Below are positions 1 to 64,000 of a DNA stretch of 64,000 bases, one piece after another (positions within the stretch are counted from its first letter, which is position 1; the number at the start of each line of letters is the position of its first letter). Source of the DNA: a virus. The position numbers were made by a program, and so were the translations under genes. The stretch is taken from positions 1 to 64,000 of the IMG/VR virus record IMGVR_UViG_3300005663_000003. One strand, 5' to 3'. The notes below the pieces were generated by a model, which saw only the letters and a program-made list of their open reading frames with translations, made no database searches and had not been told where the DNA came from.

Positions 1-1
1 G

Positions 2-196
2 ACCTGCCCGGTCTGTTGCCTCAAGGAACACCCGCGCGTCCCGTGGCCGATCGACAAGTCCTACCGCTGGCGAGCGACCTGCCCGGTGTGCGACTGCCGG
101 ACCGTGGTGCGCAAGACCGATGGGAAGATCGGAGGCCACGCGCTCGCGGTCGGGATCCCGTGTCGCGGGGCCGGGCGCGACCCGGTGAGAAAGTGA
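2..196 (+). CDS. Zinc-ribbon protein, 5' end outside the window
   Basis: An open frame runs from the first bases to a TGA at 194-196 with no start codon in the window, so the N-terminus is missing. The 64 visible residues hold two knuckles, CPVC near residue 2 and CPVCDC near residue 25, and a later lone Cys, which suggests one structural zinc site. The frame is favoured over the longer overlapping one because the cysteine spacing is meaningful and its TGA overlaps the next GTG. No catalytic motif is seen and the function is unknown. It is one of many small zinc-knuckle proteins in this genome. Confidence 0.6.
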   Translation, partial: TCPVCCLKEHPRVPWPIDKSYRWRATCPVCDCRTVVRKTDGKIGGHALAVGIPCRGAGRDPVRK

Positions 197-417
197 CCGG
201 CGACAGGCACCGCCTGCTCATGGTCAGAACTCTAGGCGGTAGCTGGAGACCGCTCGCTCTGCTCGTCGGCGGGACACTCTGTATCGCGTGCAGCGGATAC
301 ATCGACGTCGACATCTTCGGACCGATCCCCTGGTGCGCCCAGCACTTCCTCGAAGAGTTGGATAGGCTCCACGGCTTGGGAGTCCCGACACTCCAGCGGG
401 ACCTGGTCGAGGCGTGA
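193..417 (+). CDS. Small protein with hydrophobic N-terminal segment
   Basis: GTG at 193 overlaps the preceding TGA in the GTGA arrangement used throughout this genome; an internal ATG at 220 is the alternative start. The 74-residue product has a hydrophobic stretch (LALLVGGTLCIAC) preceded by Arg, which could be a signal anchor or a weak lipoprotein signal. The remainder is soluble-looking with an acidic C-terminus. It ends inside the next GTG. Membrane association is inference; the function is unknown. Confidence 0.5.
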   Translation: MTGDRHRLLMVRTLGGSWRPLALLVGGTLCIACSGYIDVDIFGPIPWCAQHFLEELDRLHGLGVPTLQRDLVEA

Positions 418-944
418 GCGACCTCGAACGCCGCCGCGCCATCCGCGCCCTCATGTCAGCCCCCCAGCAGTTCAGCGATGACGAGCTGCGCCGGATCGTC
501 ATGACGATCGACGCCGAGATGATCGCCCGGGTAGGCGAGAAGGTCAGCTATCCGAAGCTGGAGAAGGCAGTCGCCAACCTGTGCCTAGGCGGAGGAGGGC
601 GGCTCACCACCGCCTTCGTCGCCATTGTTGACGGGCCCGGCGGATACCACCTTACCGTCTCCCACCTGCTAGCGATCGAGCCCGGCCTGCTGCTCGCGAA
701 AGGGGCGGGCGAAACGACGATACTAGCCACCCTCGTCGCGCTGCTCGACCTCGGGCGCGGGACCCTCCCAGCTTCCTGGCGGGCTCCCCCGAGCTTCGCG
801 CTCGCTCGGACCTGGGCCAACGCCATCGCCCTCCAGCGCACCGACCCAATGCGCCTCAAGGAGATCGCGAAGAAGGAGAAGCTCTGGAGCTGCACGAACA
901 GACTCGCGTGGCTGATCGACGGCGACCACCTGAGCGTGACGTAG
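414..944 (+). CDS. Hypothetical protein, 176 aa
   Basis: GTG at 414 is coupled to the previous stop by a 4-base overlap. The N-terminal 60 residues are charged and helical, beginning MSDLERRRAIRALMSAPQQF. The middle (about 75-130) is hydrophobic and Gly/Leu-rich without a clear membrane segment, and the C-terminus is basic. I do not recognise the family. It lies upstream of the terminase, but that position does not assign a packaging role. Confidence 0.6.
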   Translation: MSDLERRRAIRALMSAPQQFSDDELRRIVMTIDAEMIARVGEKVSYPKLEKAVANLCLGGGGRLTTAFVAIVDGPGGYHLTVSHLLAIEPGLLLAKGAGETTILATLVALLDLGRGTLPASWRAPPSFALARTWANAIALQRTDPMRLKEIAKKEKLWSCTNRLAWLIDGDHLSVT

Positions 945-994
945 ATGGGAAGCCCGGCCTCCGCTTCTGAGGCGAGAGCGCCTCACCTACCTGG

Positions 995-1007
995 TAGACT
1001 CGGGGGG
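995..1007 (+). promoter_or_regulatory. Putative leaderless promoter, -10 TAGACT
   Basis: TAGACT at 995-1000 starts 12 bases before the GTG at 1007. The same spacing occurs before several other genes here. No good -35 box is visible. If active, transcription would begin at or next to the GTG. Confidence 0.45.
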
Positions 1008-1324
1008 TGAAGCGAGTCCGCTGGATGCTGCCGTGGCCCCCCTCGACGAACGCGGCGGGCGACAAGGGCCTGGGCCGACCGCCGAAGCTCCACGCTTTCC
1101 GGCTCGACGACCACGAAGTCCAGGCGGCCACGCTCGACTACCACCCCACCCCGCCCGTCTGCGGCTCGAAGCGATGGCGCGGCGCGGCAGGGCCCGAGCT
1201 GACCGGCCCCCGATGCCTCCACTGCCTCGACCACCTTGGCCTGGCTAGCACGGCTGACACGTCTGACACGCCAAGTGAGGCGGCTGACCGTGCTGACACG
1301 GTAGACACGGGCCCCAGCCAGTGA
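1007..1324 (+). CDS. Hypothetical protein, 105 aa, with repetitive C-terminus
   Basis: The start is the GTG 12 bases after a TAGACT box, with no Shine-Dalgarno site. The N-terminus begins MKRVRWMLPWPPSTN. A Cys group (PVCGSK, then RCLHC) near residues 45-75 may bind metal. The last 25 residues are a Thr/Asp/Ala-rich run encoded by degenerate TGACACG repeats. The stop overlaps the GTG of the terminase gene, so translation is probably coupled. Position suggests a possible packaging-related role, for example an atypical small terminase, but nothing in the sequence shows it. Confidence 0.55.
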   Translation: MKRVRWMLPWPPSTNAAGDKGLGRPPKLHAFRLDDHEVQAATLDYHPTPPVCGSKRWRGAAGPELTGPRCLHCLDHLGLASTADTSDTPSEAADRADTVDTGPSQ

Positions 1325-1356
1325 CGCGTGATGACACGGCTGACGCGGCTGACCCC
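1255..1356 (+). repeat. Degenerate TGACACG repeats across the terL start
   Basis: About nine copies of TGACACG or close variants (TGACCG, AGACACG, TGACGCG) lie at 1255, 1264, 1285, 1294, 1303, 1322, 1332, 1341 and 1350. They span the end of the preceding gene and the first codons of terL. The CCAAGTGAGG motif sits among them at 1271-1280. A packaging-initiation or protein-binding site is possible, but this is inference. Confidence 0.5.
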
Positions 1357-3225
1357 TCGGGTCAGGACGGAGAGGCCCCCCACGCCTCACGGCAGCCCGC
1401 GTGTGAGGCGATCGAGCCGACCGCCGAGGAAGCTGCCCTAGCGATCCTGCCCGCGCTGGAGATGCTCTCGACGCTCGGGGGTCCCTACCCCACCGAGATC
1501 GCGCCCACCTGGCCCCGGCCCGCCGAGGGCGAGCGGCCCATCGACTACCTCACCCCGGTCCAGCTCCAGGTGCTTGGCCTGCTCCTGCGCGGCTACACCC
1601 GCGCCGACATCGCCCGGGACCCGGAGCTGAGGGTGAGCCGCTCGACGGTCCACCGCTGGGAGCACCGGGATGAGAACTTCCGGGCGGCCTACGCCGAGTC
1701 CATGGCCGAGATGCGGAGCGCGACCCGGCCCCTCCTCATCGACGGCTTCCGCAAGGGCGTGATGGAGCTGGTCGACCTGGTCAGCTCGACCTCCGCGAAG
1801 ATCCGTCTGGGCGCGGCGACCCAGCTCACCCGGCTCTATCGCCCCGACGAGGTCGGCGCGGTCACCGCCGGGAACGAGCGCGAGACCGACACCGACGCCG
1901 AATGGATGCGCCGGTTCACGACGAAGGGCGATGCCTTCCTCCCGCACGATACTCAGCTCGCCGCGATCAACTGCCTTGCTCGCTACCTGGTCCTGGTCGC
2001 CGGGGTCCAGTCGGGCAAGACCGACACGGGCGCCATCAACTTCTGGAAGCGGATCGTCATGGAGAACGATCCCACGGCGGTCTACTACCTGGTCGCTCCG
2101 ACGACCGGCATCGGCAAGGTGATGCGCAAGCGGTTCGTGTCTCGCGCGCCGAAGGGCTGGCTCCTGAATCCGTCGGGCAGCGGCCAGGACTTCGAGCGCA
2201 CCTGGAAGCTGAGCAACGGGGCAACCGTCGAGTTCCGCAGCGCGAACAAGCCAGAGAACATCGTGGCCGAGACTCTGTGCGGCGCGTGGCTCGACGAGTT
2301 CACTCTGATGCGCGCGACCGTCTGGCAGGTCAGCCTTCGCGGTCGCCTCGCTGCGACCGGGGGCTGGGTCATCTTTACCGGAACCCCGCGCGGACCAACG
2401 TGGGCCTACGAAGAGGTCTGGCGCCGGACACAGCCTCACGACGATCTATACGACAAGGGCGGCAACTGGGCGGGCTTCACCTGGCACAGCTCGGCGAACC
2501 CGAGGGTGTCGGCCATGGAGGTCGCCGACGCGAAGGCCACTCTCCCGGACGCGTTCTTCCGCCGCGAGTGGCAAGCGAGCTGGGAGGCGTTCCACGGCCA
2601 GGTGTTCCCGGACTTCAGCAAAGCGGCCAACGTCTTCGACTTGACCAAGGTGCTCACGAAGCGGAGCGAGGGCACGCTGTTCGATGCCGGGGTCGACTGG
2701 GGCTACGGTTCCCCGGGCGCGCTCGTCGTCGGCAGGCTCAACGCCGATGCGAGCTGGGACATCGTGCATGAGGTCCACGAAGCGAAGCGGCTCACGGCCT
2801 GGTGGATCGAGCGCTTCAAGGAGGCACACCTGCGGTTCGGCGCGATGACCGGGCGGGGCATCGACACGTTCTGGTGCGACGGCGCCGAGCCCGACCGGAT
2901 CGTAGCGGCGCGCCGGGCGCTGAGGAAGTGGGCGAAGGAGCTGGGGATCCGCGCGCCCCGGGTGCGCCCCGGGAAGAAGGAACGGTATCGGGGAATCCTC
3001 CACGTCGCTAGCCTCTTCAAGCAGAGGCGCGTCCGCATTCACCGTGCCTGCTCCGTGACCATCGCTCAGCTCCAGGGCTACAAGTTCAAGGAGGACCGGG
3101 AGGGCGACGACACCGACGCCATCGAGGAGGGGAACGACCACACGGTCGACGCCCTCCGCTACATGACCTACAGCCGGAAGCGTGCCGACCGGAAGGGCGG
3201 CAACGTGGAGATGGGCTCAGCATAA
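1321..3225 (+). CDS. terL: Terminase large subunit with N-terminal helix-turn-helix region
   Basis: ATP-driven packaging motor and headful or site-specific nuclease. An N-terminal extension (residues 1-200) contains a predicted helix-turn-helix, LTPVQLQ to VHRW, near 77-113. The ATPase domain has Walker A GVQSGKT at 228-234, Walker B WLDEF at 323-327 and the coupling motif TGTP at 353-356. The RNase H-like nuclease domain has acidic residues in VDWGYG (D459), WCDGAEPD (D520) and DHTVDALRY (D610). At 634 aa it is longer than most, which fits the extra DNA-binding region. GTG at 1321 overlaps the upstream TGA. No separate small terminase is recognisable nearby, so the extension may do that job. 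Confidence 0.95.
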   Translation: MTRDDTADAADPSGQDGEAPHASRQPACEAIEPTAEEAALAILPALEMLSTLGGPYPTEIAPTWPRPAEGERPIDYLTPVQLQVLGLLLRGYTRADIARDPELRVSRSTVHRWEHRDENFRAAYAESMAEMRSATRPLLIDGFRKGVMELVDLVSSTSAKIRLGAATQLTRLYRPDEVGAVTAGNERETDTDAEWMRRFTTKGDAFLPHDTQLAAINCLARYLVLVAGVQSGKTDTGAINFWKRIVMENDPTAVYYLVAPTTGIGKVMRKRFVSRAPKGWLLNPSGSGQDFERTWKLSNGATVEFRSANKPENIVAETLCGAWLDEFTLMRATVWQVSLRGRLAATGGWVIFTGTPRGPTWAYEEVWRRTQPHDDLYDKGGNWAGFTWHSSANPRVSAMEVADAKATLPDAFFRREWQASWEAFHGQVFPDFSKAANVFDLTKVLTKRSEGTLFDAGVDWGYGSPGALVVGRLNADASWDIVHEVHEAKRLTAWWIERFKEAHLRFGAMTGRGIDTFWCDGAEPDRIVAARRALRKWAKELGIRAPRVRPGKKERYRGILHVASLFKQRRVRIHRACSVTIAQLQGYKFKEDREGDDTDAIEEGNDHTVDALRYMTYSRKRADRKGGNVEMGSA

Positions 3226-3234
3226 GGAGGCGAG

Positions 3235-3453
3235 ATGAACGACGAGGCGAGAGAGACGATTGAGGCTGTGACAGACTGCGAGGACTTCGACAAGGCTTGG
3301 ACTGGCGGACTCAGGGAGAGGACGATCACGAACGCGATAACGGTCAGGGTCGCTGACTGCGACACCGAGAAGGTCCAGGCGGCACTGGAGCAGGTCGCGC
3401 GAATGGGCTGGCTGGAGAGCGCGCGAATGCTGCGAAGAAAACTCAGGGGCTAG
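3235..3453 (+). CDS. Hypothetical protein, 72 aa
   Basis: ATG at 3235 follows a good Shine-Dalgarno site (AAGGAGG) 9 bases after the terminase stop. The small acidic-then-basic protein is predicted mostly helical and ends with MLRRKLRG. No motif is recognised. Co-transcription with terL is likely from the spacing. Confidence 0.6.
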   Translation: MNDEARETIEAVTDCEDFDKAWTGGLRERTITNAITVRVADCDTEKVQAALEQVARMGWLESARMLRRKLRG

Positions 3454-3458
3454 CGGAC

Positions 3459-3656
3459 GTGAAGCCACACCACATCGACTGTGGATGCGACGTCTGCCGC
3501 GAGCAGCGGAGGAAGGAAGACAGGCCAACCGCCTGCGACATCTTGAAGGGGGTCGTGGCTGTCGTGACCCTGCCCATCATCCTGCCGCTCGCCTGCCTGC
3601 TCACCGTGCCGCTCATCATCCTGTTCGCGCCACGCCACGATGATCCCTGGCCGTAG
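3459..3656 (+). CDS. Small membrane protein with N-terminal CxCxxC
   Basis: GTG at 3459 gives 65 residues. The N-terminus has CGCDVC (residues 8-13), then a basic stretch, then about 30 hydrophobic residues (VVAVVTLPIILPLACLLTVP and on) long enough for one or two membrane passes, and a short charged tail. Size and topology resemble small holin-like or envelope proteins, but no lysis gene is adjacent, so lysis is only one option. It is the last gene before a structured non-coding stretch. Confidence 0.55.
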   Translation: MKPHHIDCGCDVCREQRRKEDRPTACDILKGVVAVVTLPIILPLACLLTVPLIILFAPRHDDPWP

Positions 3657-3685
3657 GCTTCCATCCGTCGGTGTCGGTGTCGGTG

Positions 3686-3691
3686 TATACA
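3686..3691 (+). promoter_or_regulatory. Putative -10 box TATACA before a structured RNA region
   Basis: TATACA (followed by CT) lies directly after four tandem copies of CGGTGT and just before a series of hairpins. No clear -35 box is visible, so promoter activity is tentative. Confidence 0.35.
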
Positions 3692-3692
3692 C

Positions 3693-3838
3693 TCTCCAGT
3701 CCTGGCGGGGAGTTCCCGCCTGCTGGAGTCGTCGCGTGCGGCGGCTCACGTCCGGGCCGCTTGAGACTGGCGCTACGCCTTTCGAGGCCAACCAGGTAAC
3801 AAAGGCAAAGACACGTTGCCTTCGGCAACCTTTGCCTT
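3693..3838 (+). ncRNA. Candidate structured non-coding RNA
   Basis: This is a gene-free stretch of about 280 bases. It contains a two-part hairpin (CTCCAG 3694-3699 with CTGGAG 3723-3728, and GGCGGG 3704-3709 with CCCGCC 3715-3720), a GCGGC/GCCGC stem (3738-3742 with 3756-3760), a GCCT-TTCG-AGGC stem (3777-3788), and a final long hairpin at 3802-3838. A -10-like TATACA precedes it and the last hairpin could terminate it. A short open frame here (start near 3640) has no ribosome site and is judged spurious. No known RNA family is recognised. Confidence 0.45.
3802..3838 (+). terminator. Hairpin, probable terminator
   Basis: AAGGCAAAG (3802-3810) pairs with CTTTGCCTT (3830-3838), and inside it GTTGCC (3815-3820) pairs with GGCAAC (3824-3829). 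No long T-run follows, only TTGTCTT nearby, so termination strength is uncertain. Confidence 0.5.
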
Positions 3839-3938
3839 GTCTTAGCCCCGTGGGGGAGGGAGGGGCCGCACCCCTCCAGGTCGTCGGCCCTGGCCGGTGA
3901 CCACTCCCTCTCGGTAAGCTAGACCGGGGAGCGAAGCG

Positions 3939-4136
3939 ATGAGCCCGAAGCTACTGGCACTGATCGAAGACGCCATCAAGGCAGCCCGAGAGGAGAAGCT
4001 CTCAGCGGCGGTGGCGAAGGACGTCGAGAAGATGCTGAACGCGGGCCACGTCCAGAAGCTCTTGGAGGATGCGCTCCTTCGGGCTCGCCTGATCTTCGAC
4101 ATCGGGCCACCGCTTCCAGAGTCGAGGGCGATGTGA
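3939..4136 (+). CDS. Hypothetical helical protein, 65 aa
   Basis: ATG at 3939 is preceded by the GCGAAGCGATG initiation context, a variant of the GTGAAGCGATG string seen before several starts here. A TAAGCT box lies 24 bases upstream at 3915. The product is almost entirely predicted alpha-helix. No family is recognised. It starts a run of tightly coupled small genes. Confidence 0.55.
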   Translation: MSPKLLALIEDAIKAAREEKLSAAVAKDVEKMLNAGHVQKLLEDALLRARLIFDIGPPLPESRAM

Positions 4137-4321
4137 CCGGGCCCGAGGAACAGCGATGCCGGGAAGCGTTCAACCACTCGCTGTCCGAGTTGGTCCGCGC
4201 GTTCCACAAGCTCGGGCTGTCTCGCGAGACGCTGGTCCTTTCGCTGTGCGGCAGCGCCTTCGCGCTTCTCAAGCATCCGGGCCCTCACCACGGGGACAAG
4301 GACCGAGAGGACGCGTTCTGA
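4133..4321 (+). CDS. Hypothetical protein, 62 aa
   Basis: GTG at 4133 overlaps the previous TGA by 4 bases. The small helical protein contains REAFNHSLSELVRAF and an internal hydrophobic patch (LVLSLCGSAFALL). It is not recognised. It ends at the A of the next ATG. Confidence 0.5.
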   Translation: MTGPEEQRCREAFNHSLSELVRAFHKLGLSRETLVLSLCGSAFALLKHPGPHHGDKDREDAF

Positions 4322-4614
4322 TGCAGGAACTCAACGGACTCTGCTACATCGGTGAGCCTCCTAACGGCGAGATGATTCGCATGGCTGACCTGCGGCCTGG
4401 CGACATCTTCCGGTTGATTCCCAGGGACGACCCCGCGATGCCGGTCATCATCGAAGAAGCAGAGAGCGCTCGTAGTTCGGGTCGATGTGTTTCGGAGCAA
4501 TCCACCAACCTCTTCCGCGCCATGGTCAAGCGTGCGCGTCTATACAGGTATGAGCAGGGTGATCCCACGGCCGATGGCAAAGCGCAGTGCTGGGCCGAAG
4601 AGGTGGAGGTGTGA
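4321..4614 (+). CDS. Hypothetical protein, 97 aa
   Basis: ATG at 4321 overlaps the upstream stop by one base, and this is preferred to an in-frame start further upstream because that region is occupied by the preceding gene. The N-terminal half is beta-rich, with an LRPGDIFRLI segment near residues 24-33 that resembles the LRKGDRF segment of the protein at 16046. The C-terminus holds one Cys and is acidic. The function is unknown. Confidence 0.55.
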   Translation: MQELNGLCYIGEPPNGEMIRMADLRPGDIFRLIPRDDPAMPVIIEEAESARSSGRCVSEQSTNLFRAMVKRARLYRYEQGDPTADGKAQCWAEEVEV

Positions 4615-4817
4615 CCCAAGGCCGCACCATCTCTGTGGGTCCAGACAAGCCAGCGATCCTGGCCGACCGGCTCGTTCGCAGGCTGCTGAAGGATGGACTG
4701 ATCGAACCAGGCCCAACCCCGAAGGGATTCGAGCGGAAGCGCGCGGCGATCACCGAGTCGCTGGCCGACGAAATCCATCAGGACATACTCGACGCGACGC
4801 TTAGGAGTAAGAGATGA
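4611..4817 (+). CDS. Hypothetical protein, 68 aa
   Basis: GTG at 4611 uses the 4-base GTGA overlap. The product is small and basic, with a helical core (ILADRLVRRLLKDGLIEPG). No domain is recognised. It is coupled on both sides. Confidence 0.5.
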   Translation: MTQGRTISVGPDKPAILADRLVRRLLKDGLIEPGPTPKGFERKRAAITESLADEIHQDILDATLRSKR

Positions 4818-5143
4818 GCATCGAGGTCAGGCTGTTCGAGTGCGGCGAGGAGCTGGAGTTCGCGTCCGAGCGGTTCCCGTGCCGAGTCGAGGCGGGCGAC
4901 GTCATCCAGTTCGACGACGACAACAAACGGATGCAGCTTCGCCGCGTGAGCAGCGTGGTCCACGTCGCCTTCGGTCCAGACGAGGGGCACATCGTCGCGT
5001 TCCTCAAGCCGAAGGGTTGGAAGAAGGCTGAGGATCTGCGAGCCAAGGCCCTCGCCGACGAGCTGCGCAAGGAGGGGTGGGCCGACTCCGTGATACGCTC
5101 TGTGTTCGAGTGCCAAGCGAGGGTGGGGCAGGTCAACGAATGA
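4814..5143 (+). CDS. Hypothetical protein, 109 aa
   Basis: ATG at 4814 has a weak AGGAG site upstream and overlaps the previous TGA. The N-terminal 60 residues look like a small beta-barrel (VEAGDVIQFDDDNKRMQLRR), followed by a helical C-terminus. The AGDVIQF segment recalls PUA/ASCH-type barrels, as does the next gene, but the assignment is weak. Confidence 0.55.
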   Translation: MSIEVRLFECGEELEFASERFPCRVEAGDVIQFDDDNKRMQLRRVSSVVHVAFGPDEGHIVAFLKPKGWKKAEDLRAKALADELRKEGWADSVIRSVFECQARVGQVNE

Positions 5144-5631
5144 TCCACGAACTCAAGACCTGGCCTGGCCCCTTCGTCGCGTGCGCCGACGGCCTCAAGC
5201 GGTTCGAGATCCGGCGGGCCGACCGTCGTTACGCGATCGGCGACACGCTCGTCCTTCGGGAGTGGGTGCCCACTCCCGACGACCCAACTAGCGAGGGCAT
5301 CTACCCCGGGAGCTTCGGCGTCTTCGCGGTCACCTACATCTGCGAGGGCGGCGCGTCGAGAATCCCGCGCGACCTCGTCGTCATGTCCATCACGGCGATC
5401 CCGATCTTCGCCGTTCCCGCGAAGACGAACCTGGGCAAACGCATCAAGGTTCTCTGCGCCGAGGCGCTGGAGAAGATGGACCCCGAGCAGCGCAAGCAGG
5501 CGCACGGTCGAGCGGCTCAGCTCGCAGTCGAGCGACCCGACGAGGAACCGTGCGACGGGTGCCCGAGCTGTAAGCCAGCGGGTGGCCTCGGTCGTCCTCA
5601 CCTTCCCCCCAGCAGGTTCGAGTTCAATTGA
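5140..5631 (+). CDS. DUF3850 (ASCH/PUA-like) protein with C-terminal zinc knuckle
   Basis: ATG at 5140 overlaps the previous TGA. Residues 1-45 match the DUF3850 signature (HELKTWPGPF, then KRFEIRRADRRYAIGDTLVL), a PUA/ASCH-like barrel common in phages and thought to bind RNA or modified nucleotides. Residues 45-95 continue the barrel. A C-terminal extension carries CDGCPSC near residue 143, probably a metal knuckle. The family has no settled biochemical role. The zinc-like tail is an addition I do not recall as standard. Confidence 0.75.
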   Translation: MIHELKTWPGPFVACADGLKRFEIRRADRRYAIGDTLVLREWVPTPDDPTSEGIYPGSFGVFAVTYICEGGASRIPRDLVVMSITAIPIFAVPAKTNLGKRIKVLCAEALEKMDPEQRKQAHGRAAQLAVERPDEEPCDGCPSCKPAGGLGRPHLPPSRFEFN

Positions 5632-5855
5632 CCAGCAAGCTCACCGAGATGGATCGGCTCGACGAGCTGGCGTCCTGGGCGAAGGACGCGAGCAACATAG
5701 CTGCCCGCGAAGCGCGGAAGCTCCTCGGGGGTGAGGTGAAGCTGGTGGGGATCGCCCCGAGGAAGGGCTGGCGCATGGCCGAGGCGGACAAAGAGAAGCG
5801 CGCCGCGATGCCCGTCGATGAGCAGCGTTACCTGATCTTCGAACGGGTGAGCTGA
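5628..5855 (+). CDS. Hypothetical protein, 75 aa
   Basis: The start is TTG at 5628, overlapping the previous TGA (TTGA). The product is mostly helical and charged with a short beta end (RYLIFERVS). No domain is recognised. TTG is chosen because no ATG/GTG gives a full-length coupled product; an ATG nine residues in (5649) is the alternative. Confidence 0.5.
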   Translation: MTSKLTEMDRLDELASWAKDASNIAAREARKLLGGEVKLVGIAPRKGWRMAEADKEKRAAMPVDEQRYLIFERVS

Positions 5856-6085
5856 TGCCGCTGGTGATGTTCGCCTGGTGGCTCCTTCGACCTCACGCCT
5901 TCCTCTTTGAGGAACGGCATGGACTTCAACTGACCGTGAGCGCGCGGCGAACTACGATCCGACGCCCGCGCCGGTCCCTCTTCAGTGACCGGCCCTTGAG
6001 GAGGGCCAGGGCCGGACCCCCTCAGATCGAGCGCCACGCGGGGCGCGTCAGTAGAAATGCCGCGAAGCCCCGGGCGCGGCGTTGA
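5855..6085 (+). CDS. Doubtful small Arg-rich open frame
   Basis: ATG at 5855 overlaps the upstream TGA, which argues for translation. The first 25 residues (MPLVMFAWWLLRPHAFLF) are hydrophobic, but the rest is an Arg-rich low-complexity run typical of non-coding GC-rich frames. It may be a real short membrane peptide whose C-terminus has degenerated, or not a gene. It ends 21 bases before a terminator hairpin. Confidence 0.25.
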   Translation: MPLVMFAWWLLRPHAFLFEERHGLQLTVSARRTTIRRPRRSLFSDRPLRRARAGPPQIERHAGRVSRNAAKPRARR

Positions 6086-6106
6086 AGCGACCTATGTGGA
6101 AACACG

Positions 6107-6138
6107 GGCGCGCCTCACTCTACCGGGGCGCGCCTTTT
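6107..6138 (+). terminator. Intrinsic terminator
   Basis: GGCGCGCC at 6107-6114 pairs with GGCGCGCC at 6127-6134 (the octamer is its own complement), with a 12-base loop, followed by TTTT at 6135-6138. It separates the upstream accessory run from the promoter at 6159. Confidence 0.75.
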
Positions 6139-6158
6139 CCGTTGGTCGTCCCGTCGTG

Positions 6159-6164
6159 TATGCT
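6159..6164 (+). promoter_or_regulatory. Putative promoter, -10 TATGCT
   Basis: TATGCT starts 35 bases before the ATG at 6194 and lies just after a terminator. It is the same hexamer and similar spacing as before the gene at 17418. No strong -35 box is seen. Confidence 0.5.
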
Positions 6165-6193
6165 GTGAGGGCAACCCAGCCAAGGAGGGACCC

Positions 6194-6517
6194 ATGGCAC
6201 TCGACGGAACCATCACCCGGGTCGGACCCGGACAGGACGTAGGCGACGGCGAGATGCTCGTGGTCGACGTGCAAGGCCCCAGCGAATACGCCAACGCCGA
6301 GGGCGGCGAAGACCCCGTGGCCGGGAACCCGTTCGGCCTGCGCCTCGGCACTCGGGTCGACTCCTGCGATGGCAGGGCGGCCGATCCGGCCAACGGCTAC
6401 GCCAAGCTGGACCCGGCGACGGGGCTGCTTCAGTTCTTCACGGCGGCCGACGTCGAGCAGGCCGACGACGCAGACCTGTCCGCCGACATCTACCGCCTCA
6501 CCCTCCAGGGTCGCTAG
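6194..6517 (+). CDS. Hypothetical beta-rich protein in its own transcription unit
   Basis: ATG at 6194 has a strong Shine-Dalgarno site (AAGGAGGG). The 107-residue acidic, beta-rich product has no recognised domain; possible roles include a virion decoration protein or another abundantly needed product. The gene stands alone between an intrinsic terminator with its own -10 box and a second hairpin at 6531-6565. This promoter/gene/terminator layout is typical of moron-like cassettes. The function is unknown. Confidence 0.6.
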   Translation: MALDGTITRVGPGQDVGDGEMLVVDVQGPSEYANAEGGEDPVAGNPFGLRLGTRVDSCDGRAADPANGYAKLDPATGLLQFFTAADVEQADDADLSADIYRLTLQGR

Positions 6518-6530
6518 AGTTGCAGGCGGC

Positions 6531-6565
6531 GGGAGGGGGCGTGGCGCACAGACGCGTCCCCTCCC
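6531..6565 (+). terminator. GC-rich hairpin, probable terminator
   Basis: GGGAGGGGGCG (6531-6541) pairs over 11 positions, with one G-T wobble, with CGTCCCCTCCC (6555-6565). No T-run follows. It closes the single-gene unit 6159-6517. Confidence 0.55.
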
Positions 6566-6585
6566 CGGTCGGGAGTGAGCGAACG

Positions 6586-6831
6586 ATGTCGGGAACCGTA
6601 GCAAAGGATGCAGGAGTGGGTGGCATGATCATCCTAGAGCCTGGTCACGCGGTCAGGTTCAAAGCCCACGACTACGTTCAGTCCGAAGGCTCGCGCGAGA
6701 TTCTCACGGTGGACTGTATCCACCACGATGCCCTAGGCGTCACGCGAGGAGCACTCAACACGACGCCAGTAGACATCTCGGCGGGGTCCAGGCTTGAGCG
6801 CGTCGCCTCGGGAGTAAACGATGGGCCATGA
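6586..6831 (+). CDS. Hypothetical protein, 81 aa
   Basis: ATG at 6586 is preceded by GGGAGTGAGCGAACG, resembling the GTGAAGCGA initiation context. The product is beta-rich (MIILEPGHAVRFKAHDYVQ) with repeated short strands. Upstream in-frame codons fall inside the hairpin and are not favoured. It overlaps the portal start by 11 bases. A small virion or neck-related role is possible but unproven. Confidence 0.55.
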   Translation: MSGTVAKDAGVGGMIILEPGHAVRFKAHDYVQSEGSREILTVDCIHHDALGVTRGALNTTPVDISAGSRLERVASGVNDGP

Positions 6832-8626
6832 GTTCGACGCTTTCCACAGTTTCCACGCGCGGCTGCTTGAGGTAGCCGACGGGGACATCGAGGAAGCGAA
6901 GCTCCTGCTCCGAGCCAAGCGTCGAGCGGGCAACGATGCGCGCGGGCTCAACCTCGACAACCTCACCATCAACCACTTCCGCCACTCGCTCACCTTCGGC
7001 AGGTCCGGCAACATCTTCCGGGATGCTCAGCTCCTCAACGATCAGGAGCTACAGATGAATGCGCGGCGCCTCGCCTTCGGAGGCCCGCCCGCCCGCGTGC
7101 GCGAGGAGCACTCCCAGTTCTGCCTCCTCATGTTCCAGGGCTACCAGATTCGATTCCTCGACCGGCACCCCGGCGAGACCCCCGAGGCGTTCGCGAATCG
7201 TCCTCGGAAGACGGCGGTGAACATCACGCGCGTCATCATCAACGCGCTCTCCAAGCTCTACGCCAAGCGACCAGCGCGCAAGCTCGTAGAGTCGACGAGC
7301 GAGCAGGTCAAGCTCGCGTTGGTTGGCAATCAGGAAGCGGGGGTCGAGGGGATTTGGAGCGACGCCTACGACCTTGAGCTGCTGGAGGCTGATCGCTACA
7401 CGCGCCTCGAAGGGACGACCTCGGTGCGCCCCTTCTTCGACCGCGATCATCCCGGGAACATCAAGCTGGTTGTGTTCCATTCCCACCAGCTCAGGATCAT
7501 CCCGAACCCTGCGAAGCCGTGGAAGCCGCTCGCAGTCATCGAACGGCACAAGCCTTTCGAGTCGGAGGGCGCCGTCATCATCTGGACTGCCAAGAGCTTC
7601 CTCCAGCTCAACAGCGATGGCAGCGTGGACCCGAGCAGCGGTCAACACACCATGGGGCGCATCCCCCACACCTTCTTCCTCGACCGCAAGGCAGCCACCG
7701 GATCCTTCTTCGTCGAGGGCCGGGGCCGTGGGCTCTGCGATGCGAACGCGGTCATCAACGCGAAGCTCACCGACTTGAACGAGGTCTATCAATACCAGGG
7801 CTTCGCCGTTCCTGAAATCGTGAACTGGGACGAGGAGGAAGACCTGACCTTGGGCCCCCGGCGCCCCGTCCACTTCAAAGACATCCAAGGTGACCAGCCG
7901 TTCGGCATCGAGTTCAAGGCGCCCCCGCCCATGCTCAAGGAGCTGCGCGCCGAGGTCAACGCCGACATCGAGCAGCAGTTCCGCGCGAACAACGTCCCTC
8001 CCTCGGCGACCGGCGCCGAGATCAATCGGCGGTCCTTGTCGGGCCGCAGCATCCAAGAGTCGATGCGCCCGCTCCTCGAAGACCTCCAGGAACGCGCCCG
8101 GCTGTTCTCCCCCTTCGACGTCGACCTGGCCGACAACGCCTTGAGCGTTCGGGCCGAGCACGACGACGACTTCAACTATGAGCGCGAGAAGGAGAAGCCC
8201 CGGTATCACATCGACTACCAGGAGCCCGACTTCCCACTGGGCACGGACGACCGGGTGAAGTCCGAGAGCCACGACCTGGCCCACGCGATCCGAACCGAAC
8301 CCGAGATTATGATGGAGCGCGACCCCGACCGCTTCCCCACGATCGAGGACGCGCAGAAGGAGCACCAGGCGAACCTCGCCTATCAGCGTCAGAACCCGCT
8401 GGTGCAAGACGGCAGCGCCACCGAGGTCGAGGGCGAGGACTTCTTGGAGTCGCTGCTCAAGGACCACCCGCTGGCCGAGGGTGACCTGACCTGGGTGCGC
8501 GAGGAGCTGGCCGCGCTCCAGGCGCAGGCCGAGGCGGACGAGACGGGGAGCAGCAAGGCCAAGCCCAAGGCCAACGGCAACGGAGACCTGCTCGGGGAGC
8601 TGGCGCGTGGGAAGGTGAAGGCATGA
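6821..8626 (+). CDS. Portal protein
   Basis: The dodecameric portal forms the packaging and ejection channel at one capsid vertex. The call rests on size (601 aa), position (the first large structural gene after terL) and composition: a charged N-terminus, a beta-rich middle with HTMGRIPHTFFLDRKA (about 286-301), a helical LTDLNEVYQYQGFAVPEIV stretch (about 317-335, clip/stem-like), and a flexible acidic C-terminus ending in Lys/Ala/Gly-rich sequence. ATG at 6821 overlaps the preceding gene. The match is by architecture rather than a catalytic motif. Confidence 0.75.
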   Translation: MGHEFDAFHSFHARLLEVADGDIEEAKLLLRAKRRAGNDARGLNLDNLTINHFRHSLTFGRSGNIFRDAQLLNDQELQMNARRLAFGGPPARVREEHSQFCLLMFQGYQIRFLDRHPGETPEAFANRPRKTAVNITRVIINALSKLYAKRPARKLVESTSEQVKLALVGNQEAGVEGIWSDAYDLELLEADRYTRLEGTTSVRPFFDRDHPGNIKLVVFHSHQLRIIPNPAKPWKPLAVIERHKPFESEGAVIIWTAKSFLQLNSDGSVDPSSGQHTMGRIPHTFFLDRKAATGSFFVEGRGRGLCDANAVINAKLTDLNEVYQYQGFAVPEIVNWDEEEDLTLGPRRPVHFKDIQGDQPFGIEFKAPPPMLKELRAEVNADIEQQFRANNVPPSATGAEINRRSLSGRSIQESMRPLLEDLQERARLFSPFDVDLADNALSVRAEHDDDFNYEREKEKPRYHIDYQEPDFPLGTDDRVKSESHDLAHAIRTEPEIMMERDPDRFPTIEDAQKEHQANLAYQRQNPLVQDGSATEVEGEDFLESLLKDHPLAEGDLTWVREELAALQAQAEADETGSSKAKPKANGNGDLLGELARGKVKA

Positions 8627-8934
8627 GAGAAGGAGAAGGAGTCAGGATTTGGCTCGACGGAAAGCAACTCTATGTGCCCCACCGCGTAGACTGTCATTGG
8701 GCTGTGCGCGGCGCGCTGGGTATCCAGCGCGGCTTAGGTGTGGCGCGAGAACTCGGCGAGACTACCAAGCCAGACGGCGGTGCTCTCTTGTTCCGAGATG
8801 GCTGGGAGTTCAAGCAGGACGAGCGCTACGTGACCGGCGGCCTGGAACTGGCCGCCGAGACGTTGCGCGAATCGGAGGAGCGCGGGCAGCGAGAACCCTG
8901 GCAGGGCGACCCGGACGGATGGAAGCAAGGTTGA
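8623..8934 (+). CDS. Hypothetical protein, 103 aa
   Basis: ATG at 8623 overlaps the portal stop by 4 bases. The product is beta-rich at its N-terminus (VRIWLDGKQLYVPHRVD) and helical and acidic at its C-terminus. No family is recognised. It overlaps the next small membrane gene by 16 bases. Confidence 0.55.
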   Translation: MREGEGVRIWLDGKQLYVPHRVDCHWAVRGALGIQRGLGVARELGETTKPDGGALLFRDGWEFKQDERYVTGGLELAAETLRESEERGQREPWQGDPDGWKQG

Positions 8935-9023
8935 GTCGCGAGCGCGCCGCGCTCGTGGTCGCGGTGCTGACCGGCATCGCGATCGTCTGCTTCGTGCTCG
9001 ACGTCGTCCGATCCGCCGGGTAG
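8919..9023 (+). CDS. Tiny single-span membrane protein, 34 aa
   Basis: ATG at 8919 opens a 34-residue frame: a charged start (MEARLSRER), then one hydrophobic span of about 20 residues (ALVVAVLTGIAIVCFVLDVV), then a short basic end. Its TAG at 9021-9023 is part of a TAGACT box. Size and topology fit a small membrane peptide, possibly lysis-related, but there is no direct evidence. Confidence 0.45.
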   Translation: MEARLSRERAALVVAVLTGIAIVCFVLDVVRSAG

Positions 9024-9026
9024 ACT
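9021..9026 (+). promoter_or_regulatory. Putative -10 box TAGACT before a structured RNA region
   Basis: TAGACT overlaps the stop of the small membrane gene. It lies at the correct distance to start transcription inside the first of five consecutive hairpins. No -35 consensus is visible. Confidence 0.4.
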
Positions 9027-9029
9027 CTT

Positions 9030-9171
9030 CGACGAAGGCGGGTTCGACTCCCGTTCGTTGGCCGAGAGCCGGTGCAATCCGGGTTCGAGTCCCGGGCGTC
9101 CGCAAGGACGATCATGCCAGCGGGGTAGCTGGCGGCCCGGTAACGCCCAGGGGCTTTCACCCCTGGGCGTT
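9030..9171 (+). ncRNA. Candidate multi-hairpin RNA with two T-loop-like hairpins
   Basis: Five adjacent hairpins can be drawn. CGACGAA (9030-9036) pairs with TTCGTTG (9054-9060) around an inner CGGG/CCCG stem whose loop is TTCGACT. CCGGG/CCCGG (9079-9095) has loop TTCGAGT. CGTCC/GGACG (9097-9110) has a GCAA tetraloop. GCCAGC/GCTGGC lies at 9116-9133. A terminator-like hairpin follows at 9142-9171. The two loops match the tRNA T-loop pattern TTCRANY, yet no full tRNA cloverleaf can be built. It lies just upstream of a tRNA gene. The family is unknown. Confidence 0.5.
9142..9171 (+). terminator. Perfect 12-bp hairpin, probable terminator
   Basis: AACGCCCAGGGG (9142-9153) pairs perfectly with CCCCTGGGCGTT (9160-9171) around CTTTCA. 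There is no T-run beyond the TTG that follows. It separates the upstream structured RNA from the tRNA. Confidence 0.6.
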
Positions 9172-9186
9172 GTCCGTTCCTTGCGG

Positions 9187-9192
9187 TAGACT
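9187..9192 (+). promoter_or_regulatory. Putative promoter -10 box (TAGACT) for the tRNA
   Basis: TAGACT ends 5 bases before the mature 5' end of the tRNA at 9198, so predicted initiation coincides with the first tRNA base. No convincing -35 box is seen. Confidence 0.45.
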
Positions 9193-9197
9193 CTCGC

Positions 9198-9272
9198 AGC
9201 GCGGTAGAGCAGTCCGGTCAGCTTGCCAGGCTCATAACCTGGACGTCACAGGTTCGAATCCTGTTCGCGCTA
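9198..9272 (+). tRNA. tRNA-Met (CAT anticodon)
   Basis: A complete cloverleaf folds by hand. Acceptor AGCGCGG (9198-9204) pairs with TCGCGCT (9265-9271). The D-stem is GAGC/GCTT, the anticodon stem CCAGG/CCTGG with loop CTCATAA (anticodon CAT, 9234-9236 region), and the T-stem ACAGG/CCTGT with loop TTCGAAT. The discriminator is A and CCA is not encoded. The paired A1-T72 and lack of three G-C pairs in the anticodon stem argue against an initiator tRNA, although A11-T24 is initiator-like. A lysidine-modified Ile tRNA cannot be excluded. Confidence 0.9.
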
Positions 9273-9275
9273 TTC

Positions 9276-9299
9276 GGTGGGACGGCTTGACCGTCCACC
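9276..9299 (+). terminator. Hairpin after the tRNA
   Basis: GGTGG and ACGG (9276-9285, with one bulged G at 9281) pair with CCGT and CCACC (9291-9299) around CTTGA. It lies 3 bases past the tRNA and may stop transcription or protect the 3' end. The stretch from 9300 to 9389 holds further weak inverted repeats and the ribosome site of the next gene. Confidence 0.45.
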
Positions 9300-9389
9300 C
9301 TCCGAGGAAGGCCGGGAAGCGCACCGGTTACAGAATCGGAAGGGTCCTGGCGAAACCCCGGGCTCCGAAGCCAACACAAGGAGAGAGCC

Positions 9390-9659
9390 ATGCCGCACGA
9401 CTGCACCGGGAAGCTCATCAAGCTGGGCGACTACGTCCAGGCGAACCCCATGAACCGGACGGAGGACTTCGTCGTCGGCCGCATCGTCGAGCTGACGGAG
9501 TCGCAGTTCTGCTCCGGCCAGATTCGCTGGCCCGGTATCGGGCAGCTCGACCAGGACTACTTCGACGCCAAGGACTGCACGCTCATCCTGAAGGGCGACG
9601 GGTCCGACAAGCTGGCCGACCGCGTCCCCGTCGTCGATGGGGCGTGCGTCCCCGACTAA
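9390..9659 (+). CDS. Hypothetical protein, 89 aa
   Basis: ATG at 9390 has the strong site AAGGAGAG. The product looks like a small beta-barrel: it begins with KLIKLGDYVQANPM and continues with VVGRIVELTESQF and IRWPGIGQLDQDYF, a pattern reminiscent of KOW or SH3-like folds. It contains three Cys. The function is unknown; the fold suggestion is inference. Confidence 0.6.
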   Translation: MPHDCTGKLIKLGDYVQANPMNRTEDFVVGRIVELTESQFCSGQIRWPGIGQLDQDYFDAKDCTLILKGDGSDKLADRVPVVDGACVPD

Positions 9660-9729
9660 ACTTTCTGCTTGAGAGCGTCGCACCCGTCGCGCATCATGGG
9701 GTCTCAACCCCAACGCAAAGGTGAAGCGA

Positions 9730-10302
9730 ATGCGTGCTCTGTTTGTAGTGGCGGAAGGTTACAAAGGCGAGAACTCGGGATGTGAATTGGAGACGCACAA
9801 CGGCGTCGCCACCCACACCCAAGACAACCAGGGCCCGCTGGTCCGATTGCAGATCGGATACCGCGACGCGGGCAGCCTGATGCGCTGGCTATGGATGGTG
9901 TTCCCCGACGCGGAGGCCAACGTCATCGGCTGCCGTTGTGCGTGCGGAAAGCTCGCGACCGTCAACCTCCACCTGTTGGGCGACAAGCCGAGCGGCCACT
10001 GGTGCGACGACTGTGTGCCAGAGGACAAGCGCGAGGAGTTCGAGGAGAACAAGGCGCGCGGCGCCCACCCTCACGAGAAGCGCGCGACCGAGGAGGCGGT
10101 GAGATACTACCTCCGGTCGGCCTACGGCTACACGGTCGAGGAGGTCGCCGACGCGATCCGCGAGCACCCCTACACCATCGCGTCGGCGGCGGGCAAGGGC
10201 ATGAGCGTCGAGGAGTGTGCGGTCGACATCAACCGGCGGCGCACGCGCCCGAGCCCCCGCGTCCAGCTCGAAGAAGCCGCAGCCGAGAAAGCGGCCGAGT
10301 GA
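9730..10302 (+). CDS. Hypothetical zinc-binding protein, 190 aa
   Basis: ATG at 9730 is preferred because AAAGGTGAAGCGA lies directly upstream as ribosome site; an in-frame GTG at 9721 is the alternative. The middle holds CRCACGK and a later WCDDC (about residues 60-95), giving a probable zinc site. The C-terminal half has a helical segment (YTVEEVADAIREHPYTIASA) that could be a helix-turn-helix, and an Ala/Glu tail. The family is not recognised. Confidence 0.6.
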   Translation: MRALFVVAEGYKGENSGCELETHNGVATHTQDNQGPLVRLQIGYRDAGSLMRWLWMVFPDAEANVIGCRCACGKLATVNLHLLGDKPSGHWCDDCVPEDKREEFEENKARGAHPHEKRATEEAVRYYLRSAYGYTVEEVADAIREHPYTIASAAGKGMSVEECAVDINRRRTRPSPRVQLEEAAAEKAAE

Positions 10303-10922
10303 TGGGACACCACATCGACTCACAAGGCCGTTTCCAATCTGACAAACATCCATCGCTGCCGCCCGACCGGCTGCGCGTGAACATCACGAACCCGCTGAGC
10401 TGGGATGGTCTACTGCAACTCGCGGACTCCTACCAGACCAAGGACCCCGAGTTCGCTGACGATCTTCGGAACCGCGTCCGCTCGCTCGACCCGGGCCTTC
10501 GGCTCGGGGAGCCGTTGGGATCCCAGATCGACAGGCTCGCCAGCTTCATCATCGCCGAGGTCCCGGGCGAGCCGAGTGAAAGCGACGGGGCCATCGACAC
10601 CGCCATCAGGATCATCCGATCGCAGCGCGGTGACCTCCAGCGGCTCGCCGACGAACTCAACACCCTCGGTATCCAGCCGTGCGTGGCCGGGGTGGTCGAT
10701 GGCAAGATCATCATCGAAGGCGCCGTCGACGGTGCCCTCCGGTTGATCCGTCAGGCCAAGGCGTCACCGTCCGAGTCGATCGACCCCACGTGTTGCCGCG
10801 TGGACTGCGAACAGGAGTCCGCCCAGACCTTCCACCATGAGGGCTACACGAACGCCTGTGCGGACCACGTTCAGGAAGTCCTTCCGTGGGTGGGCGGAAC
10901 GGAAGCCCGAGGCCCCGACTGA
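10302..10922 (+). CDS. Hypothetical protein, 206 aa
   Basis: ATG at 10302 overlaps the preceding TGA. The long helical middle is arranged as repeated short helices (about 25-150). The C-terminus contains CCRVDCEQESAQTFHHEGYTNACADH (split here as CCRVDC and CADH), a likely metal site near residues 166-190. No family is recognised. Confidence 0.55.
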   Translation: MGHHIDSQGRFQSDKHPSLPPDRLRVNITNPLSWDGLLQLADSYQTKDPEFADDLRNRVRSLDPGLRLGEPLGSQIDRLASFIIAEVPGEPSESDGAIDTAIRIIRSQRGDLQRLADELNTLGIQPCVAGVVDGKIIIEGAVDGALRLIRQAKASPSESIDPTCCRVDCEQESAQTFHHEGYTNACADHVQEVLPWVGGTEARGPD

Positions 10923-11170
10923 TGGCCGAACCGAACATCGACTACGACGACCTGGACTATGAGCAATGGGCCGAGATCGCGAGGCTACGCCGCGTCGTGG
11001 TCGTCATGGAAAGCCGGGAGGCGGTAGCCGTCAAGGATTCCCTGTTCGCACAGGCCAGGGTCAAGGAGGCTCGGGTCGCCGCACGCAAGGCGCGGGACGC
11101 CATGATCCAAGCCCTCTGGCCCGAGCCCGAGCAACCGCCAGTGCCAGCGGTCCAAGAGCCTGGAGCCTAA
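10922..11170 (+). CDS. Hypothetical helical protein, 82 aa
   Basis: ATG at 10922 overlaps the upstream stop by one base. The N-terminus is acidic with repeated Asp/Tyr, the centre a long Ala/Arg helix that could form a coiled coil, and the C-terminus Pro-rich. It is the last gene before the first AACTTTCTG promoter. Confidence 0.5.
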   Translation: MAEPNIDYDDLDYEQWAEIARLRRVVVVMESREAVAVKDSLFAQARVKEARVAARKARDAMIQALWPEPEQPPVPAVQEPGA

Positions 11171-11190
11171 CGGCTTAGGCCAACCCCAGA

Positions 11191-11243
11191 AACTTTCTGA
11201 ACTTTGTGTTTGACCGACGTGCCCCCGGTTGTATACTGGGGGC
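11191..11243 (+). promoter_or_regulatory. Promoter with tandem AACTTTCTG element (copy 1)
   Basis: AACTTTCTG (11191-11199) and AACTTTGTG (11200-11208) precede TTGACC (11210-11215), a 16-base spacer and TATACT (11232-11237). The ATG at 11244 is 12 bases from the start of the -10 box, which predicts a leaderless mRNA. Three near-identical copies lie at 55709, 56814 and 59252. Confidence 0.85.
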
Positions 11244-11912
11244 ATGAGCAACACGAACACGAACACGAACACCGCGCACGTCTTTGAGACCGCTGGCCTT
11301 GGCGCCTCCCCCTTCCGCTTCGTCGGCTTCGAGGACTCGGCCGCCAAGGTCAACACCGAGGACGGCATGGTCCGCACCACGGTCGACGGCCTCGACATCT
11401 TCACCAAGCCCGGCGGGAGCTGCGACTACTGCGGCACCTACATCGTCCAGTTCTGCTGGATCAAGTCGGCCGACGGCAAGCGCTTCAAGGTCGGCACGAG
11501 CTGCGTCAGCAAGACCGGCGACAAGGGCCTGGTTGACAGGGCCAAGCGCGCCGCTGGCCGCGTTCGCCGCGCGAAGGCGAAGGCCAAGCAGGTCATCAGG
11601 ATCGACGCCGCGCGGGCCGCGTTCATTGCCGACACCGACGGCGTGCGCACCTTCCTCGCGGACGTCGCGAGCCCCACGGAGTGGCGCGCGGAGAAGGGCG
11701 AGACGTGGGCCAGCTACGTCGCTTGGATGCTGGTCGACGGCGGAGCCAGCAGCTACAGCCGTGGCCCGAGCGCCCCGGAGTGGCTCACGGACGGGACGCT
11801 CATCCCCGGCGCCGGGCACACCGGCCAGTTCGAGATGACGAAGCTCATCGAGCGCGTCGCCAAGGGAACCCAGGACACGCCCATATGGGCGTGGCAGAAG
11901 GAGAGCAAGTAG
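11244..11912 (+). CDS. Zinc-binding protein expressed from a leaderless promoter, 222 aa
   Basis: ATG at 11244 has no Shine-Dalgarno site and lies where transcription should start. The N-terminus is an Asn/Thr repeat (MSNTNTNTNT). Residues 58-90 hold GSCDYCGTYI and KVGTSCVSKTG, a zinc site resembling small treble-clef or ribbon proteins of phages and plasmids. A basic Ala/Arg/Lys helix follows (about 92-115). The rest is mixed. Possible nucleic-acid binding is inferred from the basic helix and zinc site. Confidence 0.65.
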   Translation: MSNTNTNTNTAHVFETAGLGASPFRFVGFEDSAAKVNTEDGMVRTTVDGLDIFTKPGGSCDYCGTYIVQFCWIKSADGKRFKVGTSCVSKTGDKGLVDRAKRAAGRVRRAKAKAKQVIRIDAARAAFIADTDGVRTFLADVASPTEWRAEKGETWASYVAWMLVDGGASSYSRGPSAPEWLTDGTLIPGAGHTGQFEMTKLIERVAKGTQDTPIWAWQKESK

Positions 11913-11914
11913 AG

Positions 11915-12346
11915 ATGGAGCGGAAGCAAATCCTAGTCACCGTCGACACCGACCTGACCGATGGACAGATCGAGCACAACGGCGCGACCCTCTACCTCTG
12001 CGAAGGCATGGAAGGCGACCATTGCCACCCCGCCCTCGATGTCAAGGTCTACAAGGGCGAACCCGAACCCAAACCCAAACGAAGGAGCAAGACGATGAGA
12101 ACGAACACGATCATCCAGACCGAGGGGCCCGGCGCCCCGTGGCGCGGCAAGTTCAGGGGGCGCCATCTCGACGGCGGCGACCTCGGGAACGGAGAGGGGC
12201 GGTGCATCGTCTGGGTCGTGACCCTCACCGACGCGGTGATGCTCGACGACAAGGGCGAACCACTCCGGTGCGCAAACCGTTCGGAGGAGTTGCCAGCGCG
12301 GAAGCGGGTCAACGTCCTCGCCTGGTCGATGGCGAGCGTCGAATGA
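11915..12346 (+). CDS. Hypothetical protein, 143 aa
   Basis: ATG at 11915 follows GGAGAGCAAG as ribosome site and starts 2 bases after the previous stop. The N-terminal beta-rich part (KQILVTVDTDLTDG) is followed by a Pro/Lys linker (EPEPKPKRR) and a second beta-rich part. An internal ATG at 12094, after the site AAGGAG, could start a separate C-terminal 83-residue product. Not recognised. Confidence 0.55.
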   Translation: MERKQILVTVDTDLTDGQIEHNGATLYLCEGMEGDHCHPALDVKVYKGEPEPKPKRRSKTMRTNTIIQTEGPGAPWRGKFRGRHLDGGDLGNGEGRCIVWVVTLTDAVMLDDKGEPLRCANRSEELPARKRVNVLAWSMASVE

Positions 12347-12612
12347 GTGAGGTCGTGATGAAGCTGGTGGGGCTCGTCGCCGGAATCCCGACGATGTATG
12401 ACGGGCTCTACCTCGTTCACTACGACCCGTCGACCCTGGAGGACACAGGGAGCATCGTCCTCTCGGCAACCGCTGACAAGGCCGAGGCGAAGCGATACCC
12501 CAGCCTCATCGAGTTGCGCGCGGAGTGGGCACGTTCGATCGGGCAACGTCCCGACGGTAGACAGGATCGGCCTCTCACCGCCTTCACCATCGAGATCGAG
12601 AACGCCGACTGA
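12343..12612 (+). CDS. Hypothetical protein, 89 aa
   Basis: ATG at 12343 overlaps the previous TGA by 4 bases. It is a small mixed alpha/beta protein without Cys or recognisable motif. It is coupled with the next gene (stop/start overlap at 12610-12612). Confidence 0.5.
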   Translation: MSEVVMKLVGLVAGIPTMYDGLYLVHYDPSTLEDTGSIVLSATADKAEAKRYPSLIELRAEWARSIGQRPDGRQDRPLTAFTIEIENAD

Positions 12613-12824
12613 TGAGCAGACACCGACCGAGCGGTGCCTACGGCCACCGGCTCACGCGCATGGGTCACGACGACTACCGGATGAGCTGGACCGTCGACCG
12701 CTACTACCCCGACTCGCGGCTGCGCTTCCCGACCCGCTACACCCGCGACACCGACGAGAAGGGCGCGCGGCGGTTCGCCAAGCGTCACGGCTGCGTGTTC
12801 CCCTGCAAACCTGGAGGCTTCTGA
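12612..12824 (+). CDS. Hypothetical basic protein, 70 aa
   Basis: ATG at 12612 shares one base with the previous TGA. The product is Arg/Tyr/His-rich and basic with two Cys-free halves and a final CVFPCKPGGF. It could bind nucleic acid, but that is inference from charge only. Confidence 0.5.
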   Translation: MSRHRPSGAYGHRLTRMGHDDYRMSWTVDRYYPDSRLRFPTRYTRDTDEKGARRFAKRHGCVFPCKPGGF

Positions 12825-13135
12825 TGACCGAGCACGCTGACATCGGGCACGGGTTCAGCATCGACATGAACCGCCTACCACCAGAGATGGTCGTGGTGAA
12901 CTGCGCTGGGTGCCGGACCGTGTTGCGCGTCGACCCTCAGAACAAATGGAAGGGCGAGGCAGTTCCCCAAAGAGTTCGAGGCAGGATCAAGGGGAAGCCG
13001 TTCTGCTCGGGGTGCCTCGATGTCTCAGGCGCTGGCATCAGCGGCTTGGCCGGTGGCATGGCTACCGACTTCGGAACGCCGAGTCCGTGGCATGAGAACT
13101 CACAACGTGCCGCCGAGGACGCACCCGGCGTGTAG
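12824..13135 (+). CDS. Small zinc-knuckle protein, 103 aa
   Basis: ATG at 12824 overlaps the previous stop by one base and has GGAGG upstream. CAGCRTVLRV (near residue 26) and FCSGCLDVSG (near residue 63) form a typical paired CxxC zinc ribbon. The C-terminus is Gly-rich and flexible. The function is unknown. Confidence 0.6.
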   Translation: MTEHADIGHGFSIDMNRLPPEMVVVNCAGCRTVLRVDPQNKWKGEAVPQRVRGRIKGKPFCSGCLDVSGAGISGLAGGMATDFGTPSPWHENSQRAAEDAPGV

Positions 13136-13144
13136 ACTGGACCC
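13133..13144 (+). promoter_or_regulatory. Putative leaderless promoter, -10 TAGACT
   Basis: TAGACT at 13133-13138 starts 12 bases before the ATG at 13145. It overlaps the previous stop codon. No -35 consensus is visible. Confidence 0.5.
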
Positions 13145-14158
13145 ATGGCGAAGAAGAAGCCACGACCCGGAGATGCCACCGTCGATGAATACCTCGACGC
13201 TGCCGATGACCTGCTCGGCGGGCTCGAAGCTGCGGCGGCGGTCAGCAAGGCCGAGGTCGCGCCGCTTCGGTTGGGGCTAGCGGTGTTCGCGCGTGAGGCT
13301 GGGCGCAAGGCCCTCGCTGGCATGAAGACCAAGCAGGTAGGCCGGGCCCGCATTCTCGTCCCCGGCGGCAAGAACGAGAAGAAGGCCATCGCCGCGAGCG
13401 AGCGGGTCCGCGATCGGTTCTCCCGGTTCAAGGTCAACTGGCTCGACAAGGGAGAAGTGAACCGGCTCATCTCGTCTGGCTTCACCAAGGCCGACCAGCG
13501 AAAGTTCTTCCGGCACAGCAACCGCCTGGCCCGGCAGTCGCGCATCTTCTTCGAGCGCCTTGGCGAGCTGGAGCCCAGCCTACAGGAGGAGATCGACGCG
13601 ACCCTCCGGCAGATCACCGACGCGCGGAACGACCTGACGAAGGTGGAGTTCCGAAGCTGGACCACGGTGCAGGAGAACCTGCTTCGGAACATCAACGGCC
13701 AGGCGTCGAGGCAAGCGACAGCCAACGCGGTCCAGACCTTCGACCTCGACCGGAACCTGTTCAACCTCGCGATGCTAGAACACCCGAAGGGCGTGGCGCG
13801 CGAGCTGCTCGCGAACAGCTCCGAGCGCATGGCCGCGCGGGTCACGAGGACGGCGAGCGAGCTACCGAAGAAGGCTCTGGTGTTCGTCGGCGCTGGGCCC
13901 GACGCGGTGAGCAAGATGACACCGGACAGCCGGGCGGCCCGCGTGATGTGGCGGGTGTTCTCGGCGGACCAACTCGACAAGCGGTTCGCCGCGCTGAACG
14001 CGGGGCGGCAGTCCAGCTCCTCGTGGCGTGGGCTGGGCCAGGCGCACAACACCCCGGAGTGGTATATCCCGATTCCGCCCGAGGTCGAGGACGACGTGAG
14101 GCGTTCGATGAGGAAGCGGCGCCAAGATTTCCTGACGCGAATCCAGATCAAAGAGTGA
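13145..14158 (+). CDS. Putative minor head (MuF-like) protein
   Basis: ATG at 13145 is leaderless-like. The 337-residue product is largely helical with a basic C-terminal domain (RAARVMWRVFSADQLDKRF, then WRGLGQAHNTPEWYIPIPPE) that resembles the compact end of phage head-morphogenesis proteins. Its place between portal and protease is where MuF/gp7-type minor head proteins normally lie. I see no decisive motif, so the assignment rests on position and general architecture. Confidence 0.45.
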   Translation: MAKKKPRPGDATVDEYLDAADDLLGGLEAAAAVSKAEVAPLRLGLAVFAREAGRKALAGMKTKQVGRARILVPGGKNEKKAIAASERVRDRFSRFKVNWLDKGEVNRLISSGFTKADQRKFFRHSNRLARQSRIFFERLGELEPSLQEEIDATLRQITDARNDLTKVEFRSWTTVQENLLRNINGQASRQATANAVQTFDLDRNLFNLAMLEHPKGVARELLANSSERMAARVTRTASELPKKALVFVGAGPDAVSKMTPDSRAARVMWRVFSADQLDKRFAALNAGRQSSSSWRGLGQAHNTPEWYIPIPPEVEDDVRRSMRKRRQDFLTRIQIKE

Positions 14159-14162
14159 AGCG

Positions 14163-14606
14163 ATGGGCGCAGAGAGAATCCTGTGCGTGACATGCAAAAC
14201 GCCCCAACGATCGGGCGCGCTGTTCAACAGGATCGGGCTTTGCCCCACGTGCGTCGACATGACGATGGAGTTCGAGTGCAAGTGCTTCATGGAGAACGCC
14301 AAGGACGGAGACTTCGTCAAGGTCTGGTGGTCTCCAGCACGTCCCGGCAAGAGCACCACGGCGGGCTTCGTTCCACCGATGCCTTACATTCCGTGCCCAG
14401 AATGCGGGCGGTCGGATCGCATCCGGCGCATGTCCAGCGGCGGGCATGTGATGAGGATCGGAGCCGCCGACGTCGCGAGGATCGGAGCCCGGTCACAGAT
14501 CGAAGAAAGCCAGACACACAAAGGAGTGAGCGATGATCGAAGGATGGGACAAGGGACCGAGGGACCGGACGAAGAAAGGGTCGATCGCGATCCACGAATG
14601 CGCTGA
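14163..14606 (+). CDS. Multi-knuckle zinc protein, 147 aa
   Basis: ATG at 14163 is preceded by AGTGAAGCG. Three Cys groups, CVTC (8-11), CPTC (about 27-30, followed by CKC near 39) and CPEC (about 79), suggest one or two zinc sites. The C-terminus (from about 124) overlaps the next gene by 74 bases, which is unusual here, and is charged and low-complexity. The function is unknown. Confidence 0.5.
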   Translation: MGAERILCVTCKTPQRSGALFNRIGLCPTCVDMTMEFECKCFMENAKDGDFVKVWWSPARPGKSTTAGFVPPMPYIPCPECGRSDRIRRMSSGGHVMRIGAADVARIGARSQIEESQTHKGVSDDRRMGQGTEGPDEERVDRDPRMR

Positions 14607-14895
14607 CTGGATTCGTCGGCTCGGGCGCCAGGTGGTCATCGAGGTCATGGACCTCAACGGACCGAAGGGACAGGAGGCGAACTCAGACGAGGGCGTGGCC
14701 TACGCCGACTTGGTCATCGGAGAAGGCGCGACCGCTCACCGCTGCCAGCTCGGGCCGGTGCGGTATGGAAGATTCCTCACTGCTGCGAGTCCTCCAATGC
14801 TTCCAACTCGCGCCGACGCGTTGCGCGAGCAGGAGCGCAGGGGACGTGCGGCGGCGGTGTTCATCTTCGAGCAGCTCAAGGAGGCCCTGGCGTGA
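14533..14895 (+). CDS. Hypothetical protein, 120 aa
   Basis: ATG at 14533 has a strong ribosome site (AAAGGAGTGAGCG). The product is mixed alpha/beta with DWIRRLGRQVVIEVMDLNG near the N-terminus and a C-terminal helix rich in Arg/Ala. The start lies within the upstream gene, so both frames are used or the upstream gene's end is non-essential. Not recognised. Confidence 0.55.
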   Translation: MIEGWDKGPRDRTKKGSIAIHECADWIRRLGRQVVIEVMDLNGPKGQEANSDEGVAYADLVIGEGATAHRCQLGPVRYGRFLTAASPPMLPTRADALREQERRGRAAAVFIFEQLKEALA

Positions 14896-15398
14896 CCGAG
14901 CTGGTTCGCACAGCTACCTGCATTGTCGAAGGACTGCTGTGGGCGGGTAGCGTCCGCTCCCTCGACCTTTGCACTCTGCTCGACCTCCAGGAGCAGGGCC
15001 TGCGCCGAGTCATCTCGGTGCTGCCCATCGGCAACAGGCCATGTGACCAGAGTGCCGAGTTCATCCGGCAACTCCTGGCCCGCCTCAAGCTCCAGCACCG
15101 CATCGTGGTCTCCGCCGACGACGCCGCGTTACCACCCGACTACGTGGCGCACGCCCTCGGTGATGACCTGGCCCCGACCCTGATCCACTGCAACGCGGGC
15201 CAGAACCGCAGCACGGCCCTTGCCGCTTGCTGGCTGATCCATCATCGCATCGGCGCGGGCACCCTACTAGATGCTGCTCGCGCTCTGTCCTGCATCATGG
15301 AGCAGCGCGCCCGCGACCTCGGCGCTGTTCCCCGACTCTGGCCCGCCATGCAGGCCAACGTCGAAGCCTTCGCGGCCTGGAAGGACGCACAACCATGA
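14892..15398 (+). CDS. Dual-specificity/tyrosine phosphatase-like protein
   Basis: GTG at 14892 uses the GTGA overlap. The Cys-phosphatase loop HCNAGQNRS lies at residues 99-107, with C100 as nucleophile and R106 as phosphate-binding Arg. An upstream Asp/Asp segment near 75-82 is the probable general acid. At 168 aa the length matches a minimal dual-specificity phosphatase domain. Likely substrates are phosphoproteins or phosphorylated nucleotides/RNA; the sequence does not decide. The first six residues, MTELVR, are repeated at the start of the next gene. Confidence 0.8.
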   Translation: MTELVRTATCIVEGLLWAGSVRSLDLCTLLDLQEQGLRRVISVLPIGNRPCDQSAEFIRQLLARLKLQHRIVVSADDAALPPDYVAHALGDDLAPTLIHCNAGQNRSTALAACWLIHHRIGAGTLLDAARALSCIMEQRARDLGAVPRLWPAMQANVEAFAAWKDAQP

Positions 15399-15562
15399 CC
15401 GAGCTGGTTCGCAAGGGGACCGAGGTAGTCGGGGGCAAAACCGTCGACTACGAAATCCGCATCCGTCGCGACGGCACTCACTTCAAGTCGGTGTCGGAGG
15501 GCGGCTTCCTCCAATACATCTGCGAGGTTGAGAAGCCCGAGCCCGAGGACGACGAAGGATGA
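15395..15562 (+). CDS. Small protein, 55 aa, sharing its 5' end with the phosphatase
   Basis: ATG at 15395 overlaps the previous TGA. Its first 18 coding bases after the first base are identical to those of the phosphatase gene (15396-15413 versus 14893-14910). The remainder is beta-rich ([13 protein letters not shown]) with one Cys and an acidic end. It may be a translational relic or a real small protein. Unknown. Confidence 0.5.
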
Positions 15563-15837
15563 TGCGCCACCAACCGGTGATGCACAGCGACAGCGGGGGC
15601 GCGGCGAAGAAGCAGCGCGGCGGCTACACGCAGCCATCGACGAAGCCGGGAGGGATGGCGAAGGCGCAGAGGACTCGCGGCGGGGTCGTCCACACCGTCG
15701 TCTGCAAACCGGAGAAGACCGTGGGCTCCGTCGCTGGCTTGGCGAGGGTCGAGCCCGAGAACGTGGCGCCGAAGGTCGGACGGAACGACCCATGCCCGTG
15801 CGGCAGCGGGCTCAAGTCGAAGCGGTGCTGCGCGTGA
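15559..15837 (+). CDS. SEC-C motif protein, 92 aa
   Basis: ATG at 15559 is coupled to the previous TGA. The C-terminal 21 residues carry the SEC-C zinc motif ([11 protein letters not shown] followed by KRCC), found at the end of SecA and many other proteins. The N-terminal 65 residues are basic and low in complexity (KKQRGGYTQ). A metal-binding adaptor role is likely from the motif; the partner is unknown. Confidence 0.75.
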
Positions 15838-16049
15838 CGACGCGGCCACTCGCCGACCTCCTTGCCGATTGCTGGCTGCGCGGCGGCACTCCGAACATGC
15901 TCAGGATGGGACCGGTTCAGACCCGACTGTATCGGCGATGGATTCAGAGCGGCGCACTCGCGACCGTGGCGAAGCGCAACCACGCCCGAGCGACCAAGGG
16001 AGCGCGGCGCAGGAACCGAGGGCGCGGCACGTTCGCGCGCTGCCGATGA
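15834..16049 (+). CDS. Hypothetical basic protein, 71 aa
   Basis: GTG at 15834 overlaps the preceding TGA (GTGA). The first half ([15 protein letters not shown]) is helical and the second half strongly Arg/Lys-rich ([19 protein letters not shown]), which suggests nucleic-acid binding. It overlaps the next ATG by 4 bases. Choice of this frame rests on the coupled overlaps at both ends. Confidence 0.45.
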
Positions 16050-16234
16050 ATGAAGGCAACGAAGTCAAGCGAACCGTCGAGCAAGTGATGCGCGGCGGCA
16101 AGATCGTCCCGATGCGCGAGCTGCGGAAGGGCGACCGCTTCACGTATCGCGGCAAAGAGTGGGACGCGACAACCGACGCAAGCTGGTGCGAGTCGCACGA
16201 GTGTTGGGAAGTCAACGCCAGGGGGCCAGTGTGA
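16046..16234 (+). CDS. Hypothetical protein, 62 aa
   Basis: ATG at 16046 overlaps the previous TGA. The product contains MRELRKGDRFTYRGKEW (residues 22-38), a short beta segment like that of the 4321 product, and a Cys pair CESHEC near the end. Not recognised. Confidence 0.5.
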   Translation: MNEGNEVKRTVEQVMRGGKIVPMRELRKGDRFTYRGKEWDATTDASWCESHECWEVNARGPV

Positions 16235-16638
16235 AGCGCGGTGGCTATCTCAAGCGCAGCTCGCCGATGCTCCGAGGCGGGAGCGCGCTACGTCGAGGCG
16301 CACCGCTCAAGCGCGGCACCCCCATCAACCAGGTCAACGTCGAGCGCCTCGCTAGACGGCGGGCGGTCCAGTTCTCACACCAGTCGGACCGTTGCCACGA
16401 GCTTCCGTGCTGCGCTTGCGGGATCGAAGACGGCCACATCCAGGCGGCACATATCAAGAGTCGCGCGAGCGGTGGCAAGGACCGCGCCAATATCGTGCCT
16501 TTGTGCTTCGCTTGTCATGGTGCGCAAGGTCAGGAAGGAATCGACACGTTTCAGAGACGGCGCGAAATCGACCTGCAAAGGATCGCAGATGAGATTTGCG
16601 ATCAACTCGAACGCGAGGGTGTCACATGGACCGAGTGA
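16231..16638 (+). CDS. HNH endonuclease
   Basis: GTG at 16231 (GTGA overlap) gives 135 aa. A basic N-terminus (KRGGYLKRSS, RRGAPLKRGTP) is followed by CCACG, HIQAAHIKSRASGGKD and NIVPLCFACH (about residues 50-90): a Cys-framed HNH/N nuclease site with metal-binding His and a structural zinc. HNH proteins near head genes often act in packaging or are mobile. It is followed directly by another HNH-like gene. Confidence 0.8.
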   Translation: MKRGGYLKRSSPMLRGGSALRRGAPLKRGTPINQVNVERLARRRAVQFSHQSDRCHELPCCACGIEDGHIQAAHIKSRASGGKDRANIVPLCFACHGAQGQEGIDTFQRRREIDLQRIADEICDQLEREGVTWTE

Positions 16639-17153
16639 TTTCCATCTGCAAAGTATGCAGGGAAAGTGACGTCCACGCGAAAGGACGTTGCGCAAGATGC
16701 GCCGCCTACTGGAGACGGACTGGTCGAGAGAGGCCAACAGATCGACTGCTCCTATTCGCCAGAGGCGAGAACCACTGCGCTTGGAAGGGAGACGACGCCA
16801 GCACGACTACGAAGCGCGAGAGAGCGCAGAGGATGTATTCACTCGGGTCGTGTGATGAGTGCGGAAAGGCTGCGCACGACAGGCATCATCGAGATAGCGA
16901 CACCGGAAATAATGCACCCGAGAACATCGGGAAACTTTGTCGGCGCTGCCACATGGCCGAGGATGGCCGACTCGAAGCGTTCAGGAAACTTGCCAGGTCG
17001 AACGCTGAAAAGATGCGCAAGCCTCCTCGGAAGTGTCGGATCTGCCCGCGCATGACGACGGTCATCAGGAAAGGCAGATGCCATACTTGCGCGATGTATT
17101 ACCGCAGGCGCGGTGTTGAGCGTCCGTCAATCCTGCATCGCGCGAGGGCGTGA
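16626..17153 (+). CDS. HNH-type zinc protein with three Cys clusters
   Basis: ATG at 16626 overlaps the previous gene by 13 bases. Residues 8-24 hold CKVC and CARCAAYW. Residues 76-110 hold CDECGKAAHDRHHRDSD and LCRRCH, an HNH-like core with framing zinc. Residues 140-165 hold CRICPR and CHTCAMYYRRRG, mirroring the N-terminal CARCAAYWRRTGRERP. The repeated N- and C-terminal ribbons around an HNH core suggest a DNA-recognition arrangement. Whether it cleaves is not shown. Confidence 0.65.
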   Translation: MDRVISICKVCRESDVHAKGRCARCAAYWRRTGRERPTDRLLLFARGENHCAWKGDDASTTTKRERAQRMYSLGSCDECGKAAHDRHHRDSDTGNNAPENIGKLCRRCHMAEDGRLEAFRKLARSNAEKMRKPPRKCRICPRMTTVIRKGRCHTCAMYYRRRGVERPSILHRARA

Positions 17154-17154
17154 C

Positions 17155-17358
17155 GTGGTCGTGAGGTCCGTCCGCTCGGGCTGCGCCTACATGGGCGCCC
17201 CTGTCGGGACTGAGGCGTGTTCCAAGCCAGGCTGACGTCGCGGCTTCCAGGTGAAGGTCTTCGCCTGCACAAAGCTCGGGCGGGCCTCCTTCCGCAAGAT
17301 CCCGGGCAGCGCGACCCCCGCGTGTGAGGGGTGTCCTCACTTCTCGTCTGCCAAGTGA
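17155..17358 (+). pseudogene. Cys-rich open frame interrupted by an in-frame TGA
   Basis: A frame from GTG 17155 to TGA 17356 is interrupted once, by TGA at 17233-17235. Both halves carry Cys typical of this genome's zinc proteins (SGCAYMG and EACSKPG before the stop, VFACTKLG and ACEGCPHF after it). Either the gene is broken by one substitution, or the second half starts at GTG 17251 as its own 35-residue product. Recoding is unlikely because TGA is used as a stop throughout. Confidence 0.35.
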
Positions 17359-17360
17359 GG
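17335..17360 (+). promoter_or_regulatory. Inverted repeat CCTCACTT/AAGTGAGG upstream of a promoter
   Basis: CCTCACTT (17335-17342) and AAGTGAGG (17353-17360) form an 8-bp inverted repeat with a 10-base loop. The right arm is part of CCAAGTGAGG, a motif repeated near other promoters. It lies 21 bases before a TATGCT box, so it may be an operator or a weak terminator. Confidence 0.45.
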
Positions 17361-17380
17361 CAGATGGGGGGCCCGTGATG

Positions 17381-17386
17381 TATGCT
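17381..17386 (+). promoter_or_regulatory. Putative promoter, -10 TATGCT
   Basis: TATGCT starts 37 bases before ATG 17418. The hexamer and spacing resemble those at 6159. No strong -35 box is seen. Confidence 0.5.
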
Positions 17387-17417
17387 CCCGGGAGAACCAA
17401 TCTCCTGAGGAGGAACC

Positions 17418-17783
17418 ATGGGCGCCAAGACTTACAATCGGGACAAGGATCCCGATACCAACGCGACCCCCATCGACATCACCTACGATGGCGCGGAGAC
17501 CCCGACGGCCGAGGCACCGCTCGCGGTTGGCACGACCGGCGAAGCCGCCATCACGGTGCTCGCCGACGCCGACGAGAGCGGCGGCATCGACGTCCAGCCG
17601 CTCTACACCGTGAGCCTCGTCCCCGTCATCGACGCGGCGGCTCCCGGCGGGCAGCGGCTGACCGTCACCGTCACGCCCATCCTGGGCGGAGGCGGCAGCG
17701 GCACGCCCCTGGTCTTCACTGCCCCTCACCCCGAGACGATGGACGCGTGGCAGACCGCAGCCGGTCGGCCGCAGCAGGTCTAG
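17418..17783 (+). CDS. Beta-rich protein in its own transcription unit, 121 aa
   Basis: ATG at 17418 has GAGGAGG upstream. The product is acidic, Thr/Ala/Gly-rich and predicted mostly beta (VQPLYTVSLVPVIDAAAPGG), like a small Ig-type virion decoration protein, though no family match is certain. It has its own -10 box and a strong hairpin after its stop, so it is expressed independently just upstream of the capsid genes. A decoration role is inference. Confidence 0.6.
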   Translation: MGAKTYNRDKDPDTNATPIDITYDGAETPTAEAPLAVGTTGEAAITVLADADESGGIDVQPLYTVSLVPVIDAAAPGGQRLTVTVTPILGGGGSGTPLVFTAPHPETMDAWQTAAGRPQQV

Positions 17784-17796
17784 CTCAACCGACCGG

Positions 17797-17835
17797 GGCC
17801 CTCGCCGTGGTTCCGCGCCTCTAACGGCGAGGGCC
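17797..17835 (+). terminator. Strong hairpin terminator
   Basis: GGCCCTCGCCG (17797-17807) pairs perfectly with CGGCGAGGGCC (17825-17835). An alternative second hairpin, GCCTCCG/CGGAGGC (17833-17851), overlaps its right arm, so the two are mutually exclusive. No T-run follows. Confidence 0.65.
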
Positions 17836-17854
17836 TCCGTCCTGCGGAGGCCCA

Positions 17855-18085
17855 ATGCCCATCCCCGAGCCGAGGTCTGGCGAGTCGGAGCAAGACTTCG
17901 TCTCGCGGTGCATCCCCACTCAGGTCGAGGAGGGCAAGTCGCAGGAGATCGCGGCGGGCATCTGCTTCTCGACCTTCCGCGAGGCGGCGCGGACAAGGCT
18001 GCGCACGTCGGCGCGCAAGCTCAACACGCGCCTAGCTGAGCGCGTCCACCGTCCAGAAGACCGGAAGCGAAAGAAGAAGCGATGA
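17855..18085 (+). CDS. Small protein of the DFVSRC type
   Basis: ATG at 17855 follows a GGAGGCCC site within the hairpin region. The N-terminus (PIPEPRSGESEQDFVSRCIP) matches a short motif common in phage head operons, usually beside the prohead protease or fused to it. The C-terminus is very basic (RKRKKKR). It may be a separated fragment of such a protein. 76 aa. Confidence 0.6.
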   Translation: MPIPEPRSGESEQDFVSRCIPTQVEEGKSQEIAAGICFSTFREAARTRLRTSARKLNTRLAERVHRPEDRKRKKKR

Positions 18086-18846
18086 GCCTGCCCGTTCTGG
18101 AGCTGTCGGGAGTAGCCCACGGGCTCAAGCTCATCGAGGCGGGGATGCCTTCGGGCGTCGTCGTCGAGAAGCCGACCGACTACGCGGGCAAGTCGTTCCG
18201 GTTCGCCGAGGGCGACGGCTTCCGCTCGGTCCAGTTCGGTGCGGCGGTTGGTCCCTTCCGTAGCCTGATGGCGCTGCCGCCTCACATCATCCACGGCCTC
18301 GACACCGCGAGGCTACGGGAGCTGGGCGACGCGCACGACCTCTACATCGTGGAGATGAGAGGCACCGCGAAGATGCGCGAGGAGAGCGACGACGAGCCCG
18401 AGGGCGGGATGCACTGGCACGAGGCGGACCGCGAAGCAGGTCAGACCCTCCCGGGTGAGCCGAGTTGGCATCGCCACGTCTTCCTCGTCACCGACGAGAT
18501 GGAGCTGGAAGGCGGGGCGGTCATCCCGGCGGGCTCCCTCATCTTCACCGAGCTGGACGGCGGCCACCCGCACGCCATCGCCGAGGGTGGCAACGCCACC
18601 GAGGAAGACGGCCCGCACGGCCACGCGGTGAGGATCCTCCTCCCGAGCGGTGAGGTCTTGGAGCTGGCGACCACCGAGGGTGGCGCCCATCCCCACCAGC
18701 TCATGGTCCGGCGCACCGGCCTCGACGGCTTGCACGGCCACGACTTGACCATCGGTGGCGTGCGCCTCACGTCCCTCACCCCGGCCCAGTTCGCAGAGCT
18801 AGAGCAGGGCGACGACGACGAGGGCGAGGTAACGGACCCCAGCTAG
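18082..18846 (+). CDS. Histidine-rich head-operon protein, 254 aa
   Basis: ATG at 18082 overlaps the previous TGA. The N-terminal third is alpha/beta. From about residue 112 there are repeated His groups: GMHWHEAD, SWHRHVF, GGHPHAI, DGPHGHAV, GGAHPHQL and DGLHGHDL, alternating with beta-strands. The repeated GG-x-H-P-H and DG-x-H-G-H units suggest multiple metal sites in a beta structure. It sits directly before the protease and capsid genes, so a head-associated role is likely. No enzyme family is recognised. Confidence 0.6.
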   Translation: MSLPVLELSGVAHGLKLIEAGMPSGVVVEKPTDYAGKSFRFAEGDGFRSVQFGAAVGPFRSLMALPPHIIHGLDTARLRELGDAHDLYIVEMRGTAKMREESDDEPEGGMHWHEADREAGQTLPGEPSWHRHVFLVTDEMELEGGAVIPAGSLIFTELDGGHPHAIAEGGNATEEDGPHGHAVRILLPSGEVLELATTEGGAHPHQLMVRRTGLDGLHGHDLTIGGVRLTSLTPAQFAELEQGDDDEGEVTDPS

Positions 18847-18870
18847 TGAGGAGAAAGTGAGGGGGCGGCC

Positions 18871-18899
18871 TTGTAGTCGTCGGTGGGGTCGAGTAGCTT
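18871..18899 (+). promoter_or_regulatory. Weak candidate promoter for the capsid operon
   Basis: TTGTAG (18871-18876), a 17-base spacer and TAGCTT (18894-18899) lie in an 80-base gap before the protease gene. Only three positions of each box match consensus, so this is tentative. Confidence 0.25.
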
Positions 18900-18926
18900 C
18901 TGAGGCAGAGGGCGGGAGGCCCAGCT

Positions 18927-20444
18927 TTGACCATGTCGGCCACAGCGCGCAAGAACATCGCTTCACTCCGGGGCGGCGGTGAGGGTTCGCCCAAGCCGCC
19001 CGCCCCGGTGTTTTTGGTGAACCGCTTCAAAGACAACCTCCCGATGGCCTTCGACGGTTTCCGCGAGGGGAGCGGCGACGAGAAGACTGGCAAACTCGTC
19101 GAGATCACCATCATCAAAGCGGGCGTGTCCCTCAACGGACTCGACTACCTGCCTTCGACGCTGAGGGAAGCGGCCACGCTTTTCGAGGGCGTCCCCATCT
19201 ACGCCTTCAAGTTCGGCAAGACCATCGGCGACGAGAAGAAGCTGAGCCATCTCCCCGAGCAGGCGAAGACCCGGCGCGGGAACTTCGGCAACCAGGTCGG
19301 GGTCATCAAGGAGAGCTGGTGGGACGAAGCCCTCCAGTCCATCCGTGGGCTCGTCGCGATCTTCGACGGCGACACCCGGACCAAGCTCAAGAACGCGTTT
19401 GACCAGAAGCTGATCGGCAGGGGCGTCAAGGAGCCCGCGTTCGGTCTGAGCATCGACGCGGCAGGACTCAAGGAAGGCGCGGGCGTCACCAAGATCGTCC
19501 GGCCCGAATCAGTGGACATCGTTAAGAAGGCTGCCGCCGATGGTGCCTTCGACCGACTGGTGGCATCGGCCACCGAAACAGAGGAGCTGGACATGGAAGC
19601 CAAGGAAGTCACCGCGCTCATCGAGACCGCGCTCGCGGGAAACAACACCAACCTGCTCAAGCTCCTCAAGGAGCAGGGCGACGAGGAGGGCAACGGCGAC
19701 GGCGGAGACGCCCTGAGCGGCCTGCGGAAGATGCTGGAGGGCGCGAGCCCCGAGGATCAGCGCACCCTCGCCACCCGCGTGCTCGCCATGTTCAAGGAGA
19801 TGGGCCTCACCGAGGCCAGCCCCGAGGAGAAGAAGCGGGAGCAGATGACCGAGGCTCTCAGGGGTTTGATGGCAAAGCACGCCAAGGACCCGAAGGCGCT
19901 GACCGAGGCGGTCGGCCAGCTCGTCGAGGCGAGCGACGAGCCCGAGGACGCCCGGGACCAGAAGCTCAAGCTGCAGGACCGGCAGCTCCGCGAAATGGCC
20001 ATCAGTCGGGTGCTCGACACCCTCACCCTCAAGGAGGGCCGCACGTTCGTCGACATCGACGACGCCATCGCGCTCGCCGACCTGACCAAGGTCAAGGTGT
20101 CCGAGGACTACTCCGAGGTGGCCGGACTGCTCGAAGCGATGGAAGCCCTCGCCGAGAAGAAGCCCCACCTGCTCAAGCCGATCGAGGACCAGACCAAGGT
20201 GACCTCGAAGGAGGGCGCCGACGAGGGCGCGGCGGCCACGGCGCACGGGAAGAAGCCCGCGCCGCGCGGCCAGGAAGTCATCCTCCGGGAGGACGCGGAC
20301 GACGACGACGGCCCGACCGTCAAGGGACTCGAAGCCGACCTGGCCGCCATCGACGAGCGGCTGAAGAACGGCACGGCCATCGACGCCGACCTGGTCCGCC
20401 GGGCCCGGATCGGATCGCAGCTCAAGCGGGCGCGTAGCGCCTAG
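18927..20444 (+). CDS. Capsid maturation protease with C-terminal scaffold domain
   Basis: TTG at 18927 is 7 bases after GGGAGG; the ATG at 18933 is the alternative start. Residues 30-210 resemble phage prohead proteases: SLNGLDYLPSTLREAA, FEGVPIYAF, VGVIKESWWDEALQSIRG and PESVDIVKKAAADGAFDRL, the last like the conserved SVDxV(T)xPAAGG segment. Residues 215-505 are acidic, helical and low in complexity, as expected for an internal scaffold removed during maturation. The catalytic residues are not assigned with certainty. The major capsid gene follows. Confidence 0.75.
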   Translation: MTMSATARKNIASLRGGGEGSPKPPAPVFLVNRFKDNLPMAFDGFREGSGDEKTGKLVEITIIKAGVSLNGLDYLPSTLREAATLFEGVPIYAFKFGKTIGDEKKLSHLPEQAKTRRGNFGNQVGVIKESWWDEALQSIRGLVAIFDGDTRTKLKNAFDQKLIGRGVKEPAFGLSIDAAGLKEGAGVTKIVRPESVDIVKKAAADGAFDRLVASATETEELDMEAKEVTALIETALAGNNTNLLKLLKEQGDEEGNGDGGDALSGLRKMLEGASPEDQRTLATRVLAMFKEMGLTEASPEEKKREQMTEALRGLMAKHAKDPKALTEAVGQLVEASDEPEDARDQKLKLQDRQLREMAISRVLDTLTLKEGRTFVDIDDAIALADLTKVKVSEDYSEVAGLLEAMEALAEKKPHLLKPIEDQTKVTSKEGADEGAAATAHGKKPAPRGQEVILREDADDDDGPTVKGLEADLAAIDERLKNGTAIDADLVRRARIGSQLKRARSA

Positions 20445-20517
20445 CCAGACCACGGAAACCAACCGGCCCGAGACGGCCACGTAACGCGAGAGAAGAAACT
20501 CAAGCAGGGAGAGAATC

Positions 20518-21693
20518 ATGGCCGTTGGACAAAAGGTCACTTACCAGGACGTCCAGGAAATCATGGAGATGATCGCCCCGGGCGTGGCGTTCCAGGTCCA
20601 GGACGAGTCGCAGTTCCTTCAGGCGATCGGGTTCCCCGGGCGCATGGGCAACACCTTCGACGTGGACCACAACCACATGGAGAAGCGACTCAACGCCAAC
20701 TCGGCGACGGTCGTGGGTGCCCAGGCCGGGGGCGACACCACCATCGAGTTGGTGGCGGGCCAGGGTAACAACTTCCGCATCGGCCAGATCCTTCAGGCCG
20801 ACGGCTCGCGTGAGCTGATGCGGGTGGTCGGACCGATCGTCGCGAACGAGGTGGAGGTCGCGCGAGCGCACAACACCACCCCCGCGACGGCCATCGCCGA
20901 CGGCGAGACGATCACCCGCGTCGCCTGGCCGCAGGTCGAGAAGGACCAGGGCGGCAACCCCGAGGCGAACATCCGCCAGCAGCGCGACAACTTCACGCAA
21001 ATCTTCCGAGGCGAAATCTGCGTGAGCACGTCGCGGAAGAAGGTGAAGAACAAGGGCGAGATCATGGACGAGGTCCGTGAGCAGCTCACCACCCTCCAGC
21101 GCGACAAGCTGCGCGACCTCGCCCGCGCGTCGCTCGTCGGCAAGCGGTCGGGCACCCCGCGCGGTGACGACACCACCCCGCGCGAGATGGACGGGCTCAT
21201 CCAGCTCATCCTCGACGGGGCGACGGCGCCCCAGGGTGACCCGGTCATCGTCAACGCGGCCCTGGCGCCGCTCGACATCAGCCTGCTCGACGACCTGCTC
21301 GGTCAGTGCTGGGAGCGCGGCGGTCGGCCCGACGCCCTCCTGATGAACACGTTCCAGCTCGAACGGCTGGCGCAGACCATCGAGGGTCGCCGCCGCTACA
21401 CGTCGACCGAGTCGAAGGCGGGCGGTCGGGTTAACGAGTTCGTGAGCAAGCACGGCGGAAACATCCGGGTGTTGCCCGCCGACATCTTCGTCCCGAACGA
21501 CATCGTTCTGGCGCTCGACACGCGCAAGCTCCAGATCGTCAAGCTCGGCACCGGGAACCAACTGTTCGAGGTCTTCGAGCAGGGCAAGCGCGGAACCGCG
21601 GACGAGATCGTCTTCGAGATGGAGGTGACCCTCGAAGCGAAGAACGCGGTCGACGGCGGCCACGGTCTTCTCCAGGGTCTCGCCCGCGTCTAG
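20518..21693 (+). CDS. Major capsid protein (DUF5309/SU10-like, HK97 fold)
   Basis: ATG at 20518 has GGGAGAG upstream. At 391 aa it has the DUF5309 pattern: an N-terminal VTYQDVQEIMEMIAP segment, a beta-rich ADGSRELMRVVGPIVANEVEV region near 93-115, REEs replaced by TSRKKVKNKGEIMDEVREQL (around 170-190), and the C-terminal core PDALLMNTFQLERLAQTI and RVLPADIFVPNDIVLALD. It assembles the icosahedral shell. A strong terminator directly follows, which fits high expression. Confidence 0.9.
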   Translation: MAVGQKVTYQDVQEIMEMIAPGVAFQVQDESQFLQAIGFPGRMGNTFDVDHNHMEKRLNANSATVVGAQAGGDTTIELVAGQGNNFRIGQILQADGSRELMRVVGPIVANEVEVARAHNTTPATAIADGETITRVAWPQVEKDQGGNPEANIRQQRDNFTQIFRGEICVSTSRKKVKNKGEIMDEVREQLTTLQRDKLRDLARASLVGKRSGTPRGDDTTPREMDGLIQLILDGATAPQGDPVIVNAALAPLDISLLDDLLGQCWERGGRPDALLMNTFQLERLAQTIEGRRRYTSTESKAGGRVNEFVSKHGGNIRVLPADIFVPNDIVLALDTRKLQIVKLGTGNQLFEVFEQGKRGTADEIVFEMEVTLEAKNAVDGGHGLLQGLARV

Positions 21694-21713
21694 CGAGCGG
21701 GGTGAGTGATTCG

Positions 21714-21740
21714 CTGGCCCCGGTGCTGTGCCGGGGCCAG
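21714..21740 (+). terminator. Perfect 10-bp hairpin terminator after the capsid gene
   Basis: CTGGCCCCGG (21714-21723) pairs with CCGGGGCCAG (21731-21740) around TGCTGTG, followed by TTGT. It lies 20 bases past the capsid stop. Confidence 0.75.
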
Positions 21741-21775
21741 TTGTCCATAGTCGAAAAGTGAAGCGAGCGAAACAG

Positions 21776-22495
21776 ATGAACAAGCGCAGGTATTACTTCA
21801 AGCTGGCGTATCCCTTCTCCCTCCCGGGTCGTGTCCAGATCCGGGGAGACGAGAACGGCGTGTGGTGGACCGAGGATCCAAAGCTCGCCGAGAAGATCGC
21901 CATCTGTCACGGCACCACCGCCATCAGCTCCGAGCGTATCGCCGCGCTCGAAGCGCTCAGGGGAAAGGGCACGCGCGTCGGAGACGACTCCGACACCGGG
22001 CGCCTTCCATCACCCGCGCCGGTCGTCTCGACCCTCGACCCATCCGAGGACGAGGACGAAGACGCGGTGGACTGCGAGGGGTGCGGTGACGGAACCCCCG
22101 CCACCGGCCAGGACGACAACGGCGTCCCGCTCTGCGATGGGTGCCTCGAAGAGTCCCTGGTCCTGTGCGAGGCCAAGGACTGCGACGAGTCGGTGACGCG
22201 CCACGACAACGGCGACCCCATGTCCGTCTGCGCCAAGCACGCCGAGGGGGACGAGGGCAGCGAGAGCGACGGCGAGGAGGCAGGTAGCACCATTAGCCCA
22301 GACGCCCCGGACCCCGAGCCCGACGGCCCGGAGATGGTGAACGACGCCGACATCGACGCCATGACCCAGGCGGACCTGCGCGAGCTGCTCAAGGAGTGGG
22401 GCGTCGAGGTTCCGCCCGAGGACGTCACCATCGCCGACCTGCGGGCGGCGGCCCACGGCGCGCTGCCGGAACCGGCGACCGACGCGGGAGCGTAA
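21776..22495 (+). CDS. Neck-region protein with zinc knuckles and C-terminal SAP-like helix pair
   Basis: ATG at 21776 is preferred; GTG at 21758 within GTGAAGCG is the alternative. The N-terminal 60 residues (RRYYFKLAYPFSLPGRVQI) are beta-rich. An acidic linker then carries CEGC and CDGC (about 100-126) with CEAKDC. The last 45 residues contain MTQADLRELLKEWGVEVP, a SAP/Rho-N-like helix-extended-loop-helix that often binds DNA and is common in proteins encoded next to capsid genes. 239 aa. Confidence 0.6.
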   Translation: MNKRRYYFKLAYPFSLPGRVQIRGDENGVWWTEDPKLAEKIAICHGTTAISSERIAALEALRGKGTRVGDDSDTGRLPSPAPVVSTLDPSEDEDEDAVDCEGCGDGTPATGQDDNGVPLCDGCLEESLVLCEAKDCDESVTRHDNGDPMSVCAKHAEGDEGSESDGEEAGSTISPDAPDPEPDGPEMVNDADIDAMTQADLRELLKEWGVEVPPEDVTIADLRAAAHGALPEPATDAGA

Positions 22496-22498
22496 CCC

Positions 22499-23368
22499 AT
22501 GAGCATCCCGCGTCGGCACCCCATCGTTGAGGTTGGCGACGCGGGAGCCAGCGGGCAAAGCACCAGCGACAAGCTGGGCCGCTACTCGGCCTGGAGGACG
22601 AGCGGCATCCGCGACGAGGTCAGCGACCGAGGCGCGCTCTACCTCACCTTCGCGCCCAACGGCGCCAACGTCGATATGAGCGTGTTCCGGTTCCTGGAGC
22701 GCCAACCGGCGGACCTCGTCGCCGAAGTCCTCAACGCCCCGGTGGGTTCGCCGACGACCCCGGTCAGAGTGACGGCGGTGCCCGTCGGCCTCTCGCGCCT
22801 CACCGTGAGCACGCTGGTCGAGGACAACGCCGCAAGCTCGGGCGTCACCATCTGGGTTCAGCTCGCCACGCTCGACGACCTCAAGGAACGCGAGGGGGAC
22901 GTCGATGCTTTCTTCACGGGATCGGCTGCGCTCTGCCCCTTCGAGACGATCAGCCGGGCGTGTATGCGCCAGCTCTACCTGAACATCCAGTCCCTGTTCC
23001 CCCCGCCTCAGCGGTCGGCGCCTCCCCTCAGTCTGCGCGGGGCGGGACCCAGGCAGGTCGCGGGTCGGCGCGGTCTCCCCGACCTCGACGCCACGGACTT
23101 CTGGAGCCTCAACCCCGAGGGCGACTGGGAGCTGGTGGGCCTCCAGAACATCAGCGACTTCAAAGAGTGGGCCATCGCCTGGAGCCTCGGCCTCATTTGG
23201 AAGCGCAAGGCGGGCGGCGACAACGATGAGATGCTCAAGCGCTCGAAATCCTACTTTGAGGAGGCTTCCGACCAGTTCTCCCTCCTCCCCTTCCTGGCCG
23301 ACTTTGACCGGGATGGGACACCGGAAAGAGAAGTGAGGCGGACCACCCCCCTTATTCGCCGGGGGTAG
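22499..23368 (+). CDS. Putative head-to-tail adaptor
   Basis: ATG at 22499 starts 3 bases after the previous stop. The 289-residue product has a beta-rich N-terminal domain (about 40-140), a Pro/Arg linker, and a helical C-terminal domain (ISDFKEWAIAWSLGLIW, then KSYFEEASDQFSLLPFLADF) like phage adaptor/connector proteins. Its position after the capsid gene and before the HK97 gp10-like gene supports this. Confidence 0.55.
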   Translation: MSIPRRHPIVEVGDAGASGQSTSDKLGRYSAWRTSGIRDEVSDRGALYLTFAPNGANVDMSVFRFLERQPADLVAEVLNAPVGSPTTPVRVTAVPVGLSRLTVSTLVEDNAASSGVTIWVQLATLDDLKEREGDVDAFFTGSAALCPFETISRACMRQLYLNIQSLFPPPQRSAPPLSLRGAGPRQVAGRRGLPDLDATDFWSLNPEGDWELVGLQNISDFKEWAIAWSLGLIWKRKAGGDNDEMLKRSKSYFEEASDQFSLLPFLADFDRDGTPEREVRRTTPLIRRG

Positions 23369-23372
23369 CTGC

Positions 23373-23384
23373 TAGGCTAGGACC
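23373..23384 (+). promoter_or_regulatory. Putative leaderless -10 box TAGGCT
   Basis: TAGGCT at 23373-23378 starts 12 bases before ATG 23385, the spacing seen at the other leaderless-type starts. The gene gap is only 16 bases. Confidence 0.35.
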
Positions 23385-23873
23385 ATGCTCACGTTCGAGT
23401 TCGTTGATGAAGGGCTTGCCGAAGCTCTGAGGGACCTCCCTCAGAACGTGGCGGGTGCCATCGAGAAGACGGTGAGGGACACCACCGCGCGGGCTCGGAA
23501 CATCGCCAAGTTCAAAACCCCGGTGGACTCGACCAAGGCCATCAACGGCTGGCGCATCCGCTTCGAGGAGAACGGACAGCGCGGCGTGTTCTTCAACGAA
23601 GTCCCTTACATCAACGTGCTGGAGTTCGGAGGCTACCCAGTCCGGCGGGCCAGCGCGGGCGCCTCACCCGGCACGCTGCGACGAGGGCGCGCGGTTCTCG
23701 GCGGGCTGCCCCCGGGTCCGAGGACGCAGCGCGCTCCCGGCGGCGAGCCTCCGATGCGCAGCAACGTCAGCAAGCAGGCGCCGCGCGGCATGGTCCGCTT
23801 CACCCTGCAAGAGATTGAGCCCGCGTTCCTCTTCGACCTTTCCGAAAACATCGACCAGGCTCTGGTGGCCTGA
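23385..23873 (+). CDS. HK97 gp10-like neck/tail-completion protein
   Basis: ATG at 23385 follows a TAGGCT box and a weak AGGA. The 162-residue protein has the helix-then-beta pattern of the HK97 gp10/neck family: LRDLPQNVAGAIEKTVRDTT helix, KTPVDSTKAINGWRI, then VFFNEVPYINVLEFGG (about 65-85), the usual signature LEFGG. The C-terminus is a Gly/Pro/Arg loop and a final helix. It probably joins the head connector to the tail terminator. Confidence 0.75.
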   Translation: MLTFEFVDEGLAEALRDLPQNVAGAIEKTVRDTTARARNIAKFKTPVDSTKAINGWRIRFEENGQRGVFFNEVPYINVLEFGGYPVRRASAGASPGTLRRGRAVLGGLPPGPRTQRAPGGEPPMRSNVSKQAPRGMVRFTLQEIEPAFLFDLSENIDQALVA

Positions 23874-24373
23874 TGCCCATGGTGCTCGACGTCGACCTGG
23901 AGCGGAGCTGGCTCGACGAGCTGGTGGAACGTCTCGATACCGAGACGCTCGCCATCGATCTGCCTGGCCTGATCTTCAGGGCCAAGGCGCGGAACCGCTG
24001 GGTCGAGCCGAGGCTACTCAACCGCTTCCCAAGTGAGGCGGACCTGCGCGCACCGTGGGAAGACCTCACCCTCCAGGTGAGGTGCTTCGTCAAGGTCGAG
24101 GCCAAGGGCGAGCGAGCCCTAACGCTGAGCGAGGTCGTCGATGAGGTTCTGGGGATCATAGACCCCAGGCGCCGCACGGCCAAGAACCTCGCGGGCATCA
24201 TCAGGATCCGCGACTGCGACGGAATTGAGGTAGGCATCCTCCAGTGCCGCCCGGTGTCGGAGCGTCGTGCGTATAATCAGCAAGTCAACATCAGGGGAGA
24301 CGACCTCGCAGGACTGGACGTCGCCATCCTCACCGTTCCATGTAAGCTGACCTCGGCTGAGGTCTGCGGGTAA
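23873..24373 (+). CDS. Putative tail terminator or minor tail protein
   Basis: ATG at 23873 overlaps the previous TGA by one base. The 166-residue alpha/beta product contains LVERLDTETLAIDLPGLIF and LTLSEVVDEVLGIIDPR. Its place between the gp10-like gene and the tail tube gene is where tail terminators lie. There is no decisive motif. Confidence 0.5.
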   Translation: MPMVLDVDLERSWLDELVERLDTETLAIDLPGLIFRAKARNRWVEPRLLNRFPSEADLRAPWEDLTLQVRCFVKVEAKGERALTLSEVVDEVLGIIDPRRRTAKNLAGIIRIRDCDGIEVGILQCRPVSERRAYNQQVNIRGDDLAGLDVAILTVPCKLTSAEVCG

Positions 24374-24388
24374 CAGAGGGAGAGAGCC

Positions 24389-25210
24389 ATGCCCGGCGTT
24401 AAGAACATTCGACAGGGGCGGATCCGCATCCAGAGTGGCGACCCGATCCCGTTGGAGAAGATCACCGAGTTCACCCAAGGGGACTTCACGTTCACCGAGA
24501 ACTTCCCCACCAACATCATCCGCGACCGTGGGCGAATCCGCGAGATCAACGCGGGCGACGAACAGCCGGTGGATTGGTCCTTCTCGGCCACGTTCATCCG
24601 CGAGTTCCTCCACCGGACGCTGAGGGACAAAATCTTCGACGGTCTCGCGGAGACCATCGGCGGCCTGATCCCGGCGGCGGTGAACACGAACGTGCTTCTC
24701 ACCTACGCCTACGAACAGAACAGCTTCCAGCTTGCGGCGACGGAGCCCGGCGTCAAGCTCGCGGTTCCCGGCACCCCGCCGGGCGCGGTGGACGAGTTCT
24801 CGGAGGAGCCCAGCTTGGGCTTCGACATCGAGGGCGTCCTTATCGTGCAGAAGGGAGGCGCGGGCCCGGGGTCCGGCGGCTTCAACGTCCAGCAAGCGGC
24901 GGGCGACGTCGACCGCGACGTCGTCTACGACGCGGTCGGCCAGACGACGCTGGTGCTCCCCGGCTTCCCGGCCGACTGCTCCGGCGGGCGCAAGACGTTC
25001 AAGCTCATCCTCGACATCTTCGACGCCTGCAACCCGCCCGACTTCGCGGACCCGACGGTCGGCATCATCGAGGTCAGCTACGTCGTGGATAACGCGTTCC
25101 TCACTTCGGACACCTTCGCCGAAGCGGACGACGCGGACACCATCAGCTTCACCGGCCAGGCCCTTCCCCTGAACGGCAAGGTGCGGATCGTTCCGGGTGG
25201 CGAGCCGTAG
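24389..25210 (+). CDS. Major tail (tube) protein
   Basis: ATG at 24389 has the site GAGGGAGAGAG. The 273-residue beta-rich product begins PGVKNIRQGRIRIQSGDP, like tube proteins with an N-terminal strand. It has a FTQGDFTFTENFPTN hairpin and a C-terminal SYVVDNAFLTSDTFAE segment. A strong terminator follows and the chaperone pair is next, the canonical order. Assignment rests on position, size and beta content. Confidence 0.7.
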   Translation: MPGVKNIRQGRIRIQSGDPIPLEKITEFTQGDFTFTENFPTNIIRDRGRIREINAGDEQPVDWSFSATFIREFLHRTLRDKIFDGLAETIGGLIPAAVNTNVLLTYAYEQNSFQLAATEPGVKLAVPGTPPGAVDEFSEEPSLGFDIEGVLIVQKGGAGPGSGGFNVQQAAGDVDRDVVYDAVGQTTLVLPGFPADCSGGRKTFKLILDIFDACNPPDFADPTVGIIEVSYVVDNAFLTSDTFAEADDADTISFTGQALPLNGKVRIVPGGEP

Positions 25211-25256
25211 GCCGACGACCCCCTCACCTTTTCTGTCGACTTCTTCTAGTGGGTAG

Positions 25257-25286
25257 CGGGCCCGCCTCTTAGCCGAGGCGGGCCCG
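25257..25286 (+). terminator. Perfect 11-bp hairpin terminator after the tail tube gene
   Basis: CGGGCCCGCCT (25257-25267) pairs with AGGCGGGCCCG (25276-25286) around CTTAGCCG, followed by TTGTGT. Confidence 0.75.
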
Positions 25287-25291
25287 TTGTG

Positions 25292-25297
25292 TATAGT
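25292..25297 (+). promoter_or_regulatory. Putative promoter, -10 TATAGT
   Basis: TATAGT starts 39 bases before ATG 25331 and directly follows a terminator. The -35 position lies inside the hairpin. Confidence 0.5.
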
Positions 25298-25330
25298 GAG
25301 GACTCACATCAACGAAGCGAGAGTGAAGCG

Positions 25331-26047
25331 ATGAAGATCCTCGGCGCCTCAGGCATCGACCTGAGGGAAATCAAGGTCCCTATCGGCAAGCGAGCTGGCA
25401 AGGTCGTCGAGTTGACGATGCGGCCGGTGAAGCTCAGCAAGCTAATCGAAATCGAGGCGGCCATCCTGAAGCCTGTGCCGCCCTCGACCGGTGAGACCCA
25501 GAAGGACCCGAAGACCGGCAAGGCCCTCAAGCGGAATGGTCGCCCGCTGATGGTGAGGGACGGGCGGGACGAGAAATACCTGGAGCAGGTCGTGCTCCGG
25601 TCGACGGCGGTGAACGTCGCCACGGTCCTCGCGGGCCTCGGCGATCAGATCAGCGACCTGCCCAAGCGGACGGATGAGCAAACGGCACAAGCCTACTGGC
25701 TCGGCGTCCTGGACAAGCTCACCGACATGGGCATCGACACCGGCATCTTCCAGAACCTCGTCGCGGCCTCCGACGACCTGAGCGCCCCTCTGTCGAATCT
25801 CGAAATCCTGATGATGAGGAAGGCCCTCGGGACCGAGAAGGAGTCCCCAGCCCTCACCGAGGATGACGAGCAGAGCATCGGCGAGGCCATCGAGAAAGAA
25901 GAGGCAGCCTCGGGAAAGTCCGAGGGGGTCGGCGCTCCCTCCTCTACTACAAGCTCCAAGCCACCGAGCGCCTCCGCTGGCTCACCCCCGAACGATTCGA
26001 CGAAGGAGAGAGAGGAGAACAGGCAGCCCTCATCGTCTACGCTATAG
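25331..26047 (+). CDS. Tail assembly chaperone (gpG-like)
   Basis: ATG at 25331 follows GAGTGAAGCG, the recurring initiation context. The 238-residue product lies between tube and tape-measure genes, the standard place for the short chaperone. Its core (KVVELTMRPVKLSKLIEIEA, DKLTDMGIDTGIFQNLVAAS) is alpha/beta, and the tail after the slippery site (Ser/Pro/Thr-rich) is probably unimportant. The GGGAAAG heptamer at 25912-25918 lets a fraction of ribosomes make the longer product. Confidence 0.8.
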   Translation: MKILGASGIDLREIKVPIGKRAGKVVELTMRPVKLSKLIEIEAAILKPVPPSTGETQKDPKTGKALKRNGRPLMVRDGRDEKYLEQVVLRSTAVNVATVLAGLGDQISDLPKRTDEQTAQAYWLGVLDKLTDMGIDTGIFQNLVAASDDLSAPLSNLEILMMRKALGTEKESPALTEDDEQSIGEAIEKEEAASGKSEGVGAPSSTTSSKPPSASAGSPPNDSTKEREENRQPSSSTL

Positions 26048-26262
26048 AGCGTAGAAGGCAAGACCTCGAAGACTTGGGTGAGGTGGTTGAGCGAGCCTTT
26101 GGGCGTGTGCTGGCGCAAGCGTTCGGTAAGAGTGAGGAAGCAGGAGAAGAAGGGATCCGGACGGAGTCGGCAACCTACATAGGACACGACCCGAAGACCG
26201 GAGCGAGGACCGAGGCCAATGGCAACAGCCGAACTCAGAGGAGTCATCAGCGGCGACGCTAG
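25331..26262 (+). CDS. Tail assembly chaperone frameshift product (gpGT-like), -1 at 25918
   Basis: The heptamer G GGA AAG at 25912-25918 is in the zero frame and identical to the lambda G/T slippery sequence. After a -1 slip the frame is open from 25918 to TAG 26260-26262, giving a 310-residue product. The added part reads LLYYKLQATERLRWLTPERF and LIVYAIERRRQDLEDLGEVV, typical of gpT. A possible GAGGG/CCCTC stem follows the heptamer. The T part overlaps the tape-measure start by 44 bases and has no independent start of its own near its beginning. Confidence 0.85.
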
Positions 26263-29200
26263 TGAGTTCGTCGCGGCCTCGACTCAGGCCCAGCGATCCC
26301 TGGGCGCACTCGGCAAGACCGGGGCGACGGTCGCCACGCAGCTCCAGAATGTGCTGGGAGGAACCGGGACGCAGCGCGATGCGCTCGGTCGGTTCACGAA
26401 GAACGCAGGGAAGGCTCGCGACGCGCTCGGGCGTTTCAAGAAAGAAGGCGCGGCGACTTCCTCCATCTTCTCCAAGCTGCGCAACACGCTCGGCAAGGTG
26501 GGGAGGTCGGCCATCGACGCGGGCAAGTCGGCGGCCTCTGCGTTCCGTTCGGCTGGCGGAATCCTCAAGGACATCGCGATCGGCGCCACTGCGGTTGTTG
26601 CTGCGCTAGCCGCGATCGGCGGCGCGGCGGTCGTGAACTTCGCCAAGTTCCAAACCGCCTTTAGCCAGGTCCGCACCCTGGTCGACGAGTCGCAGGTCGA
26701 CGTCCAACTGCTGAGCGACGGCGTGCGTGAGCTGTCGGTGCGGTTCGGTGTCGACGTCACCGAGGCGACGCGAGCGGCCTACCAAGCGATCAGCGCCGGG
26801 CAGGACCCCGCGAACGTGGTGAACTTCCTCGCCACCGCCTTCGAGAATGCGGCGGCTGGTGCGGCCACCGTAGTCGAGTCGGTCGACCTTCTGACCTCGG
26901 CCCTTAACGTGTTCGAGTCACAAGGGCTCACCGCTGAGCAGGCGTCGGACATCCTGTTCAAAACTGTCGAGCTTGGCAAGACGACCATCGCCGAACTCGC
27001 GGCGAGCTTCGGCCAGGTTGGACCCATCGCCGCTGCCGCCGGGGTGAGCTTCGCCGACCTCGGCGCCGCGCTCGCGACGACGACGGCCCAAGGCTTGAGC
27101 ACTGCCGAGGCGTCGACCGCAATCAAGGCGGCCATCGCCGGGATCGTCAACCCGGCTAAGGGGGCTGCTGGCGCTCTCGAAAGCATCGGCGTCAGTGCGC
27201 GGAGTCTCAGAGAGGAGGGCCTGGTCGCGACGTTCGAGAGGATCGGCGACGCGACCGGCGGGGCCATCGAGAACATCGTAAGGTTCCTCCCCAACATCCG
27301 TGCGGTCAACGCGGCGGCGATCCTCGCGGGTAGTGGCCTCGACAAGTTCAGGGCGGCGGCTGAAGGGACCTCGGATTCAACCGGCGCCGCGTCGCGCGCC
27401 TTCGAGAAGCTGGTAGCCGACATTGCCCGAACGTTCAGCATCATCCGCCAGACTCTGACGGACACCTTCCGCCAGATCGGCGAAGCCTTGACGCCGATCG
27501 TCGGTCAACTCGGCAACGTGTTCAGCGCGTTCGCTATGAACACGCGCACAGAGGTCATCGCCCTGACTCGCGTTCTCGGCGCTCGGTTCGCTGACGCTGG
27601 GGACTCGATCGAGGATTTCGAGGCGACGGTGAGCAGCTCGGGCGGCGCGATCAGTCTCGGGCTGAGCGCCGTGAGCGCCGTGCTGGAAGGTCTCGCCGAC
27701 GCATTCAATTCGGTCGCCCGCCCCGTCGGCGCCATCGCGGCGTCGTTCGAGTTCCTCGCCACCATCCTCAAGTCCGCGCTCCTGTCGGTCGTCTCGCTTG
27801 TCACGATCGCGCTCAATGGGCTGCTACAGATCATCGTGGGAATCCCCGAGGCGCTCATCCGTCTCGTCTCCACGGTCGCCGACTTCATCCCCGGACTCGA
27901 CGGCCTGGTCAAGAGCCTCGACAAAGCGAGCACCGGACTCAAGGACATCCGCGACGAGGCGCAAGCCTTCTCGGATTCTCTGGAGGAGTCGCAAGAGGCG
28001 GCGGTAAAGGCTGCTGAGGAGTTCGACTTCTCTGCCGTGTTGAATGAAAGTGCGAAGGCGGTGCGTGAAGTTGGGACCAGCTTCGCGGAAGCCGCCAACG
28101 ATGTCGAGGACTTCGGCGAGGAAGTCGCAGCGGCAGTGCGCGAGGCGCAGGCCCGGGGCGAGATCGTGCAACTCGGCAGCGACCTCAAGACGACGGCAGC
28201 CGAGGCGAAGGGCGCAGCCGAAGCACTCACCGAGTTGGGCGAGGCTGGAGCCGGGGCGACCGCCGGGCTCAACGCCGCGACGACTGCGACCACCGGACTG
28301 AGTCAAGCTCTCCAGGGGATCGCAGGCGGAAGCTCAGAGGCGGCGCGCGGGCTCGCCGACCTCGGGCCTAAGGCGATGGAAGTCGCCGAGGCCATCGCGG
28401 GGATCGGGGCGGCTCAGACCGATGAGCAAGCCTTGGCCCGGCGGCAGGAAGCCATCGCGAACCTGATCGCGGCGGCGGATGCCGAACTGTCCAAAGCCAT
28501 CACTGCAGCTCGCGACCGGGGCAGGGAGCAGCTACAGGAAGCGGAAGCGAACCTGCGCGCAGCCCAGGCGACCGCACAGGAAGCGGCTGGGACCGAAGTC
28601 TTCGCCGCTGCGTTCCGGGAGGAGCGCCGCGCAGCCGACGACCTTGAGGCCACGGTTCGCAGCGTTAACGATGCGTTCAACGCCCAGCGCGCCTTGGCGC
28701 GCGAAGTCTTCGACTCGGTCATCCAAGACATCGGTGGGATCGATGGCGCGCTGGAGGTCTTCCGCACGGACTCCATCGCCAAGGCTGCGACAGCCGGGCG
28801 GGCGACCACGGCAGAGGCACGCCGCGTGTTCGACAGGGAAGTGGCCCGGCTGCGTGAGGCGCGGGCCGCTTCGGAAATCGAGGACGTCGCCTTCTTCGAT
28901 CAGCTCAATGCAGCACGCGCCCGGCTCAACCAAACCGTGGAGGATGCTGGCGACACGTTCGAGCGGGCGCGCGACCAGGCCGAGGCTGCCTTCGACCTCG
29001 GCACTCAGACGGCATCGGTCAACGAACTCGCAGACGCTCTCACCGGTCCGTTCGCCGAGGCGGTCCAGCAAGCGCGCGAGGATGCCGAGACGTTCGGCTT
29101 CAGTCAGGAGGAGTTGAACGAGGCCCTCAAGGGGATCGTCGAGCAGTCGGAGGAGACGGGCGAGAGCGTTGTGGACCTCGCCGAGGACTTCGAAGACCTC

Positions 29201-29752
29201 GGCGAGTCGGCCAAGGACGCAGCGGCGGACCTCAAGGAGTCGGCACGCATTGCCGAGGAAGCGGCCACCAGCTTCGAGAACGCGTCCGCTCGGTTGACTC
29301 AGGCGCAGAGCTTCGCAAGAACCGGTGTCGGCGTGCGGTCAGGTGGCGAGACCCAGGCGCAGGTAAACGCGCGGTTCGGCGGCCTGCGGTTCGGCATCCA
29401 ACAGCAGCCCCGGACCACGGGCAGGCGCAGCATCACGGGCCGGGCTATCAGCGAGTCGGGACAGATCGCGCCGCGCGGCATCCTGAGCTTCGACCTCGGT
29501 GGCCCGGTGCGGACCGACCAGCTCGCGCGCCTCCAGGCTGGCGAGACGGTCCTCAGCCGCTTCGACACGGCGGCCCTTCGGTCGATCCTCGGCAGTCGAG
29601 GCGGCGGCGCAGCCACCAACATCATCAACGTCTCGCCGACCTTTAATATCGAGGGCGGGAACGCAGAGGACAACCGCGCGATGGCCCGCAGCCTCATCCC
29701 GGAGATCACTCGGGCGGTAGACCTCGGAGTGGTCGGGAAGGGGGTGCTGTGA
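26219..29752 (+). CDS. Tape measure protein (TP901-like core)
   Basis: ATG at 26219 opens 1177 residues that set tail length and form the ejection ruler. The N-terminus is basic, with a repeated DALGRF(T/K)K segment near 58 and 69. A hydrophobic stretch lies near 120-142. Residues about 145-410 match the TP901-type core (FSQVRTLVDES, TTIAELAASFGQVGPIAAAA, FLPNIRAVNAAAILAGSGL). A second hydrophobic zone lies near 505-560. A long Ala/Glu coiled-coil region follows to about 1020, then a basic C-terminus. It ends inside the GTG of the next gene. Confidence 0.9.
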   Translation: MATAELRGVISGDASEFVAASTQAQRSLGALGKTGATVATQLQNVLGGTGTQRDALGRFTKNAGKARDALGRFKKEGAATSSIFSKLRNTLGKVGRSAIDAGKSAASAFRSAGGILKDIAIGATAVVAALAAIGGAAVVNFAKFQTAFSQVRTLVDESQVDVQLLSDGVRELSVRFGVDVTEATRAAYQAISAGQDPANVVNFLATAFENAAAGAATVVESVDLLTSALNVFESQGLTAEQASDILFKTVELGKTTIAELAASFGQVGPIAAAAGVSFADLGAALATTTAQGLSTAEASTAIKAAIAGIVNPAKGAAGALESIGVSARSLREEGLVATFERIGDATGGAIENIVRFLPNIRAVNAAAILAGSGLDKFRAAAEGTSDSTGAASRAFEKLVADIARTFSIIRQTLTDTFRQIGEALTPIVGQLGNVFSAFAMNTRTEVIALTRVLGARFADAGDSIEDFEATVSSSGGAISLGLSAVSAVLEGLADAFNSVARPVGAIAASFEFLATILKSALLSVVSLVTIALNGLLQIIVGIPEALIRLVSTVADFIPGLDGLVKSLDKASTGLKDIRDEAQAFSDSLEESQEAAVKAAEEFDFSAVLNESAKAVREVGTSFAEAANDVEDFGEEVAAAVREAQARGEIVQLGSDLKTTAAEAKGAAEALTELGEAGAGATAGLNAATTATTGLSQALQGIAGGSSEAARGLADLGPKAMEVAEAIAGIGAAQTDEQALARRQEAIANLIAAADAELSKAITAARDRGREQLQEAEANLRAAQATAQEAAGTEVFAAAFREERRAADDLEATVRSVNDAFNAQRALAREVFDSVIQDIGGIDGALEVFRTDSIAKAATAGRATTAEARRVFDREVARLREARAASEIEDVAFFDQLNAARARLNQTVEDAGDTFERARDQAEAAFDLGTQTASVNELADALTGPFAEAVQQAREDAETFGFSQEELNEALKGIVEQSEETGESVVDLAEDFEDLGESAKDAAADLKESARIAEEAATSFENASARLTQAQSFARTGVGVRSGGETQAQVNARFGGLRFGIQQQPRTTGRRSITGRAISESGQIAPRGILSFDLGGPVRTDQLARLQAGETVLSRFDTAALRSILGSRGGGAATNIINVSPTFNIEGGNAEDNRAMARSLIPEITRAVDLGVVGKGVL

Positions 29753-30306
29753 GCTGGACCTTCACCAACTTCCAGACCGGCCTGACCATCACGGTTCGCA
29801 ACCCCGAGCCCGGTGACACGCACCGCTTCGAGCGGCGGCAGGCGAGCGGCGAGACGGAAGGCGGCAGGCAGTTCACGCAAGACCTGGGCATCACCGATGA
29901 GTTCCTCGAAGGGAGCTGGGCGGCGCTCAGCCGCTGCGAGAAGGACGACCTGCTCCGCTTCTTCGAGTCGGTGAAGTATCGGGCGCTCAGCTTCCGCCTG
30001 GCGACGACCGACGGCGGCGCGCATATCCCGTTCGGGTTCAACCCGGCGAACTCCATCAACCGCGTGCGCCTCGACCAGTCGCGGCTGGAGTTCCGCCACA
30101 TCCTGAACGACGCGGCGCGGCGCGGCGTCGACGAGCGGTTCGAGACGACGATGCGCTTCCGGTTCGTGCCGCTCCCGACGGTCGAGGTTTCAGACGTCAT
30201 AGACATCGCGGACAATGTCATCATCGCGTTCAATGACGTCCTTCAGGCGTCGGCCAACGATTCGGTTTCGGTTAACGACAGCGTGGTATCGGCGGTCCTC
30301 TCCTGA
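29749..30306 (+). CDS. Putative distal tail protein
   Basis: GTG at 29749 overlaps the tape-measure stop (GTGA). The 185-residue product is beta-rich, with TITVRNPEPGDTHRFERRQ and a middle FFESVKYRALSFRLATTDGG, and ends in an Asn/Ser/Val strand region (ASANDSVSVNDSV). Position directly after the tape measure is that of distal tail or tail-tip assembly proteins. No decisive motif. Confidence 0.5.
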   Translation: MSWTFTNFQTGLTITVRNPEPGDTHRFERRQASGETEGGRQFTQDLGITDEFLEGSWAALSRCEKDDLLRFFESVKYRALSFRLATTDGGAHIPFGFNPANSINRVRLDQSRLEFRHILNDAARRGVDERFETTMRFRFVPLPTVEVSDVIDIADNVIIAFNDVLQASANDSVSVNDSVVSAVLS

Positions 30307-30686
30307 TGGAAACTCACAAGCTGGCGATCCTCTGCGCCCCGTTCCGCAAGCGATCGGCCGGAGACATTACGCGCATGAAGCGCGCGAAGTCCGAACTCCT
30401 CAAGCGGGGCTGGCTCCCCATCTTCCTGCCCGACACCTTGGTGGACGTGCTCGACGACGACGACGACGAGCAGCGCGTGCTCGCGGTCGCGGCGTCGTCT
30501 TTCTTCTGCCGGACGATGGCGGACTTCCCCGACGCGGAGATGGTTGTCGTCGGTCTCCACATGACCGTGGGGATGCGCTCAGACGTTGCGTCCTGGCTCG
30601 ACGCTGGAGGCCCGGCGCCGAGGAACATCGCGGACGTCATCTTCAACGGCGAGAAGGAGGAGGTAGACGATGGCGGCAATCACTGA
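30306..30686 (+). CDS. Rossmann-like small protein, DUF4406/deoxyribosyltransferase-like
   Basis: ATG at 30306 overlaps the preceding TGA by one base. The 126-residue product starts with a strand-loop (KLAILCAPFRKRSAGDITR) and later has FPDAEMVVVGLHMTVGMRSD, a layout like DUF4406 and nucleoside 2-deoxyribosyltransferase-like folds. An Asp run (DDDDDE) lies mid-way. Fold assignment is tentative. It is an accessory gene in the tail region and overlaps the HNH gene by 17 bases. Confidence 0.4.
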   Translation: METHKLAILCAPFRKRSAGDITRMKRAKSELLKRGWLPIFLPDTLVDVLDDDDDEQRVLAVAASSFFCRTMADFPDAEMVVVGLHMTVGMRSDVASWLDAGGPAPRNIADVIFNGEKEEVDDGGNH

Positions 30687-31188
30687 GCTGCGTGAAAGGT
30701 GGGCTCCCGTCGCTGGCTTCGGAGGATTCTACGAAGTGAGCGACAGGGGGCAGGTGCGTAGTCATCATCGCGGCGGGCGGCCCTTGCGGATCATCTACCG
30801 CAAGAGAGACGATCGTCCGTATGTGAACCTCTGTGCCCACGGCGAGCGGAAACTCAGAGCGGTGTATCACTTGGTGCTCGAAGCATTCGTCGGTCCCTGC
30901 CCAGATGGTCTTGAAGCGTGCCACGAAGATGGCGACGTTCGGAACAACTGCCTGCAGAATCTGAGATGGGACACGAAGGCGGCCAATGAGGCGGACAAAC
31001 TCAGGCACGGCACCCGATCGCGCGGAGAGCGTCACGGAATGTCGAAACTGGAGCCTCAGGACGTGAAGATCATCAGAAGCCAACAGCCACAGGACTGGAG
31101 CGCCGCCAAGGAATTGGGCGAGGCATTCGGCGTCGACCCAGGAACGATCCTACACATCTGGTCGCGAAAGACCTGGAGGCACATCTAG
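30670..31188 (+). CDS. NUMOD4/HNH homing endonuclease (copy 1)
   Basis: ATG at 30670 has the site GAGGAGG. NUMOD4 spans residues 10-35 (WAPVAGFGGFYEVSDRGQVR). The HNH core follows (YHLVLEAFVGPCPDGLEACH, then NNCLQNLRWDT, about 58-102). A C-terminal helix-turn-helix-like segment lies near 115-165. Free-standing homing endonucleases of this type move between phages. Its first eight residues (MAAITELR) resemble those of the following tail gene (MAATTQLR), which suggests insertion at that gene's 5' end. Confidence 0.85.
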   Translation: MAAITELRERWAPVAGFGGFYEVSDRGQVRSHHRGGRPLRIIYRKRDDRPYVNLCAHGERKLRAVYHLVLEAFVGPCPDGLEACHEDGDVRNNCLQNLRWDTKAANEADKLRHGTRSRGERHGMSKLEPQDVKIIRSQQPQDWSAAKELGEAFGVDPGTILHIWSRKTWRHI

Positions 31189-31713
31189 ATGGCCGCGACT
31201 ACGCAACTTCGCGTGCATCACGGAGCGAGCCCCGGCCTCGGTGTCGACGTCAGCGGCCAGACCCTTCGGTTCAAGCAGGCCGACGATGACATCCAAGACG
31301 ATCAGAACCCGGTGCCCGTCCCGGACATCGGAGTCGCCTTCTCCTTCCGCAAGAGCTTCAAGCTCGCGGCGACCGTCGCCCCCGATAATCGCATCTTCAA
31401 CCTGCGCATCTTCACGCTCGGGGAGTCGCTCGGCGTGGGGCGGGAGGTCTTCTTCGCGCGCTCGAACAGCTACGTCCAAGCGACGGCGGCGGACCTCACC
31501 GGGGCGATCGGTTCCACGAACCTCGACGCCTTCACCCCCACGGCGCCCGAGGTCATCCAGGCGGGCGATGTCATCCTCGGCACCGACGCCATGCCGTTCG
31601 ACGGCGGGGCCCGCCAGGACTTCTCGATGTTCCAGCTCCGGCACGAGGACACCGCCATCCAGGGCGACGCGGCGGCGGCCAAAACCCTCGTCATGCGCTA
31701 CGACGAAAAGTAA
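31189..31713 (+). CDS. Hypothetical tail-region protein, 174 aa
   Basis: ATG at 31189 follows the HNH stop immediately, with no clear ribosome site of its own; GACCTGGAGG lies about 15 bases upstream. The beta-rich product (GQTLRFKQADDDIQDDQNP, VAFSFRKSFKLAATVA) looks structural. It is likely part of the tail tip; the family is unknown. Confidence 0.55.
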   Translation: MAATTQLRVHHGASPGLGVDVSGQTLRFKQADDDIQDDQNPVPVPDIGVAFSFRKSFKLAATVAPDNRIFNLRIFTLGESLGVGREVFFARSNSYVQATAADLTGAIGSTNLDAFTPTAPEVIQAGDVILGTDAMPFDGGARQDFSMFQLRHEDTAIQGDAAAAKTLVMRYDEK

Positions 31714-31723
31714 GGACTTACGC

Positions 31724-31951
31724 ATGAGAGCCTCAGAGCCCCGTGACGTGAGGATGCCCCACGAACGACGAGACACCGGCAGCCCCCTCACATCGCCTCA
31801 CCCGGCCCGCCCCAGGGACTACGCGGGGTCAGCGCTCTACGAGCCGTGCCCGTGCGGGGGGTGCGGCGGGCCGGACGCCTCTCGGCCTCTCTTCGTCGGA
31901 CCGGTGAGGCCCAGGCCCCAGGACCCCACCCGCTTCGGCGGCCTGCGGTGA
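31724..31951 (+). CDS. Small Pro/Arg-rich protein with CPCGGCGG knuckle
   Basis: ATG at 31724 follows TAAGGA. The 75-residue product is Pro/Arg-rich with EPCPCGGCGGPD near residue 44. Composition makes coding less certain, but the stop overlaps the next GTG (GTGA), as in true genes here. Confidence 0.4.
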   Translation: MRASEPRDVRMPHERRDTGSPLTSPHPARPRDYAGSALYEPCPCGGCGGPDASRPLFVGPVRPRPQDPTRFGGLR

Positions 31952-32328
31952 ATGAGGTTCGTTGGGCCCTCCTCATGCCGGACGGGAAGCTCATCGAAGG
32001 TGAGGGGCAGGACGCTCCCGGCGGCCTTCGGCTGAGCAACTTGGCCGAGGACGCGGTGGCGGCCCGCTTCGTCAGGGGGAGCACCGACGTCTACATCGCC
32101 GGACCGGTCGACCTGCATTGGTCGGTCCAGAAGGTTCACGCCATTGGACCCGACGGCGCAACCGCGCGCCTCACGTCGACCAGTCGGGCGCTTGTCTTGC
32201 GCAGCCTCGACGAAGACGCGCGAGTGTTCATCATGCCTGACGGCGCGGTGAACATCGCCCGGACTGTCGAGCAGGCGGGCGTCGCCTACGAAGCAATCAC
32301 CCGCGCGCTGTTGAGGTCGAGGGTGTGA
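31948..32328 (+). CDS. Hypothetical protein, 126 aa
   Basis: GTG at 31948 overlaps the previous TGA. The product is beta-rich with two similar half-segments (WALLMPDGKLIEGEGQ near the start and VFIMPDGAVNIARTVEQ near the end), perhaps a duplicated strand unit. Unknown function in the tail region. Confidence 0.5.
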   Translation: MNEVRWALLMPDGKLIEGEGQDAPGGLRLSNLAEDAVAARFVRGSTDVYIAGPVDLHWSVQKVHAIGPDGATARLTSTSRALVLRSLDEDARVFIMPDGAVNIARTVEQAGVAYEAITRALLRSRV

Positions 32329-32332
32329 CGAA

Positions 32333-32461
32333 GTGAGGGGCGTGGCCCATTGCCAGATGTGTGACTTGACGTTCGCCTACGGGACACCCGATGGTAGACC
32401 GATCCGCTGCCCCAAGTGCAAGTGCAAGCGGAAGGCGAAGGCGAAGCCGAAAGCGAAGTGA
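32333..32461 (+). CDS. Tiny zinc ribbon with Lys/Ala tail, 42 aa
   Basis: GTG at 32333 (or GTG at 32342) to TGA at 32459-32461. CQMC (residues 7-10) and CPKCKC (26-31) form a compact zinc ribbon, followed by a Lys/Ala repeat tail (KRKAKAKPKAK). The arrangement is far from random and fills the whole gap between two genes. It may bind nucleic acid through its basic tail. Confidence 0.55.
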   Translation: MRGVAHCQMCDLTFAYGTPDGRPIRCPKCKCKRKAKAKPKAK

Positions 32462-32464
32462 GCG

Positions 32465-33523
32465 ATGGCAGCGGTCATCACCGACGTTCAACCGAGGAGC
32501 TTCCGGGCGGGAGACGACATCACCGTCACCGGCTCGGGGTTCTCCACGCTGTTCGCCGACAACCGCGTGTCCATCCAGTTCCTCAACGCCCCTCTGGTCA
32601 GCTCGACCGACACGGTCATGGTCTGCACCGTCCCGGCGGGCATCCCGACGGACGAGCAGGTCGGCGTCATCGCCAGCCGGATCGACACACAGATTGCTTC
32701 GGAGCCCTTCACGGCGTGGAGCCTCGCGAGCCTCGACGCCATCCGCGACCTCGACCTGTCCGGTCAGGTGCCCGGCCCGCGCGAAGCGGCGCATCTCGAT
32801 GTCGACGTGGCGGACATCGCCCAGGCGCGCGACTACGAACGCATCGCGTCGCACGCGCTCAGGATTGCTAACGAAATCCTCGGGAGCCCCGGCGACATCT
32901 TCACAAGCGACGGGAGCCTCCCGGTTCCGTTCCCGATCGGCGGCGGTGGGCTGGAGCTTCACGCGCGGCCGTCGGAGCCGCTCGACCTTCGATGGGAGGC
33001 GGCGAGTCGCTGGCTCACATTCCGATACGGTCTGCGTTTCCTGGACTCTCAAAACATCATCAACATGATCGGGAACGGGTCACCGTTCTCGCTGACTGCC
33101 TTCAACGTGAACGGTGAAGAGCATGGCGTTCCCTTCGAAGGGAACCTGACTCGGGTGATGGTCGCCGTGCTCGAAGAGGAGGTCCCCGGCGACTCGCTCG
33201 ACCGGGTGCGCGTCATCGTCAATGGGGCATCGGTTCACGACTCAGGCGCCGGACTCGGGCTCGGGGAGGGAGACGCCTACGTCGCCACCTTCTCGGCTCC
33301 CGTCAGGAACCCCGAGCGCGTCACAATCGAAGCGACGAAGCTAGGGAACAACGCGCAGATGAGCATCATCGGCATGGTCAAGCTACAGGAGACGACGAGC
33401 GTGTTCGTGTCGGATACCATCTTCGTTGACGACGACGTGCAAGTGACCAAGACCGGAAACCAGGCGGCGGCTGCGGCCATCGCGATCAGCGTGAGCGACG
33501 TCGCCACGGCGGCGCTGAGCTGA
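32465..33523 (+). CDS. TIG-domain tail protein (1 of 3)
   Basis: ATG at 32465 gives 352 aa. The N-terminal 90 residues are an IPT/TIG immunoglobulin-like domain (ITDVQPRSFRAGDDITVTGS, then VPAGIPTDEQVGVI). A helical middle and a beta-rich C-terminal domain follow (about 190-310; VRVIVNGASVHDSG). The protein ends in a valine/alanine-rich strand region. TIG domains are common in virion surface proteins that bind carbohydrate or stack as fibres. Two homologous genes follow in tandem. Confidence 0.7.
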   Translation: MAAVITDVQPRSFRAGDDITVTGSGFSTLFADNRVSIQFLNAPLVSSTDTVMVCTVPAGIPTDEQVGVIASRIDTQIASEPFTAWSLASLDAIRDLDLSGQVPGPREAAHLDVDVADIAQARDYERIASHALRIANEILGSPGDIFTSDGSLPVPFPIGGGGLELHARPSEPLDLRWEAASRWLTFRYGLRFLDSQNIINMIGNGSPFSLTAFNVNGEEHGVPFEGNLTRVMVAVLEEEVPGDSLDRVRVIVNGASVHDSGAGLGLGEGDAYVATFSAPVRNPERVTIEATKLGNNAQMSIIGMVKLQETTSVFVSDTIFVDDDVQVTKTGNQAAAAAIAISVSDVATAALS

Positions 33524-34488
33524 TGGCCGCCCTCGTCCAGACGATCAGCCCAGGCCGCGCACGCGCAGGCGAAACCGTCACGATCAACGGCAGCGGCTTC
33601 GGGACCTTCGGCCACAACATCGTGCGCATGGACGACGGGGGCGGGCCGGTCACGATTCCCGGCGCCGACACCCTGGACATCGACACGTCTACCATCCAGG
33701 TCGTCGTCCCCGCTGGCCTCGTCCGCGACCGCTTCATCGAGGTCGAGGTCGAGAACACCGAGGACAGCACGACCGCCATCTCCTACCTCTACTCGCAGCT
33801 CACGCTGACCGAGCTGGAAACGGATCGGCTCCCCGGGAAGAAGCCAGGGTTCCGCGAGGCGACCATCACAACGGCAGGAGTCCCCGACGAAGATGAGCTG
33901 GTGATAGAGGCCAAGGACTTTGACCGGCTGTCGGCCAAGGTCGAGAGCCTCCAATACGACAACCTCACGACGCTCGGCGACCTCGCCCCGCGAGGACCGG
34001 CGCAGGGGCTTCGCCGCATCCCGATCGGCACCGACGGGCAAAGGTGGTTCCGAGACGAGAACCTGGGCGGCCAGTGGAAGACGCTGGAGCCCGACGTAGT
34101 TTGGTGGGCGGGACAGGTTCCGGCGGCCACGGTTACAGAGCTGTTCCTCGCCACCCAAGTCCTTGGGAGCTTCGATCTTTCTGGACCGTCAAGGACCGAG
34201 CAGATCGCGCCCAAGACCGGTCAGCTTGCGCTGCTCCAGGTCCACGTTACCGACGACTCGGCGGGGGCGACCTCGCGCATCTCGCGCGTTCGCATCCTCG
34301 TCGAGGGCGTCGAGGTCTTCGACTCCCTGAGCTTGCCCGTCGGTCAAGATCCGTTCATCCCAGAGAACGGCCACTGGACGCTGGCCCCCTTCATCAACGT
34401 CACGGAGAAGGACGTCATAGAAATCGCCGTTACGAAGAACAACGCCAACGTGACCCTAAACGTCATCGCTCGGGCGGTGCTCGTATGA
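33523..34488 (+). CDS. TIG-domain tail protein (2 of 3)
   Basis: ATG at 33523 shares one base with the previous stop. The 321-residue protein opens with a TIG domain (ISPGRARAGETVTINGSGFG). Its C-terminal part (RISRVRILVEGVEVFDSLSL, then NVTEKDVIEIAVTKNNANV) parallels that of the first paralogue (RVRVIVNGASVHDSG and RVTIEATKLGNNAQM). A tandem duplication with divergence is likely. Confidence 0.7.
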   Translation: MAALVQTISPGRARAGETVTINGSGFGTFGHNIVRMDDGGGPVTIPGADTLDIDTSTIQVVVPAGLVRDRFIEVEVENTEDSTTAISYLYSQLTLTELETDRLPGKKPGFREATITTAGVPDEDELVIEAKDFDRLSAKVESLQYDNLTTLGDLAPRGPAQGLRRIPIGTDGQRWFRDENLGGQWKTLEPDVVWWAGQVPAATVTELFLATQVLGSFDLSGPSRTEQIAPKTGQLALLQVHVTDDSAGATSRISRVRILVEGVEVFDSLSLPVGQDPFIPENGHWTLAPFINVTEKDVIEIAVTKNNANVTLNVIARAVLV

Positions 34489-35552
34489 GCCTCCACGAAG
34501 TCACGATCCTCGACACCATCGACGTTGTCGACTCGGTCACCCGAACGCCGAACCGCATCGACATTCTCATCCAGGACGTCATCGCGATCACCGACGCCGT
34601 TCTATTCCCACGGCAGCCCGCCATCAGTTCCTTCGACCCGGCGCACATCCGCGCGGGCGACTCGGTCGTAATCAAGGGCCAAGGCTTCGCGACCTCCATC
34701 GGTTCGAACCGCGTGACCTTCAACGGCTTCGTGGCGACGATCACGGCGGCGGCGGAGGACGAGCTAACGGTGACGGCCCCGGCGCTCCTCGCATTCACCG
34801 AGAACGGCTACGCGTTGGTGGAGGTCGAGACGCCACCGCTGTCGGCGATCAAGGCGAGCGCGGAGGTCTGGGTCAAGTTCTCCACCATCGAGGAGGAGGC
34901 CGACGAGTTGCTGGCTCTACAGGAGGCGAACCTCAAGGAGGTCGTGGGCGTCGACCGTCCCACCTTCGCCGAGGCTGGCGACTGGAACCCACTCCAGACT
35001 TTGATGGAGCACTCGCAGCAAGGCAGGGCCGAGGGCAGGGCGGGCGGCTTCAAGTCGCGCGACGCCGTGGGCATCGTCGGCGCCCCCCGGCGCAACCCGC
35101 CGGACAACCTGAACACCGGGGGCGAGTCCTTGGTGGTCGATCCGAGCGAGCCCGGCCTACTCGCCTTCGGTTGGCAGCTCGATGACACCCTCGCCTTCGG
35201 GGGACGGTTTGAAATCGCCGACTCCGGCGCGCACCTGATGGCCGCGAACGGTAGGGCGAACACCCCAATCGATGCGGAGACCGAACAGATTGCGATGCTC
35301 GATGGCCTGCTCGACCTCGGTTGGTTCATTGTCAAAGGTGGCGGGGTGGATACCATCACCCTGTTCGAGGTTCTCGTCGAAGGCGTCGTCGAGGCGAGCC
35401 AAGCAGGACCCGCTGCCGTCTCGAATGCGGTGCGTTTCTTCCGCACTAACGTTCAGGTCAGCAAGGGAGACAGAATCGAGATGCGACTGACGAAGGTTGG
35501 AGTGACGAGCCTACGCCTGATCGTCGGCGGCTTCCGCGTGAGGTATCGCTAG
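34485..35552 (+). CDS. TIG-domain tail protein (3 of 3)
   Basis: ATG at 34485 overlaps the previous TGA. The 355-residue protein has about 40 extra N-terminal residues with repeated DTIDVVDSV-type strands, then a TIG domain (SSFDPAHIRAGDSVVIKGQG, about 45-125), a helical linker and a C-terminal beta domain (ITLFEVLVEGVVEASQ, then RIEMRLTKVGVTSLRLIVGG). It ends inside the GTG of the large tail-tip gene. Confidence 0.7.
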   Translation: MSLHEVTILDTIDVVDSVTRTPNRIDILIQDVIAITDAVLFPRQPAISSFDPAHIRAGDSVVIKGQGFATSIGSNRVTFNGFVATITAAAEDELTVTAPALLAFTENGYALVEVETPPLSAIKASAEVWVKFSTIEEEADELLALQEANLKEVVGVDRPTFAEAGDWNPLQTLMEHSQQGRAEGRAGGFKSRDAVGIVGAPRRNPPDNLNTGGESLVVDPSEPGLLAFGWQLDDTLAFGGRFEIADSGAHLMAANGRANTPIDAETEQIAMLDGLLDLGWFIVKGGGVDTITLFEVLVEGVVEASQAGPAAVSNAVRFFRTNVQVSKGDRIEMRLTKVGVTSLRLIVGGFRVRYR

Positions 35553-38500
35553 TGCTCGGACACCCAAGCATCGCTCAGTGGGGAAACCCCGAATGGGGTG
35601 AGGTCGTAGGCGAGCCCTCGAAGTTCGTGAAGTTGGAGAGCCTCGCCCGAGGCGAGCAGCAACGGACGCTGACCTTCGACAGCGTAGGCGTTCTCCTCGA
35701 CGCGGACATCACGGCAGGGTTCGACAGCGTCGCGAGCAAAGATCAGGAGCAGTCGGTCCTGTTCGACTTCTTCGCGCCGCGTGTTCCCACCGTCAAGTTC
35801 CTCGCGGACTGCACCGCCAACGTGTTGCTCATCGAGATGCGGCTACCGGCTGGGACGCGCCGCTTCGCCACGATCCCCCTCATCTTCGGCGGCGACACCT
35901 ACACCGGAAGGCTCGCGGGCATCACGACGCTCACGAGAACACAGGGCAGCGGCACCGACGATGTCCAGGTCAAGCTCGACGACACCGATGACGGCGGTCA
36001 AGACCGCCTGCGGGATGTGTTCCTCGCCGACGATCCCGAAGGCTCTGGCGTGACCATCTGGGTCGTGCTCCTCGGCGACAAGTCGAAGAACCGCATCGTC
36101 CTGTTCGAGGGAAACATCGAAAGGGTCGCGGGCTTCTCCCGCGCGGTCGTGAGCATCGACGTCGTGCGAAACGAAGCGGTGGAAGACGTGGAGCTGGGGC
36201 GGCCTATCACGCTCGCCGAATTCCCCAACGCGCCCGACGACTCCCTCAGCAAGACCAGGCCCATCGTCTTCGGGCAGGTCGAGAACCATGAGTCCGTCGC
36301 GGTGGACGTCAACGCCATCGGAAGACTCGACCGCGCACTGGTTGGAGTCGCGCCGGTCAGTCCCATCGTGTCGGGCTTCTCCAGCGTTACGACGTTCGTG
36401 ATTGCACCGAGCGGCATCGCGATTCCTCAGGTGGTCACACCGAACGACAGCATCCTCCTGCGTGACGCCGACGAGTTCCCTAGCTCGGGGGTCGTGCGGA
36501 TCGACGATGAGGAAATCGCCTACACCGGCAAGAGCGGGAACGAACTCACGGGCCTCACTCGGAGCTTCAACGGCACGCTGTTCGGTGAGCACACTAAGGG
36601 CACCGAGGTTCAAGAGGCGGGCGACTTCCAGGTGCTCGTCGCCGATCACCCACTGGGGAGGATCGACAACATCAAAGTCCTCGGCAGCGATGACGTCCTC
36701 GGCGAGCCGGTCCCCGCCCCGAGGACGGTGGACAATAACGCGGCACTCATCACCTGGAGCGAGACGCCACGCGTGAGGAACCCGAACGCCGATGCGGTGT
36801 TCGCGCGCATCCACTTCCGAGATGTCGACCCGCTGAACAAGGCCGACGGTGCAGCCTTCACCGCGCGAGAGAACCCAAGCTACCGAGCCTTCGGCTTCTC
36901 TCGCCTCGGCACTGGGGACATGGTCTTGCGAACGAACACCGACGGGCTCGGCGTTCCCGGTGACCTGGTTCGCGTGTGGATCGGGTGCATCTTCGACCCC
37001 GACACGCTCGGGTTCGCACCAGCGCCTCCGTTCATCAGCGCCGGGGCAGGACAAACCCCCACGCCGAACCCGGCCTTCAGCTTTGCTCTGCCCCAGGCAG
37101 CACTGGGCATCGCCGGAGCTGCGAGCATCGAGGTAACAGGCAGGCGGTTCAACCTTCAGCCTACCGACCTGGTCCCCGAGGAGATCGCCCGGAACGACGA
37201 GAAGACCGGCGACCGCATCTACGACGTGCCGGACCCCGTGTTCTTGCCGCAGATCGGAAGGCAGGGCGGGGAAATCCTGAGCCCCGACATCACCATCGAT
37301 CCCGGCATCTGGCAGCGCGACCCACCCGTAGGCTTCATCATCGACGGAGACGAGGACACCGAGGCCGTGAGCTTCTTCGCTGGCTTCGGCGAAGCTCTCT
37401 TCATTGGCAGCGGCGATGCCATCTTCCGGCTCGACGCCCCCCCGGACATCGGCGACTACAAGCCAGTGAGTGGAACGCTCGTGTTCGTCGCCGGGTGGGG
37501 CCCGCCCTTTACCCCGATCACGTCGCCGATGGAGGTCAAGGTCGTCAACCGCTTCACGGGTGAGATCGTCGCCGAGTTGCTCGCCAGCTCGGCCGCCCCA
37601 ATCCCGCCGTTCACCACGGGACTCATCAACGGCATCGAGAGGTTCGAAGCTCCCATCGACGTCAGTCTCTTCAACGATGACCTGAGCAACCTTCCCGACT
37701 TCGACTGGATCGTAAGCCCGATCCTCGGAGTCAGCTCTGGTCTGTGGGTTGCGCGCGAGCTGTTCATCGACCTGGAGACGGTGAACGATCCACCAATCAA
37801 CAGCGCGACCATCAACCCACTCGGCTCGGTCACCAATTACTTCGAGGTCACCGACCTCGTCGGCCTGAGTCAGACCAAGGATGCGGCGCAGGACTGGGCC
37901 TTCTTCTCGGACCTCAACCGAGGAGGACGAGTCACCTGGCGGGCCAACATCGCGGGCATCGACCCTCAGGTGTTGGAGACGTTCTGGGTTGCCGAGTTCA
38001 CTCCGTTCCTTAACGCCTCGACGAAGGTGCCGCGCGTCTTCTCCGACGTGCGCGGGATTACCGGACCCAACGGCGACGACAGCCCCGCCGACATCTCGGA
38101 GCAGGTCATCACGCAGCTCCCGCCGCTTGGCATGGGGCTCGGCGTCTCGCGCATCTCGCGCGGGAACTACCAGGCGGCGAAGGTCAGCCTGGACGCCGAC
38201 GGCATCCGCATGGGCTTCGCCATCGTCAAGCCGACCTCGGCGGTCAAGCTCATCGAGGCCATCGCGGAGCAAGGCGACTGCCGACAGAGCTGGACGCAGG
38301 GACAACACAACCTGATCCGTCGGCCTCGCGCCGACACCGTGCTCCCGGTCTTCAAAACCCTGGAGGAGTTCCGCGACATCCTCGGGGCATCGGTGGCGGC
38401 TCAGACCAAGCTGGGGCGCACCCCACTCGGCGAGGCGCGCACGCGGGTCACGGCGGTCTATCGGATCTTCGCCCCGACCGGCGACACAAGCCGCAGCGTC

Positions 38501-38812
38501 GAGGTTGTCGACGCGGCTGCGGAGGTCAAGTTCGGGCGCAAGTCGCAGACCGTCACGCTCGACCTGGTGCGCGACGACGTGGCGGCGCAGGTCATCACGG
38601 CCAGGCTCGTCGAGCGTCGGCGGCGACCGCGCTGGACGGTCGAGCTTGACATGGCGTTGCCCGGTCTAGAGCTTCGCTTCGGCGACCTCGTCGCCATCGA
38701 GCACAAGGACATCCCTGGTGGTATCTTCACGGTGTGCGAGGTCGTCGGCCTCAACTATCTCCCGGCTGGCTTCGATCGCGTGCGCGTGACCTGCGTGGTT
38801 TGGAACGAGTAG
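35552..38812 (+). CDS. Large tail-tip/host-attachment protein, 1086 aa
   Basis: GTG at 35552 overlaps the previous stop. The long beta-rich protein follows the TIG proteins. Visible blocks: an N-terminal adaptor region to about 220; a RIDDEEIAYTGKSGNELTGL segment near 315-334, typical of phage central tail proteins; and a C-terminal third (VLPVFKTLEEFRDILG and TRVTAVYRIFAPTGDTSRS) like baseplate-hub/tail-tip proteins. By position and size it is the central tail hub. The receptor-binding part is not defined. Confidence 0.65.
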   Translation: MLGHPSIAQWGNPEWGEVVGEPSKFVKLESLARGEQQRTLTFDSVGVLLDADITAGFDSVASKDQEQSVLFDFFAPRVPTVKFLADCTANVLLIEMRLPAGTRRFATIPLIFGGDTYTGRLAGITTLTRTQGSGTDDVQVKLDDTDDGGQDRLRDVFLADDPEGSGVTIWVVLLGDKSKNRIVLFEGNIERVAGFSRAVVSIDVVRNEAVEDVELGRPITLAEFPNAPDDSLSKTRPIVFGQVENHESVAVDVNAIGRLDRALVGVAPVSPIVSGFSSVTTFVIAPSGIAIPQVVTPNDSILLRDADEFPSSGVVRIDDEEIAYTGKSGNELTGLTRSFNGTLFGEHTKGTEVQEAGDFQVLVADHPLGRIDNIKVLGSDDVLGEPVPAPRTVDNNAALITWSETPRVRNPNADAVFARIHFRDVDPLNKADGAAFTARENPSYRAFGFSRLGTGDMVLRTNTDGLGVPGDLVRVWIGCIFDPDTLGFAPAPPFISAGAGQTPTPNPAFSFALPQAALGIAGAASIEVTGRRFNLQPTDLVPEEIARNDEKTGDRIYDVPDPVFLPQIGRQGGEILSPDITIDPGIWQRDPPVGFIIDGDEDTEAVSFFAGFGEALFIGSGDAIFRLDAPPDIGDYKPVSGTLVFVAGWGPPFTPITSPMEVKVVNRFTGEIVAELLASSAAPIPPFTTGLINGIERFEAPIDVSLFNDDLSNLPDFDWIVSPILGVSSGLWVARELFIDLETVNDPPINSATINPLGSVTNYFEVTDLVGLSQTKDAAQDWAFFSDLNRGGRVTWRANIAGIDPQVLETFWVAEFTPFLNASTKVPRVFSDVRGITGPNGDDSPADISEQVITQLPPLGMGLGVSRISRGNYQAAKVSLDADGIRMGFAIVKPTSAVKLIEAIAEQGDCRQSWTQGQHNLIRRPRADTVLPVFKTLEEFRDILGASVAAQTKLGRTPLGEARTRVTAVYRIFAPTGDTSRSVEVVDAAAEVKFGRKSQTVTLDLVRDDVAAQVITARLVERRRRPRWTVELDMALPGLELRFGDLVAIEHKDIPGGIFTVCEVVGLNYLPAGFDRVRVTCVVWNE

Positions 38813-38815
38813 GGG

Positions 38816-39724
38816 ATGCCTCAGAACACACCGCCCCCCGAGGTCCAAGACTTCCACCTGTTCGATGTGAACGGGATCAAGCAGCACCTGCTCCAGCTCT
38901 CGGGGAAGATACGCGCGGTGTTCTTCCCCCAGGGATTCTGGGACACCAGGCCGACTCCGCAAGACATCACGACGGTTCCGCCGACGGTCACTCTCCCACC
39001 GAACCCACCGAACAGTCGGCTCCGTGCGTTCGTCGTCGACCGCCTCCTGCAGATCATGGACGACACGGGGGCAACCGGTCGCGCCCTGGGTGAACTGCTT
39101 GGCGCTGACGCGAACGGCATCCTACGCGCGATCCCACCCGGGCCATCCGGGTCGCTCCTCTTGCGGGACGACTCAGCAGTCAGCGGGGTCAGTTGGCAAC
39201 AGCTACTTGCCATCACGGAGATTCCAGGTCAACACCAGTTCGGCAGCGTGATTGACTACACCCAAGAGGGTCCGGCTCCCGTCGTGTCGGAGGTCCAATA
39301 CACCAAGGTCTTCCTCACGCAAGGGATCAGCATCAACTCGATGTCGATCTTCCGCACGACCGGCGGAAGCGCGGCGAGGTTCATCAACCTCGGCCTATAC
39401 GATCAAGCCAGCCCGATGGACCCGAACGGCCAGCCCAGGAACAGGCTCGCCGAGACGGGAGCGACCGCTACCACGGGGACCGACAGCTTCATCTCTCCGG
39501 CTCTGATCGGCGCCCCCATCGCGATCCCAGCGACGGGGTTCTATTGGCTCGCGTTCATCACGGACACGCTCACGCCGTTGCGGGTGAGCTGCACCCTCGG
39601 AATCTACCCGGCCAACTTCCTACCTGTCTTCCGCGAGGCGAGCGCGGCGACGACGCTGCCGACCACGGCCAGCAGCCTCACTCAGCCAGCGAGCACGTTG
39701 ATGTTCGCCGCAGCCCTGGAATAG
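38816..39724 (+). CDS. Putative tail appendage/fibre protein, 302 aa
   Basis: ATG at 38816 is three bases after the previous stop. The N-terminal 130 residues are helical and Pro-rich with LLGADANGILRAIPPGPSGS, a trimer-fibre-like linker. The C-terminal domain (about 140-300) is a beta-sandwich (YTKVFLTQGISINSMSIFRT, FYWLAFITDTLTPLRVSCTL), probably carbohydrate-binding. Family uncertain. Confidence 0.5.
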   Translation: MPQNTPPPEVQDFHLFDVNGIKQHLLQLSGKIRAVFFPQGFWDTRPTPQDITTVPPTVTLPPNPPNSRLRAFVVDRLLQIMDDTGATGRALGELLGADANGILRAIPPGPSGSLLLRDDSAVSGVSWQQLLAITEIPGQHQFGSVIDYTQEGPAPVVSEVQYTKVFLTQGISINSMSIFRTTGGSAARFINLGLYDQASPMDPNGQPRNRLAETGATATTGTDSFISPALIGAPIAIPATGFYWLAFITDTLTPLRVSCTLGIYPANFLPVFREASAATTLPTTASSLTQPASTLMFAAALE

Positions 39725-39738
39725 AGGCCCTGCCGCAT

Positions 39739-39802
39739 CCTCACTTGGTTACTGTCTGAGGCTGGGCCCCCTCTGCTATACTCCGGCAACCCCCAAGTGA
39801 GG
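39739..39802 (+). promoter_or_regulatory. Promoter flanked by inverted CCAAGTGAGG sites
   Basis: CCTCACTTGG (39739-39748) and its exact inverse CCAAGTGAGG (39793-39802) flank a TATACT box at 39777-39782. The ATG at 39812 is 35 bases from the start of the -10 box. The paired sites look like operators or activator sites. The -35 position has no consensus match, which would fit activator dependence. Confidence 0.55.
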
Positions 39803-39811
39803 AAGTGACGA

Positions 39812-40231
39812 ATGGGCTGCACGAGCGAGGGCGCACGCCGCGCCGCGAACCTGATCTATCGCCGTGGCATCCTCGCGGCGGCGCCCGACCCCGTCGACCT
39901 CACAAACCCGCTGCCGATCGACCCCGACCCCGCTGTCTTCAACGCTGGCCTGCAACCGAACACCGGAGAGACGGTCGTCATCTCCCTGGCGTTCCTCGGA
40001 GCGGGCGACGTGGCCGACATCAGCATCATCAACTGGGGGAACGACAAGGACGGCAACCAGGTCGCCCTCAGTGTGCGCGACCTCACTCAAGTCGCGGCGG
40101 GTGTCTTCACGGATCCTGATGGCGCCTTCTTCGGGACTGAGCTGGTCGAGCCCTGCAACGCTCCCCTGTTCGAAATCCGGGTGCGAGCGAACACCGGGAC
40201 CATCGACAAAATCCGGGTGTGGACCTACTAG
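39812..40231 (+). CDS. Putative virion appendage protein, 139 aa
   Basis: ATG at 39812 lies within GAGGAAGTGACGA, a GTGA-type ribosome site. The beta-rich product contains GETVVISLAFLGAGDVADIS. It is the first gene behind the operator-flanked promoter and probably leads a new appendage operon running to about 49.7 kb. No family recognised. Confidence 0.55.
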   Translation: MGCTSEGARRAANLIYRRGILAAAPDPVDLTNPLPIDPDPAVFNAGLQPNTGETVVISLAFLGAGDVADISIINWGNDKDGNQVALSVRDLTQVAAGVFTDPDGAFFGTELVEPCNAPLFEIRVRANTGTIDKIRVWTY

Positions 40232-40232
40232 C

Positions 40233-40958
40233 ATGGCGCGTAAGCGGTGCGGAATTTCCCAGGGGCTATGCGCGGCGCGCGTCGCGGCGGCGGCGGGTGG
40301 CGCTCCAGCGGGACCCGTGCTCACCGTCGACCTCCAGAAGATTACCGCGAGTCCGCTGGAGCTGGGCGCCATCCTTCCGGTCGGCACGCAGTTCAACGCC
40401 TTCGAGATGGACGCGGCGGGAGCGCTCGTCACGCGCACCATCCAAGACGACGACGGCAATGGCGCGGTAGACATCCTCGGTGAAGCGAACCCGGTCCCCA
40501 ACGCGGGGATGGGATTCAGCTACGAGAAGACCACCATCGGTGGGCAGGTCACCTTCACTTACGTCGCCGACGACGGGACGACCGTGGCGCAAGACACCGA
40601 ACAGTATTTGTGGCTGCCGAGGATTTACCTCGGGGTCGAGCCGATCCCCGGCGCAGTGGACGAGGCGTTCATCGAAGCCCTTGTAGAGAGCGAGCTGCGC
40701 GGCGACAAGGGCATCGCGCGCACGGGCATCACCTGGACCACGGGCGAATACATCTGGATCGCCTTCCCCCAAGCCTTCAACCCTACCGACGTCCTCGACT
40801 TCCTCATCGGCGTGTTCCCTGGTGGGTTCTTGCTCGACACGGTGGGGGTAGCCGTCACGGCGAACACGGCGGGCTCGCCGGTCCCGATCCTCTACGACGT
40901 GTGGCGTTCGACCGGCGCAGGCATCGGCCTCCTTGTCGACGTCTCGGTCACCCCGTAG
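40233..40958 (+). CDS. Putative virion appendage protein, 241 aa
   Basis: ATG at 40233 starts one base after the previous stop. After a short Cys-containing N-terminus (RKRCGISQGLCAARV) the protein is beta-rich (VLTVDLQKITASPLELGAIL; GVTANTAGSPVPILYD-like ends). It resembles beta-sandwich appendage proteins. The two N-terminal Cys could crosslink or bind metal. Unknown family. Confidence 0.5.
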   Translation: MARKRCGISQGLCAARVAAAAGGAPAGPVLTVDLQKITASPLELGAILPVGTQFNAFEMDAAGALVTRTIQDDDGNGAVDILGEANPVPNAGMGFSYEKTTIGGQVTFTYVADDGTTVAQDTEQYLWLPRIYLGVEPIPGAVDEAFIEALVESELRGDKGIARTGITWTTGEYIWIAFPQAFNPTDVLDFLIGVFPGGFLLDTVGVAVTANTAGSPVPILYDVWRSTGAGIGLLVDVSVTP

Positions 40959-40970
40959 GAGCCAAGAGAC

Positions 40971-41714
40971 ATGCCAGCAGCAGACCCATTTGACACCACT
41001 GGCTTCGGGCCTGGAGATGTCCAGGTCTCGTCGACCATCGGCTCTGCCTCCCTCACGTCGGTGGTTCGGTCCATCGACATCAAGGGCGGCGCGATGCAGG
41101 TCGCCACCATCGCGGCTCGCGACGCGATCCCGGGCGCCGCGCTCGCTCGGAACGATCCCGCGCAGTTCCGCCAGGAAGGGATGACCTGCTGGGTCGCGGA
41201 CGCGGGCTCGGGCGTCCGCGCGGTGTTCCGTCTCGAAGGTGGCATCGCGAACGTCAACTGGGTCGACGTCACCAACTCGACATCCATCGCACCGAAGACC
41301 CGACTCACCGACGAGGCGAACGTCCTCGTCGGGCACATCCTCTGCCAGTCGCCCACGGTAGCGCAGCGCGTCCGGCTCTGCGACCTGTCCGCTGACGACG
41401 CGCTCTCCCGCCCGGTCGGCGTGGCGACCTCGGCCCAGCCGATCAGCGCGAACCCGGTCCAGCTCCAGACGAACGGCGGCGAGGTAATGGCCGTTCGTCT
41501 GGTCGCGGCCCTCGTGCTCGCCCTGGGCGAGGAGATCATCCTCAGCCAAATCAACGGAGAGGGAACGCTACCCGGTCAAGGCAGCGCGCCGGTAGCGGGC
41601 GAGATGGTTCAGCGTGTCGGGATCATCCTGGACTTCCTCGGCTACGACGGAGCGGCCGACCGTCTCGTTCTGGCTCAGCTCGACTTCAGCGGCACGCGAA
41701 GGATTGAATCCTGA
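40971..41714 (+). CDS. Putative virion structural protein, 247 aa
   Basis: ATG at 40971 follows TAGGAGCC. The product is Val/Ala-rich and beta-rich, with a middle segment (RVRLCDLSADDALSRPVGVA) like capsid-decoration or head-fibre proteins that contain repeated short strands. It is coupled to the next small gene by one base. Unknown. Confidence 0.5.
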   Translation: MPAADPFDTTGFGPGDVQVSSTIGSASLTSVVRSIDIKGGAMQVATIAARDAIPGAALARNDPAQFRQEGMTCWVADAGSGVRAVFRLEGGIANVNWVDVTNSTSIAPKTRLTDEANVLVGHILCQSPTVAQRVRLCDLSADDALSRPVGVATSAQPISANPVQLQTNGGEVMAVRLVAALVLALGEEIILSQINGEGTLPGQGSAPVAGEMVQRVGIILDFLGYDGAADRLVLAQLDFSGTRRIES

Positions 41715-41896
41715 TGGCTGACATCATCTTGAATTTGCAGAACGTCATGGGCGTGCCGATCACCCTGACCGTCGATGAGAATCAGAAGCTGCCCGTGGCT
41801 CACTTCGTCGACTCGACCGGTGAGAAGAAAGCGGGAGACCTGGAGGCGGGCGACTGTGTCTACCACGGCCGCGCAGCCTTCACCGTTACCGCGTAG
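41714..41896 (+). CDS. Small beta-rich protein, 60 aa
   Basis: ATG at 41714 shares one base with the previous TGA. The 60 residues form a small beta unit (VMGVPITLTVDENQKLPVAH). Probably a minor structural accessory in the appendage operon. Unknown. Confidence 0.5.
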   Translation: MADIILNLQNVMGVPITLTVDENQKLPVAHFVDSTGEKKAGDLEAGDCVYHGRAAFTVTA

Positions 41897-41905
41897 GAGA
41901 GAACC

Positions 41906-44383
41906 ATGCCCAACCCACTCGTAATCGACATTCGCGGCCAGACGCCAGGCGTCGGGCCAGCCCGCGTCGGAACGCTCGACGGCGGACTGTTCTTCTCGCA
42001 GATCGGGACGGACCTTATCGGCTCTGGAGGCGACCTCACCCAGAATGACGGAAGCGCTCCCCAGGGTCTGGTGAGTCGGTTCCGTGGGATTCTCTACGCC
42101 TTCGCTGCACGCGCGTCCACCTTCGGCCGTATTTGGCCCTACGACGAAGGGGGGATCGACGACTGGGTGCCCGAGTCCGAAGGGGTGCCGCAGGTTGCCA
42201 AGGGTGGACAGGGTCGCAACACGAGTATGAACACGGTCAACGTCCTTTCGGTCGGCGGGCTGGTCGTCGTCAACACCGAGAACCAGGACTACCTCGTCGG
42301 CGTCGAAGTCAACTTCGGGTCGAACGTAGTCAGCTTCCACCGCTACAACCCCGACGACTCCAACGACGGGCAAGTAGGCGGGCGGTGGGACACGTTCACT
42401 TCGACCGCCTTGGCCGCCGACAACAACAGTGCGATCATTTTCGTTCACAACGGGCTCGTCCACTTCATGTATTCCCTCCTTGACGACCTGGGCGTGCTCA
42501 AGAGCTTCGACCCGGTCACGGGTGGGATCGTCAACTACACTCGCCCGTTCGACGACTCCCAACAGCACGGAGCGTTCTTCACTCTCTACGACCGGCTGTT
42601 CGCCCTCGGGGTAATCGACACTGGGGGGGCTTTCCCACACGAGAACGAATGCGCCGAGTTCGCATTGGGGGTTTGGACGGTCGTTCTTACCACGGCTGGC
42701 AACTTCGGCCACCTAAGCAACCGAGGTTCTAACGTCGCTGTCTTCCAGTTGAGCCCGACGAAAGTGCTCGCGATTGGTAGCGGCGGCTCCAACGTCGCAG
42801 CCGGACTACTCGCGGCACTCTTTACCACGGTTGGCGACAGCCCGACCGGAGCGCTTCAGGTCACCGACGTCACCGACCCGGTCATTCCTCCGTCGCTTCG
42901 TGACGGTGCGCCACCGCCTCCCGACCCGCAGGACTACCGGTGCTTCGGACACGCGAACACGTCCGATCCACTCGGGACCTTGCGTCACTTCATGTTCTTC
43001 CACCCCGACGGCGCTGCCACGGTCACGCCCTCCACGCTGTTCGAAGTCATCGACGAGCTGACCGAGATCGTTAGCCTCGGCGCACCACAGTCGGACTCGA
43101 ACTTCGCTTTCCCTGTAGGCTTCTACGGCGGCGGCGAGCAAGAGAACGGCATCGACGGAAGCACACGTCTGGTCACCGTCTCGCCTCGTGGCTGGGCGGC
43201 AGGAACCACCGGCCTGCGCGTGCGCTGTTCTGCCCACGGCGATGCCCCCGTCCTCGCCCATGGGCCCATCACCGTCGGGACCAAGCTGCGCCACGGGGTC
43301 GTGACCGCTGGCCCCTTCCAGTTCGCCGAGGTCATCACCGGATCGGACTCGGGCGCGACCGGAACCGTCAGCGGCTTCGGGTCCAACGGCGTCACGGTCA
43401 CCCCCACCGCTGGCACCTTCGTCGGTGGCGAGGTCATCACGGGTGGCACGTCGGGCGCGTCGGCAATCCTTGGCATGTCGATGGGGTTTGAGACGGTCCC
43501 GTTCGTTCCCGGCGAGATCCTCACGGGCGGGACCTCCCTCGCTACGGCGGTGGTCGTCGCACGGTTCAAGCGCACGCTCCCAACCGCTGGACTCCTCACC
43601 GTCGAGGTCTCCACGATCGTGGGCGGCCCGTTCACCGCTGGCGAAACTCTCACGGGAAGCATCGGCGGCGGGACGGCGACCCTCGCGGCGCCGCCCCCTG
43701 CGGAGTATGAAGTCCTCTCGGTCCTCACCGGACTGACCTCGGGCGCGACCGCGATCATCTCGGGCGACGGCGCGAATGAGGGCCTATACGTCCGCGAGGT
43801 CATCGGAACGTTCGCCGAGGGCGAGGAGGTCGAGGATGACACCGGCACCCGCTCGACGTTGGACCACGTCCTCCAACACGGGGCGGTGACGCTCGGACCG
43901 TTCCAGGTCGCCGAGTCCATCCTGGGCGGGACGAGCGGAGCGACCGCAGACATCACCCACCTCGGGATCGGCGGCGCGGGCGAGCAGCTTGTGAAGGTCG
44001 ACAACGTCGCGGGCGGCCCATTCCAAAACGGCGAGGTCATCACGGGCGGGACCAGCGGCGCAAGCGCGCCGCTGTCCGCAGCTCCTGCCGGTGTCCATGG
44101 CGGCCTGGCCGACAAAACCATCCGCGCTCGCTTCTTCCTCGGGGCCGGGCCGAGTGGCAAGGGCATCCCCCTCACCGGCTTCGCCACCATGGTCGCGGGC
44201 AGCGGATTCAAGGGCACCGTGTCGAAGGGCTCGGGGCCGGGAGGAAGCGACGAACTCATCAACGTCATCGCCGACGGCACGGTAGGGGGAGACATCCCCC
44301 CCAGCTTCGAATGGGATTTCTTGGCCGACGGCGTCCCGAAATTCCTGGTGACGTCGATGGCTTTCGAAATCGACCGCGTCTAA
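41906..44383 (+). CDS. Large appendage protein: propeller-like N-terminus plus ITGGTSGA repeats
   Basis: ATG at 41906 has TAGGAGAG upstream. Of the 825 residues, 1-400 are made of repeated beta segments (FRGILYAFAARASTFGRIW, LSVGGLVVVNTENQDYLVGV) that look like a propeller. Residues about 460-725 carry six or more copies of a repeat with core GPF-x-x-GE-x-I-TGGTSGA-x-A, known from phage tail proteins as a beta-repeat. The C-terminus (about 735-825) is a separate beta domain. It is probably a receptor-binding or carbohydrate-binding appendage. Confidence 0.6.
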   Translation: MPNPLVIDIRGQTPGVGPARVGTLDGGLFFSQIGTDLIGSGGDLTQNDGSAPQGLVSRFRGILYAFAARASTFGRIWPYDEGGIDDWVPESEGVPQVAKGGQGRNTSMNTVNVLSVGGLVVVNTENQDYLVGVEVNFGSNVVSFHRYNPDDSNDGQVGGRWDTFTSTALAADNNSAIIFVHNGLVHFMYSLLDDLGVLKSFDPVTGGIVNYTRPFDDSQQHGAFFTLYDRLFALGVIDTGGAFPHENECAEFALGVWTVVLTTAGNFGHLSNRGSNVAVFQLSPTKVLAIGSGGSNVAAGLLAALFTTVGDSPTGALQVTDVTDPVIPPSLRDGAPPPPDPQDYRCFGHANTSDPLGTLRHFMFFHPDGAATVTPSTLFEVIDELTEIVSLGAPQSDSNFAFPVGFYGGGEQENGIDGSTRLVTVSPRGWAAGTTGLRVRCSAHGDAPVLAHGPITVGTKLRHGVVTAGPFQFAEVITGSDSGATGTVSGFGSNGVTVTPTAGTFVGGEVITGGTSGASAILGMSMGFETVPFVPGEILTGGTSLATAVVVARFKRTLPTAGLLTVEVSTIVGGPFTAGETLTGSIGGGTATLAAPPPAEYEVLSVLTGLTSGATAIISGDGANEGLYVREVIGTFAEGEEVEDDTGTRSTLDHVLQHGAVTLGPFQVAESILGGTSGATADITHLGIGGAGEQLVKVDNVAGGPFQNGEVITGGTSGASAPLSAAPAGVHGGLADKTIRARFFLGAGPSGKGIPLTGFATMVAGSGFKGTVSKGSGPGGSDELINVIADGTVGGDIPPSFEWDFLADGVPKFLVTSMAFEIDRV

Positions 44384-44394
44384 CGAGGTAGTCC

Positions 44395-47247
44395 GTGGCC
44401 GGAGACATTCTCGGATTCATCGTGATGCAGTCGACCATCTCGGGCTCGCGCATCAGTCCGGCGATGCTCGCCTTCGCCGAGGGTGGCGGGCAGGACCCGG
44501 AGAACGTCGCGCCGGACATGGGGCTTGGCCTCACTGGCGGATTCGAAAACAGTGGCGAGCTGCTGAGCTGGCGTCAATACGACCGGGTCATCAGGCGGTT
44601 CAATGACGTCACCGGCATCCAGTTCTTCGCCTGGATCCGAGACAAAATCTTGGAGCTGTCCACTGGTTGGGCGCTCGCCCACACCATCACCGGTCAAGAC
44701 CCGGGGGTGGACTTCGGCCTACACACCGGTCTCTACCACGTCACGCAAGGCGATGGCACTGAGCACCTGTGCGGGTTCTACGATGTGGAGTTCGGTGGAA
44801 CGGGCTGGCTCAAGTTCGATCCAAGGACGAACATCTGGACGCACGCGGCGGTGGCTGGCACGGCAGACCAGGCCATCACGTTCGGGATGTGCGTCGGCTA
44901 CAAGGGGCGCCTATATCACTGCAACAGCGGCAACGGTGGGGTCCTTCAAGAGTTCGACCCGATCGCGGAGACGCTCCGCGAGTTCCCAATGGGGTCCGGT
45001 GCCCAATACGCGAAGCTCGCGGTGGTCGGTGGTCGGCTGTTCATCTTCCCGGACTCGGGCCAGGCACGCCTCCTTGAGTTCGCGTTCGGCGGCGTCATCA
45101 CCGCCGCGACGCTCGCAGCCCAGTCGGTCGGGCCGAACTACAGCAGCGGCGGCGATAACATGCTGGTCGCCCACCTGACGGAAAACAACGGGCTTGCTGT
45201 CTTCTGGAACTGCCAACAGGACGGGTCCGGCTACCGACTCCACATCGTGACTCAGCCGACGCCCGGCGTCCCCGGTTCGCCGCTCACGGTGGTCGAGGAG
45301 CTGGGCCAGATCATGGACGGGTCACCCGACTCGCTCGACGCCTTCGCGTTCTTCGGCAATGCGGTCGCCTACTTCAGCTCCTTCTTCCCGGCGATCGGCT
45401 TCAACGCTGACCTCATGTGGACCGACGGCGGATGGCAGTTGGAACAGGGACCGCTGTTCAGCGGCACCCCGCTCGCGTTCCTGATGATCAAGTTCACGCA
45501 GCCGTCGAGCTACGCGACCGCCAACCTGGTCCCGGGCCCTCACATCACCGGCTACCCAACCAACCGGGTTCGTGTCGACTGGCGAGGCGTGGACCGCGTG
45601 ATGACCTACGTGGACGCGGGCAAGTTCTCCCCGCCGGTCGATCACTCGGTGTCGCTGACCCACTCGCAAATCACCGCGCCGTGGGGATCGTCGGAGCGCC
45701 TGTTCAGCAACGGGCCATCCATCACGAACATCAAGGTGGAACCCTACAGCGATGGAACGGTGGCGCGCGGTCTACGGCTCACATTCAAGATCGCGGCAAG
45801 TCAAACCCTCGGGGACCAGGGAAGCCTCCTCTACTTCGGATTTGGTCGCTTCCTCGGCCAGCCGAATGTGCGCCTCTCGCTCTCGACCGGCGACAACCCT
45901 GCGACGTTCCCCGGGGGAGTCGCGACCTTCGACGCCGCGAGCAACCGCCTGGAGAACGTGCCACCGACGGGGGTGGGCCGGACGACTCTGGCGCACGACA
46001 CGCCAGTGGGTGCGTTCATCAACGGCGAGCTGGTAGAGGGTCAGACGAGCTTGGCGCGCGGGACCATTCGCATCCTCGGCTCAGGCGCGATGTTCGTCGC
46101 TGGGATCATCGGCACGTTCGTAGATGGCGAGCAGCTACTGGGCCTGACCTCGGCCGCGACAGCGAACGCGACGGCCGCACCTGACCCGCGCCCCACCTAT
46201 CAAATCATCTGGGACGTCGGCGCGAGCGGCGACAACATCCCCGAGCGGGAGTGGGTCTCGGTCCAGGGGGCGCACTTCAACACCGAGGGCAAGGCCAAAT
46301 ACATCACGTCCTCCAACTACCAGCTCCAGATCATCACGCTTCTCACGCTGCCGGGCAACCCGGCTTCGACGCAAGGCCCCGTCGCCGAGGCGGACCCGGA
46401 CACTAGCGCGACCGTGCTGACGACTCAGGGACCCGTGGTCGAGTGGACACCAGATAGCGCGGCCTCGCCCGCGACCACGCAAGGCCCGGTGGCGGAGACC
46501 AGCCCCAACTCCAGCGCGTCACCGCTCAGCACACAGGGCCCGGTGGCTGAGGCAGCTACCAAGACGAGCGAGACTCCCGCGACGACCCAAGGACCGGTCA
46601 GTGAGTTCGTTCCTGACGCCGACCTGGAAGCGAACCTCCTCACCAAGGTCGCAGGCCGACCAGTCGCCCAAGGCGGGGGACTCGTCGGCTTCGAGGACGA
46701 CAGCGGGCCACAAGGCGACCGCGACGCGCTGACGATGGGAAGCTCGCTCGTCCTCCCCGGCCAACCGTGGGAGCCGGACTCGATGCTTCCCCAGGGGCCC
46801 GAGTTCGCCAAGCGACTCGACGGCAAGGTGGAGCTGGGCCGCGCGACCTTCGACGCCGAGAACGACGCGGTGGGCACGCGGCAGGTTCTCCTCGATGTCG
46901 ATGCCGCTGGGCTCGGTGCCCTCGGTGTTCCTCCCGGTGACCTGCCGGTCGGTTCCATCCTCGGAGCTGGCCTGCTCCTCGTCGTCGCCCGCGCCACCAA
47001 CGTCAGCACGGCCCCCTCGACTCAGCCCCAGCTCGGGCTGGGAGTCGGCGGGAGCTTCGATGACCAGGTGGCCCAGCAAGCCCTGAACCTCGTCGCGACC
47101 GGGCAAAATGAGGCGATGGCCCTCGTCTCGGTGCGCGACCTCCTCGCGGCTGGCGACGTGCTGGAGGCACAGCTCGACGTCCAAGCCGTGACCACGGGCG
47201 ACTACGTCATCGAGATCGTCGTGTATGGCTTCCACCGGGTAGGGTAG
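44395..47247 (+). CDS. Large appendage protein with TQGPV repeats, 950 aa
   Basis: GTG at 44395 follows ACGAGGTAG. Residues 1-430 resemble the propeller-like part of the preceding protein (KGRLYHCNSGNGGVLQEFDP, VGGRLFIFPDSGQARLLEFA). Residues about 535-600 include diverged copies of the GTFVDGEQLLGLTSAATA repeat. Residues about 658-745 contain five units of roughly 18 residues starting TQGPV(A/V/S)E. A C-terminal beta domain (about 820-950) resembles the next gene's product. The two large genes are probably ancient paralogues. Confidence 0.6.
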   Translation: MAGDILGFIVMQSTISGSRISPAMLAFAEGGGQDPENVAPDMGLGLTGGFENSGELLSWRQYDRVIRRFNDVTGIQFFAWIRDKILELSTGWALAHTITGQDPGVDFGLHTGLYHVTQGDGTEHLCGFYDVEFGGTGWLKFDPRTNIWTHAAVAGTADQAITFGMCVGYKGRLYHCNSGNGGVLQEFDPIAETLREFPMGSGAQYAKLAVVGGRLFIFPDSGQARLLEFAFGGVITAATLAAQSVGPNYSSGGDNMLVAHLTENNGLAVFWNCQQDGSGYRLHIVTQPTPGVPGSPLTVVEELGQIMDGSPDSLDAFAFFGNAVAYFSSFFPAIGFNADLMWTDGGWQLEQGPLFSGTPLAFLMIKFTQPSSYATANLVPGPHITGYPTNRVRVDWRGVDRVMTYVDAGKFSPPVDHSVSLTHSQITAPWGSSERLFSNGPSITNIKVEPYSDGTVARGLRLTFKIAASQTLGDQGSLLYFGFGRFLGQPNVRLSLSTGDNPATFPGGVATFDAASNRLENVPPTGVGRTTLAHDTPVGAFINGELVEGQTSLARGTIRILGSGAMFVAGIIGTFVDGEQLLGLTSAATANATAAPDPRPTYQIIWDVGASGDNIPEREWVSVQGAHFNTEGKAKYITSSNYQLQIITLLTLPGNPASTQGPVAEADPDTSATVLTTQGPVVEWTPDSAASPATTQGPVAETSPNSSASPLSTQGPVAEAATKTSETPATTQGPVSEFVPDADLEANLLTKVAGRPVAQGGGLVGFEDDSGPQGDRDALTMGSSLVLPGQPWEPDSMLPQGPEFAKRLDGKVELGRATFDAENDAVGTRQVLLDVDAAGLGALGVPPGDLPVGSILGAGLLLVVARATNVSTAPSTQPQLGLGVGGSFDDQVAQQALNLVATGQNEAMALVSVRDLLAAGDVLEAQLDVQAVTTGDYVIEIVVYGFHRVG
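46370..46630 (+). repeat. Five in-frame TQGPV coding repeats
   Basis: Each unit is about 54 bases and encodes TQGPV followed by an acidic/Ser/Pro/Thr-rich spacer. The DNA has drifted between copies while TQGPV is kept, so the repeat is under protein-level constraint. Confidence 0.65.
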
Positions 47248-47251
47248 AGAC

Positions 47252-47827
47252 ATGTCGGGAACCTCACTAGGCAAGACGGACGGCAGGCCGGGAGCGCAGG
47301 ATGGCGGACTCGCCATCCGCGTCGACACGGTCGACCAGGGCGTGCGGAACAACATCAACTTTAGGAACACGCCCGGCGTGCGATGGGCTGCGGTCGACGA
47401 CCCGACGCCCCCGGCTCGGATGATCGTGACCGCCGAACTCGATGCCGAGGTTCTTCTGGCGCCCCCAGTCACGGGCCTCGACCTCGCCACGGGCACCGTC
47501 CTCGCGACACTCCTCACGGCCATCGCCGCGCAGCTCATGCACGTCACGCGGGTCGTTCTCATCGCCACCGACATCAGCGGGCTCACCGTTCAACCCACGG
47601 TCCAGTTGGGCACTGACGTCACGGTGCCCAGCAACCTCGCGTCACCGCAGGCGCTCGCGCTCACCGCCACGGGGCAGATTCAAGAGCTGGCCTTGGCCGA
47701 TCCCCGGCCGGGAGTCGACGCGGGCCCCAGCGTATTCGACGAGGCCATCCTGGATCAGACCGTAGCCGCGACCGCGACCACCTACGAAGTCACCGCGCAA
47801 ATCTGGGGCGTCGTCCTCACTCCGTAG
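47252..47827 (+). CDS. Appendage protein, 191 aa, similar to the previous C-terminus
   Basis: ATG at 47252 follows GGGTAGAGAC. The beta-rich product (VVLIATDISGLTVQPTVQLG, then TYEVTAQIWGVVLTP at the end) parallels the last 130 residues of the 950-residue protein (LLVVARATNVSTAPSTQPQL, DYVIEIVVYGFHRVG). It probably arose by duplication of that domain. Structural role inferred. Confidence 0.55.
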   Translation: MSGTSLGKTDGRPGAQDGGLAIRVDTVDQGVRNNINFRNTPGVRWAAVDDPTPPARMIVTAELDAEVLLAPPVTGLDLATGTVLATLLTAIAAQLMHVTRVVLIATDISGLTVQPTVQLGTDVTVPSNLASPQALALTATGQIQELALADPRPGVDAGPSVFDEAILDQTVAATATTYEVTAQIWGVVLTP

Positions 47828-47850
47828 AGTAGGGGTGAAGCGAGGAAGCG

Positions 47851-49713
47851 ATGACCGAACAGAAGAAGATCGAAGCCCGCGCGAGGCGGGAGAACGCGGC
47901 GGACTTGTGGGACCGCCTTTGGAGTGAGCCCGAGTCGCGCGACTGGCGGGAGGTCGCTCTCGGCAAGGTCTACAACCGCATCATCAGTTACGTCCCGAAG
48001 GGCGCGAGCGTCATCGACTTCGGCGGCGGCGTCGGTGCGTTCGGTGCGAGACTCACCGCCGCACGCGACAACGCCGTCGACGTCCTCGTCCTCGACCACA
48101 GCAGGGCGGCCATCGACATCGCCAGGGGCAAGGGGCTGCGCGCCGACTACGTCGACCTGGAGGACCACAACAGCGTCCTTGACGCGGTCATCGACGGGAC
48201 CAACGAAGGCGAGCTGGATCCCATCTGGATCGCCACCGAAGTCCTTGAGCATCTCTCGGTCGAGGGGCGGGCGCGGCTGCTCGAACACATCTCCTGCTAC
48301 CGCGACGACGCGCCGGGGTTCTTTACCGTTCCGAACAACTGCCTCGGCCCCGAGGTCGAGCCGCAGCACACCATCCAGTTCACGGCGATGAGCTTCACGC
48401 GAGAGCTGCGCGAGCACTTCGACCACGTCCGCGTCGAGGTTCTCGGTCCCTACCTCCTCGGCATCGTCGGCGACCCGGCCAAGACTACGGCGAGCGTCTC
48501 GATGTGTCTGCCGGTGCGCGACGAGGAAGCGGACCTGGAGGCGGTGCTCGCCAGCTTCCGAGGCTTCGTCCGCGAGATCGTCGTGGGGGTCGACCCGCGA
48601 ACAGTCGATCGCACGCGAGAGATTGCGGCACTCTACGCGGACGTGGTCTTCGAGCTGGAGGACCCGACCTGCTCCGACACGACGAACCCGCTCCACGATC
48701 CGGCGGTGCCGGAGACGGGCTGTCACTTCTCGTGGCTGCGGAACCAGTGCATCGAACGCTGCTCCTCGGAGTGGGTGTTTATGACCGAGGGCCATGAGCG
48801 GTTGTGGCAGGGCCACGATGTTCTCCTCGGTGTCGGCGAGCTGCTCAAGGAGGCCGACGTCGCTTACGTCTGGCGTCGCGGGAAGCATCAGCGGTGGCTG
48901 TTCCCCTGGCTCGCGCGCCGCGACCTTCGCTACAAGCGCTCGACGCACAACATCGTCGACATCCCCGAGGACGCGCGCCGCGCGCTCATGCGCGACATCG
49001 TCACCTTCCACGACCGCGACCACGGCAACGCGGAGAAGCGTTCGGTGCAGAGGAAGGAGCAGAACAAGAAGACGCTATGGGACGACTGGAACCTGCACGG
49101 GAATCCGACCTCCCTGTTCTACTTTGCGCAGGAACTCAAACCCGACGACCCGGAGGGGGCCGTCGAGCACTTCGAGGACTTCCTGTCCTGCACCGAGTCG
49201 CCCGCCGGGCAGATGCGCTACCAGGCGCGGTTGATCCTCGCCAAGCTCTACCTGCAACTCTCGGGCGAAGACTCCGAGGATGGACACGACGTCCTCGCGT
49301 CCCAGCGGCTCGACCGCTGCGCCGAAGTCCTCCACGGTTGCAGCGCCGAAGACTGGAGCCGGACCGAACACTGGCTCTGGCTCGGGGACCTCGCTTTCGC
49401 TCGCGACCAGTTCGAGATGGCCTACCGCTTCTATGGCTACTCGGGCCTCAGCGCTGGCACGATGCCCGCGACGGTTTGGTGGGTCGACGATGCCACCTAC
49501 CTCTGGCTCCCCGCTCAGCGCCTCGCCATGACGTGCGGGCTCCTCGGGCGTGAGGCTGAGGCCCTGGTGTGGGCCAGGCGCGTCGAGAGGCTCCTCCCTG
49601 CGGACGCCTCAGTAGAGTGCATCGAGGAAGCGGCCAGGAACGTCGAGGTTATCGAGGAGTTCATCGCGGCTCGCAAGGACCAGCGCAACCCCGTTGCTGA
49701 ACCCGTGGCCTGA
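47851..49713 (+). CDS. SAM-methyltransferase/glycosyltransferase fusion with helical C-terminus
   Basis: ATG at 47851 follows GGGGTGAAGCGAGGAAGCG. Residues about 40-210 form a class I methyltransferase: SAM loop VIDFGGGVGAFG (54-65), acidic strand end VLVLDHS (78-84), and IWIATEVLEHL (125-135). Residues 213-400 are a GT2-like domain: SVSMCLPVRDEEADLEAVLA, then VVGVDPRTVDRT and FSWLRNQCIERCSSEWVF (293-310). The usual DxD position reads MTEGHE (311-316), so metal binding may be altered. Residues 400-620 are helical, TPR-like. It could modify virion proteins or polysaccharide. Confidence 0.75.
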   Translation: MTEQKKIEARARRENAADLWDRLWSEPESRDWREVALGKVYNRIISYVPKGASVIDFGGGVGAFGARLTAARDNAVDVLVLDHSRAAIDIARGKGLRADYVDLEDHNSVLDAVIDGTNEGELDPIWIATEVLEHLSVEGRARLLEHISCYRDDAPGFFTVPNNCLGPEVEPQHTIQFTAMSFTRELREHFDHVRVEVLGPYLLGIVGDPAKTTASVSMCLPVRDEEADLEAVLASFRGFVREIVVGVDPRTVDRTREIAALYADVVFELEDPTCSDTTNPLHDPAVPETGCHFSWLRNQCIERCSSEWVFMTEGHERLWQGHDVLLGVGELLKEADVAYVWRRGKHQRWLFPWLARRDLRYKRSTHNIVDIPEDARRALMRDIVTFHDRDHGNAEKRSVQRKEQNKKTLWDDWNLHGNPTSLFYFAQELKPDDPEGAVEHFEDFLSCTESPAGQMRYQARLILAKLYLQLSGEDSEDGHDVLASQRLDRCAEVLHGCSAEDWSRTEHWLWLGDLAFARDQFEMAYRFYGYSGLSAGTMPATVWWVDDATYLWLPAQRLAMTCGLLGREAEALVWARRVERLLPADASVECIEEAARNVEVIEEFIAARKDQRNPVAEPVA

Positions 49714-49719
49714 ACCTGC

Positions 49720-49725
49720 TATCCT
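49720..49725 (+). promoter_or_regulatory. Weak -10 TATCCT overlapping a CCTCACTTG half-site
   Basis: TATCCT overlaps CCTCACTTG (49723-49731), a half-site of the CCAAGTGAGG motif, and lies 23 bases before ATG 49743. Tentative. Confidence 0.35.
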
Positions 49726-49742
49726 CACTTGAAGGAGGACCC

Positions 49743-50288
49743 ATGCTCACCGCCTACCAAGACGCGCCGGACATCGAGGAGGTCATCTACGGTCGCGACT
49801 GCGACGACATCGGCGGCCTCGCTACGGTCGAGCTGATCCGCGACACCCCACGCGGCCCCGAGGTCAGGACCCGTTACCAGGTCTGGGTGAAGAAGCGGCA
49901 CGCGGGCCACAACCTCATCGTGAACTCGGGGAAGGTCCAAATCTGGCGCCGAGTGATGGGGCTCCAGCCGGACATCTTCGACCAGTTCCGCATCGGAACC
50001 TCGGGCGCGGCGGCGGCCAGCGGTCAGACCAACGTGCTCAGCCCGGTCGCGGGTTCGATCCTCACCGCCGACAACCTCAGCGTCCTCGCGGGCACGCGGT
50101 CGGCTCAGTGGGACGTGAGCTATCCCAGCGGCGTCGCCTCGCTCAGCGCCGCGAACATCCGGGAGGTTTGCCTCCTGAACTCGAACACGTCGCCTGGCGG
50201 CAGTTGCATGATGCGCGCCCTGTTCGCGCCGCTCACGAAGACGGAAGCCGACAAGCTCCGCATCGTTTACCAAGCAAGAATTAACTGA
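49743..50288 (+). CDS. Putative tail/fibre protein, 181 aa
   Basis: ATG at 49743 has a strong AAGGAGG site. The N-terminal 60 residues are acidic, and the rest is beta-rich with KVQIWRRVMGLQPDIFDQFR and repeated Ser/Ala/Gly strands. It ends by sharing one base with the HNH gene. Structural role inferred from position. Confidence 0.5.
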   Translation: MLTAYQDAPDIEEVIYGRDCDDIGGLATVELIRDTPRGPEVRTRYQVWVKKRHAGHNLIVNSGKVQIWRRVMGLQPDIFDQFRIGTSGAAAASGQTNVLSPVAGSILTADNLSVLAGTRSAQWDVSYPSGVASLSAANIREVCLLNSNTSPGGSCMMRALFAPLTKTEADKLRIVYQARIN

Positions 50289-50833
50289 TGCCCGAAGCCA
50301 TCGAACAGTGGAGAAGCATCCCCGGATGGGAAGGTCGCTATGAGGTCAGTGACCTCGGGCGCGTGCGTTCCTTGTGGACTGGATGTAGGGGGGGCCGAAG
50401 ATTGCGGAAAGGCCCTATGTTGCTGAATGGCGAGCGCGTTCCAGACGGGTATATCCGCATCGATTTACGCGATATGGACAGACGCGAGCGTATCTTCGTC
50501 CATAGGCTTGTCCTGCTCGCCTTCGTCGGACCGTGCCCGGAAGGGATGGAGGGGTGTCATACGAACGACGTTGGCGAGGACAACCACCTGACGAATCTTC
50601 GATGGGGAACGCCTGCCGAAAACAGAGAGGACGCGAGACGAAACGGACGCATTCTCTATGGCGACAAGAATCCACGGGCAAGCGTTACAGATGAGCAGCG
50701 CAAGGAAGTCAAACGCCTAGCTGGGACGATGAGTCACAGGAGGATCGCGCAGGTTGTCGGGATGCCCTACTCTACTGTTGGTCACATCATCAGAGGAACC
50801 GACCGAAAGAAGAGTCCATGCCTGGCTGGTTAG
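50288..50833 (+). CDS. NUMOD4/HNH homing endonuclease (copy 2)
   Basis: ATG at 50288 overlaps the previous TGA by one base. NUMOD4 (WRSIPGWEGRYEVSDLGRVR) spans residues 8-27. The HNH core (VHRLVLLAFVGPCPEGMEGC followed by H, then HLTNLRWGTPAENRED) lies near 70-118. A C-terminal helix-turn-helix-like segment (RRIAQVVGMPYSTVGHIIRG) lies near 149-169. It is related to the copy at 30670, and codon use is more AT-rich than its neighbours, which fits recent transfer. It overlaps the next gene by 16 bases. Confidence 0.9.
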   Translation: MPEAIEQWRSIPGWEGRYEVSDLGRVRSLWTGCRGGRRLRKGPMLLNGERVPDGYIRIDLRDMDRRERIFVHRLVLLAFVGPCPEGMEGCHTNDVGEDNHLTNLRWGTPAENREDARRNGRILYGDKNPRASVTDEQRKEVKRLAGTMSHRRIAQVVGMPYSTVGHIIRGTDRKKSPCLAG

Positions 50834-51165
50834 ATGTTGCTTGGGGCAAGTTCCGAGGCGCGCAGCGCGCGTGCCACGAGTCCGAGCGCCTGACCAAGCC
50901 GCAGATGCGCGCGGCCTGGAAGGTCTGGGACCTCATGCGCAAGACCGAGGAAGCCGCGTTCTCTGGCGAGGAAGGCTGGGCCGACAAGCTCCACGCTCAG
51001 ACCGTGGAGCTTGCCTCGTCGATGGACCCCGACCTGCGCACGGGCCCACGAACCTTGGCGCTGTGGCTCGTCGAGAACCGCGACCGCCTCGCCCAATCCA
51101 TGCTCAGGACCGTCGGCGAGTCCGCCCACACGCGCGACTCTGTCAGCGCCAAACTCACCAGATAG
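50818..51165 (+). CDS. Hypothetical helical protein, 115 aa
   Basis: ATG at 50818 lies inside the end of the HNH gene, with AGAAAGAAG upstream as a weak ribosome site. The product is almost all helix (WGKFRGAQRACHESERLTKP). Unknown; its overlap with the HNH gene suggests the nuclease inserted directly upstream. Confidence 0.55.
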   Translation: MPGWLDVAWGKFRGAQRACHESERLTKPQMRAAWKVWDLMRKTEEAAFSGEEGWADKLHAQTVELASSMDPDLRTGPRTLALWLVENRDRLAQSMLRTVGESAHTRDSVSAKLTR

Positions 51166-51178
51166 AAGGAAGCGATCG

Positions 51179-51451
51179 ATGCCCAACCCAGAAGACATGC
51201 ACGGAGCGGCTGACGGATTCGGCGGCAGCGACTTCGAGGAACCCGAGGCTGAGCGCCTCGCGGCAGCGGCAGCGGAGCCCGAGCCCGAACCGGCACCCGA
51301 GCCCCCGGCGCCTCCCCCGGTCCCGGTCGTGACACACACGGCGAAGGGTCCGGTCCCGGTGGTGAAGCGGGCCCCCAAGCCCGGCATGGTGGACGCCCGG
51401 GTGTTGAAGCGCCCGAACCGGATGGTGCGGATGGTCAAGCCGAGGAAGTGA
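51179..51451 (+). CDS. Pro/Glu-rich linker protein, 90 aa
   Basis: ATG at 51179 has AGAAGGAAGCGATCG upstream. The middle is a Glu/Pro repeat (EPEPEPAPEPPAPPPVPV) and the C-terminus very basic (RVLKRPNRMVRMVKPRK). It probably acts as a flexible connector or nucleic-acid-binding tail in the virion. Unknown family. Confidence 0.5.
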   Translation: MPNPEDMHGAADGFGGSDFEEPEAERLAAAAAEPEPEPAPEPPAPPPVPVVTHTAKGPVPVVKRAPKPGMVDARVLKRPNRMVRMVKPRK

Positions 51452-51454
51452 CCC

Positions 51455-52486
51455 ATGGGCGGCGGAAACGTTCTCGGCCTTCAGAGCCTGCAAAGCGTCT
51501 ACGAACGTAGCGGGACGGCTCCGCACATCCTCAACACGGTAGCGAACGGCGGCTTCTCCGTTCAGCAAGACCTGGCCGCAGCGGTCGCCGACATCGCCCA
51601 ATACCGCGACGCGCTTGGCGTCATTCAGCATTCGTGGCAGGAAGACTCCCTGCTGATGGGCCCGGCGGTCACCGACATCTTCGCGGCATCGCTTGTGGGT
51701 GTGAACCTCACCCCGGCCCTCTTCCCGACTCGGCCCACCGTCAACTTCGGCCTGGACGTGCTGCGGCTCATCCCCACGTCGCGAACTTTCACATCGGCGG
51801 TCAATAAAATCCAATTCGGAAACGGAGCGGTGTTCACGCTCGACTTCCCAAGCGCGACCGCTGCGGCTGCGTTGCTCGTCAATCCCACCATCATCTACCA
51901 GCAGGACGGCGGCGGCTTCGGGAGCGGCCTGGTCGTCAACCACTCGGCGATCTATGAGGGTGGGCCCGCTGGGTCCACGCGCTTCATCGGTCCCATCTTC
52001 ACCTTCGTCCACCAGCCGACATTCAGGGCGAACGGCGCGGGGTCGACGGTCAACCATTCGCAGGGTCGTGACTTCCTCTCGCAGCCGATCCACAGAGTAG
52101 ACGGCGGCGCGACGGCCTACAACATGACGGGCATCTGGACCCAGCTCTTTTGCTCGGGACAGGTGCGAACCGGCGCAACGATGACCTTTCGCCGGATCAT
52201 CTTTTGCGGCGCGCTCGCCAACGCCACCGGCATCATCACCGACACCACGGCGATTCTCATCGACGACCTCACCCCCGAGACGACGAACCCGGCTATGGGG
52301 ATCGAGAACAACATCGGCAGTCCCGGAATTCAATACGAAGGAGCGTCCGGGCTCTGGGGTATCTTTGCGGCTACGCCCGTCGGTCAGCAGACCGTGGTCG
52401 GAAGTCGAGGAGGTAACGCCGCGCTGGCTTCTTTCCTCACGGCGATGGAGAACCTCGGCTGGATCATCGACAGCACGGTCGTCTAG
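51455..52486 (+). CDS. Putative tail fibre/spike protein, 343 aa
   Basis: ATG at 51455 follows GAGGAAGTGACCC. The product is Gly/Thr/Ile-rich and predicted as repeated short beta strands (TIIYQQDGGGFGSGLVVNHS; GATMTFRRIIFCGALANATG), the texture of a right-handed beta-helix. It lies among fibre genes. Depolymerase activity cannot be claimed from the sequence. Confidence 0.5.
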   Translation: MGGGNVLGLQSLQSVYERSGTAPHILNTVANGGFSVQQDLAAAVADIAQYRDALGVIQHSWQEDSLLMGPAVTDIFAASLVGVNLTPALFPTRPTVNFGLDVLRLIPTSRTFTSAVNKIQFGNGAVFTLDFPSATAAAALLVNPTIIYQQDGGGFGSGLVVNHSAIYEGGPAGSTRFIGPIFTFVHQPTFRANGAGSTVNHSQGRDFLSQPIHRVDGGATAYNMTGIWTQLFCSGQVRTGATMTFRRIIFCGALANATGIITDTTAILIDDLTPETTNPAMGIENNIGSPGIQYEGASGLWGIFAATPVGQQTVVGSRGGNAALASFLTAMENLGWIIDSTVV

Positions 52487-52496
52487 AAAGAACAGC

Positions 52497-52937
52497 ATGC
52501 CCATCCTTCTCACGACGTCAGTAACCTACCCCGCCGCACACGGCAAACCGGCCGAGGTCTACAGCGAACTCAAGGCCCACGAATTGAGGGGCAGAATCCA
52601 CGCGCGGAAGCTGGAGATCCAGGTCCAATACGGGAACACGGTGGATGGCAAGTGGCTCGGTGGGAAGCTACCCATCGCGCACTACCTCCTCGAAAACGTA
52701 GCGCCAGAGGAGGACCCACAGGGCAACATCATCACGCCAGCCGATCCGCGATACGACGTCTTCATGGCGACGACCTTCGGCCCTTCGGCGGTCGACATCA
52801 TCAACCGAATCATCGCGGGCACGTTGGCCCCGACCGACGCCCTCGCCGAACTCGACCAGCTCTACCTGGAAAACGGAGAGGCCATCTATAGCTGGCTTCA
52901 GTTGCAGGAGCCCAGCTACGCAGGAACCATCCAATGA
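52497..52937 (+). CDS. Hypothetical tail-region protein, 146 aa
   Basis: ATG at 52497 follows TAGAAAGAAC. The N-terminal beta part (LEIQVQYGNTVDGKWLGG) is followed by a helical C-terminus. It is coupled to the next gene by a 4-base ATGA overlap. Unknown. Confidence 0.5.
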   Translation: MPILLTTSVTYPAAHGKPAEVYSELKAHELRGRIHARKLEIQVQYGNTVDGKWLGGKLPIAHYLLENVAPEEDPQGNIITPADPRYDVFMATTFGPSAVDIINRIIAGTLAPTDALAELDQLYLENGEAIYSWLQLQEPSYAGTIQ

Positions 52938-53305
52938 CCGACACCCCGCCGACTCCACCGACCCCGACCCCGCCGACGCCGATGCCGATGCCGATGCCTG
53001 ATCCCTTGCCCAAGACTATCGCGGTTCCTTTTGGGCTCGTCCTGGAGGTCGCCCAATACCTGGAGGCGACTCCGACAGCTCGCGACGTTCCGCCTAGCAC
53101 ACCGGTCGGCATGGCGCTACAGCTCAGCCAGCACGCCGAGGCGGCGATACAGAGACACAAGGCGGTCCAGGGGAAGAAGCTCAAGGAAGAGATGGAACGC
53201 CTAGCGGACGAGAAGAAGAACAGCGGCCACGTTCCACGAAAGCCGATGGACGAGTTGATGGCCGAGGCCAAATCAGCGCGAGCAAGTCCCACGCCGAAGG
53301 AATAG
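52934..53305 (+). CDS. Protein with Pro/Thr/Met repeat N-terminus, 123 aa
   Basis: ATG at 52934 overlaps the previous TGA. The N-terminus is a tandem PTPPTPMPMPMP run encoded by CCGATG and CCGACC repeats. The remainder is helical with a Lys/Glu coiled segment (KKLKEEMERLADEKK). Unknown; perhaps a tether. Confidence 0.5.
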   Translation: MTDTPPTPPTPTPPTPMPMPMPDPLPKTIAVPFGLVLEVAQYLEATPTARDVPPSTPVGMALQLSQHAEAAIQRHKAVQGKKLKEEMERLADEKKNSGHVPRKPMDELMAEAKSARASPTPKE

Positions 53306-53312
53306 TCATCGA

Positions 53313-54527
53313 GTGAGCGGCCAAGGAACAGTAGGAAGTGGATACGTCGTCACGTTCGGGGTCATCAACCCGAACGGCACGCCGCGAACTGGCTTGGTTG
53401 CTGGCGACTTTACTGTGCGGGTCGAGAACCCACAGAACACCTTCAGCACAGCGCCCGCTGTCTCCGAGGTTGGCGGCGGACAATACCGCTTCACCCTCCC
53501 CGGAGCCTTCACCACGACTCATGGAGCGGGTGAGTATGGCTGGTCGGTCGAGCTGACGAATCCCCCCGTGGATCTAATCTCGAACTGGGTAACCTTCTTC
53601 CTTCGGGATCCTGACGACCTCGAAACCGAAACGAGCGCGGCGGCCAGGGCAGTCACCAACCAGGCCGAGCACGATCAAACACAGGCCGATGTCGCTCTCG
53701 TGGAAACCGAAGCCGCAGCCGCAGCCCGGGAGGTCACGAACACGGCCGAACACGCTCAAACGCAGCTTGACATCGCGAACCTGAACGACCCGGACGTGGC
53801 CGCCATCGCCGATGGAGTCTGGGACGAGGCCCGCGCCGGGCACGTCGCGGCAGGTAGTTTCGGCGAGGCCCTCGATGCCCGCGTCTCCCTCGTCGAAACC
53901 GAAGCGGCTGCCGCCGCGCGAGAGATCACGAACACCGCCGAGCACGACCAGACGCAAACCGACATCGCAAACCTGAACGATCTTGATGCGGCCGAGGTCG
54001 CCGCAGCGGTGATAGTTGCGCTCACGGTCCAGGGTTACACCGCAGCTCGGGCGCTCCTCCTCGACAACCTCGACGCGGCCATCTCGACGCGAGCCGTTCC
54101 AGGCGACCTCATGGGTCTAGTGGCCGGGGCCATCACGGCGGCGAAGATCGCGGCGGACGCGTTCACCGCCTCGCAATTCGACGCGTCGATGCAGAGCTAC
54201 CAGGCGAAGGTCTGGAACTTCGACGACGACCTGGCGGGCACCCCGACCGATCGCTACGGCGTGGCCTTCTTCAAGAACGGGAACTTCATCACGGCGGGCA
54301 TCGGGGCGCCTTCAATCCGGGTGCTTCGCAACGTCGATGGCGTTGACCTCATTCCGACCATCGCCCTGGTCGCCGTCCCTGGCTTCCCCGGCCTCTTCTT
54401 CTTCGAGGAGACGAGCGGCCCACGGCGCATGGTCGACGGGCGGAGCTACTTCGCCGTGGTCACCGCGACCATCGACGCCGCGACGCGCACGTGGCCGCAG
54501 CAGATCGGGCGCGACAACACGCCATGA
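53313..54527 (+). CDS. Fibre-like protein with coiled repeats, 404 aa
   Basis: GTG at 53313 has a weak site. Residues 1-100 form a beta domain (GYVVTFGVINPNGTPRTGLV). Residues about 105-230 hold two or three copies of a helical repeat VETEAAAAARE(V/I)TNTAEH-x-QTQ-x-DIANLND, suited to a trimeric coiled coil. The C-terminal domain (about 290-404) is beta-rich. This is the order of a tail fibre shaft with terminal knob. Confidence 0.6.
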   Translation: MSGQGTVGSGYVVTFGVINPNGTPRTGLVAGDFTVRVENPQNTFSTAPAVSEVGGGQYRFTLPGAFTTTHGAGEYGWSVELTNPPVDLISNWVTFFLRDPDDLETETSAAARAVTNQAEHDQTQADVALVETEAAAAAREVTNTAEHAQTQLDIANLNDPDVAAIADGVWDEARAGHVAAGSFGEALDARVSLVETEAAAAAREITNTAEHDQTQTDIANLNDLDAAEVAAAVIVALTVQGYTAARALLLDNLDAAISTRAVPGDLMGLVAGAITAAKIAADAFTASQFDASMQSYQAKVWNFDDDLAGTPTDRYGVAFFKNGNFITAGIGAPSIRVLRNVDGVDLIPTIALVAVPGFPGLFFFEETSGPRRMVDGRSYFAVVTATIDAATRTWPQQIGRDNTP

Positions 54528-54790
54528 CGAACCGCGTTTTTCGTTTTGCCTTCGCGCTGTTCGATACGGAGCCCTGGCTTCAGCTCGGGCAGGCGCCCCC
54601 GCCCCCGGTGGTCCCCGGCCCCACCCAGCTTGACGTCAACCAGCGTGGCCTGGGGAACCGGCTCAGCGTCTTCCCTTCTCGCAACGCCCTGACAGTCGCG
54701 ACCGCGCTGAGGGGTAACCGGCTGAGCGTCTTCCCCTCGCGCAACACGCTCGACGCGGTGGACACGCGGAACATCTTGGACACGGAGTAG
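54524..54790 (+). CDS. Small protein with duplicated GNRLSVFPSRN motif, 88 aa
   Basis: ATG at 54524 overlaps the previous TGA. GNRLSVFPSRN occurs twice, 22 residues apart (about 46-56 and 68-78). The N-terminus is Phe-rich and a Pro run (PPPPVVPGP) lies between. Unknown. Confidence 0.5.
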   Translation: MTNRVFRFAFALFDTEPWLQLGQAPPPPVVPGPTQLDVNQRGLGNRLSVFPSRNALTVATALRGNRLSVFPSRNTLDAVDTRNILDTE

Positions 54791-54793
54791 ACG

Positions 54794-55150
54794 ATGGCCC
54801 AGCCCCCGACACGCTTGAAGCGAGGCGACCGCAGCCCGATCTTCGACTCCGTGATGCGCGACCGCGACGGCAACCCCATCAGCCTCCTCGGCGCCACCGC
54901 TCGCTTCCTCATGCGCGACGCGACCGACCGTAGCAACGTGGTCATCGTTGCGCCCGCCACGATCGTCAACCCGCTCGCCGTTGCGCCCGACCCAGACCTG
55001 GGCCGCATCACCTACTCGTGGAGCGCGACGGACACCGTCACCCCCGGTAAGTTCGAAGCCGAGGTGGAGGTCACGTTCGCGGGCGGGATCGTCGAGACGT
55101 TCCCGAACGTCGGCTACCACGACGTCATCATCGAGCAGGACATCGCCTAG
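54794..55150 (+). CDS. BppU N-terminal-like baseplate/fibre adaptor, 118 aa
   Basis: ATG at 54794 is three bases after the previous stop. The small beta domain RGDRSPIFDSVMRDRDGNPI, followed by GATARFLMRDA and WSATDTVTPGKFEAEVEVTF, has the pattern of BppU/fibre N-terminal adaptor domains that attach receptor-binding proteins to the baseplate. It is the last + strand gene of the late block, ending against the convergent nuclease gene. Confidence 0.6.
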   Translation: MAQPPTRLKRGDRSPIFDSVMRDRDGNPISLLGATARFLMRDATDRSNVVIVAPATIVNPLAVAPDPDLGRITYSWSATDTVTPGKFEAEVEVTFAGGIVETFPNVGYHDVIIEQDIA

Positions 55151-55638
55151 ACCTCGGGGTAGAAAACCTCGCGCGCCCAGCCCCCTCCCTTCTTCTCGGT
55201 GACCGCGATGAAGCGGAAGGGGAACAGCCCGGCGGCGGTCTTGATCTTCACCCGCGCATCATCCTCCCAGAATCCCTTGACCTCGTGGACCTCGATGAGT
55301 CCGTCGGGGAGGATCACGAGGAAGTCAGGCGTGTAGCCGGTGAGCCAGTTCGGCCCAAGCCGCAGCTTGATGCACTCGAACCTGTAGTCCGCGATGACGC
55401 CGACGTGTTTGAGCATGTCTAGTTGGCGTTCGTAGCGGGCCTCCAGCTTGTTCATCGGCGGCCCGGCTTCGAGAGTCAGGCGCGTCGCCTTCGCCTCGGC
55501 GCACAGCTCGCGCGACGGTAGCTGCGCCTCGGGCTGCTCGCGTTCGAACTCGGCGAGGTCGACTCCCATCTGCTTGAGCTGGGCACGGGTGAACCCGTTG
55601 CCGCCTCCTCCTCGCCTCTGCCGTCGCTTCCTCGCCAT
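55147..55638 (-). CDS. DUF1064-type nuclease (PD-(D/E)xK-like)
   Basis: The only convincing minus-strand gene. The start is the ATG at 55636-55638, preceded on that strand by AGGAG at good spacing; a longer in-frame extension to 55695 lacks such a site. The 163-residue product has a basic N-terminus (ARKRRQRRGG) and the core YTPDFLVILPDG followed by EVHEVKGFWEDDARVKIK, the D...ExK arrangement of DUF1064 nucleases, often linked to phage recombination or DNA processing. Its stop overlaps the stop of the convergent tail gene. Confidence 0.75.
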   Translation of the reverse strand: MARKRRQRRGGGGNGFTRAQLKQMGVDLAEFEREQPEAQLPSRELCAEAKATRLTLEAGPPMNKLEARYERQLDMLKHVGVIADYRFECIKLRLGPNWLTGYTPDFLVILPDGLIEVHEVKGFWEDDARVKIKTAAGLFPFRFIAVTEKKGGGWAREVFYPEV

Positions 55639-55708
55639 CGTTCGCTCCTGACCCCAGGCTACCTCGCGGGAAAGACAAGCCGCAAGCCCGAGCACTTGCA
55701 GGGTTTAT

Positions 55709-55761
55709 AACTTTCTGAACTTTCTGTTTGACAGTGACGCGGGGAGTTGTATAATGAGGGC
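55709..55761 (+). promoter_or_regulatory. Promoter with tandem AACTTTCTG element (copy 2)
   Basis: AACTTTCTG at 55709-55717 and 55718-55726, TTGACA at 55728-55733, a 16-base spacer, TATAAT at 55750-55755 and ATG at 55762. Both boxes match consensus perfectly. It is divergent from the minus-strand nuclease gene. Confidence 0.9.
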
Positions 55762-56022
55762 ATGAACAACACGGAGCACACGACCATGACCGACCTCGCC
55801 ACCCTGCCCATGACCACCCTTGACACCATCTGCCGCGAACTCTACGCGGACATCTACTCGCTTGAGGTCGTCGCCTCCCGCAACAGCGGCGCGAGGTCCC
55901 CCTACGATGTTCGCTTCATCCGCACCCGCGCCGCACGGCGCCTCATCAAGTCGATCCGCCGCACCCTTCGCGGCAGGCTGACGACCGCCGCCAACGCTCG
56001 CCCCACCGGGGAGCGCTGGTAG
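55762..56022 (+). CDS. Hypothetical early protein, 86 aa
   Basis: ATG at 55762 is leaderless with respect to the promoter. The product starts MNNTEHTTMTDLATLPMTTL, sharing the Asn/Thr-rich N-terminal style of the other genes with this promoter, followed by a basic helical C-terminus (RAARRLIKSIRRTLRGRL). It could bind nucleic acid. Unknown. Confidence 0.6.
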   Translation: MNNTEHTTMTDLATLPMTTLDTICRELYADIYSLEVVASRNSGARSPYDVRFIRTRAARRLIKSIRRTLRGRLTTAANARPTGERW

Positions 56023-56024
56023 CC

Positions 56025-56801
56025 GTGAGCGACCTCCGAGGAGCCGAGCTGCTCCGAGCCTTCCGCGCGGGTGACACCGAGGCGGGCCTGGCCTGGCTCA
56101 ACCACGCCGAGCGTGAGGACGACCTGGTCGGCACGATCATCGAGTGGCAAGAGCAGGGCTGTGGCGGGGGACCCTCACCGATGCCGAAGCGCAAACGCGT
56201 CCAGCGGTGGGGCCCCTACATGGGAGTCGAGTGCCCGGGGTGCGACCGCATCGTCGAGGTCGGCGCCGAGGATGGCCCCGTCATGCGAGCGTGGCGCGGC
56301 GGCGAGAGGTTCCCCCACTGTGGCGCCGTTGTTCTCCCGGCCTACGACCGGGCTCATCACTTCGCCCCCTTCATCTGCGTCGAGGGCGAGACGGGACCGA
56401 TGGAGTTGAGCGAGTTCCTCGAATGGATGGGCGACGACCTCACCGCCATCGACACGAACGCCGAGCAGATCCAACGGACCCGCGACAACCAGGCCGAATG
56501 GGAAGAGGCGCGGGCTCTGCGGAAGGCGAACACTGAGGAGCACAAGGCGAGACGCGCAGAACGCGCCGCGAAGGACAGGGCGGGCCGCGCCATGGATGGA
56601 CAGCTCGCCGCGTCCCTCGTCCTCGACGAGTTCATCGCCGCGCACAATGGGCCGATGTGGCCGAAGGACGTGGACCGGCTGCGACGCTTGGAGGCGGCAC
56701 ACTACGACGCGACCGAGCGGCACCGCCGCGCACACGACGGCTGGAAGGAAGCGCACGCGGCTGCGGACAAGGCAGCTAAGGCCCTGGCGGAGCTGGAGTA
56801 A
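56025..56801 (+). CDS. Hypothetical zinc-containing coiled protein, 258 aa
   Basis: GTG at 56025 begins two bases after the previous stop. Residues 65-95 hold ECPGCDRIVEVG and later FPHCGAVV, a likely zinc ribbon. From about 145 to the end it is a charged coiled helix (ALRKANTEEHKARRAERAAK). The function is unknown. Probably co-transcribed from the promoter at 55709. Confidence 0.55.
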   Translation: MSDLRGAELLRAFRAGDTEAGLAWLNHAEREDDLVGTIIEWQEQGCGGGPSPMPKRKRVQRWGPYMGVECPGCDRIVEVGAEDGPVMRAWRGGERFPHCGAVVLPAYDRAHHFAPFICVEGETGPMELSEFLEWMGDDLTAIDTNAEQIQRTRDNQAEWEEARALRKANTEEHKARRAERAAKDRAGRAMDGQLAASLVLDEFIAAHNGPMWPKDVDRLRRLEAAHYDATERHRRAHDGWKEAHAAADKAAKALAELE

Positions 56802-56813
56802 TGGAGCCTCAGA

Positions 56814-56867
56814 AACTTTCTGAACTTTCTGTTTGACAGGACGCCCCGGAGTTGTAGACTAGGGGGC
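56814..56867 (+). promoter_or_regulatory. Promoter with tandem AACTTTCTG element (copy 3)
   Basis: AACTTTCTG at 56814-56822 and 56823-56831, TTGACA at 56833-56838, a 16-base spacer, TAGACT at 56855-56860 and ATG at 56868. Confidence 0.9.
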
Positions 56868-57869
56868 ATGAGCAACCCCGAAAGGAACGACATGAACACG
56901 ACCAAGAACGACGACCGCCGCACCGCCCGCCGCCGCAAGCTGACCCTCTCGATTCTGGGCCAGGAAGCGGACCGCTCCAGAACGAACAAGCCCGAGCTGG
57001 TCGACGCGGCTGCCCGCCTCTACTCGCTGGCGAGCCCCGAGGCCATCGCCATCGTCCAGGCGCAGCTCGCCGTTGACGGCGTGTCGGCCCTGCTCGACCT
57101 CGCCGAGTTCGTCTCCTTCGCTTCCGACAGCGTCGAGCAGATGGCGCTGAGCTACAAGGGCCTTGGCGACAGCACCGGACTCCCGCACGGCCCCGAGCGT
57201 CAGCGGTTCGTGAACCTGTCGGGCAAGCGCACCCACCGCAAGGTCACCTGGAAGACCATCGCCGTGGCTCTCCACGCCGCGATCAAGGCCGAGCGGATCG
57301 CCGCGAGCGAGGCCGAGCACGCCGAGCGCCTCGCCGCTGAGGAAGCTGCCGCTGCTGAGGAAACTGCCGAGGTCATCGGGAGCTTCCCCGCGACCCACGA
57401 GGGAGTGAAGGCCGCCGCGAAGGAGATCGCCAAGCGGATCGGCGAGCGTCGCCGCGCCAAGGCCGACGGTGGCAAGCTCACCGTAGTCGGCGGCGATCCC
57501 AAGGACCATCAGACCGGCCCCGTTCCCAGCCGCATCAAGTCGATCGAGGTCAGCCAGGGCGAGGGCGTCGCGCCCCTGCTCCACGCCACGGTCAACAGCT
57601 TCCACGCGGCGAACGCGTTGCTCCGTCTGATCGCCGACCGCCACACCGGCCCCGGTTACCGCAAGGTCGACCTGGACATCACCTGGGAGAACGGCGAGAC
57701 GATCCGCACCCGTCACGATGTCTACAGCTCGCCCGACGTTCGGAACGAGAAGGAGCACAGCCTCAACGCCGCGAAGCACGCCCGCGCCGTGCTCCGCTTC
57801 TTCGTGGACAAGTATGAGACCGCGAGCGCCCAGGCGATCCTCGACGGCTGCGACCTCGGGAAGGAGTAG
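56868..57869 (+). CDS. Hypothetical early protein, 333 aa
   Basis: ATG at 56868 is leaderless; an in-frame ATG at 56892 after AAAGGAACGAC is an alternative start. A charged N-terminus leads into helices (about 40-110), an Ala/Glu coiled segment (SEAEHAERLAAEEAAAAEET, about 146-165), then a beta-rich C-terminal domain (YRKVDLDITWENGETIRTRH). No family is recognised. As the largest gene behind these promoters it may be a key early product. Confidence 0.6.
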   Translation: MSNPERNDMNTTKNDDRRTARRRKLTLSILGQEADRSRTNKPELVDAAARLYSLASPEAIAIVQAQLAVDGVSALLDLAEFVSFASDSVEQMALSYKGLGDSTGLPHGPERQRFVNLSGKRTHRKVTWKTIAVALHAAIKAERIAASEAEHAERLAAEEAAAAEETAEVIGSFPATHEGVKAAAKEIAKRIGERRRAKADGGKLTVVGGDPKDHQTGPVPSRIKSIEVSQGEGVAPLLHATVNSFHAANALLRLIADRHTGPGYRKVDLDITWENGETIRTRHDVYSSPDVRNEKEHSLNAAKHARAVLRFFVDKYETASAQAILDGCDLGKE

Positions 57870-57872
57870 GCC

Positions 57873-58205
57873 ATGAACGAAACCGAAGACCGCTGGGCCT
57901 GGCTCGTCCGAATCGAGGGCGACCTGCTCCAGCTCACGACGGAGGCGGGGGTCGAGGACAAGATGGCACAGGCCATCCTCGACGACCCCGAGGGCTGGGG
58001 CTTCGACGACATCCCCGAGGAGGACCGCGCCTCCTCCTATCTGATGGCCGACATGGTGATGGCCTGCGTCTACGGCGACTTGATGCACCTGGCCGAGCAG
58101 CACGAATACCCCTGGGCACGGAAGACGCTGGAGCAAGCGGCGGGCGACTGGCTCGACACCAGAACCGCGAAGCTGTCCGAGCTGAGGAAGAAGGACCAAC
58201 GATGA
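57873..58205 (+). CDS. Hypothetical acidic helical protein, 110 aa
   Basis: ATG at 57873 has the site GGAAGGAG. The acidic helical product contains ASSYLMADMVMACVYGDLMH. It is coupled to the next small gene by a 4-base overlap. Unknown. Confidence 0.55.
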   Translation: MNETEDRWAWLVRIEGDLLQLTTEAGVEDKMAQAILDDPEGWGFDDIPEEDRASSYLMADMVMACVYGDLMHLAEQHEYPWARKTLEQAAGDWLDTRTAKLSELRKKDQR

Positions 58206-58375
58206 GGCGGCGAGCCTACAGCGGCAAGCAGGTCGCGTGCTCAGACTGTGGCGCACGCGGCCCAGCCGAGGAGGCGGGCGATGGACCCGAGCCGCTCTGT
58301 CCAGGTTGCTCCGATCCCGTCGGACTGGTCCACGAACAGGACAGCCGGATGCCGATGCCAGGAGACGACCGATGA
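58202..58375 (+). CDS. Small zinc-ribbon protein, 57 aa
   Basis: ATG at 58202 overlaps the previous TGA. CSDCG (residues 13-17) and CPGCS (33-37) make a clear paired CxxC ribbon. Its stop overlaps the next ATG. The start/stop coupling on both sides supports coding. Confidence 0.6.
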   Translation: MRRRAYSGKQVACSDCGARGPAEEAGDGPEPLCPGCSDPVGLVHEQDSRMPMPGDDR

Positions 58376-58689
58376 CCGACGAGCGCGTGGAGCACCTCAA
58401 GATACACGACCTCGGCGGCGGCTTCAGTGCCGAGACCTGGCTGGCTCGCTCTGGCCGCTGGGCCTTCGGCCTGGTCCGGCAGGCTGAGCGCCTCATCCCG
58501 TGCGGCGCTGGTGTCCTCATTCAGCACCGCGCCTCAGTCAGCGCTTGGGGCTACCAGTCCCGGGGGGCCGCACTGGAGGTCGCTGAGCGAGTCGCCCTGG
58601 CCCTCGACCCTACCCGCCTCACCGAGGCGCCAGCGGGCCCTGAGGAGCCTGCCGGGGACCCGGACGAACCCGCAAGGAGAGCCAAATGA
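58372..58689 (+). CDS. Hypothetical protein, 105 aa
   Basis: ATG at 58372 overlaps the previous TGA. An alpha/beta N-terminal part (FSAETWLARSGRWAFGLVRQ) is followed by a Pro/Glu-rich tail. Unknown. Confidence 0.5.
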   Translation: MTDERVEHLKIHDLGGGFSAETWLARSGRWAFGLVRQAERLIPCGAGVLIQHRASVSAWGYQSRGAALEVAERVALALDPTRLTEAPAGPEEPAGDPDEPARRAK

Positions 58690-58919
58690 GCGGATGCGAA
58701 TTCGTAGGCAAGAGCGATGGTGACCGTGGGCGGTGCGGGGCTGAGGCTGGGGGCTTCAATCCCAAGAGCAACGGTATGGACCTGCTCCCCTACTGCGTAG
58801 ATTGTGGCGCCAACTTCTGTGAACACCACCTGGCCCGCCATCGTTGCGGCGCGATGGTTCGAGCAGGGACTAAGCGCGGAGATGCGCCAGCTCGTTACAG
58901 GGAGGAAATGGATGACTGA
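58686..58919 (+). CDS. AN1-like zinc finger protein, 77 aa
   Basis: ATG at 58686 overlaps the previous TGA and follows GGAGAGCC. Cys/His residues in the order C4, C17, C37, C40, C45, H47, H48, H52, C54 (YCVDCGANFCEHHLARHRC) resemble AN1- or B-box-type fingers. Likely a protein- or nucleic-acid-interaction module. Unknown partner. Confidence 0.6.
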   Translation: MSGCEFVGKSDGDRGRCGAEAGGFNPKSNGMDLLPYCVDCGANFCEHHLARHRCGAMVRAGTKRGDAPARYREEMDD

Positions 58920-59232
58920 GCGCGAACCCAACCTGCGCCCCGGTGGCCTCCCCCTCATCGAGGTCGGCGACCGCTGGCTGATCCGTCTGCGCGGGGCGAC
59001 CAAGCTGCTCCCGTGCAAGGTGCTCGACAAGCGAGCGCGCGGCTACTGGCGTGTAGCTCTCGAAGACGGACTGGGCCGCGTCGAGGTCCCGGCCACCTAC
59101 TTCGTCGACCAGCTCCCGCCGGTCGACCCCACCCCCGTCGAACGCGACATCATGGTCGAGCTAGTGAGGCTCCGGCGCGAGGTCGCGCGCCTGGCCCTCG
59201 CGGTGTCCGCCATGCAACCCCCTGAGGAATAA
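58912..59232 (+). CDS. Hypothetical protein, 106 aa
   Basis: ATG at 58912 has GGAGGAA upstream. A small beta-barrel-like N-terminal part (LIEVGDRWLIRLRGATKLLP) is followed by a C-terminal helix (VELVRLRREVARLALAVSAM) suited to dimerisation. Unknown. Confidence 0.55.
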   Translation: MTEREPNLRPGGLPLIEVGDRWLIRLRGATKLLPCKVLDKRARGYWRVALEDGLGRVEVPATYFVDQLPPVDPTPVERDIMVELVRLRREVARLALAVSAMQPPEE

Positions 59233-59251
59233 GGGTTAACGGCAGGCTAGA

Positions 59252-59304
59252 AACTTTCTGAACTTTGTGTTGGACGTGACCGATTACCGTGTATACTGAA
59301 TGGC
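59252..59304 (+). promoter_or_regulatory. Promoter with tandem AACTTTCTG element (copy 4)
   Basis: AACTTTCTG (59252-59260) and AACTTTGTG (59261-59269), TTGGAC (59270-59275), a 16-base spacer, TATACT (59292-59297) and ATG at 59305. The -35 box is weaker than in copies 2 and 3. Confidence 0.85.
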
Positions 59305-59487
59305 ATGAGCAGCACGGCGAACAACACCACCAAGGAGACCAACATGAACAACACCTGCCCCACCCACGGAAACACCCTCATCCTCTCCATGAGCGGCGGG
59401 GGCGTTTGCCTCTTCTGCAACCACAACAACTCGGTCCCCTCCCCCCAACTGGAGGCCCCACAACTCACCCCCAAGTCGGGGGTGTAG
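59305..59487 (+). CDS. Small zinc-knuckle protein, 60 aa
   Basis: ATG at 59305 is leaderless; a second ATG at 59344 after AAGGAGACC could also be used. The N-terminus is Asn/Thr-rich (MSSTANNTTKETNMNNT). CPTHG and CLFCNH (residues 19 and 35) form a likely zinc site. The C-terminus is Pro-rich. Unknown. Confidence 0.55.
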   Translation: MSSTANNTTKETNMNNTCPTHGNTLILSMSGGGVCLFCNHNNSVPSPQLEAPQLTPKSGV

Positions 59488-59489
59488 CC

Positions 59490-59678
59490 GTGAAGCGCCT
59501 TCCCCTGATCCTGTTCGCCGACGCGGCGACCGTCGCCCATTACCGTGACCGCCTCGACCGTGCCGCGACGCTGCTCCGGGTTCCTCCTCGTGGCCCCGTC
59601 TTCGAGGACGATGAGCCCGAGGGCGAGCCGCAGACGTGGAACGACTACGCCGAGTGCGTAGCGGATGGATACGCATGA
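59490..59678 (+). CDS. Hypothetical protein, 62 aa
   Basis: GTG at 59490 starts two bases after the previous stop, in the context GTGAAGCG. It begins with a strand (RLPLILFADAATVAHYRDRL) and ends acidic. It overlaps the next ATG by 4 bases. Unknown. Confidence 0.5.
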   Translation: MKRLPLILFADAATVAHYRDRLDRAATLLRVPPRGPVFEDDEPEGEPQTWNDYAECVADGYA

Positions 59679-59929
59679 GCGACCGAGATCAACGCTGCGC
59701 CCTGCGGGGCGCTGTCGGGCAACCGGCCTGCGCCCGCGCGCTCGTCGCTGCCGGGCGTGCGAAACTCGCGAAAGGGCTGCGCGTCGAGCTGTCCTACCCC
59801 TGCTTCGCGCGGGTGTTCGTAGTCTCGGCCTGCTACCCGCTGCGCGATGGCTCGGGCTGGTTCGTGCTGTTCGGCTCCGCTCTCGGCGTGCGCGTCGAGG
59901 ATCGCAGCATCCTCCGGGTCGTCGTATGA
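59675..59929 (+). CDS. Hypothetical protein, 84 aa
   Basis: ATG at 59675 overlaps the previous TGA. The product has several Cys in its first half and a beta-rich second half (LRVELSYPCFARVFVVSACY). Coupled to the next gene. Unknown. Confidence 0.5.
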   Translation: MSDRDQRCALRGAVGQPACARALVAAGRAKLAKGLRVELSYPCFARVFVVSACYPLRDGSGWFVLFGSALGVRVEDRSILRVVV

Positions 59930-60150
59930 GCCTCCCGACCTGCGAGCGGTGTAAGGAGCGCCCGGCGACCGCCGTGACCCAGCACACCGCAGAGCTGCTC
60001 TGCGAGCCGTGCATCCGCGCGACGTGGAACGCGTGCGCCGGGTGCGGCCACCGCGCCAGCTACATCAAGCCAGGCGACGACTGCGCGAGTTGTGCCCGCG
60101 AGACGCGCGAGAGCAAGACCGAGGACCCCGACTACAACCGAGGACTGTGA
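59926..60150 (+). CDS. Double zinc-ribbon protein, 74 aa
   Basis: ATG at 59926 overlaps the previous TGA. CERC, CEPC, CAGCG and CASC (residues 6-58) make two paired ribbons in tandem. The C-terminus is acidic. A scaffold or nucleic-acid role is possible; unknown. Confidence 0.6.
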   Translation: MSLPTCERCKERPATAVTQHTAELLCEPCIRATWNACAGCGHRASYIKPGDDCASCARETRESKTEDPDYNRGL

Positions 60151-60152
60151 CC

Positions 60153-60560
60153 ATGCGCCCAACTGAACGACAGCGGACCGACGAACACCTGCGCCTCGTC
60201 GCCGAGGCGGGGATGCACGAACGCCAGCGCGACCGGCTGAGAACTGAGGCGCTCAGGCACGACGCCACCGCCAAGCGCCAGCGTGCGAAGCTCGCCGAGA
60301 TGGAGAGCGCCCCCGAGAAGGCGGCTAGGCTCACGGGCGCGATCCTCAGGCCGCCGCGCAAGACGCTCGCGGGTGCGCCCCTCGACGTCGAGAGCATCAA
60401 CGTCTACACCCCCGGCTGTCCCGCCGTTGTCCGCATCTTCATTCAACTCACGTGTGGCAAGGTCGCCGCCCTGGACATCTCGGAGCTGGACGCCTTCAAG
60501 CTGGAACGTCGCCTGGCTTGGAAGCTCGACGAACTCGACCGCGACAAAGCCAGCGAATAA
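60153..60560 (+). CDS. Hypothetical protein, 135 aa
   Basis: ATG at 60153 is two bases after the previous stop. A long charged N-terminal helix (about 1-60) is followed by a beta part (VESINVYTPGCPAVVRIFIQ) and a C-terminal helix. Unknown. Confidence 0.55.
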   Translation: MRPTERQRTDEHLRLVAEAGMHERQRDRLRTEALRHDATAKRQRAKLAEMESAPEKAARLTGAILRPPRKTLAGAPLDVESINVYTPGCPAVVRIFIQLTCGKVAALDISELDAFKLERRLAWKLDELDRDKASE

Positions 60561-60593
60561 ACTATCTGAGTGACGAGTGACAGTCCCCTATGT

Positions 60594-60599
60594 TAGACT
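60594..60599 (+). promoter_or_regulatory. Putative promoter, -10 TAGACT
   Basis: TAGACT with a GTGACG-like -35 18 bases upstream (60570-60575). The ATG at 60622 lies 28 bases downstream with its own ribosome site. Confidence 0.5.
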
Positions 60600-60621
60600 C
60601 GTCCCAAGGAGACGGAAGCCC

Positions 60622-61056
60622 ATGACAGCCAAGACCAAGCGGCGCAAGAATGAGGGAACCCGAGGCCCCCGCAAGGGCCAGGGCGGACGACCTCGGCGAG
60701 TGATGAACGGCCAGCGCCGTAGCGTCCGGCTCGAATCGAGGGAGTGGCGCAAGCTGTTCCGCTACAGCAACGGCACCAGCTACACGTCGCGGGTTCGCGA
60801 CCTCGTCGAGCTGGCGAACAAGTCCACGAAGAAGGAGCGGGCCAAGCTCGCGACGAAGTGGAAGGAGATCATCGCCACCGACCGGCGCGGCACCATGGTC
60901 GAGCCCACCGACCAGAGCATCCTCCTTGACGCCGAGACGTGGGACACGCTCGCCGAGCTGCTCCCCCTCGGGAGCTGGGCGGACAAGCTGCGCCAAGCGA
61001 TGGAGCTGGCGAAGATCCAAACCACCAAGGCCAAGGAGAAGGCCAAGACCAAGTAG
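60622..61056 (+). CDS. Basic DNA-binding-like protein, 144 aa
   Basis: ATG at 60622 has AAGGAGACGG upstream. The N-terminus is an AT-hook-like run (RRKNEGTRGPRKGQGGRPRR). The middle (RRSVRLESREWRKLFRYSNG, then SYTSRVRDLVELA) resembles a ribbon-helix-helix strand and helices. The C-terminus is Lys/Ala-rich. DNA binding is inferred. It is followed by a helix-turn-helix gene, so this pair may be regulatory. Confidence 0.55.
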   Translation: MTAKTKRRKNEGTRGPRKGQGGRPRRVMNGQRRSVRLESREWRKLFRYSNGTSYTSRVRDLVELANKSTKKERAKLATKWKEIIATDRRGTMVEPTDQSILLDAETWDTLAELLPLGSWADKLRQAMELAKIQTTKAKEKAKTK

Positions 61057-61086
61057 ACACACCCCAAACAAGGAGACACGACACGA

Positions 61087-61491
61087 ATGAAGAAACTCAA
61101 GTTTAGCAGGCGAAAGCTGGACAAGCTCTCGAAGGCCATGAGAGGACGCGGCGCCATCGCCGAGGCGATCGGCATGAGTCGCCCGGCGGTGGACCGCTAC
61201 TTCATCGGGAAGGCGATGCGGGCGGCGACATACGACAAACTGAACAAGCTCATCAAGAAACACAGCGGCGAGCAGGTCGAGGTCGACATCGGAACCGTGC
61301 CCGAGCCGAGGACTCTGGAGCAGGAGGGCGGCCACCTGTTCCGCCTGCTGTCCAAGGCGCTCGCGCGCAACTCGGGAGTGGAGGCGCTCGGAGCGCAGCT
61401 CACTCGGATCGAAGGCCGCATCACCAGGATCGAGGAGAACCAGCGCGCCAGTCTGAGCGCGTGGAACATGCCCCAGGAGGCAGGACGATGA
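61087..61491 (+). CDS. Helix-turn-helix protein with C-terminal coiled coil
   Basis: ATG at 61087 has a weak AAGGAG 16 bases upstream. Residues 22-55 form a helix-turn-helix (GAIAEAIGMSRPAVDRYFIG), followed by YDKLNKLIKKH. Residues 80-125 are amphipathic (LTRIEGRITRIEENQRASLS), suited to a dimeric coiled coil. A DNA-binding regulator is likely; whether it recognises AACTTTCTG or CCAAGTGAGG cannot be told. Confidence 0.65.
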   Translation: MKKLKFSRRKLDKLSKAMRGRGAIAEAIGMSRPAVDRYFIGKAMRAATYDKLNKLIKKHSGEQVEVDIGTVPEPRTLEQEGGHLFRLLSKALARNSGVEALGAQLTRIEGRITRIEENQRASLSAWNMPQEAGR

Positions 61492-62360
61492 GCGACAACG
61501 GACACGGGATCACCACCGAGGTCGTGACCATCACGCCGACGATGGCGAAGAAGTGGCTAGCTGAAACCAACTACGAGGAGAACCGCAACATCAGCAGGGG
61601 CCGGGTCGATTACTACGCGCGGCAGATCCGCGACGGTCGATGGGCCCTCAACGGCGAGACGATCATCTTCGACACCGAGGGCGGGCTGCTCAACGGTCAG
61701 CACCGCCTAGAAGCAATCATCAAGGCGAAGAAGTCGGCGGTGGTTCTCGTCGTGCGGGGCGTCAAGGAGTCCGCGTTCTCGACCATGGACCAGGGCTACA
61801 ACCGCAACGCGGGCCAGGTAATGGGGATGAAGGGTCTGAAGAACGCCAGCCTCAGGGCGGCGATTTGCCGGGCCCTGTTCATCTGGGAGGTCTCCGGCGG
61901 GCGGCTAAAGAACTACGGCAAGATCAGCCCCGACGAGCTGATGATGGTCCAGGACATCTACGCCGAGGAGATCGACGCGGCGACCTCCTACTCGAACCGA
62001 TGCCGTGGTGAGGTCCCTATGTCCAGCGGCGTCATCGGCCTCGGGCACATCCTCTTCACCAGGGCCAGGTCGACGAAGTGCGAAGAGTTCCTCCGGGTCT
62101 TCGAGGACGGGCTAACCGCCATCGCCGGACACCCCGCGCTCGTCCTCAGGCGTCGGCTGATGAAGGACAAGATGAAGGACCGCCAGCTTCCCTTCGATGC
62201 ACAGTGGGCGGCCATGATCCGAGCGTGGAATGCCTACGACAAGGGCGAGACGATCCGCACCATCATCGTCAAGCGCAACCCCGATGGCGAGTGGGTTCAG
62301 CAGGCCATCCGTGGACTCGGCGCGAAGGCCAAGCAGACGAAGCTCAAGGGCGTGAGCTGA
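61488..62360 (+). CDS. ParB/Srx-like protein
   Basis: ATG at 61488 overlaps the previous TGA. The N-terminal 110 residues follow a ParB-like layout: VDYYARQIRDGRWALNGETI, then GGLLNGQHRLEAIIKA (65-80; NGQHRL is the family's GxxRxxA equivalent), then VVRGVKESAFSTMDQG. The C-terminal half is helical with a basic end. Phage members of this group are annotated as ParB-like nuclease or partition-like proteins, but activity is unproven. 290 aa. Confidence 0.65.
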   Translation: MSDNGHGITTEVVTITPTMAKKWLAETNYEENRNISRGRVDYYARQIRDGRWALNGETIIFDTEGGLLNGQHRLEAIIKAKKSAVVLVVRGVKESAFSTMDQGYNRNAGQVMGMKGLKNASLRAAICRALFIWEVSGGRLKNYGKISPDELMMVQDIYAEEIDAATSYSNRCRGEVPMSSGVIGLGHILFTRARSTKCEEFLRVFEDGLTAIAGHPALVLRRRLMKDKMKDRQLPFDAQWAAMIRAWNAYDKGETIRTIIVKRNPDGEWVQQAIRGLGAKAKQTKLKGVS

Positions 62361-62578
62361 TGGGCGGCGTCAAGCGCGCCACGTTCGCGTGCCCCTACTG
62401 CGGGCACGTCAACGTGGCGGCGGCGTCGAGCCTGAACGAAGGCGACAAGCTCGCGCGGTGCGACGCCGAGGAGAGCGGATGCGATCGTCAGTTCGTCGTG
62501 CGCTGGAACATCGCGGCGTCGGCGCGCGGCGTCGGCATCACCGACGAGCTGCCGAAGGTAATGAAGGAGGAGGGCTGA
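62360..62578 (+). CDS. Small zinc-ribbon protein, 72 aa
   Basis: ATG at 62360 shares one base with the previous TGA. CPYCGHVNV (residues 11-19) and a later CDAEESGCDRQF (34-45) form a zinc ribbon of Com-like type. Unknown target. Confidence 0.6.
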   Translation: MGGVKRATFACPYCGHVNVAAASSLNEGDKLARCDAEESGCDRQFVVRWNIAASARGVGITDELPKVMKEEG

Positions 62579-62784
62579 TGGCCGACCCAAACGAGACGGC
62601 CATCATCCTCAACGTGGTCGACGCGGTCGACAAGTGTGACACGCTGCCCGAGGTCATCGCGGCTCTCGTCGGAGCGGCCAACGATCTTGGCGCGTTCAAG
62701 AACATCGGAACCTGGGAGCTGGAGTCCCACCCCGAGCACGGCATCGTGAGGCTCGTGAGAAAGTCGGACAACCGTGGCAATTGA
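62578..62784 (+). CDS. Hypothetical protein, 68 aa
   Basis: ATG at 62578 shares one base with the previous TGA. A helical N-terminal half (IILNVVDAVDKCDTLPEVIA) is followed by a short beta end. It overlaps the DUF5131 gene by 11 bases. Unknown. Confidence 0.55.
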   Translation: MADPNETAIILNVVDAVDKCDTLPEVIAALVGAANDLGAFKNIGTWELESHPEHGIVRLVRKSDNRGN

Positions 62785-63625
62785 CACCAAAATTGAGTGG
62801 GCCGACAGCACTTTCAACCCGTGGTGGGGCTGCACGAAGATCAGCCCCGCTTGCGACAACTGCTACGCGGCGGCGACCGCCGCGCGGTGGGGCAAGGATG
62901 TCTGGGGTCAGGGCGTCGAACGCGAGAAGAAGATCGGAACCTGGAACGAGATGCGAAAGCTCAACCGGGCAACGGCGCAGGCAATCGATGACGCGGTCGA
63001 GCTTCACCGACCACAGCCCCAGATGCCGCGCGTGTTCTGTGCGTCGATGGCAGACGTCTTCGACGCCGAGGTTGCGCAAGCCTGGCGTGAGGAGTTGTGG
63101 AACCTGATCGACGAGTGCGGACACCTGGTGTTCATGCTCCTCACGAAGCGTCCTGGAAATATCCGCAGGATGCTCCCGGACCGTTGGCAGGAAGAAGGTA
63201 TCCCCGAGCGGGTCTGGATCGGCACGACCGTCGAGAGTGACGACTACCGCTGGCGAATCGACGAGCTGATGCGCGTCCCGGCTGCGGTCAGGTTCCTCTC
63301 GGTCGAGCCCATGCTGGGCCCGGTCAACCTCGCCAGCCATCTCGGTCTCGGCCCGCTGCCCAACGGGGAGCGTGCGGAGCATGGAGGTCGCGGCATCCAC
63401 TGGGTCATCTGCGGCGGCGAGTCCGGTCGCGGGTCGAGGCCGATGGAACTGGCGTGGGCGCGCGACCTGCGTGACCAGTGCGTGGCCTCGGACACTCCGT
63501 TCTTTTTTAAACAATGGGGACAGCACGACGCCCAGGGCAAGCGCGTCAAGTCGAAGCACGACGCGGGCCGCAGTCTCGACGGCGTCATCTGGAACCAGCT
63601 CCCGGCGGGGCTGGTGCGGGAGTGA
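62774..63625 (+). CDS. DUF5131 (phage Gp37/Gp68) family protein
   Basis: GTG at 62774 gives 283 aa. Family landmarks are all present: KIEWADSTFNPWWGC, the Cys group C20-x6-C27-x2-C30 (GCTKISPACDNCYA), VFCASMADVFD, LLTKRP, WIGTTVES, RFLSVEPMLG, WVICGGESG and the end segment PFFFKQWG. The family is related by fold to radical-SAM-like enzymes (spore photoproduct lyase neighbourhood), and Cys likely bind an iron-sulphur cluster; its reaction is not known. Common in actinobacteriophages and other phages. Confidence 0.9.
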   Translation: MAIDTKIEWADSTFNPWWGCTKISPACDNCYAAATAARWGKDVWGQGVEREKKIGTWNEMRKLNRATAQAIDDAVELHRPQPQMPRVFCASMADVFDAEVAQAWREELWNLIDECGHLVFMLLTKRPGNIRRMLPDRWQEEGIPERVWIGTTVESDDYRWRIDELMRVPAAVRFLSVEPMLGPVNLASHLGLGPLPNGERAEHGGRGIHWVICGGESGRGSRPMELAWARDLRDQCVASDTPFFFKQWGQHDAQGKRVKSKHDAGRSLDGVIWNQLPAGLVRE

Positions 63626-63879
63626 ACAAGCTCCGCGAGCTGCTAGCGCTTTTGAAGAAGCTCCAGACCATCGACAACACGGGGGACGCTGCGATGATGG
63701 CGGGGGACTTGCAGGACCCCGCCTACACCATCGAGCTGGAGAAGATCGTTAGCGGCACTCGGGATGCCGATCTGTTCAGCGCCTACTTGGAATGGATGCT
63801 AGAAGACGCTGGCGGGCAGGGGCTACAAGACGTCATCGTTTCACGGCCTGGATACTTCGAGTGGCGACAGGCACTATGA
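63622..63879 (+). CDS. Hypothetical acidic protein, 85 aa
   Basis: GTG at 63622 overlaps the previous TGA. The helical, acidic product has no motif (LRELLALLKKLQTIDNTGDA). Coupled to the next gene by a 4-base overlap. Confidence 0.55.
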   Translation: MNKLRELLALLKKLQTIDNTGDAAMMAGDLQDPAYTIELEKIVSGTRDADLFSAYLEWMLEDAGGQGLQDVIVSRPGYFEWRQAL

Positions 63880-64000
63880 GCGACTACCCCGAGCACGACA
63901 AGATGCGCGAGGTCAAGCCCAAGAGCCAAGCCATCGGCGAGTTCCTCGAATGGCTGGAGGAACAGGGCATCTGGTTGGCGAACCACGCCGACAGCGACGT
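63876..64000 (+). CDS. Hypothetical protein, 3' end outside the window
   Basis: ATG at 63876 overlaps the previous TGA and the frame stays open to the end (41 codons visible). It contains KSQAIGEFLEWLEEQGIWLA (residues 16-35), a helix seen at the start of small phage proteins of unknown role. Truncated. Confidence 0.5.
   Translation, partial: MSDYPEHDKMREVKPKSQAIGEFLEWLEEQGIWLANHADSD

Follow-up and report, generated by a model that had tools for sequence, protein, structure and literature searches.

In a soil phage, a gene-free stretch adjoining a tRNA gene proves to be a phage-borne gene for a small noncoding RNA of about 110 bases, conserved and structured. It lies in the window, the 64,000 bases analysed here, which form the first part of IMG/VR virus record IMGVR_UViG_3300005663_000003 (86,671 bases). 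An earlier sequence-only reading had offered four interpretations: a phage noncoding RNA, a tRNA mimic, a riboswitch-like leader or a decayed tRNA cluster. The first two are supported, as the structure is kept by compensatory changes in homologues from unrelated phages; the leader is disfavoured and the decayed cluster rejected. The best overall explanation, to which we give about an even chance, is that a conserved noncoding RNA with its own promoter forms a double elbow and acts in trans as a tRNA-elbow mimic.

A portal-like gene (6821-8626) flanks the gene-poor stretch on one side and a conserved small gene (9733-10302) on the other. The stretch comprises two units, one with a TAGACT box, hairpins and a 12-bp hairpin (9021-9171) and the other with a TAGACT box and tRNA-Met (9187-9272). 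Its features are as follows.

9021..9026, + strand: -10 box TAGACT of the RNA gene, a putative promoter that would place the RNA start near 9032
9029..9141, + strand: conserved RNA core, matching covariance model R1 at 77.1 bits (E 1.2e-18) with all pairs standard
9038..9054, + strand: P1, or T-arm 1, 5 bp (one G-U), loop UUCGACU
9055..9067, + strand: conserved linker UCGUUGGCCGAGA, near-invariant in MAFFT alignments, an invariance partly fixed by the search patterns
9060..9063, + strand: 5′ strand of the closing helix, GGCC, partner 9134-9137
9068..9075, + strand: D1 mini-hairpin GC-CGGU-GC, with a D-loop-like GG
9079..9095, + strand: P2, or T-arm 2, 5 bp, loop UUCGAGU, all five pairs with two-sided changes
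9097..9110, + strand: P3, acceptor-like hairpin CGUCC-GCAA-GGACG with a GNRA tetraloop and no CCA end
9117..9132, + strand: P4, or D2, D-arm-like hairpin CCAGC-GGGGUA-GCUGG, two-sided changes at all five pairs
9134..9137, + strand: 3′ strand of the closing helix, GGCC, partner 9060-9063
9142..9171, + strand: perfect 12-bp hairpin, terminator-like, beyond the conserved core
9198..9272, + strand: tRNA-Met (CAU), a separate neighbouring gene found by ARAGORN and Rfam

The sequence-only reading had described the TAGACT box (9021-9026), the two T-arms, the GCAA hairpin (9097-9110), the hairpin at 9117-9132 and the 12-bp hairpin (9142-9171), and we found all of these, with their loops, where it had placed them. 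It had overlooked the mini-hairpin (9068-9075) and the closing helix (9060-9063/9134-9137). ARAGORN and Rfam find only the tRNA-Met at 9198-9272. The D-arm and anticodon arm of this tRNA are initiator-like, but it has an A1-U72 pair. There are three copies of the T-loop core GGTTCRANTCC in the 64 kb (0.31 expected; 0 of 100 shuffles reach three), namely those of T-arm 1, T-arm 2 and the real tRNA-Met. Compared with shuffled sequences, the stretch folds with a z of -4.5, and of -0.8 when the final hairpin is omitted. Since that hairpin contributes most of the z of -4.5, folding energy alone is weak evidence.

When 9025-9175 was compared with phages by sensitive BLAST, a single match extended beyond the T-arm, to Pseudomonas phage Touem01 (39 nt, E 9e-4). 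The other matches were rejected as homologues, being only T-arm matches to ordinary tRNAs. Touem01 has the same arrangement in an unannotated gap, followed by a terminator, and the motif TCGTTGGCCGAGARCYGG, common to it and the window, led to a third phage. Scans of IMG/VR with T-arm and motif patterns yielded 23, 22 and 64 stretches, and the pattern scans gave two real bacterial matches, one in Variovorax soli and one in a Sphingopyxis MAG. Further members came from BLAST with known members as queries: Xylophilus phage Lumi, the P. putida phages Ebordelon and Holyagarpour, and the jumbo phages SA002, SXP01 and D6. In all, the family occurs in more than 60 different phages (about 60 in IMG/VR, two prophages and seven isolated phages), most members being metagenomic contigs. 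It is spread over unrelated phages whose genomes measure between about 25 kb and more than 300 kb, with one strong copy in each phage; none of the seven isolates has an RNA gene annotated at the element. Because the search patterns contained T-arm 1 and most of the linker, the conservation of both is overestimated. The T-arm 1 loop is altered in Ebordelon and the three jumbo-phage members, which were found by BLAST and not by pattern. Among about 1,050 proteobacterial genomes, there was no convincing new copy apart from the two seed genomes. The weak matches in bacterial genomes (26-29 bits) that could be inspected were apparently protein-coding coincidences. The RNA family is found almost exclusively in phages.

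In the nearest relatives by portal (L002 and L003, 68% identity), the syntenic slot carries a different structured RNA that does not match the family model, so synteny yielded no homologue. That RNA (L002 4040-4235, L003 6947-7142) has a TAGACT box, a fold with a z of -4.6 and a clear terminator; it lacks T-loops and has no Rfam match above threshold. L004 has a long noncoding gap in the same slot. A conserved short leader with (G)CATCATGG lies upstream of the MRALFV gene in the window (9690-9735), L002 (4240-4282) and L004 (7170-7215). Within the family, L098, L100, L109 and L122 share an outer helix AGGUGUGC..GCACACCU and make up a subfamily in which the D1 arm is longer (CUGAAGUUGGUAGACGCAG) and resembles the D-arm of tRNA-Leu; L122 is a 171-kb phage with 20 tRNAs. 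In a further subfamily, comprising L127, L137-L140, L048, L086, L087, L094 and L096, a conserved 3′ domain that is not in the window follows the GGCC (GUUAA..., a hairpin with loop CGGAAU, and AGGGG), and the RNA reaches about 170-190 nt. The Touem01 gap (L019) also holds another cryptic tRNA-like sequence at 1063-1133 (CATAG..GCGGGTTCGAATCCCGTCTATG) and an anticodon-arm-like hairpin at 736-755, neither of which ARAGORN calls.

From 5′ to 3′, family members have a short lead, T-arm 1, UCG(U/C)UGGCCGAG, D1, T-arm 2, P3, P4/D2, GGCC and usually a terminator. The mini-hairpin consensus is YY-NGGU-RR, two covarying pairs closing NGGU. P3 loops in other members are GNRA, UUCG or CUUG, and GG is present in the P4/D2 loop of most members. 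In members without P4, the sole later hairpin has a UGGU or similar loop and was therefore assigned as D2.

The strongest evidence came from covariation in homologues, the check that the sequence-only reading had named. R1, which was built from ten members with the window left out, matched the window over its full length with 0 non-standard pairs, and the next match in the window scored 13 bits. R1 recovered 22 members in a first set and 37 loci in a later set at E < 0.05. In model-based alignments, whose fit to the model structure favours structure, 97.3% of cells were paired among 22 members, with 124 two-sided cells compared to 32±4.5 in shuffles, and 97.0% of pairs were standard among 55 members, with 324 two-sided cells compared to 90±7. 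When partners were slid by 1-3 columns, pairing fell to 33-54%. A MAFFT alignment of 21 members, made without the model, already contained two-sided changes in P1, D1 and P2. Since the effect is large and the P1 and D1 regions are nearly ungapped, an artefact of covariation is very unlikely. Two pairs of P1 change two-sidedly (in 17 and 27 members), as do both pairs of D1 (in 15 and 17 members) and all modelled pairs of P3. The closing helix is nearly invariant as GGCC:GGCC in the IMG/VR members, where GGCC belonged to the search pattern, and is GGUC:GACC in Ebordelon, SA002 and SXP01 and AACC:GGUU in D6. The window has all six covarying helices and the UCG(U/C)UGGCCGAG linker. We dropped a further candidate helix, an acceptor stem pairing 9029-9035 with UCGUUGG, which is perfect in the window but lost in L030.

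The order of elements, a T-arm, a closed acceptor-like hairpin and a D-like arm, looks like that of a tRNA elbow opened by a cut and joined up again at its acceptor end, and the RNA appears to carry this unit twice. As regards the other features expected of a tRNA, the RNA has no anticodon arm, no 7-nt anticodon loop and no CCA-compatible or amino-acid acceptor end. Canonical T-loops tend to go with GG loops and altered T-loops with altered ones (T1-D1, p 5e-4; T2-D2, p 2e-3; both from small, hand-classified tables of related sequences). In L034 and L045, T-loop 2 is replaced, and the P4 loop is complementary to the replacement (GGC/GCC and GGCA/UGCC). The loop association and this complementarity support, short of proof, contacts between T-loops and GGU loops.

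The RNA is probably transcribed from its own promoter. TAGACT also precedes tRNA-Met (9187-9192) and short-leader genes genome-wide (for example, TTGACA-N16-TAGACT at 56855), and the promoter stretch at 8997-9028 is 75% identical to 9163-9194, which precedes tRNA-Met. A consensus scan gave no good -35 for the RNA gene. A -10-like box lies immediately before the RNA in many members, with TTGACA and TAATGT in L030 and TTGCAA and TAGAAT in L031. Clear terminators, each a hairpin with a U-run, occupy the position of the 12-bp hairpin in L019, L049, L043, L047, L050 and Lumi; in the window, no U-run follows this hairpin.

The tRNA elbow is a target of the ribosome, RNase P, T-boxes and many proteins, and some viral RNAs mimic it (PMC4810234). 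In our model, the RNA gene would be transcribed from its own promoter, and the transcript would fold into two tandem, circularly permuted elbow modules (a T-arm, then a D-loop-like GGU hairpin) that are held together by the GGCC:GGCC helix. Acting in trans, the RNA would show tRNA-like elbows to host factors that read them, candidates being RNase P, T-arm modifying enzymes, the ribosome and a tRNA-directed defence nuclease. The phage would thereby occupy or divert one elbow reader during infection. We infer that a trans-acting elbow mimic is the simplest reading of function. More tentatively, and at somewhat less than an even chance, we propose a previously undescribed, widespread class of phage RNA whose two permuted elbows serve the phage as a decoy, directed at either a host machine that reads elbows or a defence system that targets tRNA. 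Few small structured RNAs covary strongly and are spread over unrelated phages, and those that do are usually important. The present RNA lacks annotation even in sequenced isolates and escapes tRNA finders, and it appears to copy a tRNA feature read by RNase P, ribosomes and modifying enzymes. The family would make the use of tRNA-elbow mimicry by DNA phages testable.

The conserved single-stranded UCG(U/C)UGGCCGAG suggests a specific partner, beyond what elbow mimicry explains, and the conserved linker probably marks that partner. This segment, the most conserved part by sequence, could instead pair with a host or phage RNA, the hairpins merely stabilising an antisense or guide-like small RNA. 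However, its GGCC forms one strand of the closing helix, where compensatory changes occur, and antisense function would need neither two T-loops nor two GG loops; we consider this explanation unlikely. Another candidate is a packaging-motor RNA, a structural RNA that works with portal and terminase, like the pRNA of phi29, which is similar in size to the window RNA. The window RNA has the portal-like gene on one side and the next genes on the other, and in 7 of 24 phages with a terminase family found (phrog_2, which we take to be the large terminase), the RNA lies 0.5-2.5 kb upstream of terminase on the same strand, where about 0.6 would be expected by position. The corresponding p is 8e-8 for 8 of 24, with relatedness ignored and the eighth terminase recognised by eye only. 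Two of the terminase matches, G014:C1:25908-27464 and G1076:C1:17019-18515, have 5 and 3 TGA codons in frame, which may reflect recoded stops or frameshifts. Yet in most other phages the RNA is 5-50 kb from terminase or on the other strand, the site upstream of terminase is a common boundary at which extra genes insert, and the pRNA has no Rfam match in the window or homologues. A packaging role is possible but not general, and as the explanation of this RNA we find it quite improbable.

We give still less credence to a bacterial Y RNA like YrlA, in which a tRNA-like scaffold would tether the Ro60 ring protein to a nuclease. YrlA likewise has a tRNA-like domain (PMC7790460), and cmscan placed a YrlA match at 9052-9176, but that match is at chance level (13.6 bits against a gathering score of 69), and the YrlA model matched none of 13 homologues even at E 5. 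A TROVE/Ro60 gene was absent from 14 member phages and the Variovorax host genome, whereas a control genome was positive, and the YrlA-like reading is largely refuted. The chance of a cis-acting leader or riboswitch is comparably slim. The window RNA is upstream of a same-strand gene, but across the family the downstream genes are mostly unrelated, lie at varying distance and are sometimes on the opposite strand, and a terminator often intervenes. There is next to no chance of a degenerate tRNA cluster left by deletions. Both T-arms do match T-arms of real phage tRNAs, but decay is incompatible with the same arrangement and compensatory changes in about 60 phages, and this covariation and the R1 score of the window refute it. 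We also abandoned an attP reading, in which the 3′ ends of tRNAs act as integration cores, because the whole element is conserved.

The RNA is neither a tRNA nor a match to any catalogued family. Rfam 15 gave no match above threshold for the window RNA, detecting tRNA-Met only, and in 15 homologue loci it found nothing except neighbouring true tRNAs. tRNA finders made no correct full-length call in homologues, and ARAGORN calls were inconsistent; its only permuted-tmRNA call, in L118, spans 632 nt around the member and looks spurious. Like tRNA (RF00005), the RNA has T-arms with UUCRANU loops, D-loop-like GGU loops and an acceptor-like stem beside the T-arm, but it has two T-arms, a permuted order and an acceptor stem closed by a tetraloop. 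YrlA (RF02553) is also a noncoding RNA with a tRNA-like domain; the new RNA differs in its conserved sequence, in the lack of a model match in homologues and in the lack of a Ro60 gene. Its T-arm GCGGGUUCGAUUCCCGC is identical to that of many tmRNAs (RF00023), but the match covers 17 nt only, and the new RNA lacks a tag frame and an acceptor end. The interdigitated T-loop modules of RNase P, T-boxes and the L1 stalk (PMC4810234) likewise have two T-loops per RNA, whereas the T-loops described here are 7-nt hairpin loops that appear to pair with GGU loops, not with one another. Plant-virus tRNA-like structures and mascRNA are also viral or noncoding elbow mimics; they lie at RNA 3′ ends and serve as substrates of tRNA enzymes, and the new RNA resembles them at the level of the T-arm only. 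The T-loop and D-loop are known building blocks, but Rfam 15 and the open-access literature searched contained no match for the family, its tandem permuted arrangement or its distribution among phages.

Follow-up and report, generated by a model that had tools for sequence, protein, structure and literature searches.

A conserved tandem 9-bp repeat abuts predicted leaderless promoters in a previously undescribed tailed phage

Results

The window analysed here is the first 64 kb of an 86,671-bp virus record (IMGVR_UViG_3300005663_000003). A 77-bp direct repeat is common to both ends of the record, which thus assembles as a circle. The genome is that of a tailed phage, encoding a terminase (1321-3225), a scaffold-like protein (18927-20444), the major capsid protein (20518-21693) and a tape measure protein (26219-29752), with the replication genes located beyond 66.7 kb; 129 of the 131 genes in our gene call are rightward. 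The GC content is 65%, with TAGACT as the sequence of several -10 boxes. In a search of approximately 50,700 phage records, the major capsid protein gave a single weak match (27%), while there was none for two other large proteins. The DNA search of the early region against phage records returned no match, and searches found no relatives of the proteins encoded at 56868, 60622 and 61087. The phage is a previously undescribed virus. The terminase matches were too distant for a firm host assignment. A relative of protein 9730 weakly matched DUF7455, which we take to be an actinobacterial domain, and the host is probably actinobacterial.

The tandem element (AACTTTSTG)2, AACTTTSTGAACTTTSTG, has four exact matches, at 11191, 55709, 56814 and 59252; these and all other features of the window described below lie on the plus strand. 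The mean number of copies in 100 dinucleotide shuffles was 0.03 and four were never reached, and the rest of the 86,671-bp record holds no further copy. As the initial annotation had proposed, all four copies abut a promoter with a 16-base spacer, here classed as SigA-type: the second unit is followed by 0-1 nt, the -35 box, 16 nt and the -10 box, which ends 6-7 nt before an ATG (11244, 55762, 56868 and 59305). Counted from its own start, the -10 box precedes this ATG by 12-13 nt. The repeat at 11191..11208 (AACTTTCTG AACTTTGTG) lies upstream of the promoter TTGACC-N16-TATACT (11210..11237) of gene 11244. Those at 55709..55726 and 56814..56831 (each AACTTTCTG twice) precede TTGACA-N16-TATAAT (55728..55755), the first promoter of the rightward early-type region, and TTGACA-N16-TAGACT (56833..56860), respectively. 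At 59252..59269 (AACTTTCTG AACTTTGTG) the repeat is followed by TTGGAC-N16-TATACT (59270..59297). As a correction to the initial annotation, no T separates repeat and -35 box at 59252. Apart from the first three promoters, the genome has no strict -35/-10 pair (≤2 mismatches). The 11191 copy, previously assigned to the head-gene region, does have head genes on either side, but its immediate setting is an accessory block that includes a tRNA-Met.

Between the four copies, 17 of the 18 repeat columns are invariant, whereas the 15-bp upstream and 16-bp spacer segments differ on average at 61% of positions (the 59252 spacer was taken one base off register, which slightly inflates its difference). 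Together with the retention of the element in a diverged phage, described below, this bears out the claim that conservation extends past what the polymerase needs. An extended motif scan of the genome found two sites beyond the four in the initial annotation: a single-unit site, AACTTTCTG-C-TTGAGA with a poor -10 box (CATCAT), upstream of gene 9730 (9659..9674), and a weak, degenerate site, AACTATCTG-A-GTGACG, with TAGACT 18 nt downstream, ahead of the Shine-Dalgarno (SD)-led gene 60622 (60560..60599). A repeat-less leaderless promoter, TGTAGACT-N6-ATG, is located at 13131..13147 and is conserved in the relative L145. Reading GGAACTT as an ECF-sigma -35 box was rejected, as its spacing to the -10 box is wrong.

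In M. tuberculosis, TANNNT is centred 7-12 bp upstream of the transcription start site (PMC3898074), and leaderless mRNAs as well as predicted leaderless phage promoters are already known (PMC3898074, PMC4351075). At all four repeat promoters the distance of 12-13 nt from the start of the -10 box to the ATG agrees with this position, and with a leaderless SigA-type arrangement as in actinobacteria. Gene 11244 (11244..11912) encodes a 222-aa Zn-ribbon protein, whose homologues in L160-L164 begin 5-13 residues ahead of a shared HxFExAGLG motif. Since ATG 11244 is the only codon fitting this distance, it was taken as the start, and the case for a leaderless start of this gene, as predicted from sequence, is strong. 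The remaining genes, 55762..56022, 56868..57869 and 59305..59487 (60 aa), have a predicted 5'-terminal ATG and, 8-13 codons into the gene, another in-frame ATG that follows an SD-like sequence (55786 after GGAG, 56892 after GAAAGG and 59344 after AAGGAG). In the stretch from the first to the second ATG, the third base is G/C in 25 of 26 codons, compared with 20 of 52 bases at codon positions 1 and 2 (Fisher p = 4e-7). This codon phase suggests that the 5' extension is translated, and the three genes probably have dual starts, a 5'-terminal ATG and an SD-led second ATG. The second ATGs also leave room for ordinary short-leader translation. Of the earlier proposal of leaderless mRNAs, the -10-to-ATG geometry is retained for all four genes and gene 11244 has no other plausible start, but three genes have the SD-led alternative.

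The gene starts are also unusual in composition. In the three genes with two ATGs, the intervening stretch contains no T in 78 nt. Over their first 36 nt, the four genes have an A+C fraction of 0.75-0.78, where other genes average 0.55; over the first 45 nt, the fold energy is -1.2 to -4.8 kcal/mol, compared with an average of -9.8 kcal/mol. The Asn/Thr-rich N-termini noted initially for three of the genes are indeed present, but are better read at the RNA level, as U-free, CA-rich and weakly folded mRNA starts, because leaderless translation is enhanced by CA repeats after the start and favoured by absent structure (PMC9031893).

Relatives of the phage were collected by a capsid search (L145 and L146, 76-77% identity) and by a search with gene 9730 (L166/G008). 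Independently of homology, IMG/VR was scanned for a pattern of unit, -35 box, -10 box and nearby ATG, which returned 34 stretches. One of them, L198, is a diverged relative syntenic with the window phage family; the other 33 belong to phages with no shown relation to the window phage and are not counted as enrichment, because the pattern itself demands promoter features. L198 carries two tandem versions, AACTTTCTA followed by AACTTTGTG or AACTTACTA, then 1 nt, TGGAYM, 16 nt and a -10 box. The version at 8408 (reverse complement), AACTTTCTA AACTTTGTG C TGGACC N16 TACACT N7 ATG, has the leaderless arrangement; it is syntenic and heads a two-gene unit, the second gene of which is homologous to window gene 11244. 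The version at 7817 (reverse complement), AACTTTCTA AACTTACTA C TGGATA N16 TAAGCT, lies 590 bp upstream of the 8408 element and serves an SD-led gene. Three further L198 sites, 6706 (+), 8393 (-) and 7803 (-), keep the unit and GGACA and have no -10 box at 16-18 nt. The latter two are inverted and located 13-14 bp upstream of the tandem copies; their scores are modest (12.0 and 9.1 bits with a leave-lineage-out matrix), and they may be descendants of one duplication.

In the third lineage, G008, the unit is single, reads AACTTAGTR and keeps the same register. Two of its promoters, AACTTAGTG-C-TGGACA-N18-TACTTT (8386) and AACTTAGTA-A-TGGACA-N18-TACCTT (6831), carry one unit each and have a leader and SD, so the tandem arrangement is not essential in G008. 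At the locus syntenic to window 11191, the degenerate units AACTTCCTG and AACTTAGTG are followed by the leaderless promoter TGTAGACT-N6-ATG. Loss of the repeats in relatives, named in the initial annotation as an observation that would speak against its reading, does not apply to L198, which keeps them; at the syntenic G008 site the loss is partial, the repeats being degenerate while the leaderless -10 box stays. With a matrix built from the window sites alone, the L198 site at 8417 scored 21.6 bits, 200 simulated sequences reaching at most 18.6; for G008 the top site, 8386, scored 19.3 bits (95% of simulations below 16.7). Between related phages the unit and the -35 box vary together, CTG with TTGAC becoming CTA or GTG with TGGAY. 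Outside these lineages, the tandem unit was rejected as a common viral motif: the 58 IMG/VR stretches with the exact tandem were mostly coding repeats in unrelated AT-rich phages, and none placed it at such a promoter. A search of 84,980 prokaryote species genomes for the tandem-repeat promoter gave one match, in an unrelated Erysipelotrichaceae MAG with AACTTTTTG units.

Three genes of the window encode candidate regulators. Protein 61087 (61087..61491), suggested earlier to bind the repeats, has a weak HTH_3 match (E = 0.016); binding of the repeats by a regulator is plausible, but this candidate has no link to the sites. Protein 60622 (60622..61056) weakly matches a ribbon-helix-helix domain (RHH_4, E = 0.021). 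The structure predictions of 60622 and 61087 (pLDDT 55 and 50) were too poor for a fold search. Protein 9730 (9730..10302) combines a Zn-ribbon with a weak HTH, and weak matches to HTH_23 and sigma region 4 come from its relatives. Protein 9730 is present in each of the three lineages at 57-65% identity, adjoining sites every time; among the three candidates, the cross-lineage comparison was possible for 9730 only. From these comparisons, gene 9730 is a better-conserved candidate than 61087, and all three candidates are putative.

Discussion

The regulatory element described here is real and conserved. On balance, we favour the reading that the repeats are operator-type sites for a sequence-specific DNA-binding protein, most likely phage-encoded, which would switch a small dispersed regulon. 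The operator core would be AACTTWSTR followed by 1 nt and NKGAYA, doubled head to tail with a 9-bp period in the window phage and L198. The repeats would span roughly -53 to -36, their 3' edge meeting the -35 box, and the bound protein may contact sigma region 4 or the alpha-CTD, basal recognition being provided by the primary sigma factor of the host. The regulon would comprise, besides the accessory gene at 11.2 kb, those early genes between 55.7 and 59.5 kb that are promoter-proximal. Activation is slightly favoured over repression by occlusion of the -35 box; the near-consensus -35 and -10 boxes of the window phage, which need no activator, speak against the former. Transcription is predicted to start at the ATG or within 1-2 nt of it, giving 5'-terminal AUG mRNAs whose U-free, CA-rich, weakly folded starts would help 70S leaderless initiation; three of these genes also have, a short way downstream, an in-frame start led by an SD.

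The strongest alternative is an UP-type element, in which host alpha-CTDs would read the A+T-rich AACTTT cores near -50 and -41 and produce very strong early promoters, as in T4, with no separate regulator. The interval from -53 to -36 is the usual UP position, and T4 early promoters, which like those described here combine recognition by the host sigma factor with a conserved sequence upstream of -35, likewise have a consensus beyond the -35 and -10 boxes (PMC2988021). The four promoters also have good core boxes, and the repeat is the most A+T-rich part of the region. T4, however, lacks an exact tandem 9-mer, a 5'-terminal AUG and copies away from promoters. An UP element is A+T-rich at -40 to -60 in any order of A and T; the position fits, but in the window phage the G/C bases C3, S7 and G9 are as conserved as the T run. 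Alpha-CTDs are spaced approximately 11 bp apart, which the 9-bp period does not match. Furthermore, a -10 box is missing from three L198 sites, of which two are inverted, and a pure UP element would not persist without a promoter. We regard the UP-type explanation as unlikely, although it retains some weight, and it is this persistence that leads us to prefer a dedicated binding protein, a step from the L198 sites that the sequence comparison makes somewhat probable. That G008 promoters manage with one unit, and that its syntenic copy is degenerate, counts against the operator reading.

The binding protein could instead belong to the host, such as a WhiB7-type sigma partner or a BldC-type direct-repeat binder, tying the phage early genes to host physiology. 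In Streptomyces, BldC recognises head-to-tail repeats of 9 bp, AATTXXXX(C), whose core is A+T-rich (PMC5859096); the period is the same here, but the consensus and the position of the C differ, and the recognised C is not kept in L198. An A+T-rich motif abutting the -35 box also fits the WhiB7 arrangement. The WhiB motif GxWGG is absent from the called proteins of the phage, a Pfam scan of 72 phage proteins contained no MerR or WhiB family member, and no BldC-like gene was found among the proteins scanned. Against a host factor stand the single unrelated MAG match among the prokaryote genomes and the joint variation of unit and -35 box between related phages, which is expected of a phage-specific pair and is the reason for preferring a phage protein. 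We therefore consider a host factor improbable. Least credible is a recent duplication of a promoter cassette within one genome, with the repeat identical through recency or gene conversion. The four spacers do share a partial similarity (GACGC..GGAGTTG) and the gene starts are alike, but flanks and spacers have diverged around an unchanged repeat, and the element recurs at the syntenic locus of L198 and in altered form in G008.

Among known phage systems, the operator reading resembles that of cluster A mycobacteriophages, in which an L5-type repressor binds short, asymmetric, dispersed sites, some overlapping an early promoter (PMC9283540). In both, sites occur with and without promoters, but here the sequence is unrelated, the units are tandem and there are only 5-6 sites, whereas stoperators are numerous across the genome. 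Pfam and PHROG scans, which covered 72 early and accessory proteins, detected neither a repressor homologue nor an integrase, and the phage is not known to form lysogens. The predicted leaderless SigA promoters of cluster O mycobacteriophages lack a tandem upstream repeat, unlike those of the window phage, and the 17-bp palindrome of that cluster lies mostly away from promoters.

A more specific and speculative version of the operator reading, which we consider doubtful, is that the 9730 family (a DUF7455-like zinc ribbon with a sigma-region-4-like HTH) represents a new kind of phage transcription factor that binds head-to-tail AACTTWSTR units and hands polymerase to 5'-terminal-AUG promoters. 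If true, a single protein of this family would control a dispersed regulon together with its translation mode. The element is new, and the kind of control is already known. It marks the regulon of a phage lineage that is otherwise uncharacterised, and is specific enough to reveal relatives when sequence homology is not used, L198 being the example. The four promoters are compact candidates for strong leaderless promoters in high-GC hosts, and the Asn/Thr-rich gene starts are given a testable RNA-level reason.

Additional promoter and gene features

A second leaderless promoter type, GTAGACT-N6-ATGGCGAAGAAGAA, was found at positions 13131-13147 of the window and at about 4353 of L145, a relative from the capsid search. 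It is kept in both phages and carries neither repeats nor a clear -35 box. TAGACT also stands in front of the tRNA-Met at window 9198. In an unrelated AT-rich phage (L163:9960-10004), a leaderless-type promoter, TTGACA-N17-TATATT-N6-ATG, directly precedes the homologue of the Zn-ribbon gene 11244, as in the window phage.

The short motif GCATCATGG lies 5' of the candidate regulator gene 9730 and is kept in all three lineages (window 9690-9735; L145 1826-1852; the diverged relative L198, about 7165-7214, reverse strand); it has no recognised function. Upstream of both tandem sites of L198, the conserved segment CTTGTCCTGTANTAAGTTACGGGAA (7770-7816 and 8360-8407, reverse strand) contains an inverted unit and may represent a second operator arm.

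Divergent from the 55709 promoter lies a gene at 55147-55638 (minus strand), with a weak match to phage endonuclease I/DUF1064 (Holliday-junction resolvase type). Gene calling gave just one other gene that points leftward.

Past the window, a 593-aa DNA N6/N4 methyltransferase gene (L063:8699-10480, genome 72699-74480) was identified by PHROG and Pfam matches. The phrog_67 match spreads 220 profile positions across 557 residues, and the Pfam match is split into two stretches. These patterns point to a large insertion within the methylase, possibly intein- or ShiLan-like.
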